This document shows positions 1 to 64,000 of a stretch of 64,000 nucleotides of DNA, piece by piece. Where the stretch lies: positions 5,217,169 to 5,281,168 of the forward strand of contig JARUPZ010000004.1 in assembly GCA_031213475.1 (NCBI GenBank), written 5' to 3'. The position numbers and the translations under genes were made by a program. How positions within the stretch are numbered: position 1 is the first letter of the stretch; every line of letters begins with the position of its first letter. Source of the DNA: Nereocystis luetkeana. Taxonomy: Eukaryota > Sar > Phaeophyceae > Laminariales > Laminariaceae. A model generated the notes under the pieces. That model searched no databases. It was not told the origin of the DNA and worked only from the letters and a program-made list of their open reading frames with translations.

Positions 1-395
1 AAAGCAGAGATAGCCATAAGTCCTGTAGTTGGGGTTGGCTTCATGCGAGTCGCATGCTAACTTAACCCAGTCGCGTCACCAGGGAAAGTGAGATGGTTAT
101 GGAACAAGTGTGCGCTATCCTTGTCAATGGTGATGGATTATCTGGCTTGTGCATCATGGAGGAAAACCAGGTTGATTCCGATCCCCTCCGTCACGTACAC
201 GTCATTTAACTTGACATTAAAATCAGTTTTGGATTACATCTCCGGATTGATTGAGGCTATCTACCCTTAGCACTCGCATCGCCTTTCTATCGCCTATCAA
301 AACCCTATCTTTACTACGAGGGCTCTAGCACTCGTCAAAGATGTTACGCGAGCTGCTGGTAAGGTAGGTGGCCGTCTCGTTATCAGAAACCCAAA
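1..395 (-). pseudogene. Ty1/copia protease region, decayed
   Basis: Read on the minus strand, bases 359-393 translate as WVSDNETATYLT. This resembles the copia-type aspartic protease active site (usually W-x-x-DSGAT-x-H/M), but the S and G after the aspartate are replaced, so it is unlikely to be active. Further on, about 110-215 reads as VKLNDVYVTEGIGINLVFLHDAQ in pieces, matching the usual 'L-x-DVY-x-P-x-L-x-x-NL-x-S-x' stretch behind a copia protease. It is followed by AHLFHNHLTFPGDAT. In-frame stops and frame changes separate these blocks. It is continuous with the gag remnant at 480-1650 and would lead into integrase beyond base 1. The family call is moderately firm; no product is expected. 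Confidence 0.6.
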
Positions 396-479
396 ACTCA
401 CTATCCGCTGGGCCTACCCCACGGCCCCCGACTCTCTCACTCAGAGACTAACTGGTAAGCCCCAACCCAGCTCTAACAC

Positions 480-1650
480 CATCCAAACTATAGCCATCTC
501 ACCTTGTGGGGCTGAACGTGCCATGAGTAGGTGCAGAGCTCTCTGGGGAGACAATTATGCTCCGGGAGAAGGCGAAAAGGAAGAGGACGGGGCCTGGCAA
601 GGGAGGTTAAGAGTTGGTGGGCCGGCGGCGGTGGCGGCGGTCGATGTTGTTGTAGGTAAAGCGCACAAACTGCTACTGATGCGGCGACGGCGGTGGTGGC
701 GGTGCCTGGTACTGCTGCGAAGGTGGTGGCTGATACGTCTGCGAAGGGGACAGTTGTTTCTGCTGCTGCTCTTTTTCGTAGTAGTAGTCACCGTAGTCGT
801 CGTAGTAGTAGCTGCCGTCGTCGGCGGCGGCCGTAATGTTTGTACTATAGGCGTGACCATAGGCGGCGGCAGAAGCGGAGGTGGCGGCGACGGTAGCAAC
901 GTCTTCTTGACCGTACGAGTGTGGCGCGACTTCTGCCGGCCAGGTGTTGCAAACGAGAAGTTGGAGGCCCCTCCGCGGGCGGTACGCCCGGGGATAGGTG
1001 ACGCGGATTCGGCGGGGTGAGGGTGCCCTGGAGGATCCGCTAGCCACGCGCAATACTGGTGCACGTGGCCCAACTCGTTGCAGTTGTGGCATTTCTTGGG
1101 AGGGTCCGCCCCATGCCCTGGCGGCTGATTACCAAATGGGCGGGGAAGGTTCGGTGGGTATCGAGACTAGTCGTAGCTGCCGAGGGGGGGTTGTATGATG
1201 GCAGAGCACCTGCCCCTACCCCCGACCGCTTGGCCACGACCGCCCACATACCTTTCCCTGCCTCACCTGCCCCCGGCTCCATATCCTCGAAGGCCCCACG
1301 GGTGTGGTGCTCCGCTCAACCAGCCACCACCGCTACCGATGACGTGCTGCTGTTGCAGGTGTTGCTGCTACTGTTACTCCGGCTGATGTTGTTGCTGCCG
1401 CTGTTGCTGCTGCTGCCCGCCCCCTATTGTCCATTTTCTCATTCCTACCTCGTCCGCCGCGTCCTCCTTTCCCGCCATGTTGCACGTCCCCGTCGCCGCG
1501 GCGAGACCAGTCGAAACCAACGAGGGCGTGTCCGGTCCCAGTCCTCTTTTCCTTCACCCTCGCCATCTCCATCTCGACATGAGCGCTGAGCACCACATCT
1601 TCAAGGACTTCGTAAGTCAACCCTGCATTCGTGAGGATCGAAGGTGAAGG
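480..1650 (-). pseudogene. Ty1/copia gag with CCHC zinc knuckle, frameshifted
   Basis: The minus strand holds a gag-like polyprotein in shifting frames. About 1620-1500 reads MTYEVLEDVVLSAHVEMEM, typical of the end of a gag capsid region. A glycine/arginine-rich linker follows. At 1091-1050 there is a perfect zinc knuckle, C-HN-C-NELG-H-VHQY-C (C-x2-C-x4-H-x4-C), which binds RNA in gag proteins. Downstream is a tyrosine/glutamine/proline-rich tail (about 840-675, with DDGSYYYDDYGDYYYEKEQQQ). The knuckle and tail lie in different frames, so at least one indel has occurred. The protease remnant at 1-395 follows in the order expected for copia. The many plus-strand open frames here are shadows of this biased sequence. 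Confidence 0.65.
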
Positions 1651-1884
1651 TCAAAATGTTGGTTACCATCTACTTTAGAGAATACCACCGCATGAAAAGC
1701 AACCCGGTTTCTAAGAACACTACCTCTCGCAAAGTACTCATTGGGGGGTTCGTTCTCCTCGGTACTACGCTTGAGTCAGCCTGAGCTTCTCGGCAGCAGG
1801 TTGAGAAAAGAAAAAAAAATCGTGACAAAATTCCAACCCTCACGTGGGCTATCAGCGGCCCCAATCAGGTTCAGTATGGGCAAG

Positions 1885-2225
1885 TACGTAATCTGGTTGA
1901 TCGGTATTATTTATTCTACCCGTGCACTGGCTACCGTCTCCGCCCCAGTTTCTCTATTTAGGGCCTCAATGTTGGCCCCGCCAATCCTTTTGAACTAGGA
2001 ACATCCGTGCCTATGGCGTCTAGGCAACCCTCCTCCCCAAACTATCCTATCGTCGAATCTGGCTGATCAGTATCCTGCATGCTATGCGTGCCCAGGCTAC
2101 CGCCTCCGCCCCAAACTCTTTAGTGAGGACCTCAATGTTGACCCCCGCCAATCCTATTTTTCATTACCACCCGTGCCTATGGCTTCTAGGCATCCCTTAT
2201 CCCCAAAATGTGCTATCATCAGACC
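1885..2225 (-). repeat. 166-bp tandem duplication in possible gag leader
   Basis: Two diverged direct repeats lie head to tail with an offset of 166 bp (the shared GCTACC motif falls at 1930 and 2096). On the minus strand both keep similar codons (ANIEALNRETGAETVA and VNIEVLTKEFGAEAVA), which suggests they were once coding. They may be part of the copia gag that lies immediately downstream on this strand. The link to gag is an inference. Confidence 0.5.
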
Positions 2226-3223
2226 CTCAAACACCACAACGCTCTGCTGCACCCCTTTCCGTTCTTGAAAATACCATTGAACACTTTAGGATTACTGCTG
2301 CTGCTGCTGCTAGTACGAAACGTACCGACAGGAGGGCCTGTAGCCCATCCCTTCTTGCTGAGCTCGAGCGTGGTCCTGAACAAATTGCAGAATGGACTGG
2401 ACGGCGCTGGCCCTAGCTAGGCGTGTTCTCCTGGGTTTGCTCTATTTCCCCGTCTCTTCTTGCTTCTTTCTCGCGGCTGGCGGCTCGGTCCTTGTGCTGG
2501 GTGTTTATTTATCCTGCGGCATAACTATCGAAAATGGCTACAATCGCATTCCGAGCATCCTTGGGAAGGTCCGCGACAATCGACGAGTCCATCTTGCATC
2601 CCTTGCACGCGCGATCTTTGATCTACCTAACGCGCAAGCGTAATCGATCATCTAATGAAAACGGTTACCTCGGTTACGAGTCGCAGTGGGTGAACATCCG
2701 GGAACCTGCCGTGAGGCCAGAGACCAGATGTTGAACCAGGTGTAAATTAGAAGCCCCCAAAGAGGAAGAGAACGAATGGGGCTATCCCTACGTCCCAGGA
2801 TCCCAAAAACGAGGCACCCAGATGATATTTATGCCAAACCACACTCGGGAAATCATAACTCTAGCTGCATTTTTCCAGTTACACAAATCAGACGTACCCG
2901 CACGATCAGACAGGCCAGCCTGGCGGAGCAGCCTGGCGGAATATCGATCTACACAAATCACATGTATCCACGACCAGACACATCAGACATGGATCCGACT
3001 TATGACGAACGGTTATGAAGAACACATCTATCTGCCGTCCCCGCTGCGTTTCTCCCTTATTTCACAGCTCTCTGGGTTAGTGTCGACCCCCTATAATTAA
3101 CCCCAACCAGCGCCTTTGTGCATTTGAAGACGCATGCACCTAAGACGTGACCAGAGCCGATATAGAAAGTTAGGCAGGCCTCTTTATGATAAACGGTTTA
3201 AGGGGTATTTAAAGACACCTCTT
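2226..3223. other. Unassigned stretch
   Basis: There are short overlapping open frames on the plus strand but no domain, repeat copy or codon bias I recognise. It contains a run of GCT triplets near 2295-2312. I see no gene here. Confidence 0.5.
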
Positions 3224-3466
3224 AGGCTCATTCTTATCGGAGAGCGTGTTTTGAATGCCTTCCAAAATTCGGAAATAATCAGTTATATGTATCATAATAC
3301 GGAGGCGTTATGTCGCTATTCGTGAAATTCTCGAGAAGAAAAAATATCAACTTCGTCAGAGTTCACATGTTTGGGAAAGAAAATCAATAAAATATGGAAG
3401 ATTGAAAAATTGAGCGAAACGAAAAGTAGAAGTTATGGAAAACAGCTCTCCGATAATAATGACCCT
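3224..3466 (+). mobile_element. MITE-1 copy A (GGGTCATT-type inverted ends)
   Basis: A 243-bp non-coding element with inverted ends. The left end reads AGGCTCATTCTTATCGGAGA and the right end, reversed, reads AGGGTCATTATTATCGGAGA. Its interior (ATACGGAGGCGTTATGTC and ATTCGTGAAATTCT near 3297-3330) recurs in reverse orientation in the copy at 26278-26528, so this is a dispersed element and not a chance hairpin. It has no transposase frame and is non-autonomous. The target duplication is not clear, so the superfamily is open. Confidence 0.65.
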
Positions 3467-4080
3467 GAAACGATTGGGCGTGTCATCGGTTCTGACACCA
3501 CTTTGTTTAAGGTTGAAAGCCCGGTAATTATCTGGGTTGAGGCACTGAGAGCGTATTTATTGGAATTGGATTGGACATCTTACGTGGAAAATCAATGTAA
3601 AACCGGGGGGTTTTCAGGGAGTTTCCAGAGAGGCACGAGCGTGGTCTCAGTCTTCGTCGTGCATGAAAGGAATAATGTTGCTCTTCTTCTACATCGAAGC
3701 GAACAACAAAGGTGAGTACCAACGAATACCGACCTAATAGGCAGACCTATCCGGGTATACAACGTGTACCGCATGCTCTGATCGTAACAGGTGACGTCTT
3801 CAGGACTTTTCGCTTTTTAGTCAGTCCAAGTTTTTGTCACTATTTTCCTTTTGCTGTGCTTTCCTGGTCGAGTAAGTTTGCTCCGCAGGTTGCACGATGG
3901 AAACTCAGGAAGAAGGAGGGTTTTGATCCCCTCATGGTGGGCGGACCGTAGAGGCCCCCATCCCCTCAGTTCCATACCGCCCAAGGCTCGTCGATGGGGA
4001 TCGAGCGCCGGGTGCAACAGACCAACAATCGGAGCGTGTGTCTCAGCAAGAGACCCATGATGACGACGTGCATCAAGCCT
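3467..4080. other. Unassigned stretch before gypsy pol
   Basis: No recognised protein or repeat. The last part may be the gag or protease leader of the gypsy element that follows, but no zinc knuckle or protease motif could be read. Confidence 0.4.
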
Positions 4081-5500
4081 CTTGTACAACAGACCCACAC
4101 GAGGAGCCAGAGCGTCGGCTGCAGCCCCAACACGCAAGTCGAACAGCCTCCGACGGACGGACCACGTTCAAGACCCTCTCGGTGCCTGTTCGCTCGACGA
4201 GGCGAGCGCTGCCGTCCGAGACATCTCGACGCCGCCGCTCCTCGGAGCGTGTGTCTCGCGGGTGGAGGATTCCATGTACACTCCGAGGGCGCCGCAGGCG
4301 TTAACCTTTCCGATGTTTTTTCAACTGCTCGCGATAAGCTTGGTTCGAAACGATGGATCCCCGGCGCTCACTGGGCACTACGTCGTCAACATGAGGTCCC
4401 AGCCCGACCTACCTTCAATTGAAGAGAACTTCGTCGCCTCCGGGTGACCGGTTCTTCCCCTCGTTGTAGTGGCGGCTGTCGAGGCGACAGACACCCTCGG
4501 CATCGCCCACCCCCCGCTGCTGAACGTGCCGCTGGATGGTCGCAGAAACCGAGCCCCCAGCCCTCCCTCAGGATTATCTGAGGTGCTTTCGGTCTCAGCA
4601 GTTACAGCTTCAACCCTCGAACCGACGTCCTCGCCCTGGCCTTCATTGCTCGAGCGTTTGAGCCAAGAACAGCGCGCTTTGTTCCTGCGCGGCTGGGAAC
4701 GTTTTCGTTGCATCTGCAGGAGGTAGCGTTTGATCTTCACGGCATGTACTGGACCGCTGATGCCATCGAACAGCTGGGGGATGTTCTCTGCGAACATCTG
4801 GACGTTTTGGCAAAGCCCAAGTTTGATTGGTTCCTGATCGTTGATGCCTTTCGTCATTTCGGTCCCCGAAAGAAACGATCCTATCACGTCTAGGCCGTAT
4901 TGCATCTATCCCATCCTAGCCAAGGAAGTGGAGGCCAACTTTGACCAGTATCTAGCGGAAAGCCTGATCCAGCACTCGACCTCTCCGTACTCGATCCCGC
5001 TGGTGGTCATTCCGAACAAGTCTGGAGGCGTTTGGATTACCGTGAACTACAAAAAATTAATCAAATCATCAACCTCAGCCAGCTGCCCACTACTCGCGTG
5101 GATCAAGTCGTCGACTCCCTGGGAATGTGACGGGTGTTTTTTTCTATTCAATTTAGGCTCGTCGTTCCACCAAATTCCCGCGCACGGGGACACTGTTCCC
5201 CTCACGGTGGTGTGCATTTTTACGGCCCCCTTCGAGTGGCTGCTCGTGCCCCATGGCAGCAGTGCTTCGCCCGTGTGGTTCGTCAATGTGATAAACGAAG
5301 CCGTCAACGGTCTGGCACGTGTGGCGGCCTACCTCGATGATATGATCGTCTTCTACGATGATCCTGAGGCCCACGTCAACTCAATACAAGCCCTTTTCGA
5401 ACGCCGGGGAAAACATAACCTCAAGCTCTCCCCCCATCAAGGCCTCGCCACGGACACTAATATAAATGGGCCACCCCATTTTGCCCGCGGATATACATCC
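4081..5500 (+). pseudogene. Ty3/gypsy pol: pre-RT and reverse transcriptase, frameshifted
   Basis: Decayed polyprotein of a Ty3/gypsy LTR retrotransposon. About 4469-4860 carries the spacer before RT, with LQEVAFDLHG and AIEQLGDVLCE, in two frames. The RT follows at about 4850-5450: LIQHSTSPYS, the FxQI box as FNLGSSFHQI, then AYLDDMIVF with the catalytic YLDD at 5330-5341. In the first catalytic motif the usual F-D-L reads F-N-L, so one metal-binding aspartate is lost. Frame changes occur near 4715, near 4845 and after 5450. Bases 4081-4450 are arginine/serine-rich and may be gag-protease remains. The family is certain from the order of motifs; the element is dead. Confidence 0.8.
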
Positions 5501-5522
5501 CGATGAGTGAAACGGTTCGTCT

Positions 5523-6172
5523 TTGATGAAAATACCCATGCCCACGAACCCCAATCAGGTCCGTGCACTGATCAGCGGCGTGAAATATAATCCCAAATTC
5601 CATCCCGACCTGTTTAAACGGATCCGTCCTCTCATCGCCTTTGTCCGGGAGGGGGTCAAGTACCTTCTCACCCCGGACAGAGACGTTATCGCTCGTCAAG
5701 TCCTCGCCGAGCTCGCTGCCCCGCCAGTTTTGGTCTTCCGGGACTGGGACGCTGTAGCCGACGGCTCCCGCCTCTTCCACGTGTACTGTGACCCTTGAAT
5801 CGCCGGTTTGGTGCCGCACTCCTACAACAACAACCGGCCGGCTCGGTACTGCCCTTTGCCTTTATCACCCGCGCTACCCTCGATCACGAGAGGCACTGGA
5901 CCCCGTTGGACCTTGAAGCTGTCAGCATTGTCTTTGCCATCGACGCCTCCACGGCTACCTATGGGGCACAGAGTTTCGTATATGTGTTCGGTCCACAAAG
6001 CGCTTGAAAGCATCAACAAAGTAAGGGACCACAACGCGCGAGTCCAACGGAGGCGTGAATTATTCGCCGCGTTCGACTACGCCCTCGTGTGGCGCAAGGG
6101 AAGCGGCAGCAAAGATTCTCTCCCGCTTGCCGGATCCTGTTACATTACACGACCGCAGTATGTGTAGCAGCC
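5523..6172 (+). pseudogene. Ty3/gypsy RNase H region, frameshifted, integrase missing
   Basis: Continues the pol remnant. It carries the RT connection domain (APPVLVFRDWDAVADGS, then HVYCD at about 5778-5793) and RNase H-like blocks: FGAALLQQQPAGS, RATLDHERHWTPLDLEA, KALESINKVRDHNARVQRR and a shortened LAG end. They lie in three frames. In gypsy elements an integrase with an HHCC finger should follow. Here the pol sequence stops at about 6165 and an LTR-like repeat begins at 6173, so the whole integrase has been lost or was displaced. Confidence 0.75.
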
Positions 6173-6433
6173 TGTTGACTGTGCTCAAGAACACGATCCG
6201 TAAGATCCATCGTAGATTGAGGAGTTCCATGCTGAACAGGGATTCTGGTTTAGGGTATTGGGATGTCGGGGTAACGTGTACCCCACCAATACCACTCGTT
6301 AGACGTAGCTCCATAGGAGACGAGTCAGCTGGACAGCTCGGATGTATAATATAAGATGAGTTCCGTGTTATTGTCTGGAGCAACCACGCGTTCCCGTGCC
6401 AGCTGCGTCTATACCTTTGGAGATCAATCAACA
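6173..6433 (+). repeat. LTR-like repeat, copy 1
   Basis: A 261-bp sequence bounded by TGTTG and CAACA, the short inverted ends typical of LTRs. It is repeated at 15127-15396 with about nine-tenths identity by eye, and the similarity stops exactly at these ends. No direct duplication flanks it (CAGCC before, CACTA after), so it is not a simple solo LTR. It lies directly behind the gypsy RNase H remnant. Confidence 0.65.
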
Positions 6434-7647
6434 CACTAGTGAAGAACCAGTGGTCTTCTATTGGCAAGCGTGGCCCAGGCCAACCTAAGGAGGTGGGAAC
6501 CTTCCGGCATGTCTGGTTTAGATGGCGTGTCTAGTCTGGAAGCCAACGCGGGAAATTAGTAGAATATGCATGTATATGCATGTAGAGAAGCTGCTGCTGC
6601 GGATGATCCCGGAGAGGATCGAGGTCCTGGTGGAAAGGACGTGAGAGAAGAAGAAGAAGATGCCGCACCAGAAGCAGCAGCGATCCCAGCAGGGCCAAGT
6701 TTGAGCCGGACCTGGTAGATTCGCTTGGCACTGGTGGCGAAGGCTCTGGAGAGCAGCAGTTGCAGGGGCAACAGCACCTCCAGTAGCACCGTCGCAACAG
6801 CAGCAGTCAAAGGACTGCTGCGCCTGTTGCGACGATGAAGCGCACGCAGCAACCACCGTCATCGCCGCCGCCGTCACCACCGCCGCCGCAACCGCCGTCT
6901 TCGCTACCGCCGCTGCCGCCGCCGTCGTCTCGACCGCCGCGTTTCCGTCGATGCTGCAACACCCCAGGAGAGCCAGGTATCTGCCTGAATCTATCTGTGG
7001 GTTCGTTTCGCGCTGGCGAAGTAGAAGTAGAAATTAGTAAGGATATATGAGAGGGTGAAGGACGAGTATGTGTATCGCCGGGAGGAGCAGGGTGGAAGGT
7101 GGACACCGCGGGTGGAAGCTGAAAGTGTTTTTGGGCAAAATCGTTTTCCTGGACTGCTGAAACACAGCGCCCGCAGGTGGTTGATGGAGGGGGGACGTTG
7201 CCCCCGAGGAAGGAGATGAAGGAGAGTGAGGATGGGCGCAGGGGGAGGAATCTGCATCTGCTGTTCGGGATCAGCGCACGGGCGCGACAGGATGCACTGC
7301 CCCAAGCGAGAGAGGGTGAAAGAGAAGAGACCGAGGCGCCACCAGCAAGGACTTACGTCCGCAACAGGCACGTTTGACTTTGTTGATTGTTTGCTGTCGG
7401 TAATTTCCGTTTTTAGATTGATTTTATATCGATTTGAGAGTGGCAGATAATATCCGAACATTGCGATTGAGAATTGAGAATGTTGGAATTAGAATGAGAT
7501 GCACGGACGTGTTCGTATATAGCTTCCCTCACTGAAGTTATTATGTAGACGATTGCAGGACAATGACGTCTGTCTGTTTTATAGTTGACTGGTCGAGGGC
7601 TTTGGTTGGGCATCGATGCGAGTGGGAGTACGATATGAAAGTAAAGT
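6434..7647. other. Triplet-rich, non-genic stretch
   Basis: Contains GCTGCT- and GCCGCC-rich low-complexity DNA at about 6590-6935. This gives proline- or alanine-rich open frames in several frames, which is composition and not evidence of coding. No domain was recognised from 7000 to 7647. Confidence 0.5.
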
Positions 7648-8732
7648 ATGTGTGTGTGTGTGTTCTTCACATTAAACCGTTCTTTCTACCCGTCGACATC
7701 CAGCACAACCAGTGTCCGTGCCGATTCTTCAATCCTAGAAGAGATACAAGTTCTGTGGTCACAAAGCTACGCCACAGAGATACTACGTTGCCACGTGTGC
7801 AGTGTGCACTGCAGTGGGCAATGCAAAGCCATGTCATCATACTAGATACGACAGGCACGACATACGCAATCTATGAAATAGTGAAACGAAAAGAATTAAT
7901 CCAAAAGAAAACAAACAAACGGTAGCCAAATGGAAAAAGAAAAAGAAGAAAAATGAAAGCAAAATCTAAGAGAAACAATCTGTCGTGCCCCCCCCCCCAC
8001 GCAGGCGAGGTGGCCAACATTTGAAAAAGAACGAGCTGGAAAAAAGAAGAAATAACAAAAACACCACTGCTTGTGAACAGAGTAAGACAAAGAACATAGG
8101 AAAAAAGTAACAAGGAAAAATAACAACAGGGAAATAACAGGAAGACCAAAGCCCAAAGCACCTTCCAGGTGGCGGCAGCAGCTTGTGGTACGAGTAGTAT
8201 AGCCAGGTTCTCCCTGCTAATCCGCCTGGTACCTTGCTACCCAGACTGCCGTCTCCGCCCTGCGTTCGTCAACTTTGCCCAGCACCTTGGCGTCAGACAA
8301 TACGAGCCGAGCAGAGCAGGTTCGTCTTCCAACCACGCCACACGGCTCCTTGAGTACGGCTTATCAATCAGAAAAGGAAGAGGAAGAGAAAAAAATATAT
8401 GAAAATCACGGAGAGTCAGCGCAAGAAAGAAATAAAAACAAAAACAAGAAGAGAAGACAAGGGAAGACCACGTTCGAACCAGCTGCACCGGTTGGTAGCA
8501 CTATAAAATAGTAGTATGGTCATGTTCTACTTTCTAGTCGACTTGGTGCCTTGCTACCCTGTCTGCCATCTCCTTCCTACTTTCGTCTACCGCCGTTTCC
8601 CTTCTACACCTCCGGTCCCCCCCCCTCTCCGCATTCCCTCGGTCGGGCTTTCTGCCACTTCTCCTGTTGCCCCCTCCCCCCCCGTTCCCTTGGGCACCAT
8701 CCACGGTGGATGCGCGGCGCTGCCTACTCATC
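7648..8732 (-). mobile_element. LINE copy, 5'-truncated (3' UTR and last codons)
   Basis: Reverse complement of the 3' end of the LINE at 9480-13635. It starts with the (GT)n tail and 3' UTR at 7648 and reaches the last ~65 codons of the RT frame at 8530-8732, where it stops. It keeps the same landmarks: a poly-C run near 7988, T-rich blocks and the last codons ...RVARHQVD. 5' truncation is usual for LINE copies made by target-primed reverse transcription. Confidence 0.85.
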
Positions 8733-9125
8733 TATGCGAAAGCGTAAAATTCAAGTTGTGGCTGAGAATTCGGGGGAGAATGAAGTATCGAAGACAAGTG
8801 CACAAAGTTGGCGCCGAGTTAAGTTGCATTGATGTACTGGGCATGGAAGCCGATACGCGCTGATGCTGGATGTTTTTTATATTGAGTTGTTTGCCCAGCA
8901 CAGGACTATCATGCCCATCGCGTTGCTCGGCCTGCGGAGCACCACAATGTCAAGTTGTATCTGGTACAAGCATCTGTCTGTATTTTATGCAACTATTGAA
9001 GAATGAACAATGAAGAATTTCGTTATGATATTCATACTGCTGTATGCCTGCGACCGATGCATGGCGTTCATTTTATATGGCGTAAAAACGTATGCATTTC
9101 AGCTCTTCCCTATCCAACCCTTTTT
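8733..9125. other. Unassigned stretch
   Basis: No gene or repeat recognised between the LINE fragment and the tRNA-like segment. Confidence 0.4.
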
Positions 9126-9139
9126 CCCCCCATCTAGCA

Positions 9140-9260
9140 GTGACTGAGTAGCTTAGTGGTCCATTCCTTCTAAGTTACGCGGAATGAGTGGTCTAGCAGG
9201 TAGTGCTGTATAATTCCCAAGGGTGGGTCGGGGGCTCGAATCTCGCCGAATTCGTAATTT
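9140..9260 (+). other. tRNA-like pol III promoter boxes, possible SINE head
   Basis: TAGCTTAGTGG at 9149-9159 fits the A box of tRNA genes. GGCTCGAATCT at 9233-9243 is close to the B box (GGTTCGANTCC). The 84-bp spacing is longer than in a normal tRNA and I could not fold a cloverleaf. It could be a worn tRNA-derived SINE head or a tRNA relic. There is only one copy here, so support is weak. Confidence 0.3.
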
Positions 9261-9484
9261 GTGCTTTTCGAGCGTGCGCGCTGGAGACAATACGAATGAT
9301 TATGATAGTGTGCCTCTAGACACCAGTAGCGTTTGCCGAGGGGAGGGCCCCGGAGATCACTGTTACCTAGTTGGGCAAATATGGGCATGAGATGCAGGTT
9401 ACAGTTTTGTCTGAGCATCTATGTATGTGTTGAACCCTTGAGCCCAACTACGTACAGCAACACGTTAGTTGAGACTCCGTTAGT

Positions 9485-9935
9485 TTGCGGCATTCCAAAA
9501 GCAAAGTGCTGGGAGCGTATGGACGTGATGTTCGTAACGATAATGGCAGACGGCTCCTGTCGTTCGCCACCAATTGCAAGTTGGCTCTCACCAACACGTT
9601 TTTCAGCACGCGCAAGGGTGGGATATCGCATACTTACAACGGCACCGGCCCGAATGACCGTAAGCGGATTGACTACATCCTAACCCGTCAAGTCCATCGA
9701 CCTAGAGTACAAGATGCGAAAGTCGTCCCACAGCCTCCTGCCCCAGCTAAGGCTGACTCAGACCACAACATCTTGTATATCAAAGTCCGACTCGGTGGTC
9801 ATTTTGCGCCCAACAGACAAATACGTAGACCGACGAAACGCCGAGAGTTCGACAGGCAGCTTTTTATGTCCGATGGAAATTGTCGTGAACGAGTAGTCTC
9901 CAGGATCATCTCCACTCTCAACCAGCGCCATAATT
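9485..9935 (+). pseudogene. LINE endonuclease (APE type), C-terminal half
   Basis: Encodes the C-terminal part of an apurinic-like endonuclease that nicks target DNA for LINE insertion. The blocks are VLGAYGRDVRNDNGRRLLSFA, NTFFSTRKGGISHTYNG, KRIDYILTRQ (about 9662-9691) and SDH at 9758-9766. The last holds the catalytic Asp-His pair of this fold. The N-terminal half with the first metal-binding residues is missing. The frame originally ran on into the RT; the SINE at 9936 interrupts it. Confidence 0.8.
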
Positions 9936-10258
9936 CCGGTCGCCCCGGTGGTTCAAGTGGTTAACCTCGAATTCTACTTGTTTGAGTCCTGGGTTCGAGC
10001 CCTAGGAGGGTCGGACTTTGACTTTATTTGCAAAAATAAAAAAAGGGATTCAATTGTTGAGAGCGCCTTGCAGCGTGGGTAGGCACAATTCGATGCGAGT
10101 CGACGAGGGAAGAAAAGGCTGAAATCTTCTCGCGATAAAAATGAAGGCACGTACCGTAGCGGGAAGGGGGGAGAAGAGCCTGCTATGTGACCCCGGATCT
10201 GAGTTACGAGTTGGAAGGAGAGAGAGAAGAAGATGTGCGAAGATAATGAATGGGATGG

Positions 10259-10294
<36 letters not shown>
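9936..10294 (+). mobile_element. SINE-A copy 1, nested in LINE
   Basis: A full-length SINE of about 359 bp with a tRNA-like head and a 35-nt A tail (10259-10294). The head has TGGTTCAAGTGG (A-box-like) and GGGTTCGAGCCC (B box) inside a T-arm-like stem. It splits the LINE reading frame. Flanking sequences CCAGCGCCATAAT (before) and CCAGCCCCGTAAT (after the A tail) look like an aged target duplication of about 13-17 bp. This is the first of ten copies in the window. Confidence 0.85.
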
Positions 10295-10295
<1 letters not shown>

Positions 10296-12749
10296 CCTAT
10301 CCAGCCCCGTAATACGTCTGGTATGGTTGAGATTTTCACTACGGCTGTTATTGATGCGGTCGAAAAAGAGGTACCACCCCCTGCACGTCGCCACCGCAGA
10401 CATGGATGGTGTGAGTCTGCCGAAACCTTGGCCGCATTCATGCCAGCATGGACAGCGAGGGAGGATGCACGACAATTCTTGCGTGCCCACCCCCGGGACA
10501 GAACCGCGTGGAAGACCCTGAGATCTGCGTGTGCGAACCTGCAGAAGGTGATTGCCTCAGGACTTCATGCGTACTTCGAAGCGTACCTCGCCGAAACCGA
10601 ACGACTCCTAGCGAACAACGACCAAAGAGGCTTTTACAAGCACCTTAAGAGTACGGTAGGATTGGAAGGGAATAAAGCGAGGAGCGAACAGTTCATTAGG
10701 GACGAGGATGGCACGATCCTACGGGATAAGGTGCGAATTCGTGAACGATGGGCGGGGTTTTACCACAAACTCTTGAACACGAAGTCGCTGAAACTCGATA
10801 CCACGATCATCGACCTCTTGCCACCGCGACCGCCTAAACTGTCGCTTGAAGATGAACCATCCATAGACGAGATGACCGAAGCACTTAAGGGGATGTCGAA
10901 TTGGAAAGCTGTCGGGCCAGATGGTCTCCCGGTCGAACTCCTAAAAATCGACCACCCGGCATTCGCCCAGCGCTTTCTTCACAACATCCTTGTCAATGTT
11001 TGGTTAACAGGAGAAGTCCCTCAGCAATGGAAAGATGCGATCATCAAGGTCCTTCACAAAAAGAAGGATCGAACTGACTGCAACAACTATAGAGGGATTT
11101 CGCTTGTTGCCCACGCAGGCAAAGTGTTGTTGAAAATCGTCGCGTCCCGCCTCAGCAACTACTGCGAGACCGAGGAACTACTCCCCGAGGAACAGTGCGG
11201 CTTCCGCCCCGCACGATCAACGATTGATATGTTGTTCGTCGTGCGCCGGCTGCAAGAGCTCGGACGACAGAGGAAAATCCCCTTATACGTGTGCTTCATC
11301 GATCTGCAGAAAGCGTACGACTCTGTCGACCGAGAGCTGTTATGGAAGGTACTCACACGCTTTGGCGTACCAACCAAGATGCTGAGAATTATCCGTAATT
11401 TCCACGATGGCATGCGGGCTCGCGTGCGTACTGATGACGGCGAGCTCTCGGAATGGTTTGATGTCACGCAGGGGCTGCGGCAAGGCTGTGTACTATCACC
11501 GTTACTGTTCAACGTGTTCTTCGCTGCTGCGTTACACGTCGTACTAGTACGCTTCAGCCAAGACGAAGCCATTGTAAGGGATTTGGTCCAACTCTGGGAA
11601 GCTGGAGTAGTTCGAACAGGGAAGGAGGAGCCATTGGCGTGCGTGCGAAGGTCTGTATGGGGCATGTTGTACGCCGACGATGCAGGAATTGTCTCGAAGT
11701 CGGCTGAAGGGCTCGCAAAAATGATGACAGTCATCGTGACTGTCTTTGAAGCAGCAGGCCTCACGGTGTCGGACAAGAAGACTGAGACAATGGTCCTACA
11801 AACACCAGACCGGACAACCCTCGCACCACCGCTCGTCATCGAAGCGGCAGGTCAGAGGTATAAGCAGACGACCCAGTTCTTATACCTAGGCGGCGTTATC
11901 CACGAAAACGCTGACCTCTCGCTCGAAATCGACCGACGGATCCGCCTCATGCGAGCATGCCTCAAACGGTTCGGCCCGGAGTTGTATGATAGGACGACCG
12001 CCCCCCTTAGCCTTAAAGTCCGAATGCTGAAGGCCGAGGTGATTGAGACCCTGCTGTACGGGTGCGTGACGTGGACCCTCAGAGCGAAACACTTTGCCAA
12101 GCTTCGAACGGCTCACCACCAAGTCCTGTTGCGAGTCATTGGCTTCCAGCGCCGACTTCATACTGACCATGCCACCCTCTCGTACGCGAAGGCCCTCAAG
12201 ATGACACGTTGCGAGAGCATCGAAACGACCATTCGTAAACGGCGGCTCTTCTTTGCGGGGGGCGTGGCACGGCAAAGCAAGGAGCGATTACCCAATCGGG
12301 TAATGTTCGTGATGATAGCTGGTGGGGAGAACCCGAGACCAGGCGGACAGTGTAAGACTTGGCATAGATGCATAGTCGAAGACCTTAGGGAGTTCCGAGC
12401 CACCGAAGGGTCAACGGAAGTTGCCCCCTTGGTGTTTGGAGTTGAGACCGCGTTGTGGCCCACTGCAGCCAAAAAGGTGGGGAAGTGGTACCGGGGGATC
12501 CTTGAAGCAGCCGAACGGTTCATGGTGAGGTGGCACGAGGCTGAGGCTGAGATGAGTAGACAGCGCCGCGCATCCGCCGTGGATGGTGCCCAAGGGAACG
12601 GGGGGGGAGGGGGCAACAGGAGAAGTGGCATAAAGCCCGACCGAGGGAATGCGGAGAGGGGGGGGAACAGGAGGGGTAGAAGGGAAACGGCGGTAGACGA
12701 AAGTAGGAAGGAGATGGCAGACAGGGTAGCAAGGCACCAAGTCGACTAG
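10295..12749 (+). CDS. LINE reverse transcriptase, open frame
   Basis: About 817 codons of uninterrupted frame encoding a non-LTR reverse transcriptase. Visible motifs are [14 protein letters not shown] (near 10906-10947), [10 protein letters not shown] (11199-11228), [13 protein letters not shown] with the first catalytic Asp (11295-11333), [13 protein letters not shown] (11475-11513), YADD catalytic pair (11670-11681) and the thumb block [13 protein letters not shown] (about 12043-12081). The tail is Gly/Arg-rich. No RNase H domain or CCHC finger was seen. An in-frame ATG at 10233 lies inside the SINE, so it is not the native start. Translation would natively begin in the endonuclease part. 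Whether this copy is expressed cannot be judged. Confidence 0.88.
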
Positions 12750-13639
12750 GAAGTAGAATATGACCATACTACTAGTGCTACCAACTGGTGCAGCTGGCTC
12801 GAACGTGGTCTTCCCTTGTCTTCTCTTTTAGTTTTTTTTTTTTTCTTTCTTGCGCTGACTCTCCGTGATTTTCACTTCAGATTTTCTCTTCCTCTTCTTT
12901 TTCTGATTGATAAGCCGTACTCAAGGAGCCGTGTGGCGTGGTTGGAAGACGAACCTGCTCTGCTCGGCTCGTATTGTCTGACGCCAAGGGGCTGGGCATA
13001 GTTGACGAACGCAGGGCGGAGACGGCAGTCTGGGTAGCAAGGTACCAGGCGGATTAGCAGGGAGAACCTGGCTATACTACTCGTACCACAAGCTGCTGCC
13101 GCCACCTGGAAGATGCTTTGGGCTTTGGTCTGCCTGTTATTTCCCTGTTGTTATTTTTCCTTGTTACTTTCTCCTTGGTTCTTTGTCTTACTCTGTTCAC
13201 AAGCAGTGGTGTTTTTTGTTTTTTTGTTATTTCTTCTTTTTTCCAGCTCGTTCTTTTTCAAGTGTTGGCCACCTCGCCTGCGGGGGGGGGGGCACGACAG
13301 ATTGTTTCTCTTGGATTTTGCTTTCATTTTTCTTCTTTTTCTTTTTCCATTTGGCTACCTTGTTTTTGTTTTCTCTTTGATTGTTTCTTTTCGTTTCACT
13401 ATTTCATAGATTGCGTATGTCGTGCCTGTCGTATCTAGTATGATGACATGGCTTTGCATTGCCCACTGCAGTTCACACTGCATACGTGGCAACGTAGTAT
13501 CTCTGTGGCGTAGCTTTGTGACCACAGAACTGGTATCTCTTCTAGGATTGAAGAATCGGCACGGACACTGGTTGTGCTGGATGTCGACGGGTAGAAAGAA
13601 CGGTTTAATGTGAAGAACACACACACACACACACAGATA

Positions 13640-15037
13640 TTTAGATCTTCATACGCGGACATCTTGTTTTCAAGTTTTTGAGTTGATGTGTAGGACCACC
13701 CATGTTACTTGATACGTACCAAAAGGCGAGATGCTCGTATGCGAACGAGGTAATATTCAATAAGAGTACAGCAGCAGAAGTAGAATGGAATAAGAAACAT
13801 CCGGGTATATGCAGTGGTCGAGGAATACATGGATTTGATGTGGGGCCAGATATTTTCGTTGACAAGCATCTGTTTATTTGCAGTGGCATTTGCAACTTTA
13901 GTGGTAAAGATGAGTTGGAAAGCTGTTAACACATGGGAAGAGCAAAACACCCAATGCATACCTAATCGCTCGATTGCACGCCCCATCCCTTGTGTGTGTC
14001 GGGTCATTACTGCGGAGGCGACGTTTGATTCACCCAGGAGGATAAGCTGGATGACCCGAGCTGCGGCGACGCCCCGAGACCGGACGGAGAGGCAGCCGCG
14101 GCGGCGGCAACAGCAGTAGTGTCTGGGGTATCGGGGTGGTTTCTAATGAAATGTGATTGCCTGTGAATCTGAATGAATGATTTCATTACTTTTTGTTTTT
14201 GAATTGTGTTTCCGGTCGATTTGGATTCCACGAGAGTTTTTGGTATTTTCCGAGTGGTCGCAACGTCAAATATTCTTCTAGTGGGGAAACCTATGTGCTA
14301 TCTCGCATTACCGTCGCGATCTGTGTATCTATGGCGGGAGTAGGGGATAAGGGGAGACTCTTGTCCGGAGGAACGGGGTTCCTCGCGATATCTGGCATTA
14401 AGTTTCTTGACTTGATTTTTTTATTGGCATGACCACTCCTGTGGTATTTTTCTGATGATACTTGTGATTTACCTGGTAGGTTTTTGACAAGGCTGAAGTG
14501 AGACTAGGAAGCGCCTGGGGGCGTGTGCGGTCCACATAAAAAAGTTTTCTGAAGAGGGAAGGTTTGGATAGAAGTTCGGAATACTGAGAGAGAGGTTGGT
14601 AGGACTGAACACTGAAATGCCAGGGGGTGCATACGGTTCGGATTGAATACTTTTCGTTTTCGGTTTTTGGTAACTAACACGCTGATTATTTGTCGACAGG
14701 ATCGGAATTTCTACAATTACGTTCGAGTCGATTTGCGTTTTACATTTTCTTGAAAGTGGACGAATATACTTGGATCAATTCCGCGGACAACGCCGTTTTA
14801 CCTGGCTGAATCCCGAGAAGAGTGCCGTTTTACCTGGCATGGGATTTCGAGAGTTTTACATGTTTGGAACAGAGGCTTTGGATTTGATCGTTTGAATATT
14901 GATATGACGATTTGAGTGTTGATTCGAGGACTTGATTTTTGAGTTGCAGATTGGAGTTTTGAGTTTCTGAGTTTGGTATGAGGTGATTCTGATTTTGCGA
15001 TCTATCAACCCTGCTATTTCGTGCCTTGTCATGCACC
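13640..15037. other. Unassigned stretch between LINE and LTR
   Basis: One plus-strand frame (13814-14119) has a hydrophobic stretch (FSLTSICLFAVAFATLVV) followed by a basic tail. I see no homology, splice sites or codon bias to support a gene. A short direct repeat, GCCGTTTTACCTGGC-like, lies at about 14791-14840. The interval could be the interior of the LTR element whose 3' LTR begins at 15127. Confidence 0.35.
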
Positions 15038-15126
15038 GGAACAGGGGGGACATTGGTAGGGTCGTGTACAGTGTTACCGACCTGGGGGGATATTGGAGTA
15101 TGGTCGTGTATAGTGAGCAGGGGGGA
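15038..15126 (+). repeat. Triplicated polypurine-tract-like repeats before LTR
   Basis: Three imperfect units of about 40 bp each begin with CAGGGGGGA or CTGGGGGGA followed by YRTTG. They lie at about 15040, 15081 and 15118. The last, AGCAGGGGGGA, abuts the TG of the LTR at 15127, exactly where a plus-strand polypurine primer belongs. Confidence 0.55.
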
Positions 15127-15396
15127 TGTTGACTGTGCTCAAGAACACGATCCGTAAGATCCATCGTAGATCGAGGAGTTCCATGCTGAACAGGGATTCT
15201 GGTGGTAGGGTATTGGGATGTCGGGGTAACGTGTACCCCACCAATACCACTCGTTAGATGTAGCTCCACAGGAGGCGAGTCAGCTCGACAGCACTGATAC
15301 GTAATAATATATATAAGAGAAGTTCCGTGTTATTGTCTGGAGTCAACCACGCGTTCCCGTGCCAGCTGCGTCTATACCTTTAGAGATCAATCAACA
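15127..15396 (+). repeat. LTR-like repeat, copy 2 (3' LTR by polypurine tract)
   Basis: A 270-bp copy of the repeat at 6173-6433, again TGTTG...CAACA. It holds an internal TATA-like stretch (TAATATATATAAGAGAAG near 15306-15323), as expected for an LTR promoter. A polypurine tract directly precedes it, so it is best read as a 3' LTR. No target duplication is visible (GGGGA before, GTACT after). Confidence 0.65.
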
Positions 15397-16870
15397 GTAC
15401 TTGACGCGCCACAAGTCGGACGCCAAGGATTTGTGAGAGCAGTTCTTCGCGTATTCTGGTGCAAACGGTGTCCCTTTTACGGTGCTAGGCGTCCGTTCTG
15501 ATGGGGTTGGCGAATAGTTGCGGGCCTACGTTTGTAGCCCTGTTAAGATCACGAAGGACCAAGCCATAGTTCACGAAGGCGGAGAGTCGCCTATTCAACC
15601 GAGTAGCAGAGTGCGCCCTAGGTTTGTTGGAGACGGCTGATCGGTGGGCCGAATCCACGTTCAAAATATTTTTCCTGGCCCGAACCTCCCTGCCCCTGGG
15701 TCGTTGTAGACATATACATGCATCCCACTGGACGGGTGACGCCTTGAGCCTCACAGGAACGAGAGAGTTACTCTGATTTCAAGTCGTCTCATGAGATAGA
15801 TGTGGAATGGTAGCTCTTCCCCGGTAGTACTATTGCCTGTCCTACAGCCCGGCTACTGCAAGTTGAAGAGGAGAAACATAGCAGAATTTTCACGTTGGCC
15901 TTGCACCCAACTCCTGCCGAGACTCATACCAACGAAATGCACTATGCTAATCACGAGATACTTCACCTGGTCACGAGTGTCGCCTGCACCACCTGCACCT
16001 GCCTACGCGAGTGACTCCCTGTCTTTGGAAAGGGGGAGCTCTAAGGCAGACCACATGGCCACGTCGTATGGAGGAGGTGAGAGAGTGGTGGGTTGGCTAG
16101 AAACCAATCTGGTCAACTTGAACGACGTCGACGTGACGTGAACGTTTGAGTTGGACGCGTTTCTGCAAAAGCCCGCGCAGCAGGCACCTGCCGCCAGCTA
16201 GGCCGGTGACGAGACAACCGATACCATCGAGCCAATGATGATGGGTTCGTCTCAAGGGGGCGCCATGGGCTCCTCCTCGGGCCCGAAGGGGGGGGAGGGG
16301 GGGGGGGGGGGCGAAACAGCGGAGACTATAGGTTCGCCTCGAGGAGGAGCCTTGCACGCCTCCCAGGTCCCGGCAGGGAAAGCCGAAAGCAAGTCGGGCG
16401 CAGCATCAGCCCCCGACACCGGCGAAGGAAGTGGTGAAGACTCCCCCGCGGTCCTGTCGGGGCGGCCAACACACGAGCTGAGCTGCTGGGGGCGGCTCCC
16501 TCCAACAGTTCGGGGCCGGACCCGGTGTCAGAGCAACAACTAGGGGGATGCACCGGCTCTGCATCAGGCAAGGGTTAGCGATATTGTAGCCGACGCGCTG
16601 CTGGTGGCAGCGTACAAGTAGTGGGCGAAGCCTGGGAGTATCCAGAATCTTGCGTCCTGCACGACGGAGGACGCAGTTGATTCCTGGACGAACTGCTGTG
16701 AAGACTGAAGGGGGGATGAGCTTGAGCATGCCGAGTGATTTCGTGGCGAACGAAGAACCGCCTCGCAGCCCGTAGCAAATGAAGAGCATTCTCGGTGCAA
16801 GACGTCGTGGCACGAGGCCATGAAATTTGCGTGGGGCCGAAACAGAACGACGAGGAGGTAGGAGCCGGCG
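15397..16870 (+). pseudogene. Ty1/copia integrase to RT start, decayed
   Basis: Frameshifted copia pol on the plus strand. 15407 onward reads RHKSDAKDL...EQFFAYSGANGVPFTVLGVRSDG, the integrase core before the catalytic Glu. FNRVAECALGLLE at 15594-15632 matches the 'NGVAER-x-LGL-x-E' block. 15800 onward gives MWNGSSSPVVLLPVLQPGY and TRYFTWSRVSP, the C-terminal integrase part. A Gly/Ser-rich linker follows (16235-16540), and TSWHEAMKFA at 16802 matches the opening of the copia RT domain. Stops and two frame changes are present. It starts abruptly at the end of the LTR-like repeat, so the junction is a rearrangement or a nested insertion. Confidence 0.65.
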
Positions 16871-17221
16871 ACACCGCTACAAGGGCGAATATGTTTAAGT
16901 ACTAAGTGGGTGGGTGTTTACGCACGTAACGGACAAGGATAGCCTGACTGTATAGACAAATGCCAGACTTGTAGCTATAGGTGCTAGCCGGATGCAGGAT
17001 GCACATTACTTCCAAATGTTTGCCTTAACTCCCTGCTCAGCGTCACTTAGGATTCTGGCGACTGTTACAAATAGCCATGGTTTCAAGATCATTTTTATAT
17101 AGACGTCGCACAAGAGTTTCTTCGCGCAAACCTGGCCGCCGAGGTGTACATCAAATTGCCGGGTGGGTGTGGTGACATGTCAGCAACGATCGTCCGTTTT
17201 AGCAGAGCACTCTGCGGTTAT
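16871..17221. other. Unassigned stretch
   Basis: No recognisable coding sequence or repeat copy. The copia RT does not continue. Confidence 0.4.
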
Positions 17222-17985
17222 CTGACGTTCTATCAGCAGCAGCGGCAGCACCAACACTATTTTGATATCCAAGGACATCAATGGTAGCAGGAGTGCATCG
17301 ATATAGACTATCACGAACAACAACAGTACAGCGACCACAATGAACAGCGTCAGCAGCACAACCTTTGCGGACGTCAGCAGCAGCAGCAGCAGCAGCAGTA
17401 GCAGCAGCAGCAACAACATGCCACTAAGCGAGATATTACCCAGATTCATTACGAACCACATGACATATGTAGAAGTGAGAGCAGATGGTGAGAGGAGCAC
17501 CAGATCAGGAGAACAACGCCCCACCACGAAGCGCAGCATCCTTGATCGTGATTTGGTTTAGCGAAAACTCCACTAATTTTTCATTACAGCAGCCAAAGCC
17601 TGGAAATAATGCCAACGATACGAAACAGGAGGAGGAGGAAGTGGCTAACGTGGTCGAGGAGTGCATGTAGGAAGGAGCTCAAATGAAGAGCAACACGAAC
17701 CTCGGGGGGCGCGAACAGGATCTGGTTGGGGGTGAGGAACAGGAAATAGATGAGAATCAGTAGTGGCATGGACCTGAGGAGGTGGAAAAATATCTGCAGC
17801 GGCAGACACAGCCGTACCTGTCGCAGCATCAAGAGGAGCCACCGGCTGCGAATTTGGCGCCGTGGAACCCGCCATTCCCAGCTGAGCTTGAAGGCAAGCA
17901 AGGTTGGGAGAACGAGAGTTTGGGCCATCGGGGGTTGCCGGTGGGCAAGGCGGCCAACGTTGGGCTGATGGAAGAACGCTGATGT
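17222..17985 (+). pseudogene. Glutamine-rich decayed coding region
   Basis: A plus-strand frame with long CAG/CAA runs (perfect CAG array about 17381-17399) gives a Gln/His-rich protein with TAG stops at two places. A second frame from about 17622 to 17982 gives an acidic, Gln-rich sequence (QEEEEVANVVEECM, EEVEKYLQRQTQPYLSQHQ, NPPFPAELEGKQGWENE) with two TAG codons. The residue choice looks like real former coding sequence, perhaps a gag or linker region of a retroelement, but no domain is recognised. Confidence 0.35.
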
Positions 17986-18984
17986 TACTGCACAACCTAC
18001 TGGCATGTACGTAGGAAAGAGCTCTTAAACGTAGTACGTACCTTGTTCGTACCTATCCATCGTCGGACAAATACTGCGATGGGTATTTGAAGTGGTTGGT
18101 GTATATGATAGATATAGCTTTGGGTAAACTATACCGCCGAGAGATCCGAATGATATTGTACTGTCTTGAAGGAGTAGAATATGTTGGATTTGGTTGAACT
18201 TTTGGAAGTCTATCTGCGATGTGTACACAGCTGAAAGGCGGTTGTATGTGTGCAGTAAGCGTTGAACTGGTTACCGCTTGACTATCGCGGACGGAGGCCC
18301 GTAGTTTCCGCAGTCGAGTGTCAGGGGTGTTGTTGGAGCTTACGCTAGTCTAATTCGGTTTTTAAATTTGCATTGAACTCAAGCTTTGTGATTCGGGATT
18401 CATTTTGCGTTTTTTTTCTAAGCAAAGAAGCAGCTGTTTAATGGGTTAAAGAAGTCATGTATGTCCTAAGATTGATATCATTACTACTTGGAGTGCCACG
18501 ACAACAGCTTCTATGGGTTGGGTGACTGTAGTAGTTGGAAAACATTTATTTAACAGTATGGTCATACCGGTGTGCTATGACAGGGGAGGCTGTACGACCT
18601 ATTATTTATCAGTTGTTGATAGTCGCGCAAATGTCTGATGTATTCCGATAGACCGGATGTTGTTATTCCTATATAGTAGTAGCTGCCAATCATTTAGGGA
18701 AATCTACGAGATGAAATCTTCGATATAGTTCTTTCTCTCCAGATAGATGGGGTTATTTATATCTCTTGTGAACGATTTGTGAGGATCCGAGATGGTGATG
18801 CGAGGCGCCCTACCTCGCACTTACCTTGCGTACTCTTCTTCCACATTTTTTCTTCATTTATTTTTTTCTTCATCCTGGACCTCGGTATGGACAACATTAA
18901 TAGATACCTAGTACTTTCACAACACCACCTCTTCGTTTTCTCCCGGGCCTCATGGCAAGGTCGAGAGGTGCACCACCTAGCGCA
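17986..18984. other. Unassigned stretch
   Basis: AT-rich, with no recognisable gene or element. Confidence 0.4.
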
Positions 18985-19200
18985 CGAGTTACCTCTCAAA
19001 CGCAGGTGGATAAAGTGCTCCATACCTCACCCGAAAACTGACTTCTTAGCAAAAATCAGACTGCTTCCCGATGAATGACCCCCATGGTCCAAGTATACCA
19101 AAACGTCATATTTCGAAAGAAGATTGAAATTGGCATTCCGACGGTTTTGGGTTAAGGAGCCCCGTCAGTCAGAAACAAAAAATTCGGAAAAGTGATATCT
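18985..19200 (-). repeat. Interspersed repeat R1, copy 1
   Basis: Reverse-strand copy of a sequence also present at 35080-35365 and, more worn, at 51195-51380. Shared blocks are CTCCTTAACCCAAAACCG and AAGTCAG-x-TTCGGGTGAGGTATGGAGC. It has no coding capacity; its class is unknown. Confidence 0.5.
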
Positions 19201-19266
19201 CTATAGTAGAACGCGTCAGCCGCGTTTATGGCGAGTTTTGACCCGGTTTGGCTGCGGTTTGGGGTC

Positions 19267-19315
19267 AGTGTTAGGGTTAGGGTAAGAGTTAGAGTCAGGG
19301 GTTGGGTTGAGTCTT
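19267..19315 (+). repeat. Short telomere-like TTAGGG stretch
   Basis: Reads GTTAGGGTTAGGGTAAGAG, then degenerate GTTAGAGTCAGGGGTTGGG. It is a short, worn interstitial match to the TTAGGG telomere repeat and may be chance or a repair scar. Confidence 0.35.
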
Positions 19316-19407
19316 CGCCCGTACCTTGATCCCAACAGGAACCAAAACACCTGAACAGCCTACCGACCTAAAGATTCCTTCTGCCAGATTGTTGAAGGAC
19401 CTCTTCA

Positions 19408-19709
19408 CTTTCCAGCCTAACTCGTAGGAGGTTTTACCCTCGACGACCTTCTGGACAAGCCGTGGTCACAGGTGTCTACCCTTCTCCACCCCCGTACGTG
19501 CCTTTATTTTTTATCGCGCATAGCGTTCAGCATTCCCACACCGCTCATCGATTTTCATTGAATACAGCCAAGTTAAGCTCTCGCGCTTTCCGCTAATCAA
19601 TTTATTTTTGCAAGAAAAAGCCCTACGAGCATACACTCGGTGAGACCTGAACCCACGAAATTGATATTGACAGGCACGCGGACCACCTACCAAGCCACCC
19701 GGGACGCCG
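19408..19709 (-). mobile_element. SINE-B copy 1
   Basis: Minus-strand tRNA-derived SINE of about 300 bp. The head at the high-coordinate end reads, on the minus strand, GGTGGCTTGGTAGGTGG (A-box-like) and GGGTTCAGGTCTCACC (B-box-like), spaced as in a tRNA. The body and 3' end (...GGCTGGAAAG) match the copies at 23066-23372 and 40003-40274. The 3' end has no A tail, unlike SINE-A. Confidence 0.7.
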
Positions 19710-20290
19710 GCATGTTATATCTGCCTTCGAGTATCTGAGTATATGTGCGTTCGCTCAAGGTGATTCGATGATATCGCGTTGCCGCGATTTATATATATAT
19801 ATTAATTTGTTTTTTTGGATGTATGTATGTTCTCGATCAGGATATTCAATCCTTCCTAGTCCCCCGCTCTTTGTTTTTGCATATACATTTGTAGTGCAAA
19901 TCGATCAGCAAGCCTAACGCAGACACGCCCTCGGCCCTTAAGCGTCGGGGGTAAGGACACCGAAAACTACCCGTCTCTGCGCATTATAGCGGCCCATGCG
20001 ATGCATCGTGCACACGCTTTCGCGCTCGCTCGATGACTGTGCCACACACTCACGTGAAGCGCTCCACCTCCGCTCCACGTCCGATGTTGAATCGGAATTC
20101 ACGAAATTTAATACGTGATGAAGGAATCACGAGTATCACGTCCAGGGAGCGACCTCTGTCCAGGTGCAAACCATGGGCCCTGTCTGTTCGCGTGTCCTAC
20201 GAGTCTGCCAGCACCGTTCCGTGCGTTATCCACTAGGTAGTCCCACAAGCGCGATCAACCAAACAGTGTCCGCAGCTGCTGTCGAAGTAA
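19710..20290. other. Unassigned stretch
   Basis: A 67-codon plus-strand frame at 20033-20236 has no recognised similarity. I see no gene. Confidence 0.35.
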
Positions 20291-20335
20291 GCTATGACGG
20301 GGGAGCATAGAAAATAGAACCCAAAGTTTGAAACG
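20291..20335 (+). mobile_element. MITE-2 fragment
   Basis: ACGGGGGAGCATAGAAAATA followed by GAACCC resembles one end of the TA-target MITE-2 family. The other end is not seen. Confidence 0.4.
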
Positions 20336-20514
20336 AAAACCTAACAGGGGTATATAATTCTGTAGTAACAGCACTTACTTCTCGGAGCTTGGGGGTCGCG
20401 AGTCGAAAATAAAAAAGTCTGCGTCGGGACGGCTTCCTTCGCGCAACCAGCAGGTGCGAGAAAAAATGCTCACGTACACTCGCGCCAATAGGGAAGAACA
20501 AACATGTACTTACC

Positions 20515-20850
20515 GTCTCGTTCAGTCAAGGAAAACAAAATGACCGTCCCGCCCCGCCGAAGAAAACGATAAATTACCTTCCCGTTCCGCCGTGGAGAAA
20601 GTTTTTTAGCGTCCCGTCCCGCCGAGGAAAACACATTTACCGTCCCGTCCCGCCGAGGGAAGAAATAATTACCGTCCCATCCCGTCGCGAAAATATGTCC
20701 CGTTGAGTTTCACCGTGCCGTCCCGTGAAGGAATTATGCACCCGCTGTCCCGTCCAGTCACGTCCGGCCAACTGTACATGTCTTTATTTTACCGTCCCGT
20801 TGTGATTCTATATTCCGTCAAACAAGAGAAGTCTCTCCCGTCCCCTCCCG
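20515..20850 (-). repeat. Dispersed CCGTCCCGTCCCGCC repeat array
   Basis: At least eight imperfect units containing (A)CCGTCCCGTCCC(GCCG) are separated by A-rich spacers of irregular length (units near 20546, 20578, 20611, 20641, 20670, 20728, 20794 and 20838). The irregular spacing sets it apart from a clean minisatellite. The same core recurs at 44340-44960. Confidence 0.6.
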
Positions 20851-20959
20851 GGTAACAATTATCAGTCACTGTGAAAAGTAATCCTTGATGAGTTTCATAT
20901 CGGTTCCCGATTTCGAACAATGTTTTCCGAGACTAGAACCACTGGAAAATCAAAGGCAA

Positions 20960-21185
20960 ACCAAGGCACAAAGCACCTTCCAGGTGGTAGCAGCAGTTTT
21001 ATGGTACGAGTTCCACAGCAGCAACGTTTTCCCTACTAGTCCTCCATGTAGCCTGCTACCTAACCTGTCTGACGTCTCCGCCCTGCGTTTGTCAACTATG
21101 CCCCACCTCCTCGACGTCAGACTTTACGAAATAGGCAAAGCAGGCTCGTTATTCCCCCAAGCAACACGACTCCTTCAATAAAACA
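20960..21185 (-). mobile_element. LINE 3' UTR fragment
   Basis: Diverged reverse complement of LINE 3' UTR. It shares AAAGCACCTTCCAGGTGG, GACGTCTCCGCCCTGCGTT and the TCGTCAACTATGCCCC region with the copies at 8156-8360 and 29160-29380. It has no coding capacity. Confidence 0.7.
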
Positions 21186-23000
21186 CATAGATACATTGGG
21201 TTAGGGGCTCAACAGCACTAGGGGGTGGGGGGGCAGAGTAGGGGTGGCCGTTATAGTGCGGGTAAAATCGTTTGGCACAACATAGATCCCTCTATGATGC
21301 GGGTGCCGCACCATCAGGGGCACCCTTATAGTAGCGCGGGTTTGGCACCTTTCAAGACCCTCGACAGTGCGGGTTATTACGTGACGCCACATCGCCACCC
21401 GCCTAGATAGATGCGGTCGAGCCACACACAATTAATTAACAACACACACTTACACCGCATAGCAGCCGTCCTACATACCCCTCCTGGCGACAGGCACCGC
21501 AACAGGGGCACACGATGCCAAGTGCAGCAGGCGAACTCTGCCAACTTAGCAACGTCACATCGAAAGCCCCCGACGGTCATCACTGTCGAAGAGAAACTGA
21601 CGGCAGACTGCACGGCATATGTATATCATTATGCAAGGAGGTAGAAAGGAACGGCCAGAGCGACATCAACCGCCTCTGTCCCGCGTGCTTTTCCTCCAAA
21701 CAACTTTCCAGACACTTTGCCGCCGGCGTGGGCGAGGCCAGGTATTCATACATGCTCACAAGGCCAAGGATGTTGATGATCACCGGAGTTAGAGCGTGCG
21801 GCAAGTGGAATTTTTCGTGGTCCTTGTTTATACGTTTCCTTTCTTGGAGTGTGTACTCCCTGTCGTCCAATAATCTCAATGGGTGTATGGGTCGTGATTG
21901 AAAGGTGTTCCTTCGGTTTTGTGAACGGACGTGTTTTGTATTCGGCAAGTTCCGGTTTCATTTCGTAGCCATGTGGTTGTTTTTGTGATGTACAAGCGGA
22001 ACTATCCAAATACTGAATGGAGGAAGGAACAACAACACGGGCTTTGCGCATAATTCCTTTTTGATACACGAAGCGTGCACTGCGTAACATGCCTCGATGA
22101 GAAACCCCTGTAATATCTGTATATTTGAAGAGGCCTACCTCTCTGTGCAGTGTTTGCAACATGCCGTTCTCTTCTCACCCGCCAGCGGGTCCCGACTCCC
22201 CCCCGTACAGATACATATCTTCCCACGTATCTCACTTTGTATAAGCAATGCGGTGCCACCTGCATACACTAACTCTCGCCGTTGGCTACGTCCTATGGCG
22301 AACAGTGGGCCCACCCATACTATTAAGCGCTCTGAAAACCCTGAATACCCCCCCCCCCCCCCCCCCTTGCACTCTTATTCAGGCCCGAAATCATGTAATG
22401 CGGGTGCCCGTTACAGCAGTTGTTAGGGTGTTGTCGCTTGTCGCATACCCGCACTATTGCAGGGCCCACTCCCACTACTGTAGACGAATGGAAGACAATG
22501 CCAGCCAATCGGTTTTGATCAAAATCGTTAACAAAAATGGAGGTATAGATCAAGGATGGAGAAAAGGTACTGCTACGTAATACTATGACATTGGACCTGG
22601 ACTCTAAATCATCAAAATTTTAGTGCGGACAATGAAGGTACAAGTAAGTACAGAAGATGGAAGACTGGAAGAAAGAAAATGGTACAGGGTCGTCTGACAT
22701 TGCGCCTGCACTATATATATGTGGATCAACGTTGGGCAGGTATAACTAACTGGGAATTAAAGTCCTGAATAGGATCAGATTTCCTACCACGGACCTGAAA
22801 GAGAAGCACGAACGAACGTCGTCGCCATGCCTTCTAATACCTGCATTTGAGACCCCTTTATTATCTCAGAATAAATGGACAAAACCCCCAACACCGTCAA
22901 CCACTCACAATGTAACCTCTCGACCCCGCCTTCGTGGGCATTGGAAGCAGCTACCACCTGGTATAACTGTAAGACAATAATCTATTGTGCTGGGTCTGAT
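21186..23000. other. Unassigned stretch with poly-C run
   Basis: Holds a pure C run at about 22349-22367 and short imperfect palindromes around GTGCGGGT/ACCCGCAC (21260-21400 and 22400-22460). No gene was recognised on either strand. Confidence 0.4.
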
Positions 23001-23040
23001 AAAACGGGGGACCATGGGTCATAAGACCAAAAATTGCTAG
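23001..23040 (+). mobile_element. MITE-2 fragment
   Basis: ACGGGGGACCATGGGTCATA at 23004 matches the left end of MITE-2; the right end is missing. Confidence 0.45.
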
Positions 23041-23065
23041 ATTGTCTTTTTTTACATTACTTTCA

Positions 23066-23372
23066 CTTTCCAGCCTAGCTCGTAGGAGGTTTTACCCTCG
23101 GCGATCTTCTGGACAACAAGCCGTGGTCACAGGTAGGTGTCGTCCCTTCTCCCCCCCGGTACGTGCCTTCATTTCTTGTCGCGCATAGGGTTCAGCATTC
23201 CCACTGCTCGTCGGTTTTCATCGAATGTAGCTATCTAACGCTCTCGTGCTTTCCACTAATCAATTTCTTCATGCAAGCAAACGGCCCTGCGAGCATATGC
23301 ACTCGGTGAGAATTAAACCCACGAAATTGATCTTGATAGGCACGCGGACCACCTACCAAGCCACCGGGGACG
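23066..23372 (-). mobile_element. SINE-B copy 2
   Basis: Full-length second copy of the SINE described at 19408-19709. The tRNA-like head at 23300-23372 has a better preserved A box (minus strand GGTGGCTTGGTAGGTGG). The 3' end again stops at CTTTCCAGCC on the plus strand, which fixes the element boundary. Confidence 0.75.
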
Positions 23373-23683
23373 TAAAAATGATTAAACATATAGGTTTTGA
23401 TGTACATCATATTTCCCCCCGTAATATTATACACCGGGCTATAAACTCGGCTAGATACCTGAATTACGGAAGGACAAGAAGCGAAGAACGGTATCGAAAA
23501 AGTGAAACAAGACGACATATAAATACTGAAATTAAACACCCCGAGCCAACCAAGATATGGACAGAAACCACTACGCCGCGATCGAGAACCATATACAACA
23601 AAAAAATAGGGAATTCTGCTTTTCTTGCGAGCATAGTCGCGAGTGAGCAAATTTGGCTGCTGCAAGGTATGTATCTGCCAGGG

Positions 23684-23686
<3 letters not shown>
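23373..23686. other. Unassigned stretch
   Basis: No gene or known repeat between the SINE-B and SINE-A copies. Confidence 0.4.
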
Positions 23687-23724
<38 letters not shown>

Positions 23725-24050
23725 CCATCCCATTTATTATCTTCGCACATCTTCTTCTCTCTCTCCTTCCAACTCGTAACTCAGATCCGGGGTCACATAG
23801 CAGGCTCTTCTCCCCCCTTCCCGCTACGGTAAGTGCCTTCATTTTTTTATCGCGAGAAGATTTCAGCCTTTTCTTCCCTCGTCGACTCGCATCGAATTGT
23901 GCCTACCCACGCTGCAAGGCGCTCTCAACAATTGAATCCCTTTTTTTATTTTTGCAAATAAAGTCAAAGTCCGACCCTCCTAGGGCTCGAACCCAGGACT
24001 CAAACAAGTAGAATTCGAGGTTAACCACTTGAACCACCGGGGCGACCGGC
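23687..24050 (-). mobile_element. SINE-A copy 2
   Basis: Full-length SINE-A on the minus strand. It has a T run of about 38 nt (the A tail) at 23687-23724, and the tRNA-like head ends at 24050 (GACCGGC on the plus strand). Very close to the copies at 9936 and 30298. Confidence 0.85.
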
Positions 24051-24396
24051 TACTGTATGTGCATATATATTTCGTTTGCTCTATATTTATTCAGCTTCCA
24101 GGTTCGCATATTATCGTGTGAAGTACTGCTGCTGCAGAGGCCAATTTATGGGGTCATGGAAAATGTTCCTGACAAGCGAAAGAAAAGTAAGACAGCCCAA
24201 ACATCCGGCACGTTTTTGCACTGTTCGTGTAACACAAGCGTCTATGTACTGCCCAAGGTGCTGTTTGTCAGTTGGCATCCTATCTCGGTAGAAAACGTTA
24301 CGGACGGAGCAAGAGAGCAACATACCAAATTCCACACGATGCATTCAAACTGATATTATAATTTTCTTATAAATTTTCTTTAGTGGACGGGTGCTC

Positions 24397-24503
24397 TTAC
24401 AAGGGGCCAGAGTAAATAGGACCTAGGGTATACAATAAAAACTAAAAATTTGACCCAATTTTTACGAACAATATCTCTACCTATTCACTAAGGTCCCCGG
24501 TGA
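24397..24503 (+). mobile_element. MITE-2 copy (diverged)
   Basis: A 107-bp hairpin-like element, TTACAAGGGGCCAGAGTAAA at the left and, reversed, TCACCGGGGACCTTAGTGAA at the right. The interior (TAGGGTATAC...TTTTTACGAACAATAT) matches the copies at 36856 and 41364. The flanking TA is kept only on the right. Confidence 0.6.
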
Positions 24504-25361
24504 TAAAAATACATACGTACGAATCTTGTTTTGAAAAAAACTACCACACATAAACTTTTTTAATACTACCTACACAAAATATCTGGTATTGTAGTAGATG
24601 TATCACACATGCACATGTCGTTTCAAAAATATTAATAGTACTCCTTCAATTATATTCCTAAATATTAATACTCATTTTTTCAATACTGCTTGTTGTGTGG
24701 TACGTATGGAAACCGGTGTTATATTTGCCAGACTATTTCGCCTCACTTGCGACCCCTGCCGCGTCCCCGCACTTCCCACAGAGAGCGCATTCCACGCAAC
24801 AACAGGGACCTGCGGCATATCGAGGCAGCGAGAAGACGCCGTCCGTGTCATAACTACCGTGCGTGACGCGACAGCAGAAACCTTGGTCTCGCCAGCTGTA
24901 ATGCGTATATTTTCCAGCGGAATACATCCTCGTCGTCAGCGCCTGCCCCTCCAACGTCTAACTCGTCTGACCACCAAGTGCCAGCAAGGTCTCCTCTTCT
25001 TAGCGGGCATCGCCTTTAACGTGAGCCGGGGCAATCTTGAGGCTGCTTGTTCGCAGACACACACATATATATGTTCATATATATATTATATGGTACGGAA
25101 GACTACATACTTGTTGTACAGGTATATAAAGTATCCCGTGCGCACATCACTCGTCTCCCTCTTCGTAGTTTGTCTCTCTGGTGTTCAAACAGTGTTCGCT
25201 CGCAGTAAAAATATAGTACGCGAACTGCGTTGAGGAACGCAGCCCAGAAGTCAGTGTGACAAGACTCTTCATTCTTCACTATTATGGAGCTACCTATACA
25301 TACATCAAGGCTGGGGGAAAAAGTACTGGTATGACGTTGAATCTGGACTATATATATCCAG
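24504..25361. other. Unassigned stretch with a 211-codon open frame
   Basis: The longest frame (24598-25233, plus) starts in AT-rich DNA, shows no domain and runs through TATA-rich sequence, so I do not call it a gene. The middle part (24720-25040) is GC-richer and could hold an exon on either strand. A TATA-like box (TATATAAAG at about 25123) is followed by pyrimidine-rich sequence like a eukaryotic core promoter or LTR. Confidence 0.25.
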
Positions 25362-25569
25362 AGAGCAATTCGATGCGAGTCGACGAGGGAAGAAAAGGCT
25401 GAAATCTTCTCGCGATGAAAATGAAGGCACGTACCGTAGCGGGAAGGGGGTAGAAGAGCCTGCTATGTGACCCCGGATCTGAGTTACGAGTTCGAAGGAA
25501 AGAGAGAAGAAGAAGTGCGAAGATAATAAAAAAGAGGAGAGAAATAATAATAATAATGAAATAAAAGAG
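25362..25569 (+). mobile_element. SINE-A copy 3, 5'-truncated
   Basis: Body and A-rich tail only (GCAATTCGATGCGAGTCGAC onward); the tRNA-like head is absent. The tail includes (AAT)n. It lies directly before the full copy at 25571, so the two form a head-to-tail pair. Confidence 0.8.
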
Positions 25570-25570
25570 A

Positions 25571-25925
25571 GCCGGTCGCCCCGGTGGTTCAAGTGGTTAT
25601 CCTTGAATTCTACTTGTGTTTGAGTCCTGGGTTCGAGCCCCAGGTGGGTCGGACTTTGACTTTATTTGCAAAAATAAAAATAATGTAAATAAAAAGGATT
25701 CCATTGTTGAGGGCGCCTTGCAGCGTGGGTAGGCACAATTCGATGCGAGTCGACGAGGGAAAAAAAGGCTGAAATCTTCTCGCGATAAAAAGGAAGGCAC
25801 GTACCGTAGCGGGAAAGGGGTAAGAGAGCCTGCTATGTGACCCCGGATCTGAGTTACGAGTTGGAAGGAGAGTGAGAAGATGTGCGAAGAAAATAAATAG
25901 GACGAGGAAAAAAACAAAAAAAAAA
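25571..25925 (+). mobile_element. SINE-A copy 4
   Basis: Full length: head GCCGGTCGCCCCGGTGG at 25571, B-box GGGTTCGAGCCCC near 25630, A-rich tail ending at 25925. Confidence 0.85.
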
Positions 25926-26277
25926 TGGTATATTATTGAGCCCGGACAACAAGCTGACATTTTTTTATCCCGGGCGCCCACTCTCTGTACTTTCCATTCT
26001 TCCCTACAGGTAGCCAATCTGCATGACGAGAGCTCGGGGTGATTGTCTTCGACGTTTTGGGTTTCATTTTCTTGTAATAATTTTCTTGCTGCCCAATGGG
26101 CTAGCCAGTGTGTACGTGGCGCTTACCATATAACACGCAAAAAAATACACCCCCACGGGCGATTTGATAAACCGGTGTTATCGCGACAAAAAAAAAACTA
26201 AATTCGCATTCATTTCCGTTGCGTGCCTCTCCTCAATTGTTTTTAGGAGACCGCGCTTGAAATTATTCCTAGGGTGT
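25926..26277. other. Unassigned stretch
   Basis: No gene or repeat recognised. Confidence 0.4.
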
Positions 26278-26528
26278 AGGGTCATTCTTATCGGAGAGCT
26301 ATTGGTCCAAATTTTCGACATTGTTTTCGCGCAATTTTTCAGGTTTCCATATTTTCCTCTTTTTTTTAATCAAAATATTGAAATGTTAACGAAGTTGGTA
26401 CTTTTTCTTCAGAAGAAGAATTTCACGAATAGTGACAGAACGCCTCCGTATATTGACACATATATATTTCCAACTATTTCCAAACTTTGAATATTTTGGG
26501 GAAAACGCTCGCCGATAAAAATGAACCT
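26278..26528 (-). mobile_element. MITE-1 copy B
   Basis: A 251-bp element with ends AGGGTCATTCTTATCGGAGA (left) and, reversed, AGGTTCATTTTTATCGGCGA (right). Its interior is the reverse complement of copy A (3224-3466), for example GAATTTCACGAATAGTGAC and ACGCCTCCGTAT. No transposase. Confidence 0.65.
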
Positions 26529-26637
26529 AAGTATATGATGTGATGTGTGTTTGCGGGTGCTGTATGTCATCGATGTTCTGGACATTTTGGGTTATTGTAC
26601 TAATCCTAGTCTTCCCGTTTGAGTCTGTTGTAATTGA

Positions 26638-26978
26638 GCCGGTCCCCCCGGTGGTTGAAGTGGTCAACCTCGAATTCGACTCGTTTGAGTCCTGGGTTCG
26701 AGCCCCAGGTGGGTCGGACTTTGACTTTTTTTGCAAAAAAAAAAAGGATTCAATTGTTGAGAGCGCCATGCAGCGTGGGTAGGCACAATTCGATGCGAGT
26801 CGACGAGGGAAGAAAAGGCTAAAATCTTCTCGCGATAAAAAATGAAGGCACGTACCGTAGCGGGGAGGGGGGACAAGAGCCTGCTGTGTGACCCCGGATC
26901 TGAGTTACGAGTTGGAAGGAGAGAGAGAAGAAGATGTGCGAAGATATTGAATGGGATGAGAAAAAAAAAAAAAAAAAA
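26638..26978 (+). mobile_element. SINE-A copy 5
   Basis: Full length with head GCCGGTCCCCCCGGTGG, a B box and an 18-nt A tail. Several private substitutions in the head suggest an older copy. Confidence 0.85.
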
Positions 26979-27364
26979 CGCAATATTGATATTTCGAAGA
27001 GCAATCGTGTATTTCCACGTGTTCCGTGTAAACGTCTTTGAGTAACACTTCGTGTCCTATGTACAGCGATACGTTGTGTGTTCACAAACATGACCATATC
27101 ATCGTCCAATCGGCAATTAGGGTACAATATAACGGGGAGGGCAGGGGGGGAAGTCGGCCTGCCCAACAGACTGAATCCTGGTTATGGCCATCATCGTCAT
27201 GATGCACTCCCTTCTTTGGGACCCAAGTAACTAGCATGGTGCAACCTGGGCAACTCTGCGTGTCTGTATGCTCCAGTCAGTGCCTTATTTTCGTGTTTTG
27301 TTTCCCCCCCGCCCGTGATTATCCCTTTTTGGCCTCCTCTTTTTTCATTTTTCTTTCATTCCCG
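26979..27364. other. Unassigned stretch
   Basis: No gene recognised. Confidence 0.4.
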
Positions 27365-27681
27365 TGTGTACCTCTTTGTGTCTCTGTTAGTTTTGTCGGT
27401 TTTGCCTTTTTTTGCGTTTTGCTAGCTGCTTCTCTTTTTGTTTTGTTTTGCTTTTTTGCTTCGCTTCATCTTTTTTTTTAGGTTTTTGTCTTCTATTAAT
27501 AGTATCTTTTTTGCTTCCCTGGTGTCCGCAGTGGTGGAGTGCGTACGCTTGTTTTTTGTGTTTACCTCTGTTTTACTTACTACCGGGGTATTTCTTCCAC
27601 TCCAGAGTTATTAGAGCCTGTCCCGCGACCACGGACTGCATTGTATTGTGAGTTAATGTGAGAACAACAACAACAACAAAA
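27365..27681 (+). mobile_element. Retroelement 3' end with (AAC)n tail, copy 1
   Basis: A T-rich sequence ending CACTCCAGAGTTATTAGAGC...ACGGACTGCATTG and GTGAGAACAACAACAACAAC. The same sequence and tail recur at 41996-42340. A repeated T-rich 3' UTR closed by a triplet tail is typical of a LINE 3' end, here from a family other than the (AC)n-tailed one. No coding part is present. Confidence 0.6.
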
Positions 27682-28147
27682 CAATAATATCGGAAACACA
27701 AGAGTCCTACATTTTCTGTACGAGCTAGCCACCAAGCCAGCCAGGGGAGGATTTTCCGCACCCAAATATTAAGAAAAAGTTCGTTTTTCGTTTTTTCAAA
27801 CCGTACACAAATGAAACTCTCCTCGTCGAAATTATTGAGCATGACAAAGAATTGAGTGGACCTTTCTTGAGAATTTTACAGAGCACTGCACTCTCACAAG
27901 AAATCACATCCGTTTCACTTTTACCGCAGTTGCAACGCTATTATTTCACTTGTAATTTTGGCTCTTTCTTGACGACTGCTGGGTACATCGTACCGAAATC
28001 GACTTTTCCAGTAATCTAGGGCTGAGATCATTCCCCTGGCATAGCCAGTCGTATTAGGTCAATCGCTGGGTTGATCCGATGCCTGTTTCGTCACAAAGAG
28101 TGCCTCCTCTTGCTGAAAACGAACCCCCCATACCTCCGCTGTCCGAA
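27682..28147. other. Unassigned stretch
   Basis: AT-rich; no gene recognised. Confidence 0.4.
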
Positions 28148-28510
28148 TTTTATTTTATTTTTATTTCAAAAAATTTATCTCCTCCCATTCATTATCTTCG
28201 CACATCTTCTCTCTCTCTCCTTCCAACTCGTAACTCAGATCCGGGGTCACCTAGCAGGCTCTTCTCCCCCCTTCCCGCTACGGTACGTGCCTTCATTTTT
28301 ATCGCGGGAAGATTTCAGTTTTTTCTTCCCTCGTCGACTCGCATCGAATTGTGCCTACCCACGCTGGAAGGCGCTCTCAACAATTGAATCCTTTTTTTTT
28401 TTTTTTTTTTTTTGCAAATAAAGACAAAGTCCGACCCACCTGGGGCTCGAACCCAGGACTCAAACAAGTAGAATTCGAGGTTAGCCACTTGAACCACCAG
28501 CGCGACCGGC
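28148..28510 (-). mobile_element. SINE-A copy 6
   Basis: Full-length minus-strand SINE-A with the head ending at 28510. It also carries an internal T18 run (28391-28412), an expansion of the A-rich stretch behind the tRNA-like part. Confidence 0.85.
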
Positions 28511-28646
28511 GCTGCCATATAGACGAATATTAACAAATAAGGTTATCAAGTTGCTGATACTCTTCTCCTGACTCAGATTTAGATTTTCGATGACAGCACT
28601 ATGAATTATTAATAGTGGGCGCACCAGCTCGGGCCTCTATTCCGGT

Positions 28647-30021
28647 GTCTGTGTGTGTGTGTTCTTTACATTAAACCGTTTTTTCTACCCGTCGACATCC
28701 AGCACAACCAGTGTCCGTGCCGATTCTTCAATCCTAGAAGAGATACAAGTTCTGTGGTCACAAAGCTACGCCACAGAGATACTACGTTGCCACGTGTGCA
28801 GTGTGAACTGCAGTGGGCAATGCAAAGCCATGTCATCATACTAGATACGACGGGCACGACATACGCAATCTATGAAATAGTGAAACAAAAAGAAACAATC
28901 AAAGAGAAAACAAAAACAAGGTAGACAAAATCGATAAAGAAAAAGAAGAAAAATGAAAGCAAAATCTAAGAGAAACAATCTGTCGTGCCCCCCCCCCCGC
29001 AGGCGAGGTGGCCAACACTTGAAAAAGAACGAGCTGGAAGAAAGAAGAAATAACAAAAAACACCACTGCTTGTGAACAGAGTAAGACATACCAGGTAGAA
29101 CCAAGGAGAAAGTAACAAGGAAAAATAACAAAGGGGAAATAACAGGCAGACCAAAGCCCAAAGCACCTTCCAGGTGGCGGCAGCAGCTTGTGGTACGAGT
29201 AGTATAGCCAGGTTCTCCCTGCTAATCCGCCTGGTACCTTGCTACCCAGACTGCCGTCTCCGCCCTGCGTTCGTCAACTATGCCCAGCCCCTTGGCGTCA
29301 GACAATACGAGCCGAGCAGAGCAGGTTCGTCTTCCAACCACGCCACACGGCTCCTTGAGTACGGCTTATCAATCAGAAAAGGAAGAGGAAGAGAAAAACA
29401 AAAATGAAAATCACGGAGAGTCAGCGCAAGAAAGAAAAAAAAAAAAAACTAAAAGAGAAGACAAGGGAAGACCACGTTCGAGGCAGCTGCACCAGTTGGT
29501 AGCACTAGTAGTATGGTCATATTCTACTTCCTAGTCGACTTGGTGCCTTGCTACCCTGTCTGCCATCTCCTTCCTACTTTCGTCTACCGCCGTTTCCCTT
29601 CTACCCCTCCTGTTCCCCCCCCTCTCCGCATTCCCTCGGTCGGGCTTTATGCCACTTCTCCTGTTGCCCTCTCCCCCCCCGTTCCTTTGGGCACCATCCA
29701 CGGCGGATGCGCGGCGCTGTCTACTCATCTCAGCCTCAGCCTCGTGCCATCTCACCATGAACCGTTCGGCTGCTTCAAGGATCCCCCGGTACCAGTTCCC
29801 CACCTTTTTGGCTGCAGTGGACCACAACGCGGTCTCAACTCCAAACACCAAGGGGGCAACTTCCATTGACCCTTCGGTGGCTCGGAACTCCCTAAGGTCT
29901 TCGACTAGGCATCTATGCCAAGTCTTACACTGTCCGCCTGGTCTCGGGTTCTCCCCACCAGCTATCGTCCCGAGCATTACCCGGTTGGGTAATCGCTCCT
30001 TGCTTTGCCGTGCCACGCCCC
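28647..30021 (-). mobile_element. LINE copy, 5'-truncated
   Basis: Reverse complement of the LINE 3' end. It runs from the (GT)n tail at 28647 through the 3' UTR to about 30021, which corresponds to about position 12264 of the reference copy. It includes about 163 codons of the RT C-terminus in a frame still open on the minus strand ([15 protein letters not shown] ... RVARHQVD). It holds the uninterrupted site (CACTAG at 29503-29508) into which MITE-2 inserted in the copy at 40528. Confidence 0.88.
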
Positions 30022-30193
30022 ACGTACGTACGTGTAGCAGATGCATTAGACATGAGTGCACCAGCGCGCCTTCCAGTTATATCATACGTGGTACCTGGTA
30101 TGCGCCTTTTATAACGCATGCGTACGTGATCCATCCAACGCGTGTTGCCACATGACGTACGAACCAAATGTACACCACAGCAGTAGCAGCGGC

Positions 30194-30283
30194 ACGGGGG
30201 ACCATAGCAAATAGGACCCACTATTGTTAGTAAAAATAGCGAATTATATATAATTTATGTCTACCGTAGGTCCCTAATAGTGA
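30194..30283 (+). mobile_element. MITE-2 fragment, one-ended
   Basis: ACGGGGGACCATAGCAAATA then GGACCC at the left fits the MITE-2 end. The right half does not mirror it well (TACCGTAGGTCCCTAATA). It lies just before SINE-A copy 7. Confidence 0.45.
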
Positions 30284-30297
30284 AAAAGCCGGTCGCC

Positions 30298-30637
30298 CCG
30301 GTCGTTCAAGTGGTTAACCTCGAATTCTACTTGTTTGAGTCCTGGGTTCGAGCCCCAGGAGGGTCGGACTTTGACTTTATTTGCAAAAATAAAAAAAGGG
30401 ATTCAATTGTTGAGAGCGCCTTGCAGCGTGGGTAGGCACAATTCGATGCGAGTCGACGAGGGAAGAAAAGGCTGAAATCTTCTCGCGATAAAAATGAAGG
30501 CACGTACCGTAGCGGGAAGGGGGGAGAAGAGCCTGCTATGTGACCCCGGATCTGAGTTACGAGTTGGAAGGAGAGAGAGAAGAAGATGTGCGAAGATAAT
30601 GAATGGGATGAGAAAAAAAAAAAAAAAAAAAAAAAAA
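30298..30637 (+). mobile_element. SINE-A copy 7
   Basis: Full length with a 25-nt A tail; the body is nearly identical to that of the copy nested in the LINE at 9936. Confidence 0.85.
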
Positions 30638-30698
30638 TAGTAAGGTTGCAAGATTCAGAATATTGGTTAGAGTGTAGCTATGATGTTTATGAGGGTAT

Positions 30699-31027
30699 TT
30701 TTCCTCGTTACTTTCTTCCTTGGTTCTTTGTCTCACTCTTATTACAAGCAGTGGTTTTTTTTTTTTTTTTTTTTTTTTCTTTCTTTCTTTTTTTCAGCTC
30801 GTTCTTTTTCAAGTGTTGGTCACCTCGCCTGCACGAGGGGGGCACGACAGATTGTTTCTCCTTGATTTTGCTTTCGTTTTGTTTTTCTTCTCTTTCGATT
30901 TGTCTACCTTGTTTTTGTTTTCTCTTTGATTGTTTCTTTTCGTTTCACTATTTCATAGATTGGGTATGTCGTGCCTGTCGTATCTAGTATGATGACATGG
31001 CTTTGCATTGCCCACTGCAGTGCATAC
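30699..31027 (+). mobile_element. LINE 3' UTR, left part, split by hAT-like element
   Basis: Plus-strand LINE 3' UTR starting at TTTTCCTCGTTACTTTC (5'-truncated) and running to GCAGTGCATAC at 31027. It is interrupted by the element at 31028-32021 and continues at 32022. Confidence 0.85.
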
Positions 31028-32021
31028 CAGGGGTGCGTATTTCCTCACCCGGAACCCAAAAATTTCCGGGAAACAGCCTTTTTCAGCTTTTCCAAAAAAA
31101 TTCCCCTATTTCCTCTCGTTCGAGGAAAAAAAGGCGTAATTTTGGGGGGGGGACAAAAAATATCATCCCCTGGTGGCCCACGCACTACATAAAGCACAAG
31201 TATAAGATTCGTTCAGGCCTTCGGACAGACATTTTCGATCATTTTCACTCTACCGGCAGCAGGTGCACAGCAGTAGTAGCAGTTGCGCACAATGCACGTA
31301 CTTTAGTAAATGTTCATCGGTTTCAGTTGATTTTTAATTGTTCATGTCCTCGTTGATTTCGTCCTGCAGCAATCTGATACTGGAATAGTAGGACTACTAC
31401 TGCCGTAGTACTGATAGCGATCTCTCATGTACGAATATACTTATGATATGTCGCGAGGTAAATCAGCAACACAAAGCGCAAAGCAGGAAGTGAGCAGTTA
31501 CAGCAGTGCGCTGCTTCGTACGCGTGTAGCGATCGCGACCTTATCCGCGACTAGAAACTGTAAACATGGACGCTGGACGCCTCAACGAAATCCCAGCGTC
31601 CCAGCTGCATCTGCGCCGAGTTCACCCTTTCCATTCGAATATGTCAGCTCATATATATATATGATTATATTTTATATTGTAAGCGCGGTGCGGTGCTCTT
31701 CGTAGCTCTGGGGCTGGCCATCGGATAAATCGACGACGGCGCTACGCCTGAACGCCATAGTATGCTACTCCGTCACAACGACACACAGCTGTTGTGTCCT
31801 GCGTGTGGCGTAGCTCTCGGTTGCCTGTGGGCGCCTACGTAGCGCTCTGCTCTGCTGCACAGCTTAGCAGCGTTTGAAAAAAAAAACGGGGGTTTCCATT
31901 CTATATGAAGGCGTTATTTGCCCGGGGATAGGGGACGCAAAAAATTGCTTCTGAAAAAAATTATCACCTCGAGCCCTATTAATTTCGGGTAATTACCGCT
32001 ACCGGGAAATACGCATCCCTG
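31028..32021. mobile_element. hAT-like DNA transposon, non-autonomous, nested in LINE
   Basis: A 994-bp insertion with inverted ends CAGGGGTGCGTATTTCC (left) and, reversed, CAGGGATGCGTATTTCC (right), 16 of 17 matching. It is flanked by a perfect 8-bp direct duplication GTGCATAC (31020-31027 and 32022-32029). Removing it and one GTGCATAC restores the LINE sequence found in other copies. An 8-bp duplication with CAGGG-type ends is the signature of the hAT superfamily. The interior encodes no transposase; the longest frames are short and unlike hAT proteins. Subterminal stretches repeat CCCGG/CCGGGAAA motifs. Confidence 0.85.
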
Positions 32022-32178
32022 GTGCATACTGCACACGTGGCAACGTAGTATCTCTGTGGCGTAGCTTTGTGACCACAGAACTTGTATCTCTTCTAGGTTT
32101 GAAGAATCGGCACGGACACTGGTAATGCTGGATGTCGACGGGTAGAAAGAACAGTTGAATGTGAAGAAGACACACACA
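32022..32178 (+). mobile_element. LINE 3' UTR, right part with tail
   Basis: Resumes the LINE after the hAT-like element, from GTGCATACTGCACACGTGG to GTGAAGAAGACACACACAC. It includes the diagnostic GATGTCGACGGGTAGAAAGA block. Confidence 0.85.
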
Positions 32179-32268
32179 CGATCGCCTGCAACTACGTCAT
32201 TTGCTGTTGTAGCTATTCATACCAGTTTTAACTCACGACAGCAGTATAGTATCGCCAAAATATATAGA

Positions 32269-32619
32269 GCCGGTCGCCCCGGTGGTTCAAGTGGTTACGT
32301 TGTCTTCTACTTGTGTTTGAGTCCGAGGTTCGAGCCCCAGGTGGGTCGGACATTTGACTTTATTTGCAAAAATAAAAATAACAAAGGATTCAATTGTTAA
32401 AAGCGCCTTGCAGCGTGGGTAGGCACAACTCGATGCGAGTCGACGAGGGAAGGAAAGGCTGAAATCTTCTCGCGATAAAAATGAAGGCACGTACCGTAGC
32501 GGGAAGGCGGTAGAAGAGCCTGCTATGTGACCCCGGATCTGAGTTACGAGTTGGAAGGAGAGAGAGAAGAAGATGTGCGAAGATAATATGGGATGAGCAA
32601 AGAAAAAAAAAAAAAAAAA
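32269..32619 (+). mobile_element. SINE-A copy 8
   Basis: Full length. The head region carries a private change (GGTTACGTTGTCTTC instead of GGTTAACCTCGAATTC). A tail at 32602-32619. Confidence 0.85.
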
Positions 32620-32692
32620 GGATCGCCACCATTTTTCGGGATGTTGTCATGTAAACGTAAGAAGTACAGAAGTTGAGTATTTTGTACCCTTT

Positions 32693-33037
32693 TGTTTTTT
32701 TTTCTTCCCTCATCCCATTCATCATCTTCGCACATCTTCTTCTCTCTCTCCTTCCAACTCGTAACTCAGATCCGGGGTCACATAGCAGGCTCTTCTCCCC
32801 CCTTCCCGCTACGGTACGTGCCTTCATTTTGATCGCGAGAAGACTTTAGCCTTTTCTTCCCTCGTCGACTCGCATCGAATTGTGCCTACCCACGCTGAAA
32901 GGCGCTTTTAACAATTGAATCCTTTTCATTTTTTATTTTTGCAAATCAAGTCAAAGTCCGACCCACCTGGGGCTCGAACCCAGGACTCAAACAAGTTGAA
33001 TTCGAGGATAACCACTTGAACCACCTGGGCGACCGGC
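32693..33037 (-). mobile_element. SINE-A copy 9, tail-to-tail with copy 8
   Basis: Minus-strand full-length copy; its tail lies only about 75 bp from that of copy 8, giving a large inverted repeat that could fold as a hairpin of about 340 bp. Confidence 0.85.
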
Positions 33038-33212
33038 TGCTTCCTTTGGTTTATGACGCCTACTGCTGTTACATTCACATCACGATCAAACAACAGGTAC
33101 AAGTTTCACGGAGTCCATTCTGTTTGTCGTGGACCAGTTGCAAAAATTCGGACGCCAAAGGAAACCCCCCCTGCACCGTGGGAGGTAATCACCCGCTCTG
33201 GCGTACCCAACA

Positions 33213-33455
33213 TAACCTTATCGGGGAGCTTTGTCCCCATTATGTACATTTTTTTCTTGAGCATTTTCTGAACCCTACACATTATCCTGTCGTTTAAACA
33301 ATTCCAGGGTATGTGATATCAAACTATCCTGCTTTTTCCCTTCTAAAGCATTTCATAAATACTGCTGGAGTAACAGAACGACTTCATATCTCAAGGATAT
33401 CTTCAAATATGTCGTTGGAGATGCTGAAAATAAGGCTGTCCGACAAGAATGACCC
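33213..33455 (-). mobile_element. MITE-1 copy C, nested in LINE
   Basis: Ends TAACCTTATCGGGGAGCT (left, worn) and, reversed, GGGTCATTCTTGTCGGACAG (right) resemble copies A and B. The interior is only loosely similar (TTTCATAAATACTG, ACAGAACGAC). It sits between two LINE pieces. The assignment is tentative. Confidence 0.5.
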
Positions 33456-33456
33456 A

Positions 33457-33640
33457 CGCATGTTGTTGGCTACGCCAAACAGCGCGGGTGAGTACCGCCC
33501 ATAGCAAGTGTCGGTCAACCCAGCTTCACGCTTTCCACTTCTCGATGAGACCCACGTAGAGGGGGTACTTCTCTGCCGTCCGAGTAATCGCAACCGGCGC
33601 ACGATCAACGGAATCGGAAACCGTAAATCTCTTCGATAAT
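33457..33640 (-). pseudogene. Inverted LINE RT fragment
   Basis: On the minus strand it reads VRRLRLLGRQRSTPSTWV and GRYSPALFGVANNM. These match the RT blocks [17 protein letters not shown] and GVPTKM of the LINE at about 11235-11375. It is inverted with respect to the LINE on both sides and covers the same part as 33110-33212, so it is a second copy or a twin-priming style inversion. Confidence 0.7.
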
Positions 33641-35079
33641 ATGTAACCCCAATTTCCATCAAGGCGTGCAGGCTCGCGTGCGTCGGAATGACGTCGACCT
33701 CTAGGAGCAGTGGGCTGCGGCACGCCTGCGTGCTCTCCCCGTTACGGGTCAACGTTTTCTTGACTGCATTGATGCACGTCTTACTGGTACTCTTCAGCAA
33801 GGACGAAGCGATCGAACGCAATGAGCGACACTCGTAGACGGTGGAGTAGTCGGAATAGAAGAGCAGGAACTTGTAGCATGCGTGCGAAGAGCTGTATGGG
33901 GCAAGTTGTTCGCCGATGACGAACGAGTAATTGTCCAGACGTCAACGAGGTCCTCGACTCTATCGGCAATGGGCGCCTATTTCTTCCTCGTCGAGCTCGT
34001 GGTGTCTTCGTTCCCCCCATCGATGATCGACAAGGACACCACCCCCGTGACCTATTTCTGAACGCTCACTCGACTCTTCGAACTGCTCCTCATGCACGAA
34101 GAATACCGCGCCGGGCCTAGCTGTCACGGAGCCGTCGGTTGGGTCTTGGTCGAAAATCGCGCCGATATTCAGAAAGCGTCAATACGAGATGGGTCGGGAC
34201 TTGGCCAAGCGGAGAAACCTGTGTCACACTTGTTTGGTGTATTTTTCTCTTGGTACTCTGTGACGTCTCCGCGTTACAGCTTGCGGCGTCGAAAGGACTA
34301 CCCGGGATATACTTTGGCCGTTGCTATCCCCTCGATCTTTTCGTCACGCCTGGACCCACTCTAGGTGTGAAGTTTTCTCTCCAGCTTGTGCGATGACACT
34401 GTAGTATTTGTCTCGAGGTCAGCTGACGGACTCGCCACACCGAAGACATGAATCGATCAATGAATCTACCAGTGGGCCTCACGGTATCGGAAACAAAAAA
34501 ATCAAAGAAACAACGATTACACGAACATCAGACTAGACATCTCTCGCCCCAATAATGGTCTCCTTCGAAGAATCAGGCGAGCGGTATAAACAGGCAGCCC
34601 GTGAGATCTAGGCGGCATTATCCTCGGGAAAAAGATGAACGTTCACTCTTTTGAAATCCATCAACGGGTCTGTCTCATGCACTAATGTTTCAAGCGGTTA
34701 CCCGGAGATGTTTCACGGGACGACCGCCCCGCATAGTTCGGAACCCCGGGCTCTAAAGACCGAGGGGGTTGAGACGCTGCTGAGCGGGTGTGTGATTTGG
34801 TCCATCCCAATAAAACGTTTTGACAAGTTTCGCAAGGCACAAAAATCAATTCTATTTCCGGCTCGTCGGCTTCCGTGGTCGACTTTATACCCCAGGCGTT
34901 CTGCGATAGACATGTCATATTTGGGGGAAAACGTTCTGGGGTACCACGGCGTCCTTGCCGGGCGTCATCACAACGATGAGTATGCAAGTTATTCTCTACA
35001 TTGTTTGGCATACTACGTATGTACACGTACAAGAAGCGTCTAGCATCAGGACGCTTCGTACGATAGAAGTTAGGGCTTC

Positions 35080-35365
35080 CGGTTATCTATTTTCTGAATC
35101 ACGAGGGTCCTTAACCCAAAACCGCCGAAATCAAATTATTGTTGCGAAAAAACATGTTTTTGTATGTATGTTGCGAAAAAACGTGTTTTCGTATGTTGCG
35201 AAAAAACGTGTTTTCGTATGTATGTTGCGAAAAAGGATGATTTTGTAGACTTTGGACATGGAAGCGTTGTTCGGGATGATATTCGAATTTTGGTCAAAAA
35301 AGTCAGTCCTCGGGTGAGGTATGGAGCGCTTCATGGGAGGAGCGCAAACAAACATTAGGGGTGTA
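35080..35365 (+). repeat. Interspersed repeat R1, copy 2, with internal tandem repeat
   Basis: Shares GTCCTTAACCCAAAACCG and AAGTCAG...CGGGTGAGGTATGGAGCGC with the copies at 18985 (reverse) and 51195. Inside, at about 35148-35236, GTTGCGAAAAAACGTGTTTT-type units repeat four times (the second and third nearly identical), separated by CGTATG(TATG). Confidence 0.55.
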
Positions 35366-35487
35366 CCTCTATTATCGTAGAAAACCTCAACTACCAACAC
35401 ACCCTCTCCGAGACGAAGGACCTTCTCGGAGACGAACGACGTGTTGAGATTCAGGGGATCCCCCTACTTGCCTTACGGGATGCCCTT

Positions 35488-35584
35488 TTAACCCTTTTAG
35501 AACTGCAGTCTCATTTTGGGGACAATCCAGTCAAATTGTAAGTATTTTGTCCCCAAATCGGGACCGCGGTACGAAAAGGGTTAA
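35488..35584. mobile_element. MITE-3 copy 1 (TTAA target, piggyBac-like ends)
   Basis: A 97-bp hairpin bounded by TTAA at both ends. The ends read TTAACCCTTTTAGAACTGC and, reversed, TTAACCCTTTTCGTACCGC. TTAA duplication with CCCTTT-type ends is typical of piggyBac-like elements. It has no coding capacity. Confidence 0.75.
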
Positions 35585-35619
35585 CTTAGGATACCCCCTT
35601 TCCCCTTATAGGGTCCCCA

Positions 35620-35760
35620 ACAGACTTACAGGATCCTGACTCACCTTAGGGGATCCTGACTCACCTTCAGGGATCGCCATCATGCTCAGACGATCTTCTC
35701 TCGGCTTAGGGCGTCTCCAACAGGCCCCGGGCGTCCCGAACGGCCTCAGGGGACCCCACG
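35620..35760 (+). repeat. Short degenerate tandem repeat
   Basis: GGATCCTGACTCACCTTAGG and GGATCCTGACTCACCTTCAG stand side by side, followed by looser units (GGATCGCC..., GGCGTC...) to about 35760. Confidence 0.5.
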
Positions 35761-35825
35761 ATGGGTGTACTGTATGTATGTGCGCCCAACCCGTACGAAT
35801 GGTGGTGTGTGATATAGCGTCTCCA

Positions 35826-35923
35826 TTAACCCTTTCAGAACCGCAGTCCCGTTTTTGGGGGCAAACCAGTCAAATTCCGAGTAGTTTGTCCCCAAAACGG
35901 GACTGCGGTTCTAAAGGGGTTAA
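35826..35923. mobile_element. MITE-3 copy 2 (TTAA target)
   Basis: A 98-bp, almost perfect hairpin: TTAACCCTTTCAGAACCGCA at the left, and the right end reversed reads TTAACCCCTTTAGAACCGCA. TTAA lies at 35826-35829 and 35920-35923. The loop region GCAAACCAGTCAAATTCC is shared with copy 1, which shows common descent. Confidence 0.8.
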
Positions 35924-36855
35924 ACTTGGTATTTTCTCCTTTAGCAATTATTGTGCAAATTGGGGGACAATAGATAAGAAAGACCCTCAAGACAACACGT
36001 TGCCATAATATTGACACAACGAACATAAAGGGGTTTAGTGTTTATGTCGAGAGCCGCGGTGCGTCATAATACAAGGGCGATTACCCAGTCACGTAATGTT
36101 CGGGACGTTGGCTGATGGATTAAAACTCAAGACCTCGCAGACAGTTTATTCACGAGGCCTCAAAGAATAGTCGATTGAGTTATGTAGTCCCCGGGTACGA
36201 CGGAATAATCCCCCTTTCTTTGTAGTTTGAATTGCTACCGCGCTGTGGCCTACTGCAGGAGTTCAGGCAGTGGATTGGTGCCAGAGGGGCCTTGAAACAG
36301 ATAAACGGTTCATGTTTGCAGACCACGACGATAAGGCACGCAGCGGAGAAAACAGTGCCGCGCGTTGGGGTGTGGGTGGTGCACAAGTGATTGAGGGACG
36401 GGGGGCAACTCCAAGCGGGGAAGGACACCTGACAATGTGAATCGGGGCAGGGGGGGGGGGGAACAGGAGATGAATAGGGGAAACCACGGTGGACAAAAGT
36501 AGGCAAGTGAAGGAGGACATGGTAACAAGGCACCAACTCGAAAAAAACGTTGGAACGTGCCTTTTAGATACCCTTGCCTAAAACTCTTGATGCTAATTCA
36601 AGCGTCATCCGTATTCCTTGGTTTTTCTTCTTTGTTTTGCGCTTTCATCCGTCGTTTGTTTCCAGATTTATACCTTGGTTTCATTATGTTTCCAAACGCT
36701 TGTAACAGGAGTATTACGTCGTGGGTGGATGACCAGCCTGTATTCTTTTTTTTTCGTATTGTCTGCTGCATCCTATCCGGGGTTGGGACATGGTTAATGA
36801 AATTAGGACGGAGTTGACAGCAAGGGTAGAAGGGTAGCAGACCACAGCTCTACTA

Positions 36856-36960
36856 TTACGGGGGACCATAGTTAATGGGACCTATGGTATACATAAAAAC
36901 CCATATATTTAACCATTTTTACTAACAATATTTGGTCCTATTAACTACGGTCCCCCGTAA
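36856..36960. mobile_element. MITE-2 copy (TA target)
   Basis: A 105-bp element with ends TTACGGGGGACCATAGTTAA and, reversed, TTACGGGGGACCGTAGTTAA. It is flanked by TA on both sides (36854-36855 and 36961-36962). The interior is AT-rich and partly palindromic. TA target duplication is the mark of the Tc1/mariner superfamily. It is non-autonomous. Confidence 0.8.
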
Positions 36961-37180
36961 TAACAGTAGGGAGATCCTGCCGATGCTACTCCAAACACAA
37001 AATAGTGCTTGTCGTTTATATGAACGCATATTGTTTCGTTTGCCCGTGTTCTTGTTTGGTCGTCGGGCGCAGCTTGTTTTGTTTTTCAAATTTATTTAAT
37101 TGTTATTTGCACCCGTCGACATCCAGCCACCAGTGTCCGTGCCGATTATACAATTTTCAAGATGTGTGTGTGTGTTTTTC

Positions 37181-37516
37181 GTTTTTTTGTTATCCTTTTT
37201 ACTATCTTTGCACATCGTCTTCTCTCGCTCCTTCCAACTCGTAACTCAGATCCGGGGTCACGTAGCAAGCTCTTCTACCCCCTTCCCTCTACGGTACGTG
37301 CCTTCATATTTATCGCGAGAAGATTTCAGCCTTTTCTTCCCTCGTCGACTGCCATCGAGTTGTGCCTACCTACGCTGCAAGGCGCTCTCAACAATTGAAT
37401 CCGTTTGATTTTTTGTTTTTGCGATTAAAGTCAAATGTCCGGCCCACCTGGGGCTCGAACCCAGGACTCAAACACAGGTAGAATTCGAGGTTAACCACTT
37501 GAACCACCCGGGCGAC
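37181..37516 (-). mobile_element. SINE-A copy 10, nested in LINE
   Basis: Minus-strand SINE-A splitting the LINE at 37108-39760. Short TGTGTGTG stretches lie on both sides (37163-37173 and 37517-37523), a possible target duplication. The head ends at 37516. Confidence 0.8.
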
Positions 37517-37859
37517 TGTGTGTGGTCACAAAACTGCGACACAATGTATACCACTGCTGTGTTGTGGTGTAAGCGGATTAGACAGCGAAATTAATACCAT
37601 GTCACCATACTGGACACGACAGACACTAAGAACACATTGGGAGGGAGATGAGAAAACGAAGCAAACAATGTTTCCGAGGTTTTCTTCTTTCGGGAAAGTT
37701 ATGAGTGATCCATGTTGAAGATCATGCTGCACATTGTCGGATGGCAAGAGAAATTATATTTTTAAAAACAAAATAACACAAAAAAATAAACAAATCAACG
37801 AGGCGAGTGAAAAATAACAAAATGAATTTGATAGGTCGTGCGTTCCCTCGGGAGATGTG

Positions 37860-37954
37860 CCCTTTAGAACCGTAATCCCGTAATTGGGGGTAAAACAGTC
37901 GATTTCCAAGCAATGCGTCCCCAAAATGATAGTGAAGTCTTGAAAAAGTGTAAA
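37860..37954. mobile_element. MITE-3 copy 3, decayed
   Basis: CCCTTTAGAACCGTAATCCCG at the left and CCCCAAAATGATAGTGAAGTC...AAAAAGTG at the right follow the MITE-3 plan with many changes. The terminal TTAA sites are no longer intact. It lies inside LINE 3' UTR. Confidence 0.6.
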
Positions 37955-40002
37955 TAACGGCGAGGTAGAGAACCACGATACACACTACATACAGAGTAAA
38001 ACTATGGAGGAAACAATGAAAGGTAAGCCGAAGAACAAAGCCCCTTTCAGGTAGCCGCAGCAGTTTGGGGTACGAGTAGCAACAGGTGCTCGTTACTATG
38101 CGGCTTGGTATCATGCTGCCCTGTGTACCGTTTCCGTCCGGCGGTCGTCAACTGTGCCCCATCACCGGAGGGAATACGTCACACAATATGAACTTGAGCA
38201 AAAGCAGGCTCGTCATCCACCCACGCCACTCGACTCCGTTAGGGGACAAACTACTTGAATTTTGACTAGGTTGTCCCCTCATTCGGAATGCAGTTTCCCT
38301 GGTTGGGTTCCTTTCCACTACTACTTCTGTAGAACCCCCTCTTTTCATTCCGTTGGGCACCAACGGCGATTCGAATGCTCTGTCTAACAACCTTAGCTTC
38401 ATCGTCATCCCACTTCACCGTGACTCGTTCGACTTCTTCAAGGACCCCCCCGGTACCATTTCCCCGCCGGTTCGCTGCAGCGGACCTCAGCGCGGTCTCA
38501 ACTCCAACCACCAAGAGAGCAAGTTCCGTTGACCTTACGCTGACTCGAAAATCTTTCAAGTCTGCGACTATGCCTCTATGACGAGTCTTGACGTATTCGG
38601 GAGGACTCGGGTTCGCCCCGCCATCGATCGTCCGCAGTATTCAATGGCTAGTCGACCCTTGCTTTGCGTGCCACGGCGCCTGCTAAAAAGAGCCGATGTT
38701 GACGGCTGCTCGTTTAGATGATCTAACAACTTACATGCTTGAAGTCCTTCGCGTACGAGATGGTGGTGTGGCCAGCGCCCATCGGCGTCATTCGAACGTT
38801 GGTATAGGGTTCCGCTCTCCAGGTTGACGAGACACACCGGTACAGCAATGTCTCAATCGCCTCGGCTTTCAGAATTCTCACGTTCAGGTCGTATAGGGCG
38901 GTCGTCCAATGATAACAATCCGAGCCAAACCAGTTTGAGGCATGGCTGCATGAGACGGATGCGTCGGTCGTTTCCGAGCGAGAGGTCAGCGTTTTAGTGG
39001 GTAATGCCGCCCTGGTGTAGGAGCTGGATCGTCTATATATATATGGCCTAGTGATCCGATGACGTGCGGTGGGCGAGGGTTGTCACGTGCCTAGTGCTTC
39101 GATGACTAGCGATAGGAGAGGGAGGCCGGGTCTGGTGTTCGCAAAAGCATTGTATGTGTCTTCTTTTCTCGATACCGTAAGCCCTTCACCCGACGTCCAG
39201 AGAGTACATGCATCATGGGCGTAAAACATGCCCCATGCAGCCCGTTACACACATACACATGCGTACACGCATGCTTTCGTGGGAATTTCGAATACTTCTA
39301 AGCAACGTAATTAATACGCCAGAACCTATGAGCACCTTCGACAGGAGCTCTTGGCCGACAGAGTCGTACACGTTCTGCAGATCGATAAAGCACACGTGGA
39401 GAAGGAATTTCGTCTGTCGCCTAGGCTCTTGAAACCGGCGAACGACGAACAACATATCGATCGTTGATCGTGCGGGGCCGAAGACGAACTGTTCGTCCGG
39501 GAGCGATCCCTCGGTTTCGCAGTTGTTGCTAAGAGGCCACGCGACGATTTTCAACAGCACTTTGTCTTTTCGCGTGGGGCATCAAGCGAGATGCCTCTAT
39601 AGTCGTTGCATTCAGTTGGGCCCTCTTTTTGTGAAGTACTTTCATGATCGCATCTTTACTTTGCTGGAAGACTTCTCCTTTTCTCAAACATTGACAGGAA
39701 TGTTGTGAAAGCACTCGGCCAATGCAGGTTGATCGAGTTCTAGGTGTTCGGCCGGGAGGCCATCTTACCCAGGAGTGCTCCAATTGGAACATACTCTGTG
39801 GCATTGTTTCTGGAGTCATAATCGTTTTGTTTGTCATATCCCTCTTCCAGAGGTCCCCGGCACCTTTATTTTGTCTAGTAATATGTAATTTTGCTTCACT
39901 TCGCTCCTGGTAATTTTGTGTTTCGTTCTCCATAGCATGCGCTTGTCGTGCCTGTCGTATAAAGTTCGATGGCACGGCGTTTTGTTTTTATCATCACTCA
40001 AT

Positions 40003-40274
40003 CTTTCCAGCCTAACTCGCAAGAGGTGTTACCCTCAATGAGCTTCGGGACAAGTCGTGGTCACAGGTGTCTACCCACCCCCCCCCCCAGTATGTGCCTT
40101 CACTGCTCGTCGATTTTCATCGAATGTAGCTAACTCACGCTCTTGCGCTCTCGGCTCATCATTATTTTACGGTATGCAAGAAAAATCCCTACGAGCATGC
40201 ACTCGGTGAGGCTTGAACCCACGAAATTGATCTTGATAGGCACATGGGCTATACCTACCAAGCCACCGGGGACG
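40003..40274 (-). mobile_element. SINE-B copy 3
   Basis: Third SINE-B copy, minus strand, with a small internal deletion (the ATCGCGCATAG block is missing). The head is kept: GAGGCTTGAACCCACGAAAT and CTACCAAGCCACCGGGGACG on the plus strand. Confidence 0.75.
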
Positions 40275-40527
40275 TTGCATTAGCTTGTCTGCATAATTGC
40301 GCAACAGTCATCTATTTTTAGTGCCGTAGATGTTGGACGACATGACTCGATATATTTGCGATTAAAAACTCGGCGCGGTCACTGCGGTGTGCAGTGAATG
40401 TCGACAGGTGCACGTACTGGATGACTACACGCGCGTGAATTCCTGCAATCTTCATATCTGTAGAGACAAACAACGGACTAATTTGCTCAACCGCGTCAGC
40501 ACAATAGCTCAACGAATATTTAAGTGA

Positions 40528-41645
40528 ATGTGTGTGTGTGTTCTTCACATCAACCGGTTGTTTTTACCCGTCGACATTTAGCACAACCAGTATCCGTGCC
40601 GATTCTTCAATCCTTGAAGAGACACAAGTTCTGTGGTCACAAAGCTACGCCACAGAGATACTACGTTGCCATGTGTGGTATGCAGTAAGCAAAGCAGTGG
40701 GCAATGCAATGCAATGTCATCATACTAATGGATATTTACGACAGGGACGACGTACACATTCTAAAAAAAAAGAGAAACGAAAGTAAACGATCAAAAAGAA
40801 AACAAAAACAAAGAAGACAAATCGAAAGAGAAAAAGAGAACAAATGAAGAAAAAATCGGAAGAAACTATCTGTCGTGCCCCCCCCCCCCGCAGGCGAGGT
40901 GGCCAACACTAAGAAAAAAAACAATAAGAATAACTAAAGCACCGCTGCTAGTAGACAGAGTAAGACAAAGAACCAATAAAGAAATACCAAAGGGGAAATA
41001 AGTTGCAGACCAAAGCACCAAGCGCCCCGCAGGTGGCGGCAGCAGTTTGTGGTACGAGTAGTTTAGCCAGGTTATCCTTACTAATCCGCCTGATGCCTTG
41101 CTACCCAGGCTGCCGTCCCCGCCCTGCGTTCGTCAACTATTCCCAACCCCTTGGTGTCAGACAATACGAAATGAGCAGAGCAGGCTCGTCATCCAACCAC
41201 GCCACACGACTCCTCCAATACGGGTCATCAATCAAAAAAGGAAAGAAAACGAATAGAAAGAAAAACACGGGGAATCAGCGCAATAAAAGACAACAACAAA
41301 AAAAAGAAAAGGGAAGACAAGGGAAGACCACGTTCGAAGCAGCTGCACCAGTTTGTGGCACTATTACGGGGGACCATAGTTATGGGACCTATGGTATACG
41401 CAAGAACCTATAAATTTCACCATTTTTACTCACAATATATTGTCCTATAAACTATGGTCCCCCGTGATAGTAGTATGGTCATGTTCTACTTCCTAGTCGG
41501 CCAGGTGCCTTGCTACCCTGTCTATCATCTCCTTCTTACTGTCTTCTACCACAGCTTCCCTTCCACACTCCTCCTTCCCTTCCACTCCTACTGTTGCGCC
41601 CCCCTCTCCGCATTCCCTTGGTCAGGTTTTCTGCCACATCTGTCG
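40528..41645 (-). mobile_element. LINE copy, diverged, with nested MITE-2
   Basis: Minus-strand LINE 3' UTR and a few C-terminal codons, from the (GT)n tail at 40528 to about 41645. It is interrupted at 41364-41467 by MITE-2. More diverged than the copies at 7648 and 28647. Further LINE-like scraps continue to about 41960. Confidence 0.8.
41364..41467. mobile_element. MITE-2 copy with known empty site
   Basis: A 104-bp element flanked by TA (41362-41363 and 41468-41469). The LINE copy at 28647-30021 shows the same site without it (GGTAGCACTAGTAGTATGG). This proves insertion at a TA dinucleotide with duplication of TA. Ends are TTACGGGGGACCATAGTTAT and, reversed, TCACGGGGGACCATAGTTTA. Confidence 0.88.
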
Positions 41646-41995
41646 GGGTCATTCAAATGACGGCTAGAAAGAAGTCAAATTTTCAGCTGAAATTGAACGG
41701 AATAGGCTACTGATCTCGTGTTTATATTCACTAACGCTGCTTTGTTTATGTGGCAGTAGTAGTACATGGTACACTGCAGAACTGCTGTGGAGCCTTACAT
41801 ATTAACAAGTGTCATAGCGGACTTGCCTTCTCCGTAATGGACCCGTCATTCTACCCGTCACAAAAGGACGACACAGAGGTTCTGCATGTTTACGCAGAGA
41901 GCAGAGTAGCCGCTTTTAATGTGACACGTCATCGTACTTGATATGACAGACACGACACACAATTTATATTCATGTTCATTACGGTATACTTGTCT

Positions 41996-42303
41996 ATTGT
42001 ACCTCTTTGTGTCTTTGTTAGTATGGTCCGTTTTGCCTTTTTTTTGCGTTTTGCTATCTGCGTCTGTTTTAGTTTTGTTTTTGTTATTTTTTTTGCTCAG
42101 CTTCATCTTCTTTTTTTAGGTTTTTGTCTGCTGCTATTAATAATCTCCTTTTTGCTTCCTTCCCTGGTGTCCGCAGTGGTGGAGTGCGTATGCTTGTTTT
42201 TTGTTTTTTGCCTCTGTTTTTACTTGAGGTATTTCTTCCACTCCAGAGTTATTGGGGCCTGTCCTGCGACCACGGACTGCATTGAATTGTGAGTCAATGT
42301 GAG

Positions 42304-42338
<35 letters not shown>

Positions 42339-42340
42339 CT
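41996..42340 (+). mobile_element. Retroelement 3' end with (AAC)n tail, copy 2
   Basis: Matches 27365-27681 through the T-rich part and the block CACTCCAGAGTTATTGGGGC...ACGGACTGCATTGAATTG. It ends in twelve to thirteen AAC units at about 42302-42339. Confidence 0.65.
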
Positions 42341-45300
42341 TGTCTATATATACTCAGCGTCCAGCATCGCAAGTTGACGGTAGTTTTATATGGTTCATGC
42401 AGAAGAAGTTGTTCACAACCTCGTCCCTGGTATCTGTTTAGAGCGTTTATTTTGTATTTGACATAATGTGGATTGAAACAGCGATGGCCGTGACCGCCGT
42501 GGCGAGCAAACCCGACGGCCGCGTGTGTTGTTTCCCCCACGCAAATACTACATATTCGACCAAATTATCTAAAAAAACAGACGGCCACGCAAATGCGATG
42601 TCTGATTTTGAGACAACAATTTTTAAGATTGATGCGCAGTTTCAGTTCACAAAATCACCAACCTCATGATTCCTAGTCGTTCTGGGCTGCCTCGTATGGC
42701 TGTTGCTTGATGTATCCGACGCCATCAAGCACGCACCGCGAGAGAGCCTTGACTGCTGCATATATTGAGCACTTTGGAGTACCTGGAACTATCTCAAGCT
42801 GTTTAGCCCATACGCCAGTTGGGGTTAGCTTTTGAATTTTGTAGCGCGTCTTGCGGTTTTTGACCAAATTCGACCTCACCTACGTTCAGGTGCGACGATC
42901 TTCAAATTATTGGTGAAAGGTAAACGGTTCGGTCGTGACAGAACTTTCGTAAGAGATGGAGGTATCTCAGCATAAGGCGCGACGATGTATGTCCTGGAAG
43001 GCGTAAGGTTCGGAGTGCTCAGCACCATGTCGATACAGCTTACAAAATAAAGACCCACTCCAACGGCTCAAATGCAGGATGTTGTACCATGTCGATCACT
43101 CAGAAACAGCAGACAGGCGAGTCTGTGTCGAACACCCCTCACATTCGTTCTGGTCGACGTGTGCGTCTCAAGCTGATGGTAACGTGGCTGAAACAAAGCG
43201 AAAGCGAGGTCGGGATTGGTCGATAGTGCATGTGTGGTTTACGATGTAATCAAACTCGTAACTCGTATGTTGAGGAAACAATCATTCGAAGGTTCCTTGT
43301 TGGTCTTCCTTACTTCGACGAACCCCACGGTGTGCGAGAGCGTCCACCGGCAAACTAAAAAATTCCGTGAAAGAGCAGTAAGAGTGCCGAACAATCTTCG
43401 CAACAATAATGAGGGTCTATAGAAGCAGGGTTGACTCCTTTCTCCAAATCTTATCGATATAGACGCTGAGAACACTACGTCGAACGAGTTTAAACGGAAC
43501 TCATTTGTCCTCTTGCGAATCCAAAAAATGAAACTATGGATGTCCTTCGAACCCGGTTCTGTTCCGCCACCCAGGTGGGACGCTGAAACATGATGCTCAT
43601 CAAGTTGCTGGCGCCCCTACTACTCGCGGTGGCTACGCATGGTGGGTGCATTTGACTGCATGCCATAACCTGGTGTGGGCTGGAGTTCTGGCGGAGTTGC
43701 GTATCGAGTAACGCACTGACCAAAAAACAGCCAGGTTCTATTTTGTAGAATATGTTGCTCAATTAATTACTGTACGTACATGAATGGTTGTTGTCGTCCT
43801 CTCGCGTGGTGATTAGCGATGTATTTCAGCCGCCGAGAGAGCTAGAGTCTGTAGGAGTAGACAAATCTATCAACTCTCGTAGTTATAAATGCCAGTGATA
43901 TATTTGAAAAGGAATAGAGAAAACTACAGGTTATCACGTATCCTGAGTTCAAAGAGAAACTACGAATTTCAAACGGGACGTGCGAGTGGGTCGGCGGGTA
44001 CTGAGCTGCCAAAATGCCTTGAATCCCAGAGTATTACGTCACTGACCTAACACCCCAGAAGGACGCATCAGGTTGCTACGACTGACTGCAATGAGGTTGT
44101 AATCGCGAGAACGGTCTTCACGTGTGTCTTCGTAATGATTTTGCAAATACAAACATCCGTTTGACCGAAACACAGCTTTGTCTTCTCCAAAAGTGAGCAA
44201 ATATGTATCTTGATTTTGCAATATTAATGGCTGCACTCTCGCGGTTTGAATTTTGTTCTGAATGGGGCGGTGTTGGCGGCAAAAAAAGCAGAACGAGGTG
44301 GTAGAACCCTTGTCAAGACCGTCCGTCGCTTCGACAATTCAACTTACCGTTAACTCGCCCCGCCCCTTCCCGTTGTATTTTACCGTACCGCCTTGTCGAA
44401 TACCTGTGCTCTAGATGCCCCGCCCCACAGTGAACACCTACCCCTGCTGTCCCGGCTGATCGTCGAGACTGCCCGTATCATCACATCCCACTCTTTACGT
44501 TACTCATTATATCCCGTCACAACACCATGAATAGAAACACGTGCTATACCCACCTGGATATTCGGAGGACGCCAGTATAGTTAGTCCTGTGACGGATGCG
44601 GCCGTCCAGACCTGACGAATTCGCTACAAATTTCAAATAATTCGCATACATACATACCAGGTATTGGTTGCCCTCGCGTCGGAATTTGAAAGGCCCATAT
44701 ATATTTTTAACATACTATTTACAATAAGAATCCTGTATAACGCAAGCGCTACCAATAACAAGCTCCCCTAATCACGAATTTAAGTTCTAACTTCGTTGTA
44801 CGAGAGACACCAAAATTTGAAATTCTTACAGTTGAAATAAAAATGCGAATCATACCAAACGGTACCGTCTCGTCCCGTCGTGAATTCATATATTCACCAA
44901 ACTATTGGGTCGATAACCAAAACGACTCAACCGTCCCGTCCCGTCGCGATGAAAGCGATTTATACCGCCCGGACTTATGCTCGAGGTCTGGAATATTTGC
45001 ACCGTAGAAGCAATTCCCGTCGAGAACGTTAACGTCCACTCTTGTCTTGTGTCGACTCCAGTAAACTCGAAGGTTCATGTGTTTTTCTGTTTCATCGCAA
45101 ACTTATGTACTGTTCTCCTCTCGAACGTCGATTCAATAGTCCGACCACAAATAAAATATAATTTTTTCCAGCCATGAGAGCAGGCGTTGATCTTACGCCT
45201 CTGCGGCTAAAATACAGCGCTTGCTGATGCCATGCGAAAATCACGGTCGAAGGCAACTGCTCAAGAAGAGACCGATAGGGCATTGAACGCCATCTCAAGT

Positions 45301-46270
45301 ACGATCCAGTTGAAGTCATTTGCACCTCTTCGGTTATTATGTTCGTTGCCACTTTTACTATGAAATAGCGTGGACTACCTCCCCGCACAGTGGCGAAATA
45401 GGGTATTGCATTTACGCAAAGTCGTTTTAACTTGAGAAAAAAACAAGACGCAGGTCTTGGCCAAGTTAGGATGATCTGTTCGTCAGTCGCGTACGGTATG
45501 TCCTTCTCAAAAAACGACGGGTGAACCATTGAGCAGTAATATCAGAGCGACCACGTGTGCCACGGGGCTGGCATGAATAACGCGCACCGTCCGATTGTTT
45601 TATTGTTCGCCTAATAATGCCTCAACGCATTATGTGGCCGTTGGACACGTTTTGGATGCTTATGTTTTTTTCCCACAGGTCAAAGCCGGTGCCGTTTGGA
45701 TGATTCGTGCGCGCCTGGACTTACGATCGTGTAAGTAACATAATAGGCTTGGTCGGTAAGGTGCATAGCAAACGTGGACACAGGCGGAGGGAGTTAGCGT
45801 TACAACCTTGTCTCTAGGCGTATCTGAAAGCAATGGGGTATTTTGCAACCCAACATATCATCGGACTTGGTGCAGGCAATGCCTGCCTGGTCGGTGAAAA
45901 CCAGACGTGCTCCGTCCCGTCGTTATCCCCACCCCACTAGGCGTGCCTGGAAACTATAAGGCATTCTGCTACCTTTAATCAGCGTCGAGTATTCCAGTAT
46001 CTTGGCAATCACAACGTACGCTGTCTACAAAACACAAGCAGACCGATGAACAGGTAACATGTGTCCCTGGCCGATATGTTGGCCCGTGGATTATACAATC
46101 ACGTGACAACGGTAACCGTGCCGGCTTGTTAAGATATCGTTTGCCGTTCATTAATAGTTATCTCATTCCAATCGAATCTTCGCGCCCTTTCCCTCAGCCC
46201 GAAACATAGTTCCCGAAAATGGGCACCTATGAAGTCTATGTATGCACTAACTTGGTGCTTGTTGATGGCA
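42341..46270. other. Gene-poor stretch upstream of LRR gene
   Basis: Several short open frames (for example 42466-42669 and 43216-43422) show no domain or splice structure that I can support. No SINE-A, LINE or MITE copy was recognised. The last few hundred bases must hold the LRR gene promoter, but no TATA box or other element stands out. Confidence 0.4.
44340..44960 (-). repeat. Dispersed CCGTCCC / CCCGCCCC repeats
   Basis: Scattered units such as CCCCGCCCCTTCCCGTTG (44357), ACCGTCTCGTCCCGTCGTG (44866) and ACCGTCCCGTCCCGTCGCG (44931) resemble the array at 20515-20850. They are spread wider apart and more worn. Confidence 0.45.
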
Positions 46271-46310
46271 GCTCCCGCCTGTAACGAAAGCCTTCGCATT
46301 TATTGCGACC
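46271..46310 (+). promoter_or_regulatory. Possible 5' UTR exon start before the ATG
   Basis: TGTTGATGGCAG just before 46271 would serve as a splice acceptor, followed by a 40-nt leader with an in-frame TAA before ATG. If used, the start codon sits in the second transcribed exon. This is only sequence resemblance. Confidence 0.3.
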
Positions 46311-46414
46311 ATGTCCGGCGACAGGGAGCTTGACATCTGTGCGTTCACAGACGAAGACTTGGACGATCTCGCGGCATGCTTCGACAACGTAGGGCGGGGC
46401 AACATCGAGCACCT
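46311..46414 (+). CDS. LRR gene exon 1 (start exon)
   Basis: 104 nt. Begins ATG TCC GGC; the protein starts MSGDRELDICAFTDEDLDDL and ends ...NIEHL, so the last part already fits the end of an LRR. Donor CCT|GTGAGT, phase 2. The N-terminus is acidic and has no hydrophobic signal. It is the only exon here with an upstream in-frame stop and a plausible start. Confidence 0.7.
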
Positions 46415-49400
46415 GTGAGTAGCGTTACCAGAAGGGCGTAAAACCTGTTTGGTGGCCCCATATGTTGTTTTCGCGGAAACAATTCTGCCATCGTCTGCAT
46501 ATCAATACCCGACATCACGAGCTTGACGTAGGGGTCGGGCCGGGGCCGTTGGATATTTTCATTTGCACTCTGCACATTCACATCCAATTGTTTAGGCTTC
46601 TAACAGTCTCGGCACAAACGTGGAATGAAGATGGGTGCAAGTAGTTGCCTTCGCTGGGTAGAACGTGGAACGTATTGTATTCAAAGCAAATACAAACCTT
46701 CGACAAACGCTTTGGATGGTTCCTTAAAAGCTGCCGTGTTATGTTTCAGTATGTTTCGTTGATATGTGACCCTTACCCATGAATTGGTGCTGGCGACGTC
46801 TCCCGTTCTTGCCGATGTCACGCCGTTCGACCCCGTATTTGGCGTCGGCACCTTAACCCAGGAACCTACGCAGGAATGATCTCGACAACATCCCTCCTGG
46901 TTTCTTCGAGGGCTTCGACGCTCTCACCGACTTGTGAGTGACGCGCGTGCCAAGCACATGCCTGGAGATAGTCGTGTAGAAATCTTGTCTATTTTAAAGT
47001 CTCGGTCCTCATTTCTGTGGACGCTGGACGTTCATAAACTTCCTGTTTCTCCTACGAAGTATATGTTCGGAGGTTTTTAATACAAGACCTACTCGTCTCC
47101 TCAAGAACGCCTCCCGCGTGAAACGTCAGCACCTGCACTGCTGAATCTGATTTGGAAGATGTAGTTTACTGATTGATGGCAGCTATACCATGGGCCACCC
47201 TGTATACACACCTTGGGGGTAATGACCGTAGTTCACTATTGACTCACGGAACCAACGAGGCGTGGGTCCGGAGTAGTGCGCGCAGTGGACACGGCTCGTT
47301 CCTCCGGCGTTCACGTGGTTTACATGTTTCATGGATTCTTCTGGACGAGCGAATCGTTGTATGAATCATACGGTACCCTCTCGCTACCTTAGAATGTGTA
47401 TGTCATTGGTAACCCACGGCGAGTAGCATTCCCAAGGCTGTACGTACAGTAGTCGACAAACCTCCCCCGCCTGTACCCCAACGATGATGCAGGGACATGG
47501 ACCTAAACGAGTTGACTCCGCAAGCCGGAACCTTCCGGGGTCTCACCGCTTTGGATTCACTGTGAGCGTGGTAGCTTTAGTGCTAGCTACTAATAGATAC
47601 CTGGTAGACTTCATGTCGTTTCGTGGTCTAGTTGTGCACGTAAACGTATGAGTCAGGCGTATGTCTGGGCAACGAGCTCGGTTGACGTGTGTGGAAGTGC
47701 TTGCCTGCTGGAGAGTAAAAGCTGCTGTGATGTACTACCTCACTATCACAGTAGGCGATAGACAGTGTGCACGATGAACGCATTCGTGGTATTTGCATCC
47801 AAGCGCCTCTCTGTACGTGTTACGGAAAACTCTTGCAACGCCCAGTTGATATGGGCTGCGGCAGATGAGGTTTTGAATTTGCCTGGAACGTCGTACCAAC
47901 GCTCTGTCGCCATCTGTCGCCCCTGTCGTTTCCTTCCGGCCTGACCCCAACTCTGGTGTGCCGATTGCATTCCATAGAATCCTTACTCGGAACGGCATCA
48001 CCAGCTTGCCATCGGGTTTCTTCGAGGGTATGGATTCTCTACGCCACCTGTAAGCGAGCCGTTGCATGCACTATAGAGGTCGAGCACTTGCTCTACAAAT
48101 GCTACTTTTCGTGCCTAAACTTGACGGTACGTTCATTCCGCTCTTTCGCCTGCTGTGGTGCTAATCGGGCCGCCTTCTCGGCTTGAGCTCGTAAAATTGC
48201 TCGGATGTATATATCACATTTCAGCGGCACTGAATATATGGCCTTGACAGTTTTTGGTTACACGATCGGGTTAAGACGTTTCTCGCCAATGAAATGACTG
48301 TTGAATATGGGAAGTGGCAAAGAGGCATCTCTATCCTGATTTGAATTGCTTAACGTTGCATGTGAGCGCCGCACGTTTGCGCCTTTGTCCTCAACCGTCT
48401 ACTGGGGTATTAACAATTTGCAGGGTCCCCGACGGTTCCTCGAGGGTGGGTGCATGCTCTGACCGTGCTGTTACCAACATTATTGGTCCTGCCGGTGTCT
48501 TATCACAGCAAACTGATTGGCAGGTATCACTCTCACAAGCACATATAACCGCTTTGTGGGGGGTCGAACGAAGGTTTCAGCCCCTAAAAGGCTGCGTTTG
48601 AAGCGTCCCCTAAGCCGATCATCTCTGTGTGTCGTCCGTATTTATGAGCCGATCGTCACGTTTTGCCGGCAGTGCGCTCCATGGTATAATATTCGATCAA
48701 CAGTTTATCAGACCGATACATTATGACTGACTGCGCCCGCCGCCTTTACAAAAGGCACACCTCTAAATCAAGTGTGCTATGATTTCCGCTTCCATGACGC
48801 GCCAGGGACCTTTTCAGGAACAACATCGAACTCGCGGCCGGCGACTTCATGAATGCCACATCCTTGGAAGTACTGTGAGAGTAATACCACCAACATTTTC
48901 GATTTGTACGTACGACAATAGGGTTTCGTAGAGTGCTTTCAAAAGATTGGTTGCATGCTCGCCTTCGCTAAAGCCTTTCAGAAATGCAGCCCCGTTATAG
49001 AGATCCACCACTCGAGTTATAAGTAAGTTGTTCCCCCAATGGGACACGTGGTTATTTACGGCTTAAAAATACGTAAAGAAATATTAACTTAACCACGAGG
49101 AATACGGTGGAACTTAGGTGTAAATATGGCTGAATTCAGTAAACTTGGCCTCTGCATTCAAGGAACGAATTGCTACGGCCGAACATAACCCGTCGTTATC
49201 AAATAAAAGCGTGCCTGGGCCAACCTAGGTACGAACCTTGTTACCACGCTGCGTTACAGCGGTGTCACCCCGTTTCCAACCGTATGGTGATGCGCTGCAA
49301 CAGACTCATGAGGGACACCATCGCCGGTAGTCTTCCCTCTGGCGTCTTCGAGGGTTTGGACTCCTTAACAACCCTGTGAGTAAGCCCACCGTTTGGACCT

Positions 49401-52400
49401 GTGCCAGAAGGAAGAACCAGAGCTCTGAGTTTTTCTCACACGGTAATGACGTCAACGGTGCGCCTTACACTGGCGTACCTGAGAAGGCGTTCTACTATAG
49501 AGGTATTCTCTCTAGGGAACAAAGCTTTCTGAGTCACCACGGCATCCCTACCGGGCGCCAGTTGAAGGAGGCACACTACCCATATCGTGGGGGTATCCGT
49601 CTTATTTTGAAGTGCTTGGCCCACACACTTCAAAGCTCAGTCGTATCGTTAGAATCAGCATGGCAACTTGGATGGACGTAAGATCCGGAGAAACCGCTAT
49701 CGTGGAACGCCTCAAAGCGAGAGTGCCTATCGAGTGGGCGATATGTGTTGGGTTCGGTTTCTCTGCGCGCTGACAAATCATACCGCGAGCCGGTCGTCGT
49801 GGTCAGCGCGGCCCAACAATGACAGGTTCATTTGGTCGCTGGGCTGGCTCACTCAGCACCGCCATGCATTCAATAGTCTGCGATCTATGCAACATGCCTG
49901 CATGCGTTCTCTGTCGTTTTTACTGCGGTCTCCATCGAAGCTGTGGAGAAAGGCGCGGGTTTTCAAACTGTCTAGCGAAGATCCTTCCCAAGCGCGAACC
50001 CATTGAACGACGAACCTCTCCTGTTTTCGTGTGCAAGGACCATCAAAAGCGTTGACGTCTGATGCGACTGTGTCAGCGATTAACACCAGGCATTTTCGGG
50101 CATCTGTTCTCCGTCTCGTGCGTACTTACCGACCAGGGATATAAACGAAAACCGGTTGACAGCGTTGCCGTTTGGCGTGTTCGATGGTCTGCCTGACCTG
50201 CAAGAGCTGTGAGTGTGCCTTGATAGTGCGCAAGCTATGCAGGGATTGGGTTAAGATTATAAAAGCCTTTGGATTGATACAGCGTAAATGACAGGTTGTC
50301 CCGTGAGCAGGTACGTGTACATGCATTGCAAGAAACTCAGTCCAACTGATACGAGCACAGCTCACCCTACTGCAAGTAGTCTCCAGGGAGCACCAAGTGA
50401 ATCATTGTTGCGGGCGACTTGTCTTTCACGCATGTCTAATCGTCACGTTGGGCGCCCTCGTACAGCCATACACATTGGTCCTCGGTTTCCACTGCCGCGT
50501 AAGTGTCCATGTTCATTCATCGTGATAGGACAAAGAGGCAGGCGATGAAATTGGTAATGTTATTGGTCGCGCTGGTAACACGGGGGCAGGATCAATTTGG
50601 TCTCTCAAATGTACCGAAACATAAGACACGCTTTCCCTCTTAAAAATTGTTTCCAGAGTCAAATACTTCAAGGATGAAATAAAACTATTTTTTTTCTTGA
50701 CGGTCGAATTAGCTCATGCGGTACGTCAAACCAGTACTAACAACTCCCGTTTTCTAACGTCTATTGGTCGTTTATCTCCTTACGTCCGACCAGTGTTCTG
50801 TCGAATAACCTCATTGCCGCCTTGCCCGACGGAATCTTCGGCGATCTGCCTAGTCTTCGAGAACTGTGAGTGCGCCCTGGTGATGATGCGTTCACCTGGC
50901 AGGGACCGAAAACTAGAATAGCGAGGTATGACCAGGTATATATTACGGATTCGCAAAGGATGCAATTGTTGGCCAGTACACCAGTGGCCATGCGGACTTT
51001 CGTTGTAGCCGATGTGCCACAAGCCCAACCGCCCCGGCCCTGCAAGGTTACATTCACCCATTATCGATTTGATATCGCGGGTTGACTGGTTGCGGTTATC
51101 CTCCATCACCCCCCCCCACTCTGCTTCCTGTCGAGTAGAAAGCGCGCGTTTGGGCTACAGACGCGTTGGACGGTAGCGATGGCTCAATCCCGCAAATAGT
51201 TTTTTTCTGAATGACGGGGTTACTCATCCCAAAAATATTCAGAATACCAGTTATGTTTCGCTTTTTTTTTTTTTTTGTATCCTGGGCGATGCGATTATTC
51301 ATCGGGACGCCGTTGAAATTTACTCAGGTCAGTTGTCGGGTGAAACATGGAGCTCCCTGAGAGAGGAGCCCCCCAAAAAAACAAAACTGCGAAACTCTAC
51401 CTTAGAACGTTTCTCAGTAATCCATCTCAATTGGACGATTTCCACAAGGCTGGTGCGCGTGCAAGCCGTGTCATAATGTGCTCAAATGTGAAGTGTTACC
51501 TGATCAACGAGGCATGCATACGGGGACCAGAAGCAAAAACCCATGTTAATATTGCAACACCTACCTCGTTGCCACACGCCACACGTTGCTGTCTTTCGGA
51601 CAGATTTGCTCCCTTGCTCCCGGTGTTAATCTTTCGTGTTCGTATGGCCTCACCATTACTTCCCCAAGCATGAAACCGCAAACGCCCAGCAGACCACACG
51701 GCACCCGTGCCGTGCTGGACGTTCCTCGTGTGGACAAGACGCGAGCGGTTTGCGGGGATCATAGTTCATTCAAAACAGGATGGAACAGCAACTCGGGCTT
51801 CCGTCGACAGTGTCGGTCGTACCTGAGTGACGGTCGCCCTCCTGTTTCTATGGGCTACGCCTGTGTTCCTCTTCTTGCAAGGGAGTTAATAGACAAGCAA
51901 TGTCCGTGCGATTAGCTCGCTCTTAAACGGGCTTTTGATGAGTTCTGAGGACGGTCTTTTTTAAAATATAGTACCAATGCCCAAATATCATTTTCGAGTG
52001 CTGAGCGTAGCGCGGCATGTGTTTGGCGATACCTGGTACGTGTTCTTAGGTCGAGGCTCACATGCATTGTTTTTTTTGCTCTTCATCGCATCGTGTACAT
52101 TGCAAGAGTTTGTGGGTCCTGTGTGAGACTGATAATAGTCGGTAAAATCACTCTGCATCGCTCAGATACCATATTCAACCAGTGGAAATTGTTATTCCTT
52201 CTTGTCGTCTCTTGCCTCATGACAAACCAGGAACGTTAGGTCCAACAATTTCGTGAACTGGACAGCCGGAATATTGGATGGTTCGACTTCCCTCACGCAT
52301 CTGTGAGTGACGCGATGTATCACTACGTACATTCCCCAACTTTATATGCACAAAAACATTCATCTCGCGGAACTGTGCATGGCAAGAGAGATTCTAAAGT

Positions 52401-55400
52401 GGCACGAACGAATTACGGGCGGCCGCGCTATAAACGATAAAGTGGCGATACGGCTCACCGCAGTTCCTCGCCCACGTGAAGGCATGCGCTAAGGCGGCAT
52501 AAGCATAACACCGAGATGCACGTTGACCAACTTCGAAGACCTCCATAAGCGTTTTTCAAGTGTCTGGTTGGGTTCGTAATATCGCGAGGAAACAGCAGTG
52601 TTTACAGTTACTTTGCGTTTTGACCATGCGTGGAAGACACATTAAACCTGGATGGACCCTATCAAGCGGGACGTCGGCCATTTACGACACATGCTGCAAG
52701 TGACACCTTCTGTTTTCAAATAGCATGGGAAATCATGTGAGCTCATCACTGAGATTATTGATTGGGTTGGAAGAAAAGTTGCTATAGTCGACACAAACAA
52801 GCCCATCAGGCCCAGGTATATCGCATGGTCAAACCATCGATTGGTTGGCCTGTTTCCGCTCGTTCCGTTACAGGCGGCTTGGCGACATGCGGTTCCTAAA
52901 TCTGGAAGCAGGGACCTTCGACGGAACGCCAAATTTGGAGTTCTTGTGAGTGGCGCGAACAACTATGGGTGAAAAAAATAACACGAGCAGTTCCTGTTAT
53001 CCGCGCCAAGCCAGAAATAAATCTTGCCTCCCGTAGTCGGTGCCCGGTTGAGTATATTCGAGTCAAGCAAGGACGTGTTTGCCCGTATGATATCTCCTCT
53101 ACTGGCGATGACCCGTTCAACGGGGCAGACAGATGAACAAAAACCTTTTGCGAGAACGTACGAGAACCAATGCTGGCACGAGCCTAGCGAAATCCACTAA
53201 CCTTGGTCGTTGGACTGTAGAAGATTGGTGCAACCCTTGGCATCGACACATATCTCTCCGAATCCATTTGAAGTGGAAACCACAGTACCAGGTACGTAAT
53301 ATTCGTCTGCTGTAGAGTGCTATTACGGGGGACCATAGTAGTGTAATGTGCTATTACACGCGACCATGATAAATAGGACCAATCAGTGTTAGTAAACATA
53401 TTTAAATATTAGTGTTTTTGTGGGTACCATGGGTCTTATTCATTATGGTCGCCCGTACTAGCGTTCAAGGGTACGGACGTTCGGCGTCGCTGTTCCACGA
53501 CAAGTGACAAGACGTTGTGTGTGAGAGTTGTTCGGTACTACTGTCGTCTGCGTTGTCGATTTCCTGTCATCGCACCCAGGGATTTCTCTTTCAACTCCGG
53601 GGCTATTCTTCCGGCAGGAATCTTCGATCCCATCGCCGGATCTCTCAAAACATTGTGAGTAATGCCACAAGCCACCAACCCAGTTCACTCAAGGTAATGC
53701 TATCATGTTTCGAGTGGAAAGTGCAGGATGGTTCCCTGGCGCTAGTGTTAAGACGTTCGTTTGGAATTCGTATTGTACCGGGCCGAGATACGGAGCACCA
53801 CGCAATATTTCCTTTTCTAGTCACAGATGCGGTCATATGTGGTCGTTGGCGTTAGGCCTTAGTAGACGGTTTCATTTTTACGTTTGTACGCCGGGAAGTC
53901 ACACGACGCTTTTTTTTTACGCAGCGCTGTGCATGCTTGAGCTGTACAATAACGTCGCCTCACCAATACGTTATACGTTGGGAGCTGCCACATATTGAAA
54001 AATGCTGTATTGTACCAGGTACTACACACGACTATTGAATGACTGCAGCTTTCAACCCAGTGACCGCAGAAGGATCGTTGCCCGAGAAAAGTTTACTTCT
54101 CATGTTATTGGAGAAGTGTCGCGAGCGAGTCGGAAGAAAATGGCCGAGCATAATGATGGTTGTGTTTTCACGTAAGCTTTTTTATCTGACATCATGCATG
54201 TGGTCACAACACCCGCGGTAAAAAACAACGCATCTCGTTGGGAGGAAAAACACCAGTACGATACAATGCGCACTTGGGTATGGCAGCTGTCAGCAAGAAG
54301 ACGGTACTATCGAGCTGTGGTGTTCCGTCCCGTATTACCCGAACCCAAATATACTAGGGCCACATAGATTGGAAATTTGTACACTATATACAACAAAAAA
54401 TAGGAACGGAAAACGCGAAGAGATACCTTTAAAATAATATATAGAAGAGAACTAGAAGAGGCGACAACGAAGCACAGGGCGCAACCCGAGTCCCGGTGAC
54501 TAGATTCCTGTTTGCCGGTACGATCAGTCCAATGGTATCTTCAGCTCATTGATCAACATCGGTTGTCACATGAAGATGAAATGGGAGGCAAGGAAGTAAA
54601 GAGAGGGTAACGACAAATAATCGATAAAAACAAATTTGGGCAGTCTTAGGTCCAGCCGGTGAATCATTCACGACAAAACAGACCCAGGGAGGACAGAGAC
54701 AGACATACCAACGGGGGGCTATGAAACACACATCGTCAAGAAAATTGAAGAATAAAGATAATCAGCAAATGGTTCTGAAGGGTTACACAGTTCGTATCTC
54801 CGACGCCGAATGGTAGATTACGAGCGGGAGAGCAATACCGACTTATCAGCGGATCCGCCATCCCAATATCGAAAACATTAAGTTCTAAAAACATGTAAAC
54901 AGGGATTGTAACCTGTCCTTACTAGGAAGGAGTCACTGGGTGTTCCAACTAGAAGAATGTCCATAGCCAGGTTCCGGAGGGTGTCATTACTTTTTTAAGC
55001 TAGCCTACCTACTGTCGCTATGCCTCATACAACGTGGCTCCTCTTTCCTATCATGCATCGAAGGTATACCATTGAGAGGTTTGGACAGGGGCCATACCTT
55101 GAGCTCATAACCGTTACTATTTCGCCTTGTATCTGGCGAAGTGAGTACACATACATATAAAACAACCCCGAAAAACGTGATTTGCCCACTGATATGATGG
55201 GCAATGATTGCCAAACTTGCGTACCATATCAATACACTCATCTGTCGATGGACGAGCACTAACGGCAGGATACTGATTTCAAAATCACGAATGCTCGTAA
55301 TCACACGGTCGGGGTAAAACCGACGTGCCTGTACCCATGATCTCAATACAAAAGGTGGCCTGCACCATCCCTACGACTAGACGTTGCAGTGGCGCATGCG

Positions 55401-58400
55401 TCTTGGCTTCCCGATCGGTAGGCGATCGGTGCCGCAGTCGAGGTGGCAGTTTTGGAACCCGACACTCGTATTGTGGGATTCCGTGTGTATCGAAGGCGTT
55501 CTCTGATAGGCGTAACACATGTTTGTCGGGGACAAAACTTTCTGAGCCACCACGTCACCCTTACCGAGCGCTAGCTGAAGGAGGATCGGTGCCGAGACCG
55601 TGTGGACATGTTTAATATTTTGAAGTGCGTGCCCCACATACTCCAAACATCAGTCGTATCGGTTTGTTTATCGCTATTCAACTTCCCCACTACAACATGG
55701 GGGGATTTCAGGGAGTCCGAACAATTAGGCGAACCTGTATCGTAGAACACCTCATACCATAGTATGCATTGCACGCCTTTTCGGACAGGTTTCTCGGCCA
55801 ACGCATGCTATATATCTCCCACCTCGAAGTCGGTTGCTGGAGGAGTTGGAGAGCTTTCCACAGCGAGGGGTTGTCGTGTAGGACGAGAAATGTAGTCGAT
55901 ACGCCTACCTCACAGGTCTGTGAGCAAGCGCGGAAGTGCCCTCGTACCAAGATATCTCAACGCATTTCGGATGGAGAAAGTGTATCGAACTATATGTATT
56001 TTTTTATTCATTAGGATGCCAACGCCGATTAAATCCCACACTCCAGTTGCCCCGGCCACCTTCGATGTGTCGCGTCGGTGCCGCACAGGGATATCTCCAG
56101 AAGTGACTTAACCACGTTTCCCGCCGACAACCTGGCCGACTTCGTTTCGCTCCAGACGCTGTGAGTGGTATAGTTGCATACTGGCACCAGGTATCTGGGA
56201 TATGTTTTGTTGTACTTACCTCATGACTTGTCATAAAACGAATTATGACTTCGTTCTGCGAGATCAGTTTGTTCTTCTGTTCCCATGATGTGCGCACGGG
56301 AGCAGTACAATGGATGCACCAAGAGTGAAATGTTTTCCCATCAACGCCACCAACACTTTTCATCCTTGTTTCCATTGCCGATGCCTCTGTGTCCACGGTA
56401 CAGCGATATCAGCGGTAATCTTCTGATGCTCGAGGCCGGCTACTTCGACGGCCCAATCTCCTTGGAAGATCTGTGAGGGGGAAGATTTATCTTGCGAGAG
56501 GATGAATGAAGCCCCAGCAGGGTTGTTGTAGCCGTACAAAGTAGAAAAACCATGCAATCTGCATCGTACGATTACCTGTAATTTGCCGCGTACGCAATGT
56601 CTATTCTAAGATATTGACATCTGTTTTTTTTTCTGTTTGCCGTACGATATTCCGCGAAGCCACAGCTGACGCTTTGTGCCTTTTTTGTTGGCGGCATTGA
56701 TGGGGAAATGCAAACAAGTTTTAAGAAATCTTTCACGTTTGCAGCCCATGCGCTATTCAGTGGTATGGATGAACGACCATGCACGCATCTTGACGCGTTG
56801 CGCTACACCACATACTTACATGACTAGCATGCCTTCGAAAACCGGCGCACGCATGGCTTGCGCATCGCACCAATCGTACCCCCCCCCTGGTGTCGCTCAT
56901 CGATGCTTGGTGTCGACATGGTAATAACTCGAACAGAACAATATCCATCACCGGCAGTGACTTTGCTTCGGATCTCTTCGAGGGGTTGGCGTCACTTCGA
57001 GCACTGTGAGTGAGCCCGTAGATATTGAATGGATAGTGGCTTCGTCGACAACGAGTGCGCCAAACATACAGCCCACTGGGTGCAGAGTTGCAGATACCGG
57101 CTAATGCGTACAGACGAAGTTGGGTTGCGTACACCTCGCACTGTCTGCCGATGTCGAGCCCGACGCCCTGTGCAGCTATTATTGCGTTTTCACACGTTCG
57201 CAATTTTGGCAGGGAATCCCGTTGGATTGTTGTCGGTTTGTCCCTTTCGAATCGACAAACGACTGGAACAAGAACCCCCCTCGTCTGTTGCGTACTGGGA
57301 GTGTTGCCTGTAGTATAGTCTACGCTTGTCGATCGTCGCTGCCGTGGGAGGTTAGTGGTGCTTCTGTCGTTCTGAAATGTTGTCTGTCACCATTTTAGCC
57401 ATAGCACGACGAGCGTTTCCCCAGGTAGGTGCCGATGGGAACCGATAAATTTTGAGAATATACCGAGTGAGCATTTAGTACGTACACCTCGTCGCCCGCA
57501 AACCTTTTCTTTTCCCATGTCGTGCATACGCGCGACTCAGTCACGCCATGATTGGCGACTCCCTTTTCGGCAAGCAAAGTTTTTCCTTTGTTCTACCTCG
57601 TGTGTCGGTAGAACAGCAACGGTGCAACCGGCAGACCCTTGTAGCTCCAGCCGACGCCCTCCACCGTGCCATTCAATGTGACGATTTACCGGCTGTACGA
57701 ATATATGGTTGGTTTTGAGATCTCGCATTTCAGAAATGATGTTTATATCTGTTTACACTTCACCCCAGCTCACCAACATACGGTCGATCGTTTGTGTTTA
57801 TACGGACCGCAGAAACTCGTGGTTTCCTCCACACGGTTTGCGCTACTAGAGACGCGGTGGTAAACAAAATTCATTTTTTCTCATGTGTCAGACGTGCGTT
57901 TCGCCATGTGCCCGGTATTGTGATAATTCCAACGATATTTTCCTTTTTCTACTGAAACTCCAACAGCACTATATTTGTTCTTTGACAGAGTCCGGAATAT
58001 GCACGACGCGCTCGACTTATCAAGTGTCGTGGTATATTTGTTTCTCACACGCAATATCTGCTTTCATACTCGCCCATTCTGAGATAGACGATGGGATTGT
58101 CCCATAATTTACACCCAGCCATACCACCCGTCGAACCGCTAACAAAATATCTGGCATACAATCTTTGTGGATTCCCAACTACACTTACGGACAAATGTCT
58201 ACGTACGTTCCAAGTCACGCTCACCCTTTGTGTTTTGCTGTCTCCTTTTGGCCGCCCCTTGCTTCGTCACGTACCAGGAGTATATCAGGACCTGTACCCA
58301 CCTTGCCCCCAGGCGCCTTCGACGATTTGACATCTCTTACATCACTGTGAGTGATGCAATTGAATCACTATAGATTCTTCAGTGGAGCAGCTTCCAATCC

Positions 58401-61400
58401 CAGTATCAGCATTGAGCGAGCACCATGGCAGGTTGTAACGCAAATAAATGGGGATGTGTGTCTGCCGCCGCAGAGAGGTACACGGGAGTGGGGACGAAGA
58501 GCCTCAATGTACTCCCTTCGAAGTGAAGCGACAAACCTTTGTGGTGCATCCGTGTTTCGTCCGGTAATAATTTGGTGCATGCTATTATTATCGAACGCTA
58601 AAATTCCTGCCCCGTCCACGTAGGAGTTTCGTTGAGCGTCTGTGAGATGTTGAGCAAAATGTATTATTTAGCAATATTCATAGCCGAGCAGAGAACTGAC
58701 CGTCTTGTTCGATGTTTTGGTACTTCAGAATAATTCCCCGCGCGCTTTGGTTCCTACCGGTAAACCGAAGAGTGAAGAGGGCTTCCGACATGACCGCCAT
58801 CGTTCTCATTCTGTGACATTTCGCTTCGTATCAGGTCACTGTATCTTCAATCATTGACTACGCTGGAAGTGGGAGCGTTCCAGGCCCTGCCGACACTGCA
58901 ATTCCTGTGAGAGCAACCCTAACGCGGTATCTCCACTCGACCATACCCTCGCTGTTTTTGGCTCGGTAAGGTTTCATCACGCTGGTCGTCAATTTGGAAT
59001 CTGAGGATGGTTCGAAATATTTCAGATTGAGGCCCTCGTGTATAAAATAAGTATAATGAACTCATGTACTCTATAGAGTATACAGGGTGATTGTGCCAAG
59101 TGTCAACGCTGGTCCCGCGCCTTGGCGTCGCATGCCGCTATGCAAACCGAATCGAGTCGAGTCTGGCATCTACTGAAGTATGGTTTTCCAAAACGAACGA
59201 TGTCGAGCGTTCCGATTACACCAATTAAGAATCACGTCCATCGACTTTGCCCATATCGTCCGCACAACAAGCCTCCCACGCTGTCCTCTGATTCTGTTTT
59301 CATGATTTCACGAGCACAAATCCTGTACGGTCTATGCCATTGGACAGGATGCTCGTATTTCATCACCATCGATAAACCACACGTATATGTCCCCAGACAG
59401 AATATACCAACTGCAATATAAACCCGCACACATGTGCTAAGGTATCGCTTTCGTGCTGGGCATTAGGTACAGGTATCGAGTCCTCGCCATGGATATACGT
59501 GTAGGATGGATTTTAGTGAGAGCTCGACCAACGTAAATTTCACCATCCAGTAGAGATCATCGGCAATTCTAAGAACACCTCATATTCCTGACATTTCGCG
59601 GCTTCGATTTATCTTATTCAGCTGTTTTTTTCGAGGCATGGCTGATGTCTTGTATTTGTACATCCCGCTTATGTTACACATCACCGCAGCTCATGGCAAT
59701 ATATGTTATCGAGCTTAGACATACTCGACCGTACACCAGAACGTTTTTCAATCCGAGACAAGAAGATCAACGTCGATCTACCGTGTATATATTTCTAAAA
59801 ACGTAGACGAACGTTGTGCCGAATACCCAGCGCCCAGGTACGCTCGTACTCTAGAATAAAACTCGATAGTGGTATACGGTAGAGGCTGAACCATGCGACT
59901 GATGTATCACGTTGAATCGGCGTCACTTGCGACGCATGCCATGAAGGGGATGTGATTGCTGCTTTGTGTACGCCCAATGAAGTTTCTCGGTCAGCTTTCG
60001 GACAGTACGATCGCATACACTATCCATGCTGTGGAGTCTTGCATTTGATTTGAACTTGTAATACCCAACATCAAGTGGGCATCTACGGGAATAGGGAGAA
60101 TGACACCGTTGGACTTCGTGCATCGCCCATTTTATCAAGTCGCTGTGCTCCCGCTTCAAGACGGTGATAACAAACGCCTGTAATTCCTGCTGCCAGTGGA
60201 ATAAGTGAGACTGCCATTTTCGGTACGCGCGCTGAAGCTACAAACCAAACCTGCAACCGACTATGGGAGGGACATTTTTCAGGGTGATGTCGTTTAGTGT
60301 AGATGACCGAAGTGTGCATTAAAATGAAACTAAAGAGGGCCTTCTACCTTGTCGTGTTTCTGATCGACGATGTTGCGTGCCGCCTATCCAGGGATATTTC
60401 AGGAAGCCAACTGCCAACTTTGTCAGCCGGTGTCTTCAACGGCTTGTCGTCTCTTGCATCGTTGTGAGTAATGCAATACATATAGTCTTCGATTCAGGAC
60501 AATTTCCCCGTAATCGCGGTATCGCGCGGAAGGGCTTGCGCCCTGGCGGGCTCTAGCGTCAAACAGAAATGGGTTCGCTGAAAAGCGTCGGGACGACGTG
60601 GCTCCGTGATATATTCTTGAATTATAGAAATACGTCTTTGGATCAATATTGATTAATCAAACGCGTGACGTATATAGGGTGACATGTGTATATGGGATAT
60701 AGGCCAGCATGTGTGCCTCGGATCCTGAATGTCTGACCCGCCGTCCGCCTATGTGTTCGGTCGATCTCTTCGTGGCTGCAAATATGGGATGTCAATTATT
60801 ATTCGGGTTGCGACACTTTCAAGATGGAACTGACTAACTGTTTTACCGGGTTTTTTTTGTGCTTGCAGAGTTTTGAACACACCGATTTTCCGCATGCTGT
60901 GCTTTCAATGGGTTAGCCCCACGTGAAGGGGGGATCTGACGTAAATGTCATCGTTGTGTTGACTTCCTCGCCCGTTTCGTACCAGGTCTCTGTCGCTTGG
61001 TTTGAATCGGCTGGAATCAGGAACGTTCCAGGCCCTACCGACATTGAAAACCCTGTGAGATCAAACATTATGCAATATCCACTCCCATCCTCCACCCCCG
61101 GATCATTGACTGGGTAACGTCTTTCCTACAGCCGATGTCTTTAGAGACTTGAAACAGTTTACTGCTCCTCGGAATGCCCGCTCTGTTGGTGTGTAGAGTA
61201 CACACGAACCTTCCAAACATCTCGACCGGGTAAACAAGCCAAGGTGGGACACCGGTTCCGAGAATTGGCGTCTCATACGTCTGTTCAAGCGAAGCCGCGT
61301 CGAGTGGGCATCTAGTGCGGGCCAGACGATACAACACTGGCCAGAGATTCAACTGCACCTGGTACTCGATTTCACTCCAGGATATACTCTACCTGGTATG

Positions 61401-64000
61401 GCCTCGCAAGCCGCTCACGGTGTTGTCTTAACCCACAGGCTGGAAAAGAATAGTGTTTGTGCCATTCGATGATGTACAAATTATAACTTCATCATCAATC
61501 ACTCACACGTGAATATTTCCAGACACAAGAAAAAAAAGCCTTAAAAGGAACGAAAACATCGAATTTGTATCTGGCATCATCAGGTGTCGATGTCGCGGCA
61601 TCGCGAAGGTATTGTTTTTAGAATTCGACCAACATCAATGCCACCAACACACTGCGCGTTTGCGGAACCTCTAGAACTTCCATCTGGTGATTTTTCTGCA
61701 GCTATTAAAACTGCGGTATGATTCTTTGAACATATTTTTTCGATCTGAACGATGGGTGCTCTCTGCTGCGGGTTTTTTTGCATATTTTCTTCACTGCTAC
61801 CTTTCACAGTTTTTACTGCAGCTATCAAAACTGCGGCATGATTTTTCGAACATAATATTTTGATCTGAACGATGGGTGCTCTCTGCTGCGGGTTTTTGCA
61901 TATTTTCCTCTCTGCTACCTTTCACTATCCACTGCAGCTTATTGGATCCTGTGTTTCCGAGACCTCACAAGCGAACCGCCAACCGAAACTCAGTAAAGCC
62001 GAGTGCACATCACGACTCAATCATGAACGCCAAACCAGATCATTATGGTAGTTCACACATGCGTTGGTGCCATCTACTCAGTACTTCGCTATGCCTGTCC
62101 GCTAGACAGAGTTCTGCTCGGATTGTCGAGTACAGCCACCGGGTTGTGGAGGCTGCACTTTGCGACGGTTGCTTCTACGTGTTTGAGGGCTAAACCTGCA
62201 TTTCACGACCTCAACGTGTCTCAGGAAGGGTTGCCATCACCACAGTATTGTTGGTATTGGACGAGATTGCCGCTTTGTGTGCGATGAGCGACGGTGCTTG
62301 TCCAGCCTGCGACCGAGAACCTTGCATATAGCTTACATGAGCGCGTTTTCACTTGGGTTTTAACGGGGCAAAACGTCGTCTAATTGACAGCGTACAGTTC
62401 TGATATTGTTATACTCCATCGATCGTCCGATCAATCCATTCACCGTCTTCCATCTTGTTGACTACCATAGAATATCCCCGCAATTCCGGCCGCCAGGATC
62501 CCTTTCGGTATATAGATGAGCCCATCGTTTTCTGTCTGTAGATGCATGCCGATGTTGAGATAGAGCGCAAGGCCGATGCAAAGAGGATCACGAGCTGCTG
62601 TGAGGGAGTGCTCGTGGGTCAAACGCAATTCTGAGTAGACAGGAACCAGCTGAACGTGCCAACGCGGCGTATCAGTACAGCCATCTTGGTTTGGGTTCCG
62701 ATAAAGAATCTAGACGGTAACGCTAACCGGACACCCGCGGGTACGAACTTGCGTGGTGCATCAACCCGTCTATTTTTCCTCGTCATCTTATTTCCACGAG
62801 TGAACATCGAGTGGACATTATACGTTGACGGTATCGTTGAAGGTCTCCTATTTCACTCGGGGGTTGACCCTCAGTTCGTTGACTACTGTAAATCAACCGA
62901 TGTTCGAGGGCATGCCTAGAAAGCTTCTTACAGGATCGACAGCAATAGCCTCGAACACCGGCACATGCGTTGAGTCCGGAGATGTGTATTATACGGAATT
63001 CCTGTTGTAGAGTGCATGCGGCCCTCTTTTTTTCAGATGGATACGGTCGCGTCCTTGTAGGGATTACTCGACTTTCTGCTTGACTTTATGAGCAAGTGTT
63101 TGAATGATATCGGGTAATCACGGTTGGGCCTACGTGGTGTTTTCGGTATATGCTTCGACTGGCTTGGTTATACTCGTCATACTGTTTCAATGGGTGGGCA
63201 CACTACACTTGAATGGAGCCGTTGCCGTCATGGAGCCGCTGGTTGCATCAATTCAAGGCCCCTAATTTGACAATTACTGCGACAGAAAGCCTAAACGAGG
63301 GCACGGTGTCTTTTGGAAACATTGTGAGAGGAACTAAGCATTCTCTTCAGTCAGAAAACGTGCATCGTTTGTATCGGGTTATGTCTACAGGGGTTGTGCC
63401 CTTTGTAGAGAAGAAACGGTATTTTTTTCCGACGACGGCCGACCGTCGATATAAAACATAGTTGTATATAAAATATTAAAAGGGAAACCGTACCAAGCTC
63501 CTAAACAGTCATCATCGCGTTCGTGTTGCGTGCAGCGCTAAGGTCCTATTCTTTCTATTTGTTGTACGCCCGCGGAAGGTAGCAGTCGGAGCTGCCACCG
63601 ATTGACTTCGATAAGCAATACTGTTGTTTGTTCATATTCCGTCCGACGTATGCCCATGACCGTAGCATTGAGCGCCGCCTGCCCGTCGATGACTTCTGTT
63701 GACCATCACTTGCATAAGAATACATCAAGGATGTGTTGGGAAATGGGTTGACTGCCTTGGCTAAAGGGGCATTCGACGCTTTGGCGTCTCTTACAACGAT
63801 TTAGATGATGCGATAGGAACGATATGGATTGTGCGCTAATACCTTCAAACCTCAATATCGTTGATGAGCGTGCACCAATGCAGGTTCTATTAATAGCACG
63901 AATCGATAGTTTCGCCCGCTGTAGATGATTGTGGTGGCGAGGCGAGGTGGCGTAGCCGCTTGCTCGTATTTGGAACTGAACTTGCCGTACGAGCTAGGTA
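46311..64000 (+). CDS. LRR gene, one repeat per exon (5' part, runs off window)
   Basis: Spliced gene with a start exon (46311-46414) and seventeen LRR exons ending at 46933, 47561, 48049, 48874, 49375, 50208, 50865, 52302, 52945, 53654, 56160, 56472, 57005, 58346, 58906, 60463 and 61054. Together they give 1313 nt, about 437 residues, in one frame. Each LRR exon is 69, 72 or 75 nt, begins with one base and ends with two bases of a split Leu codon (phase 2-2), and has AG/GT borders, mostly GTGAGT. The repeat is L-x-L-x-x-N-x-L-x-x-(L/I)-P-x-G-x-F-x-G-L-x-x-L-x-x-L. LRR proteins bind ligands; no signal peptide is visible, so a cytosolic role is likely. The plan matches brown-algal LRR-ROCO receptor candidates. 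The downstream domain is outside the window, so the family name is an inference. Confidence 0.8.
46862..46933 (+). CDS. LRR gene exon 2
   Basis: 72 nt, acceptor CCCAG, donor CTT|GTGAGT. Reads (L)NLRRNDLDNIPPGFFEGF + DALTDL, a canonical repeat with the Asn ladder position and PxGFFEG. Confidence 0.85.
47493..47561 (+). CDS. LRR gene exon 3
   Basis: 69 nt, acceptor TGCAG, donor ACT|GTGAGC. Reads (L)DMDLNELTPQAGTF + RGLTALDSL. One residue shorter than the canonical repeat, with the loss between LTP and AG. Confidence 0.8.
47978..48049 (+). CDS. LRR gene exon 4
   Basis: 72 nt, acceptor CATAG, donor CCT|GTAAGC (the only GTAAG donor). Reads (L)ILTRNGITSLPSGFFEG + MDSLRHL. Confidence 0.82.
48424..48475 (+). 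pseudogene. Decayed LRR exon in intron 4
   Basis: After a good acceptor (TTTGCAG) the sequence GTCCCCGACGGTTCCTCGAG resembles the PDGFFEG part of an LRR exon, and CTCTGACCGTGCTGTT resembles its end. Frameshifts, a stop and loss of the GTGAGT donor show that it is dead. Confidence 0.45.
48806..48874 (+). CDS. LRR gene exon 5
   Basis: 69 nt from acceptor GCCAG. Reads (L)DLFRNNIELAAGDF + MNATSLEVL, donor ACT|GTGAGA. A second acceptor 12 nt inside (TTCAG) would also keep the frame but cut the repeat, so the longer form is preferred. Confidence 0.8.
49304..49375 (+). CDS. LRR gene exon 6
   Basis: 72 nt, acceptor AACAG, donor CCT|GTGAGT. Reads (L)LMRDTIAGSLPSGVF + EGLDSLTTL. Confidence 0.82.
49480..49650 (+). 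repeat. Duplicated intron block, copy 1 (intron 6)
   Basis: About 170 bp with GAAGGCGTTCT, CTTTCTGAG-CACCACG, CCCT-ACCG-GCGC-AG-TGAAGGAGG and TTTTGAAGTGC-TG-CCCACA-ACT-CAAA in the same order and orientation as 55490-55660 in intron 11. It lies 490-660 bp before the next LRR exon in both cases. Confidence 0.75.
50137..50208 (+). CDS. LRR gene exon 7
   Basis: 72 nt, acceptor ACCAG, donor GCT|GTGAGT. Reads (L)DINENRLTALPFGVF + DGLPDLQEL, the most canonical repeat in the gene. Confidence 0.88.
50794..50865 (+). CDS. LRR gene exon 8
   Basis: 72 nt, acceptor ACCAG, donor ACT|GTGAGT. Reads (L)VLSNNLIAALPDGIF + GDLPSLREL. Closely related to exon 7. Confidence 0.88.
51195..51380 (+). repeat. Interspersed repeat R1, copy 3, in intron 8
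   Basis: A worn copy sharing TTTTTTTCTGAATGACGGGG, CCCAAAAATATT and GTCAGTTGTCGGGTGAAACA + TGGAGC with 18985 (reverse) and 35080. It is one of the few dispersed repeats inside the LRR gene. Confidence 0.45.
52231..52302 (+). CDS. LRR gene exon 9
   Basis: 72 nt, acceptor ACCAG, donor TCT|GTGAGT. Reads (L)NVRSNNFVNWTAGIL + DGSTSLTHL; the Pro before x-G is replaced by Thr. The downstream flank (GTGAGTGACGCGATGTATCA) resembles those of exons 15 and 17. Confidence 0.8.
52874..52945 (+). CDS. LRR gene exon 10
   Basis: 72 nt, acceptor TACAG, donor CTT|GTGAGT. Reads (L)RLGDMRFLNLEAGTF + DGTPNLEFL; the Asn of the LxxN box is Asp here. Confidence 0.8.
53323..53458. mobile_element. MITE-2 copy in intron 10, with extra end fragment
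   Basis: A full MITE-2 (53354-53458) between TA dinucleotides, TTACACGCGACCATGATAAA at the left and, reversed, GTACGGGCGACCATAATGAA at the right. It is preceded by a 31-bp partial left end (TTACGGGGGACCATAGTAGT...) also after TA. It lies about 120 bp before exon 11, inside the intron only. Confidence 0.75.
53580..53654 (+). CDS. LRR gene exon 11
   Basis: 75 nt, the only 25-codon repeat, acceptor CCCAG, donor ATT|GTGAGT. Reads (L)DFSFNSGAILPAGIF + DPIAGSLKTL; one residue is inserted before SLKTL. Confidence 0.8.
55490..55660 (+). repeat. Duplicated intron block, copy 2 (intron 11)
   Basis: Homologous to 49480-49650: GAAGGCGTTCTCTGATAGGC, AAACTTTCTGAGCCACCACG, TAGCTGAAGGAGG and TTTTGAAGTGCGTGCCCACA-type blocks occur in the same order. 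Both blocks end at a TCAGTCGTATCG stretch. It lies about 430 bp before exon 12. Confidence 0.75.
55880..55920 (+). pseudogene. Possible LRR exon stub in intron 11
   Basis: CTACCTCACAGGTCTGTGAGC looks like the last few codons of an LRR exon (YLTGL) with its donor, but the rest of the repeat is absent. Weak. Confidence 0.25.
56089..56160 (+). CDS. LRR gene exon 12
   Basis: 72 nt, acceptor CACAG, donor GCT|GTGAGT. Reads (L)DISRSDLTTFPADNL + ADFVSLQTL; the Asn ladder residue is Ser and G-x-F is D-N-L. Confidence 0.8.
56404..56472 (+). CDS. LRR gene exon 13
   Basis: 69 nt, acceptor TACAG, donor TCT|GTGAGG. Reads (L)DISGNLLMLEAGYF + DGPISLEDL. The shortest intron of the gene (243 bp) precedes it. 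Confidence 0.8.
56937..57005 (+). CDS. LRR gene exon 14
   Basis: 69 nt, acceptor AACAG, donor ACT|GTGAGT. Reads (L)TISITGSDFASDLF + EGLASLRAL; the first half is diverged, the FEGLxSLxxL end is clear. Confidence 0.75.
58278..58346 (+). CDS. LRR gene exon 15
   Basis: 69 nt, acceptor ACCAG, donor ACT|GTGAGT. Reads (L)SISGPVPTLPPGAF + DDLTSLTSL. First member of a duplicated exon pair (15-16 and 17-18). Confidence 0.82.
58835..58906 (+). CDS. LRR gene exon 16
   Basis: 72 nt, acceptor ATCAG, donor CCT|GTGAGA. Reads (L)SLYLQSLTTLEVGAF + QALPTLQFL. Very like exon 18, including the CGTTCCAGGCCCT stretch and the GTGAGA donor. Confidence 0.82.
60392..60463 (+). CDS. LRR gene exon 17
   Basis: 72 nt, acceptor TCCAG, donor GTT|GTGAGT. 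Reads (L)DISGSQLPTLSAGVF + NGLSSLASL. Paralogue of exon 15; the intron start GTGAGTAATGCAAT matches GTGAGTGATGCAAT there. Confidence 0.82.
60986..61054 (+). CDS. LRR gene exon 18
   Basis: 69 nt, acceptor ACCAG, donor CCT|GTGAGA. Reads (L)SLSLGLNRLESGTF + QALPTLKTL. Paralogue of exon 16. It is the last LRR exon in the window with both splice sites intact. Confidence 0.82.
61439..61471 (+). pseudogene. LRR exon stub with stop
   Basis: Behind a strong acceptor (TTAACCCACAG) the frame reads (L)LEKNSVCAIR then TGA, like the first third of an LRR followed by loss of the rest. No donor follows. Confidence 0.4.
61691..61926 (+). repeat. 120-bp tandem duplication
   Basis: Two units, 61691-61810 and 61811-61926. 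Both hold CTGCAGCTAT-AAAACTGCGG and GATCTGAACGATGGGTGCTC + TCTGCTGCGGG. They differ by a few substitutions and a T-run length change, so the duplication is fairly recent. It lies in the intron after exon 18. Confidence 0.85.
62864..62929 (+). pseudogene. Decayed LRR exon, splice sites lost
   Basis: Reads LTLSSLTTVNQPMFEGMPRK + LL, which follows the LRR plan (L-x-L...L-x-x-x...MFEGMP-x-L) but has no AG before it and no GT donor after it. Confidence 0.45.
62934..62973 (+). pseudogene. LRR exon stub with stop
   Basis: After acceptor TTACAG the frame reads (L)IDSNSLEHRHMR then TGA, like the first half of an LRR (L-x-I-x-S-N-x-L). The second half is gone. Confidence 0.4.
63730..63804 (+). pseudogene. 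LRR exon with both splice sites mutated
   Basis: Reads DVLGNGLTALAKGAF + DALASLTTI followed by TAG. The acceptor reads ATCAAG where other exons have CAGG, and the donor reads ATTTAGATGATGCG where exon 15 has ACTGTGAGTGATGCA. So the coding part is intact but both borders have changed. If it were somehow used, TAG would end the protein here. Confidence 0.6.

Follow-up and report, generated by a model that had tools for sequence, protein, structure and literature searches.

An array of single-LRR exons in the kelp Nereocystis luetkeana continues into cysteine-rich and GDPH segments and probably encodes an extracellular protein

The founding study on the brown-algal LRR-ROCO genes is said to be that of Zambounis et al., dating from 2012. 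A later paper (Teng et al. 2024, PMC11378527) describes, in its relevant sections, brown-algal ROCO genes with 72-bp, phase-2 exons that each encode one leucine-rich repeat (LRR), together with splice variants. The same sections mention 15 non-ROCO shuffled-LRR sequences in Saccharina japonica, most of which carry LRR motifs only, and cite the same intron phase for gonadotrophin receptors. Comparable exons are reported in passages of two further papers: the LRR exon arrays of Tetrahymena consist of 90-bp, phase-2 units (PMC6564038), and in rice LRR receptor kinases the introns split the same Leu of the xxLxLxx motif in phase 2 (PMC3050792). In the literature consulted, exon shuffling in brown algae comes up in connection with intracellular ROCO and NB-TPR genes. 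A kelp study, in the sections available, ties ROCO loci to growth variation (PMC12913910), so that an immune role should be regarded as a hypothesis even for the ROCO genes.

The locus described here lies in a window of 64,000 nucleotides (the whole stretch of DNA analysed, C4:5217169-5281168 of the 465 Mb assembly), and the 59 kb that follow were also examined. We consider it likely, with a probability of roughly 0.75, that the locus holds the greater part of a gene whose product is an extracellular, cysteine-capped LRR protein with a GDPH tail rather than a ROCO receptor. The exon array is real and its format is already published. Like the brown-algal LRR-ROCO genes, as the sections cited above portray them, it shows one LRR per exon, a 72-bp unit, phase 2 and array growth by exon duplication; this one-LRR-per-exon, phase-2 format here serves a different protein. 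In contrast to those genes, no ROC was seen, and a Cys N-cap, Cys-rich/EGF-like segments and a GDPH segment are present instead; moreover, seven of the 22 LRR exons measure 69 or 75 nt, the other 15 being 72 nt long, and all 22 are in phase 2-2. With the non-ROCO genes of Saccharina japonica, in that partial account, the locus shares shuffled LRR exons outside ROCO; the present analysis adds the segments downstream and a family of related genes. The Tetrahymena arrays, as excerpted, are likewise tandem and composed of fixed-size LRR exons with phase-2 introns, but their units are of 90 bp and their host is a ciliate. On similarly partial accounts, the rice LRR kinases and the gonadotrophin receptors have the phase-2 split Leu and short one-LRR exons in common with the present gene, and the rice proteins differ in their kinase C terminus. 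The combination of LRR, Cys and GDPH segments was not found described in the literature searched, although the founding study of 2012 may describe one. Gonadotrophin receptors, for their part, have a seven-helix C terminus.

Within the window, 17 LRR exons were delineated at 46862-61054 from splice sites, frame and repeat motif in a screen of both strands, all of them on the plus strand (ten of 72 nt, six of 69 nt and one of 75 nt). Their borders are predicted from sequence, and the phases, downstream domains and paralogs are evident at that level. LRR exons 1 (46862..46933), 2 (47493..47561) and 3 (47978..48049) were located by weight matrix and exon check, and each has a paralog at 83% identity. 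The same two procedures placed exons 4 (48806..48874, with the weakest matrix score), 5 (49304..49375), 6 (50137..50208), 7 (50794..50865), 8 (52231..52302), 9 (52874..52945), 11 (56089..56160), 12 (56404..56472), 13 (56937..57005), 14 (58278..58346) and 15 (58835..58906). Exon 10 (53580..53654), the 75-nt exon, was missed by the weight matrix and placed by the exon check, whilst exons 16 (60392..60463) and 17 (60986..61054) come from the exon check and pairwise comparison. Exons 14/15 and 16/17 resemble a duplicated pair: exon 14 is the nearest relative of exon 16 and exon 15 that of exon 17, these being the two closest pairs, with 73% identity over a 117-nt alignment around exons 15 and 17. 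Pfam assigns the LRR exons of the window to LRR_8 (5e-72).

The initial annotation had described one LRR per exon with uniform phase 2-2 and a split leucine codon, and this description is borne out: all 17 exons of the window are in phase 2-2, and Leu is encoded at all 17 neighbouring junctions (N-cap exon included). The donors read GTGAG in all but one of 18 cases, the remaining one being GTAAG. Its further proposal, that exons could be exchanged without breaking the frame, holds at the level of the junctions. Among the 276 ordered pairs of donors and acceptors from the N-cap, LRR and cap exons, the frame is kept throughout, 272 pairs giving Leu and four giving Phe. Were any one of the 23 introns located directly after the N-cap and LRR exons retained, it would add Leu and then an immediate stop, a property that follows from phase 2 and the GTRAG donor and requires no special design; unspliced transcripts would encode correspondingly shortened solenoids. 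The mean intron length of the gene model (910 nt, n=28 introns) falls between the averages given in the pertinent section of PMC4421812 for Ectocarpus (703 bp) and Saccharina (1,057 bp). Like the assembly size of 465 Mb and the resemblance to published 72-bp, phase-2 exons, this is compatible with a brown-algal host.

The array was compared with chance expectation in several ways. A loose motif-and-splice screen of positions 46001-64000 returned 24 candidates, alternative starts of one exon being counted separately, versus a mean of 1.62 in 50 first-order shuffles; candidates of 72 nt with a GTGAG donor in the same interval numbered 8, versus a mean of 0.0 in 50 such shuffles. A first, too narrow pattern matched once, and a stricter pattern caught four exons, with none elsewhere on either strand and none in 200 shuffles. 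In a weight matrix built from nine exons, the weakest exon (exon 4) scored 11.9, under two minus-strand chance matches (13.4 and 12.7); since exon 10 was missed by the matrix as well, the case for any single weak exon depends on its position within the array. The strongest control is the out-of-sample one, in which a profile of the 17 exons matched five unseen exons past the window at E 4.8e-5 to 1.5e-12, the best match of the same profile in the window outside the gene being at E 0.43.

These five further LRR exons (C4:5281479-5281550, 5282186-5282257, 5282919-5282990, 5284166-5284237 and 5284858-5284929) extend the array past position 64000 and bring it to 22; all are 72 nt long and in phase 2-2. 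In the model they are followed by a short LRR end-cap exon of 39 nt (DLIRNDLQCLPA, C4:5285602-5285640) and four Cys exons, namely one with a GC-AG donor (C4:5286124-5286176), one that is EGF-like by eye (CPEDPVCAADGAVCECQPGASGYSC, C4:5287019-5287096), a third (C4:5289416-5289475) and a fourth (C4:5290490-5290588). The last exon, of about 0.9 kb (C4:5290974-5291872), ends in a stop; its product begins GDPHMTGFRGQKFDFTG and carries the GDPH domain of about 298 residues. The cap, Cys and last exons were chosen by eye, and their phases chain unbroken. Together with two exons upstream of the N-cap, the full model comprises 31 exons and 996 residues. Cysteines before, in and after the LRRs number 4, 0 and 21, respectively (counts that depend on the gene model), and thus flank the LRR block without entering it, as in extracellular Cys-capped LRR proteins. 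This pattern, the Cys-rich tail and a candidate signal peptide point to secretion. On the parts scanned, Pfam recognized LRRs only; for the GDPH domain, searches of Pfam and NCBIfam with a limit of E 1 came up empty, and a PDB search with a limit of E 10 returned nothing relevant. The von Willebrand type D profile was not matched by the C-terminal part, for which Pfam listed 0 families at E 1 or below, and the GDPH motif is presumably the sole feature in common with that domain. The best PDB chains for the LRRs are extracellular (acid labile subunit, LRRTM, Toll-like, LRRC15 and LGR4). Intracellular SHOC-2 is likewise among the PDB relatives listed, so that the repeat type is no proof of location; the PDB likeness reflects repeat type, not descent.

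At the 5' end, positions 46311-46414 had been annotated as a start exon. The exon itself stands, but it is probably internal and its border differs. DNA homology to a paralog on the minus strand of the same contig (83% over 98 bases) begins at 46323, with the AG preceding GGAGCTTGAC, and not at the ATG at 46311. Because the homology sets in at a splice acceptor, past the supposed ATG, the N-cap exon is best read as 46325..46414 (plus strand, 90 nt, two Cys, phase 2-2). Upstream of it lies an N-terminal Cys exon (QSRCRLDDSCAPGLTI, 45679..45730, plus strand, phase 1-2), which has good splice sites, adds CRLDDSC in its frame and is conserved in the paralog: window positions 45675-45737 share 87% identity with C4:5184114-5184176(-), a stretch shortly before the N-cap exon of the paralog. 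The weakest part of the model is the candidate first exon, which is signal-peptide-like (MMLIKLLAPLLLAVATH, 43590..43641, plus strand) and ends in phase 1. It heads the five rows (four distinct exons) kept by a donor filter from 34, the reverse-strand control giving one, and a genome search of the 5' region found no homology for it. Candidates for a signal-peptide exon spliced directly to the N-cap exon were dropped once the extra Cys exon appeared.

Homology searches of the genome suggest that a large family lies behind the gene. The GDPH exon has 123 genome matches, some of which are pieces of one copy. Besides its own copy, 26 relatives are at least 54% identical over residues 1-297 or 1-298 and contain no stops, a few of the 27 full-length rows resembling duplicate contigs or copies. 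Two GDPH paralogs flank the gene on the same contig, C4:5162361(-) at 79% and C4:5466187(+) at 74% identity. The former belongs to a copy running from 5184176 to 5162361 on the minus strand, in which DNA and protein homology locates the upstream Cys exon (5184114), the N-cap exon (5183265), LRR1 (5181834), LRR2 (5181177), LRR3 (5180699) and the GDPH exon, in the same order and on the same strand; these matches are confined to the exons and no more than 28 flanking bases. LRR exons 4-7, used as query, gave no paralog match among the 40 of 143 candidates scored, a search crowded by a dispersed repeat. A 239-aa LRR query had 12 genome matches, of which 10 were at its own locus, two elsewhere (30-34% identity) and none in the paralogs, which implies that most paralog LRR exons are unseen. 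In the 3 kb before the GDPH exon at C4:5466187(+), two of the four Cys exons occur in order (69.2 and 67.7% identity), and model exons 24 (the one with the GC-AG donor) and 26 were not found in that stretch. An N-cap match 33 kb upstream of this GDPH exon (43%, E 1.2e-4) is paired with it by nearness only. Genome-wide, the N-cap exon has 27 protein-level matches, own copy included; eight of them contain a stop, and nine (again with the own copy) lie within C4 4.90-5.58 Mb. No relatives were found among viral contigs and genome contigs, a search from which records of the same genome were possibly excluded. More distant clusters of GDPH-domain exons, roughly 34-41% identical and stop-free over the matched stretch, occur at C4:7.02-7.68 Mb, at about 2.5 Mb on C28 and at about 7.4-7.6 Mb on C15.

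The initial annotation had read the locus as a ROCO or NB-ARC gene and had named an unrelated downstream domain as the finding that would speak against this. An LRR-ROCO GTPase, that is, an intracellular receptor with shuffling LRR exons, would account for the resemblance of most of the exons to the 72-bp, phase-2 ROCO exons described in sections of PMC11378527. Past position 64000, however, the gene runs on into Cys-rich exons and the GDPH domain, a C terminus of another kind on which Pfam returned nothing, COR included, and the ROCO part of the proposal is not sustained. Nor does any of the 47 Roc matches in the genome lie within 2 Mb: the nearest is about 2 Mb off, three are on C4, and many may be ordinary small GTPases. 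Exons of the present type were found at E 0.01 in none of 42 Roc stretches (30 around the matches and twelve 10-kb stretches upstream), a test that is blind to ROCO genes whose LRR exons are unlike the profile or farther off. The ROCO reading is largely refuted, and we consider it very improbable for this gene.

Two other alternatives leave the extracellular LRR region in place. The locus could be a decaying copy that yields no working protein, as might be argued from the relic exon described below, from the existence of paralogs and from the fact that the locus is known here from DNA alone. Against such decay, reading frame and phase are intact throughout the 22 LRR exons and the cap, Cys and GDPH exons, and conservation with the paralog tracks the exons. 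In each of the two duplicate pairs, silent differences also exceed replacement ones (pS 0.59 / pN 0.25 and 0.32 / 0.25, or 0.54 / 0.34 and 0.42 / 0.38 with the alternative, first gap placement), which at 22 codons each is weak evidence; we judge a defunct copy to be quite improbable. It is likewise unlikely that the gene encodes a transmembrane receptor whose membrane anchor and signalling tail are supplied by further exons downstream of the GDPH exon. A donor-like GTAAGT just before the stop of the last exon, at 74697 in continued window numbering, makes a further exon, even a membrane anchor, possible; yet an in-frame stop follows it directly, and inspection short of a systematic search identified no such exon.

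In the preferred reading, the extracellular cysteine-capped protein would consist, in order, of a putative signal peptide, the cysteine N-cap, 22 LRRs with one per exon, the short LRR end cap, the cysteine-rich/EGF-like segment and the GDPH domain. Outside the cell, the inner face of the solenoid would be exposed for ligand binding, and the cysteine caps and GDPH domain may fix the solenoid to the wall or the cell surface. Since all LRR exons are in phase 2, the frame would survive exchange or skipping, and whole repeats could be gained or lost by unequal exchange or skipping with the frame intact. The exon border is the second Leu of LxxLxLxxN, and the residues facing the inner surface are assigned from LRR folds; of the variable residues on each inner-face strand, two would therefore come from one exon and three from the exon that follows, and a new exon neighbour could create a new composite strand. 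Column entropies gave no evidence of greater variability on the inner face. We infer a possible role in recognition or adhesion, and possible use of exon skipping. If the extracellular reading is correct, the same exon format also builds an extracellular protein family, whose diversification would take effect at the point of contact with pathogens, mates or wall polymers, and the cluster on C4, with its nine of 27 N-cap matches, would be a site for direct tests of exon gain, loss and skipping. Much more tentatively, a secreted family with interchangeable single-LRR exons and one Cys/GDPH tail might constitute a repertoire for recognition outside the cell, with splicing or evolutionary exon exchange as the source of its diversity, in parallel to and independently of the ROCO receptors.

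Both working and dead exons had also been reported at the locus. One clear relic is confirmed at 63729..63797 (plus strand, nhmmer E 2.3e-5), in which both splice dinucleotides, read by eye, are lost; the others are weak or indistinguishable from chance, the profile's next matches in the window being one within the N-cap exon (E 0.14), one at 63296-63330 (E 0.26) and one with E 0.43. Growth by two-exon units is clear only for exons 14/15 and 16/17 and was rejected as a general rule, since the lag-2 signal (p 0.03 for the 17 exons) has p 0.059 over all 22 exons and p 0.36 when exons 1-13 are taken by themselves. A 170-nt match between 49483-49648 and 55492-55661 had suggested that a block of exons around exon 5 was duplicated; this was also rejected, because 35 of the 42 rows of a genome search are copies of that stretch (one being the window's second copy); the two intronic segments represent a genome-dispersed repeat.

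As to the surroundings, retroelements lie upstream of the gene, as indicated by reverse-transcriptase ORFs at window positions 10203-12749 and 4838-5506, both on the plus strand (Pfam RVT_1, 1.2e-35 and 7.4e-12, respectively). Rfam and tRNA scans of the window found none, Pfam on 10 upstream ORFs gave no match, and of the 62 ORFs listed at 61-64 kb, the 10 submitted to Pfam gave no match above the cut-off, one DUF (E 0.038) falling below it. The DNA that separates the upstream Cys exon from the N-cap exon holds a short dispersed repeat at positions 45856-45935 (43 of 46 search rows). In the intron that follows LRR exon 17 there is a duplication of about 130 nt at 61691-61939, in two adjacent copies of 87% identity.
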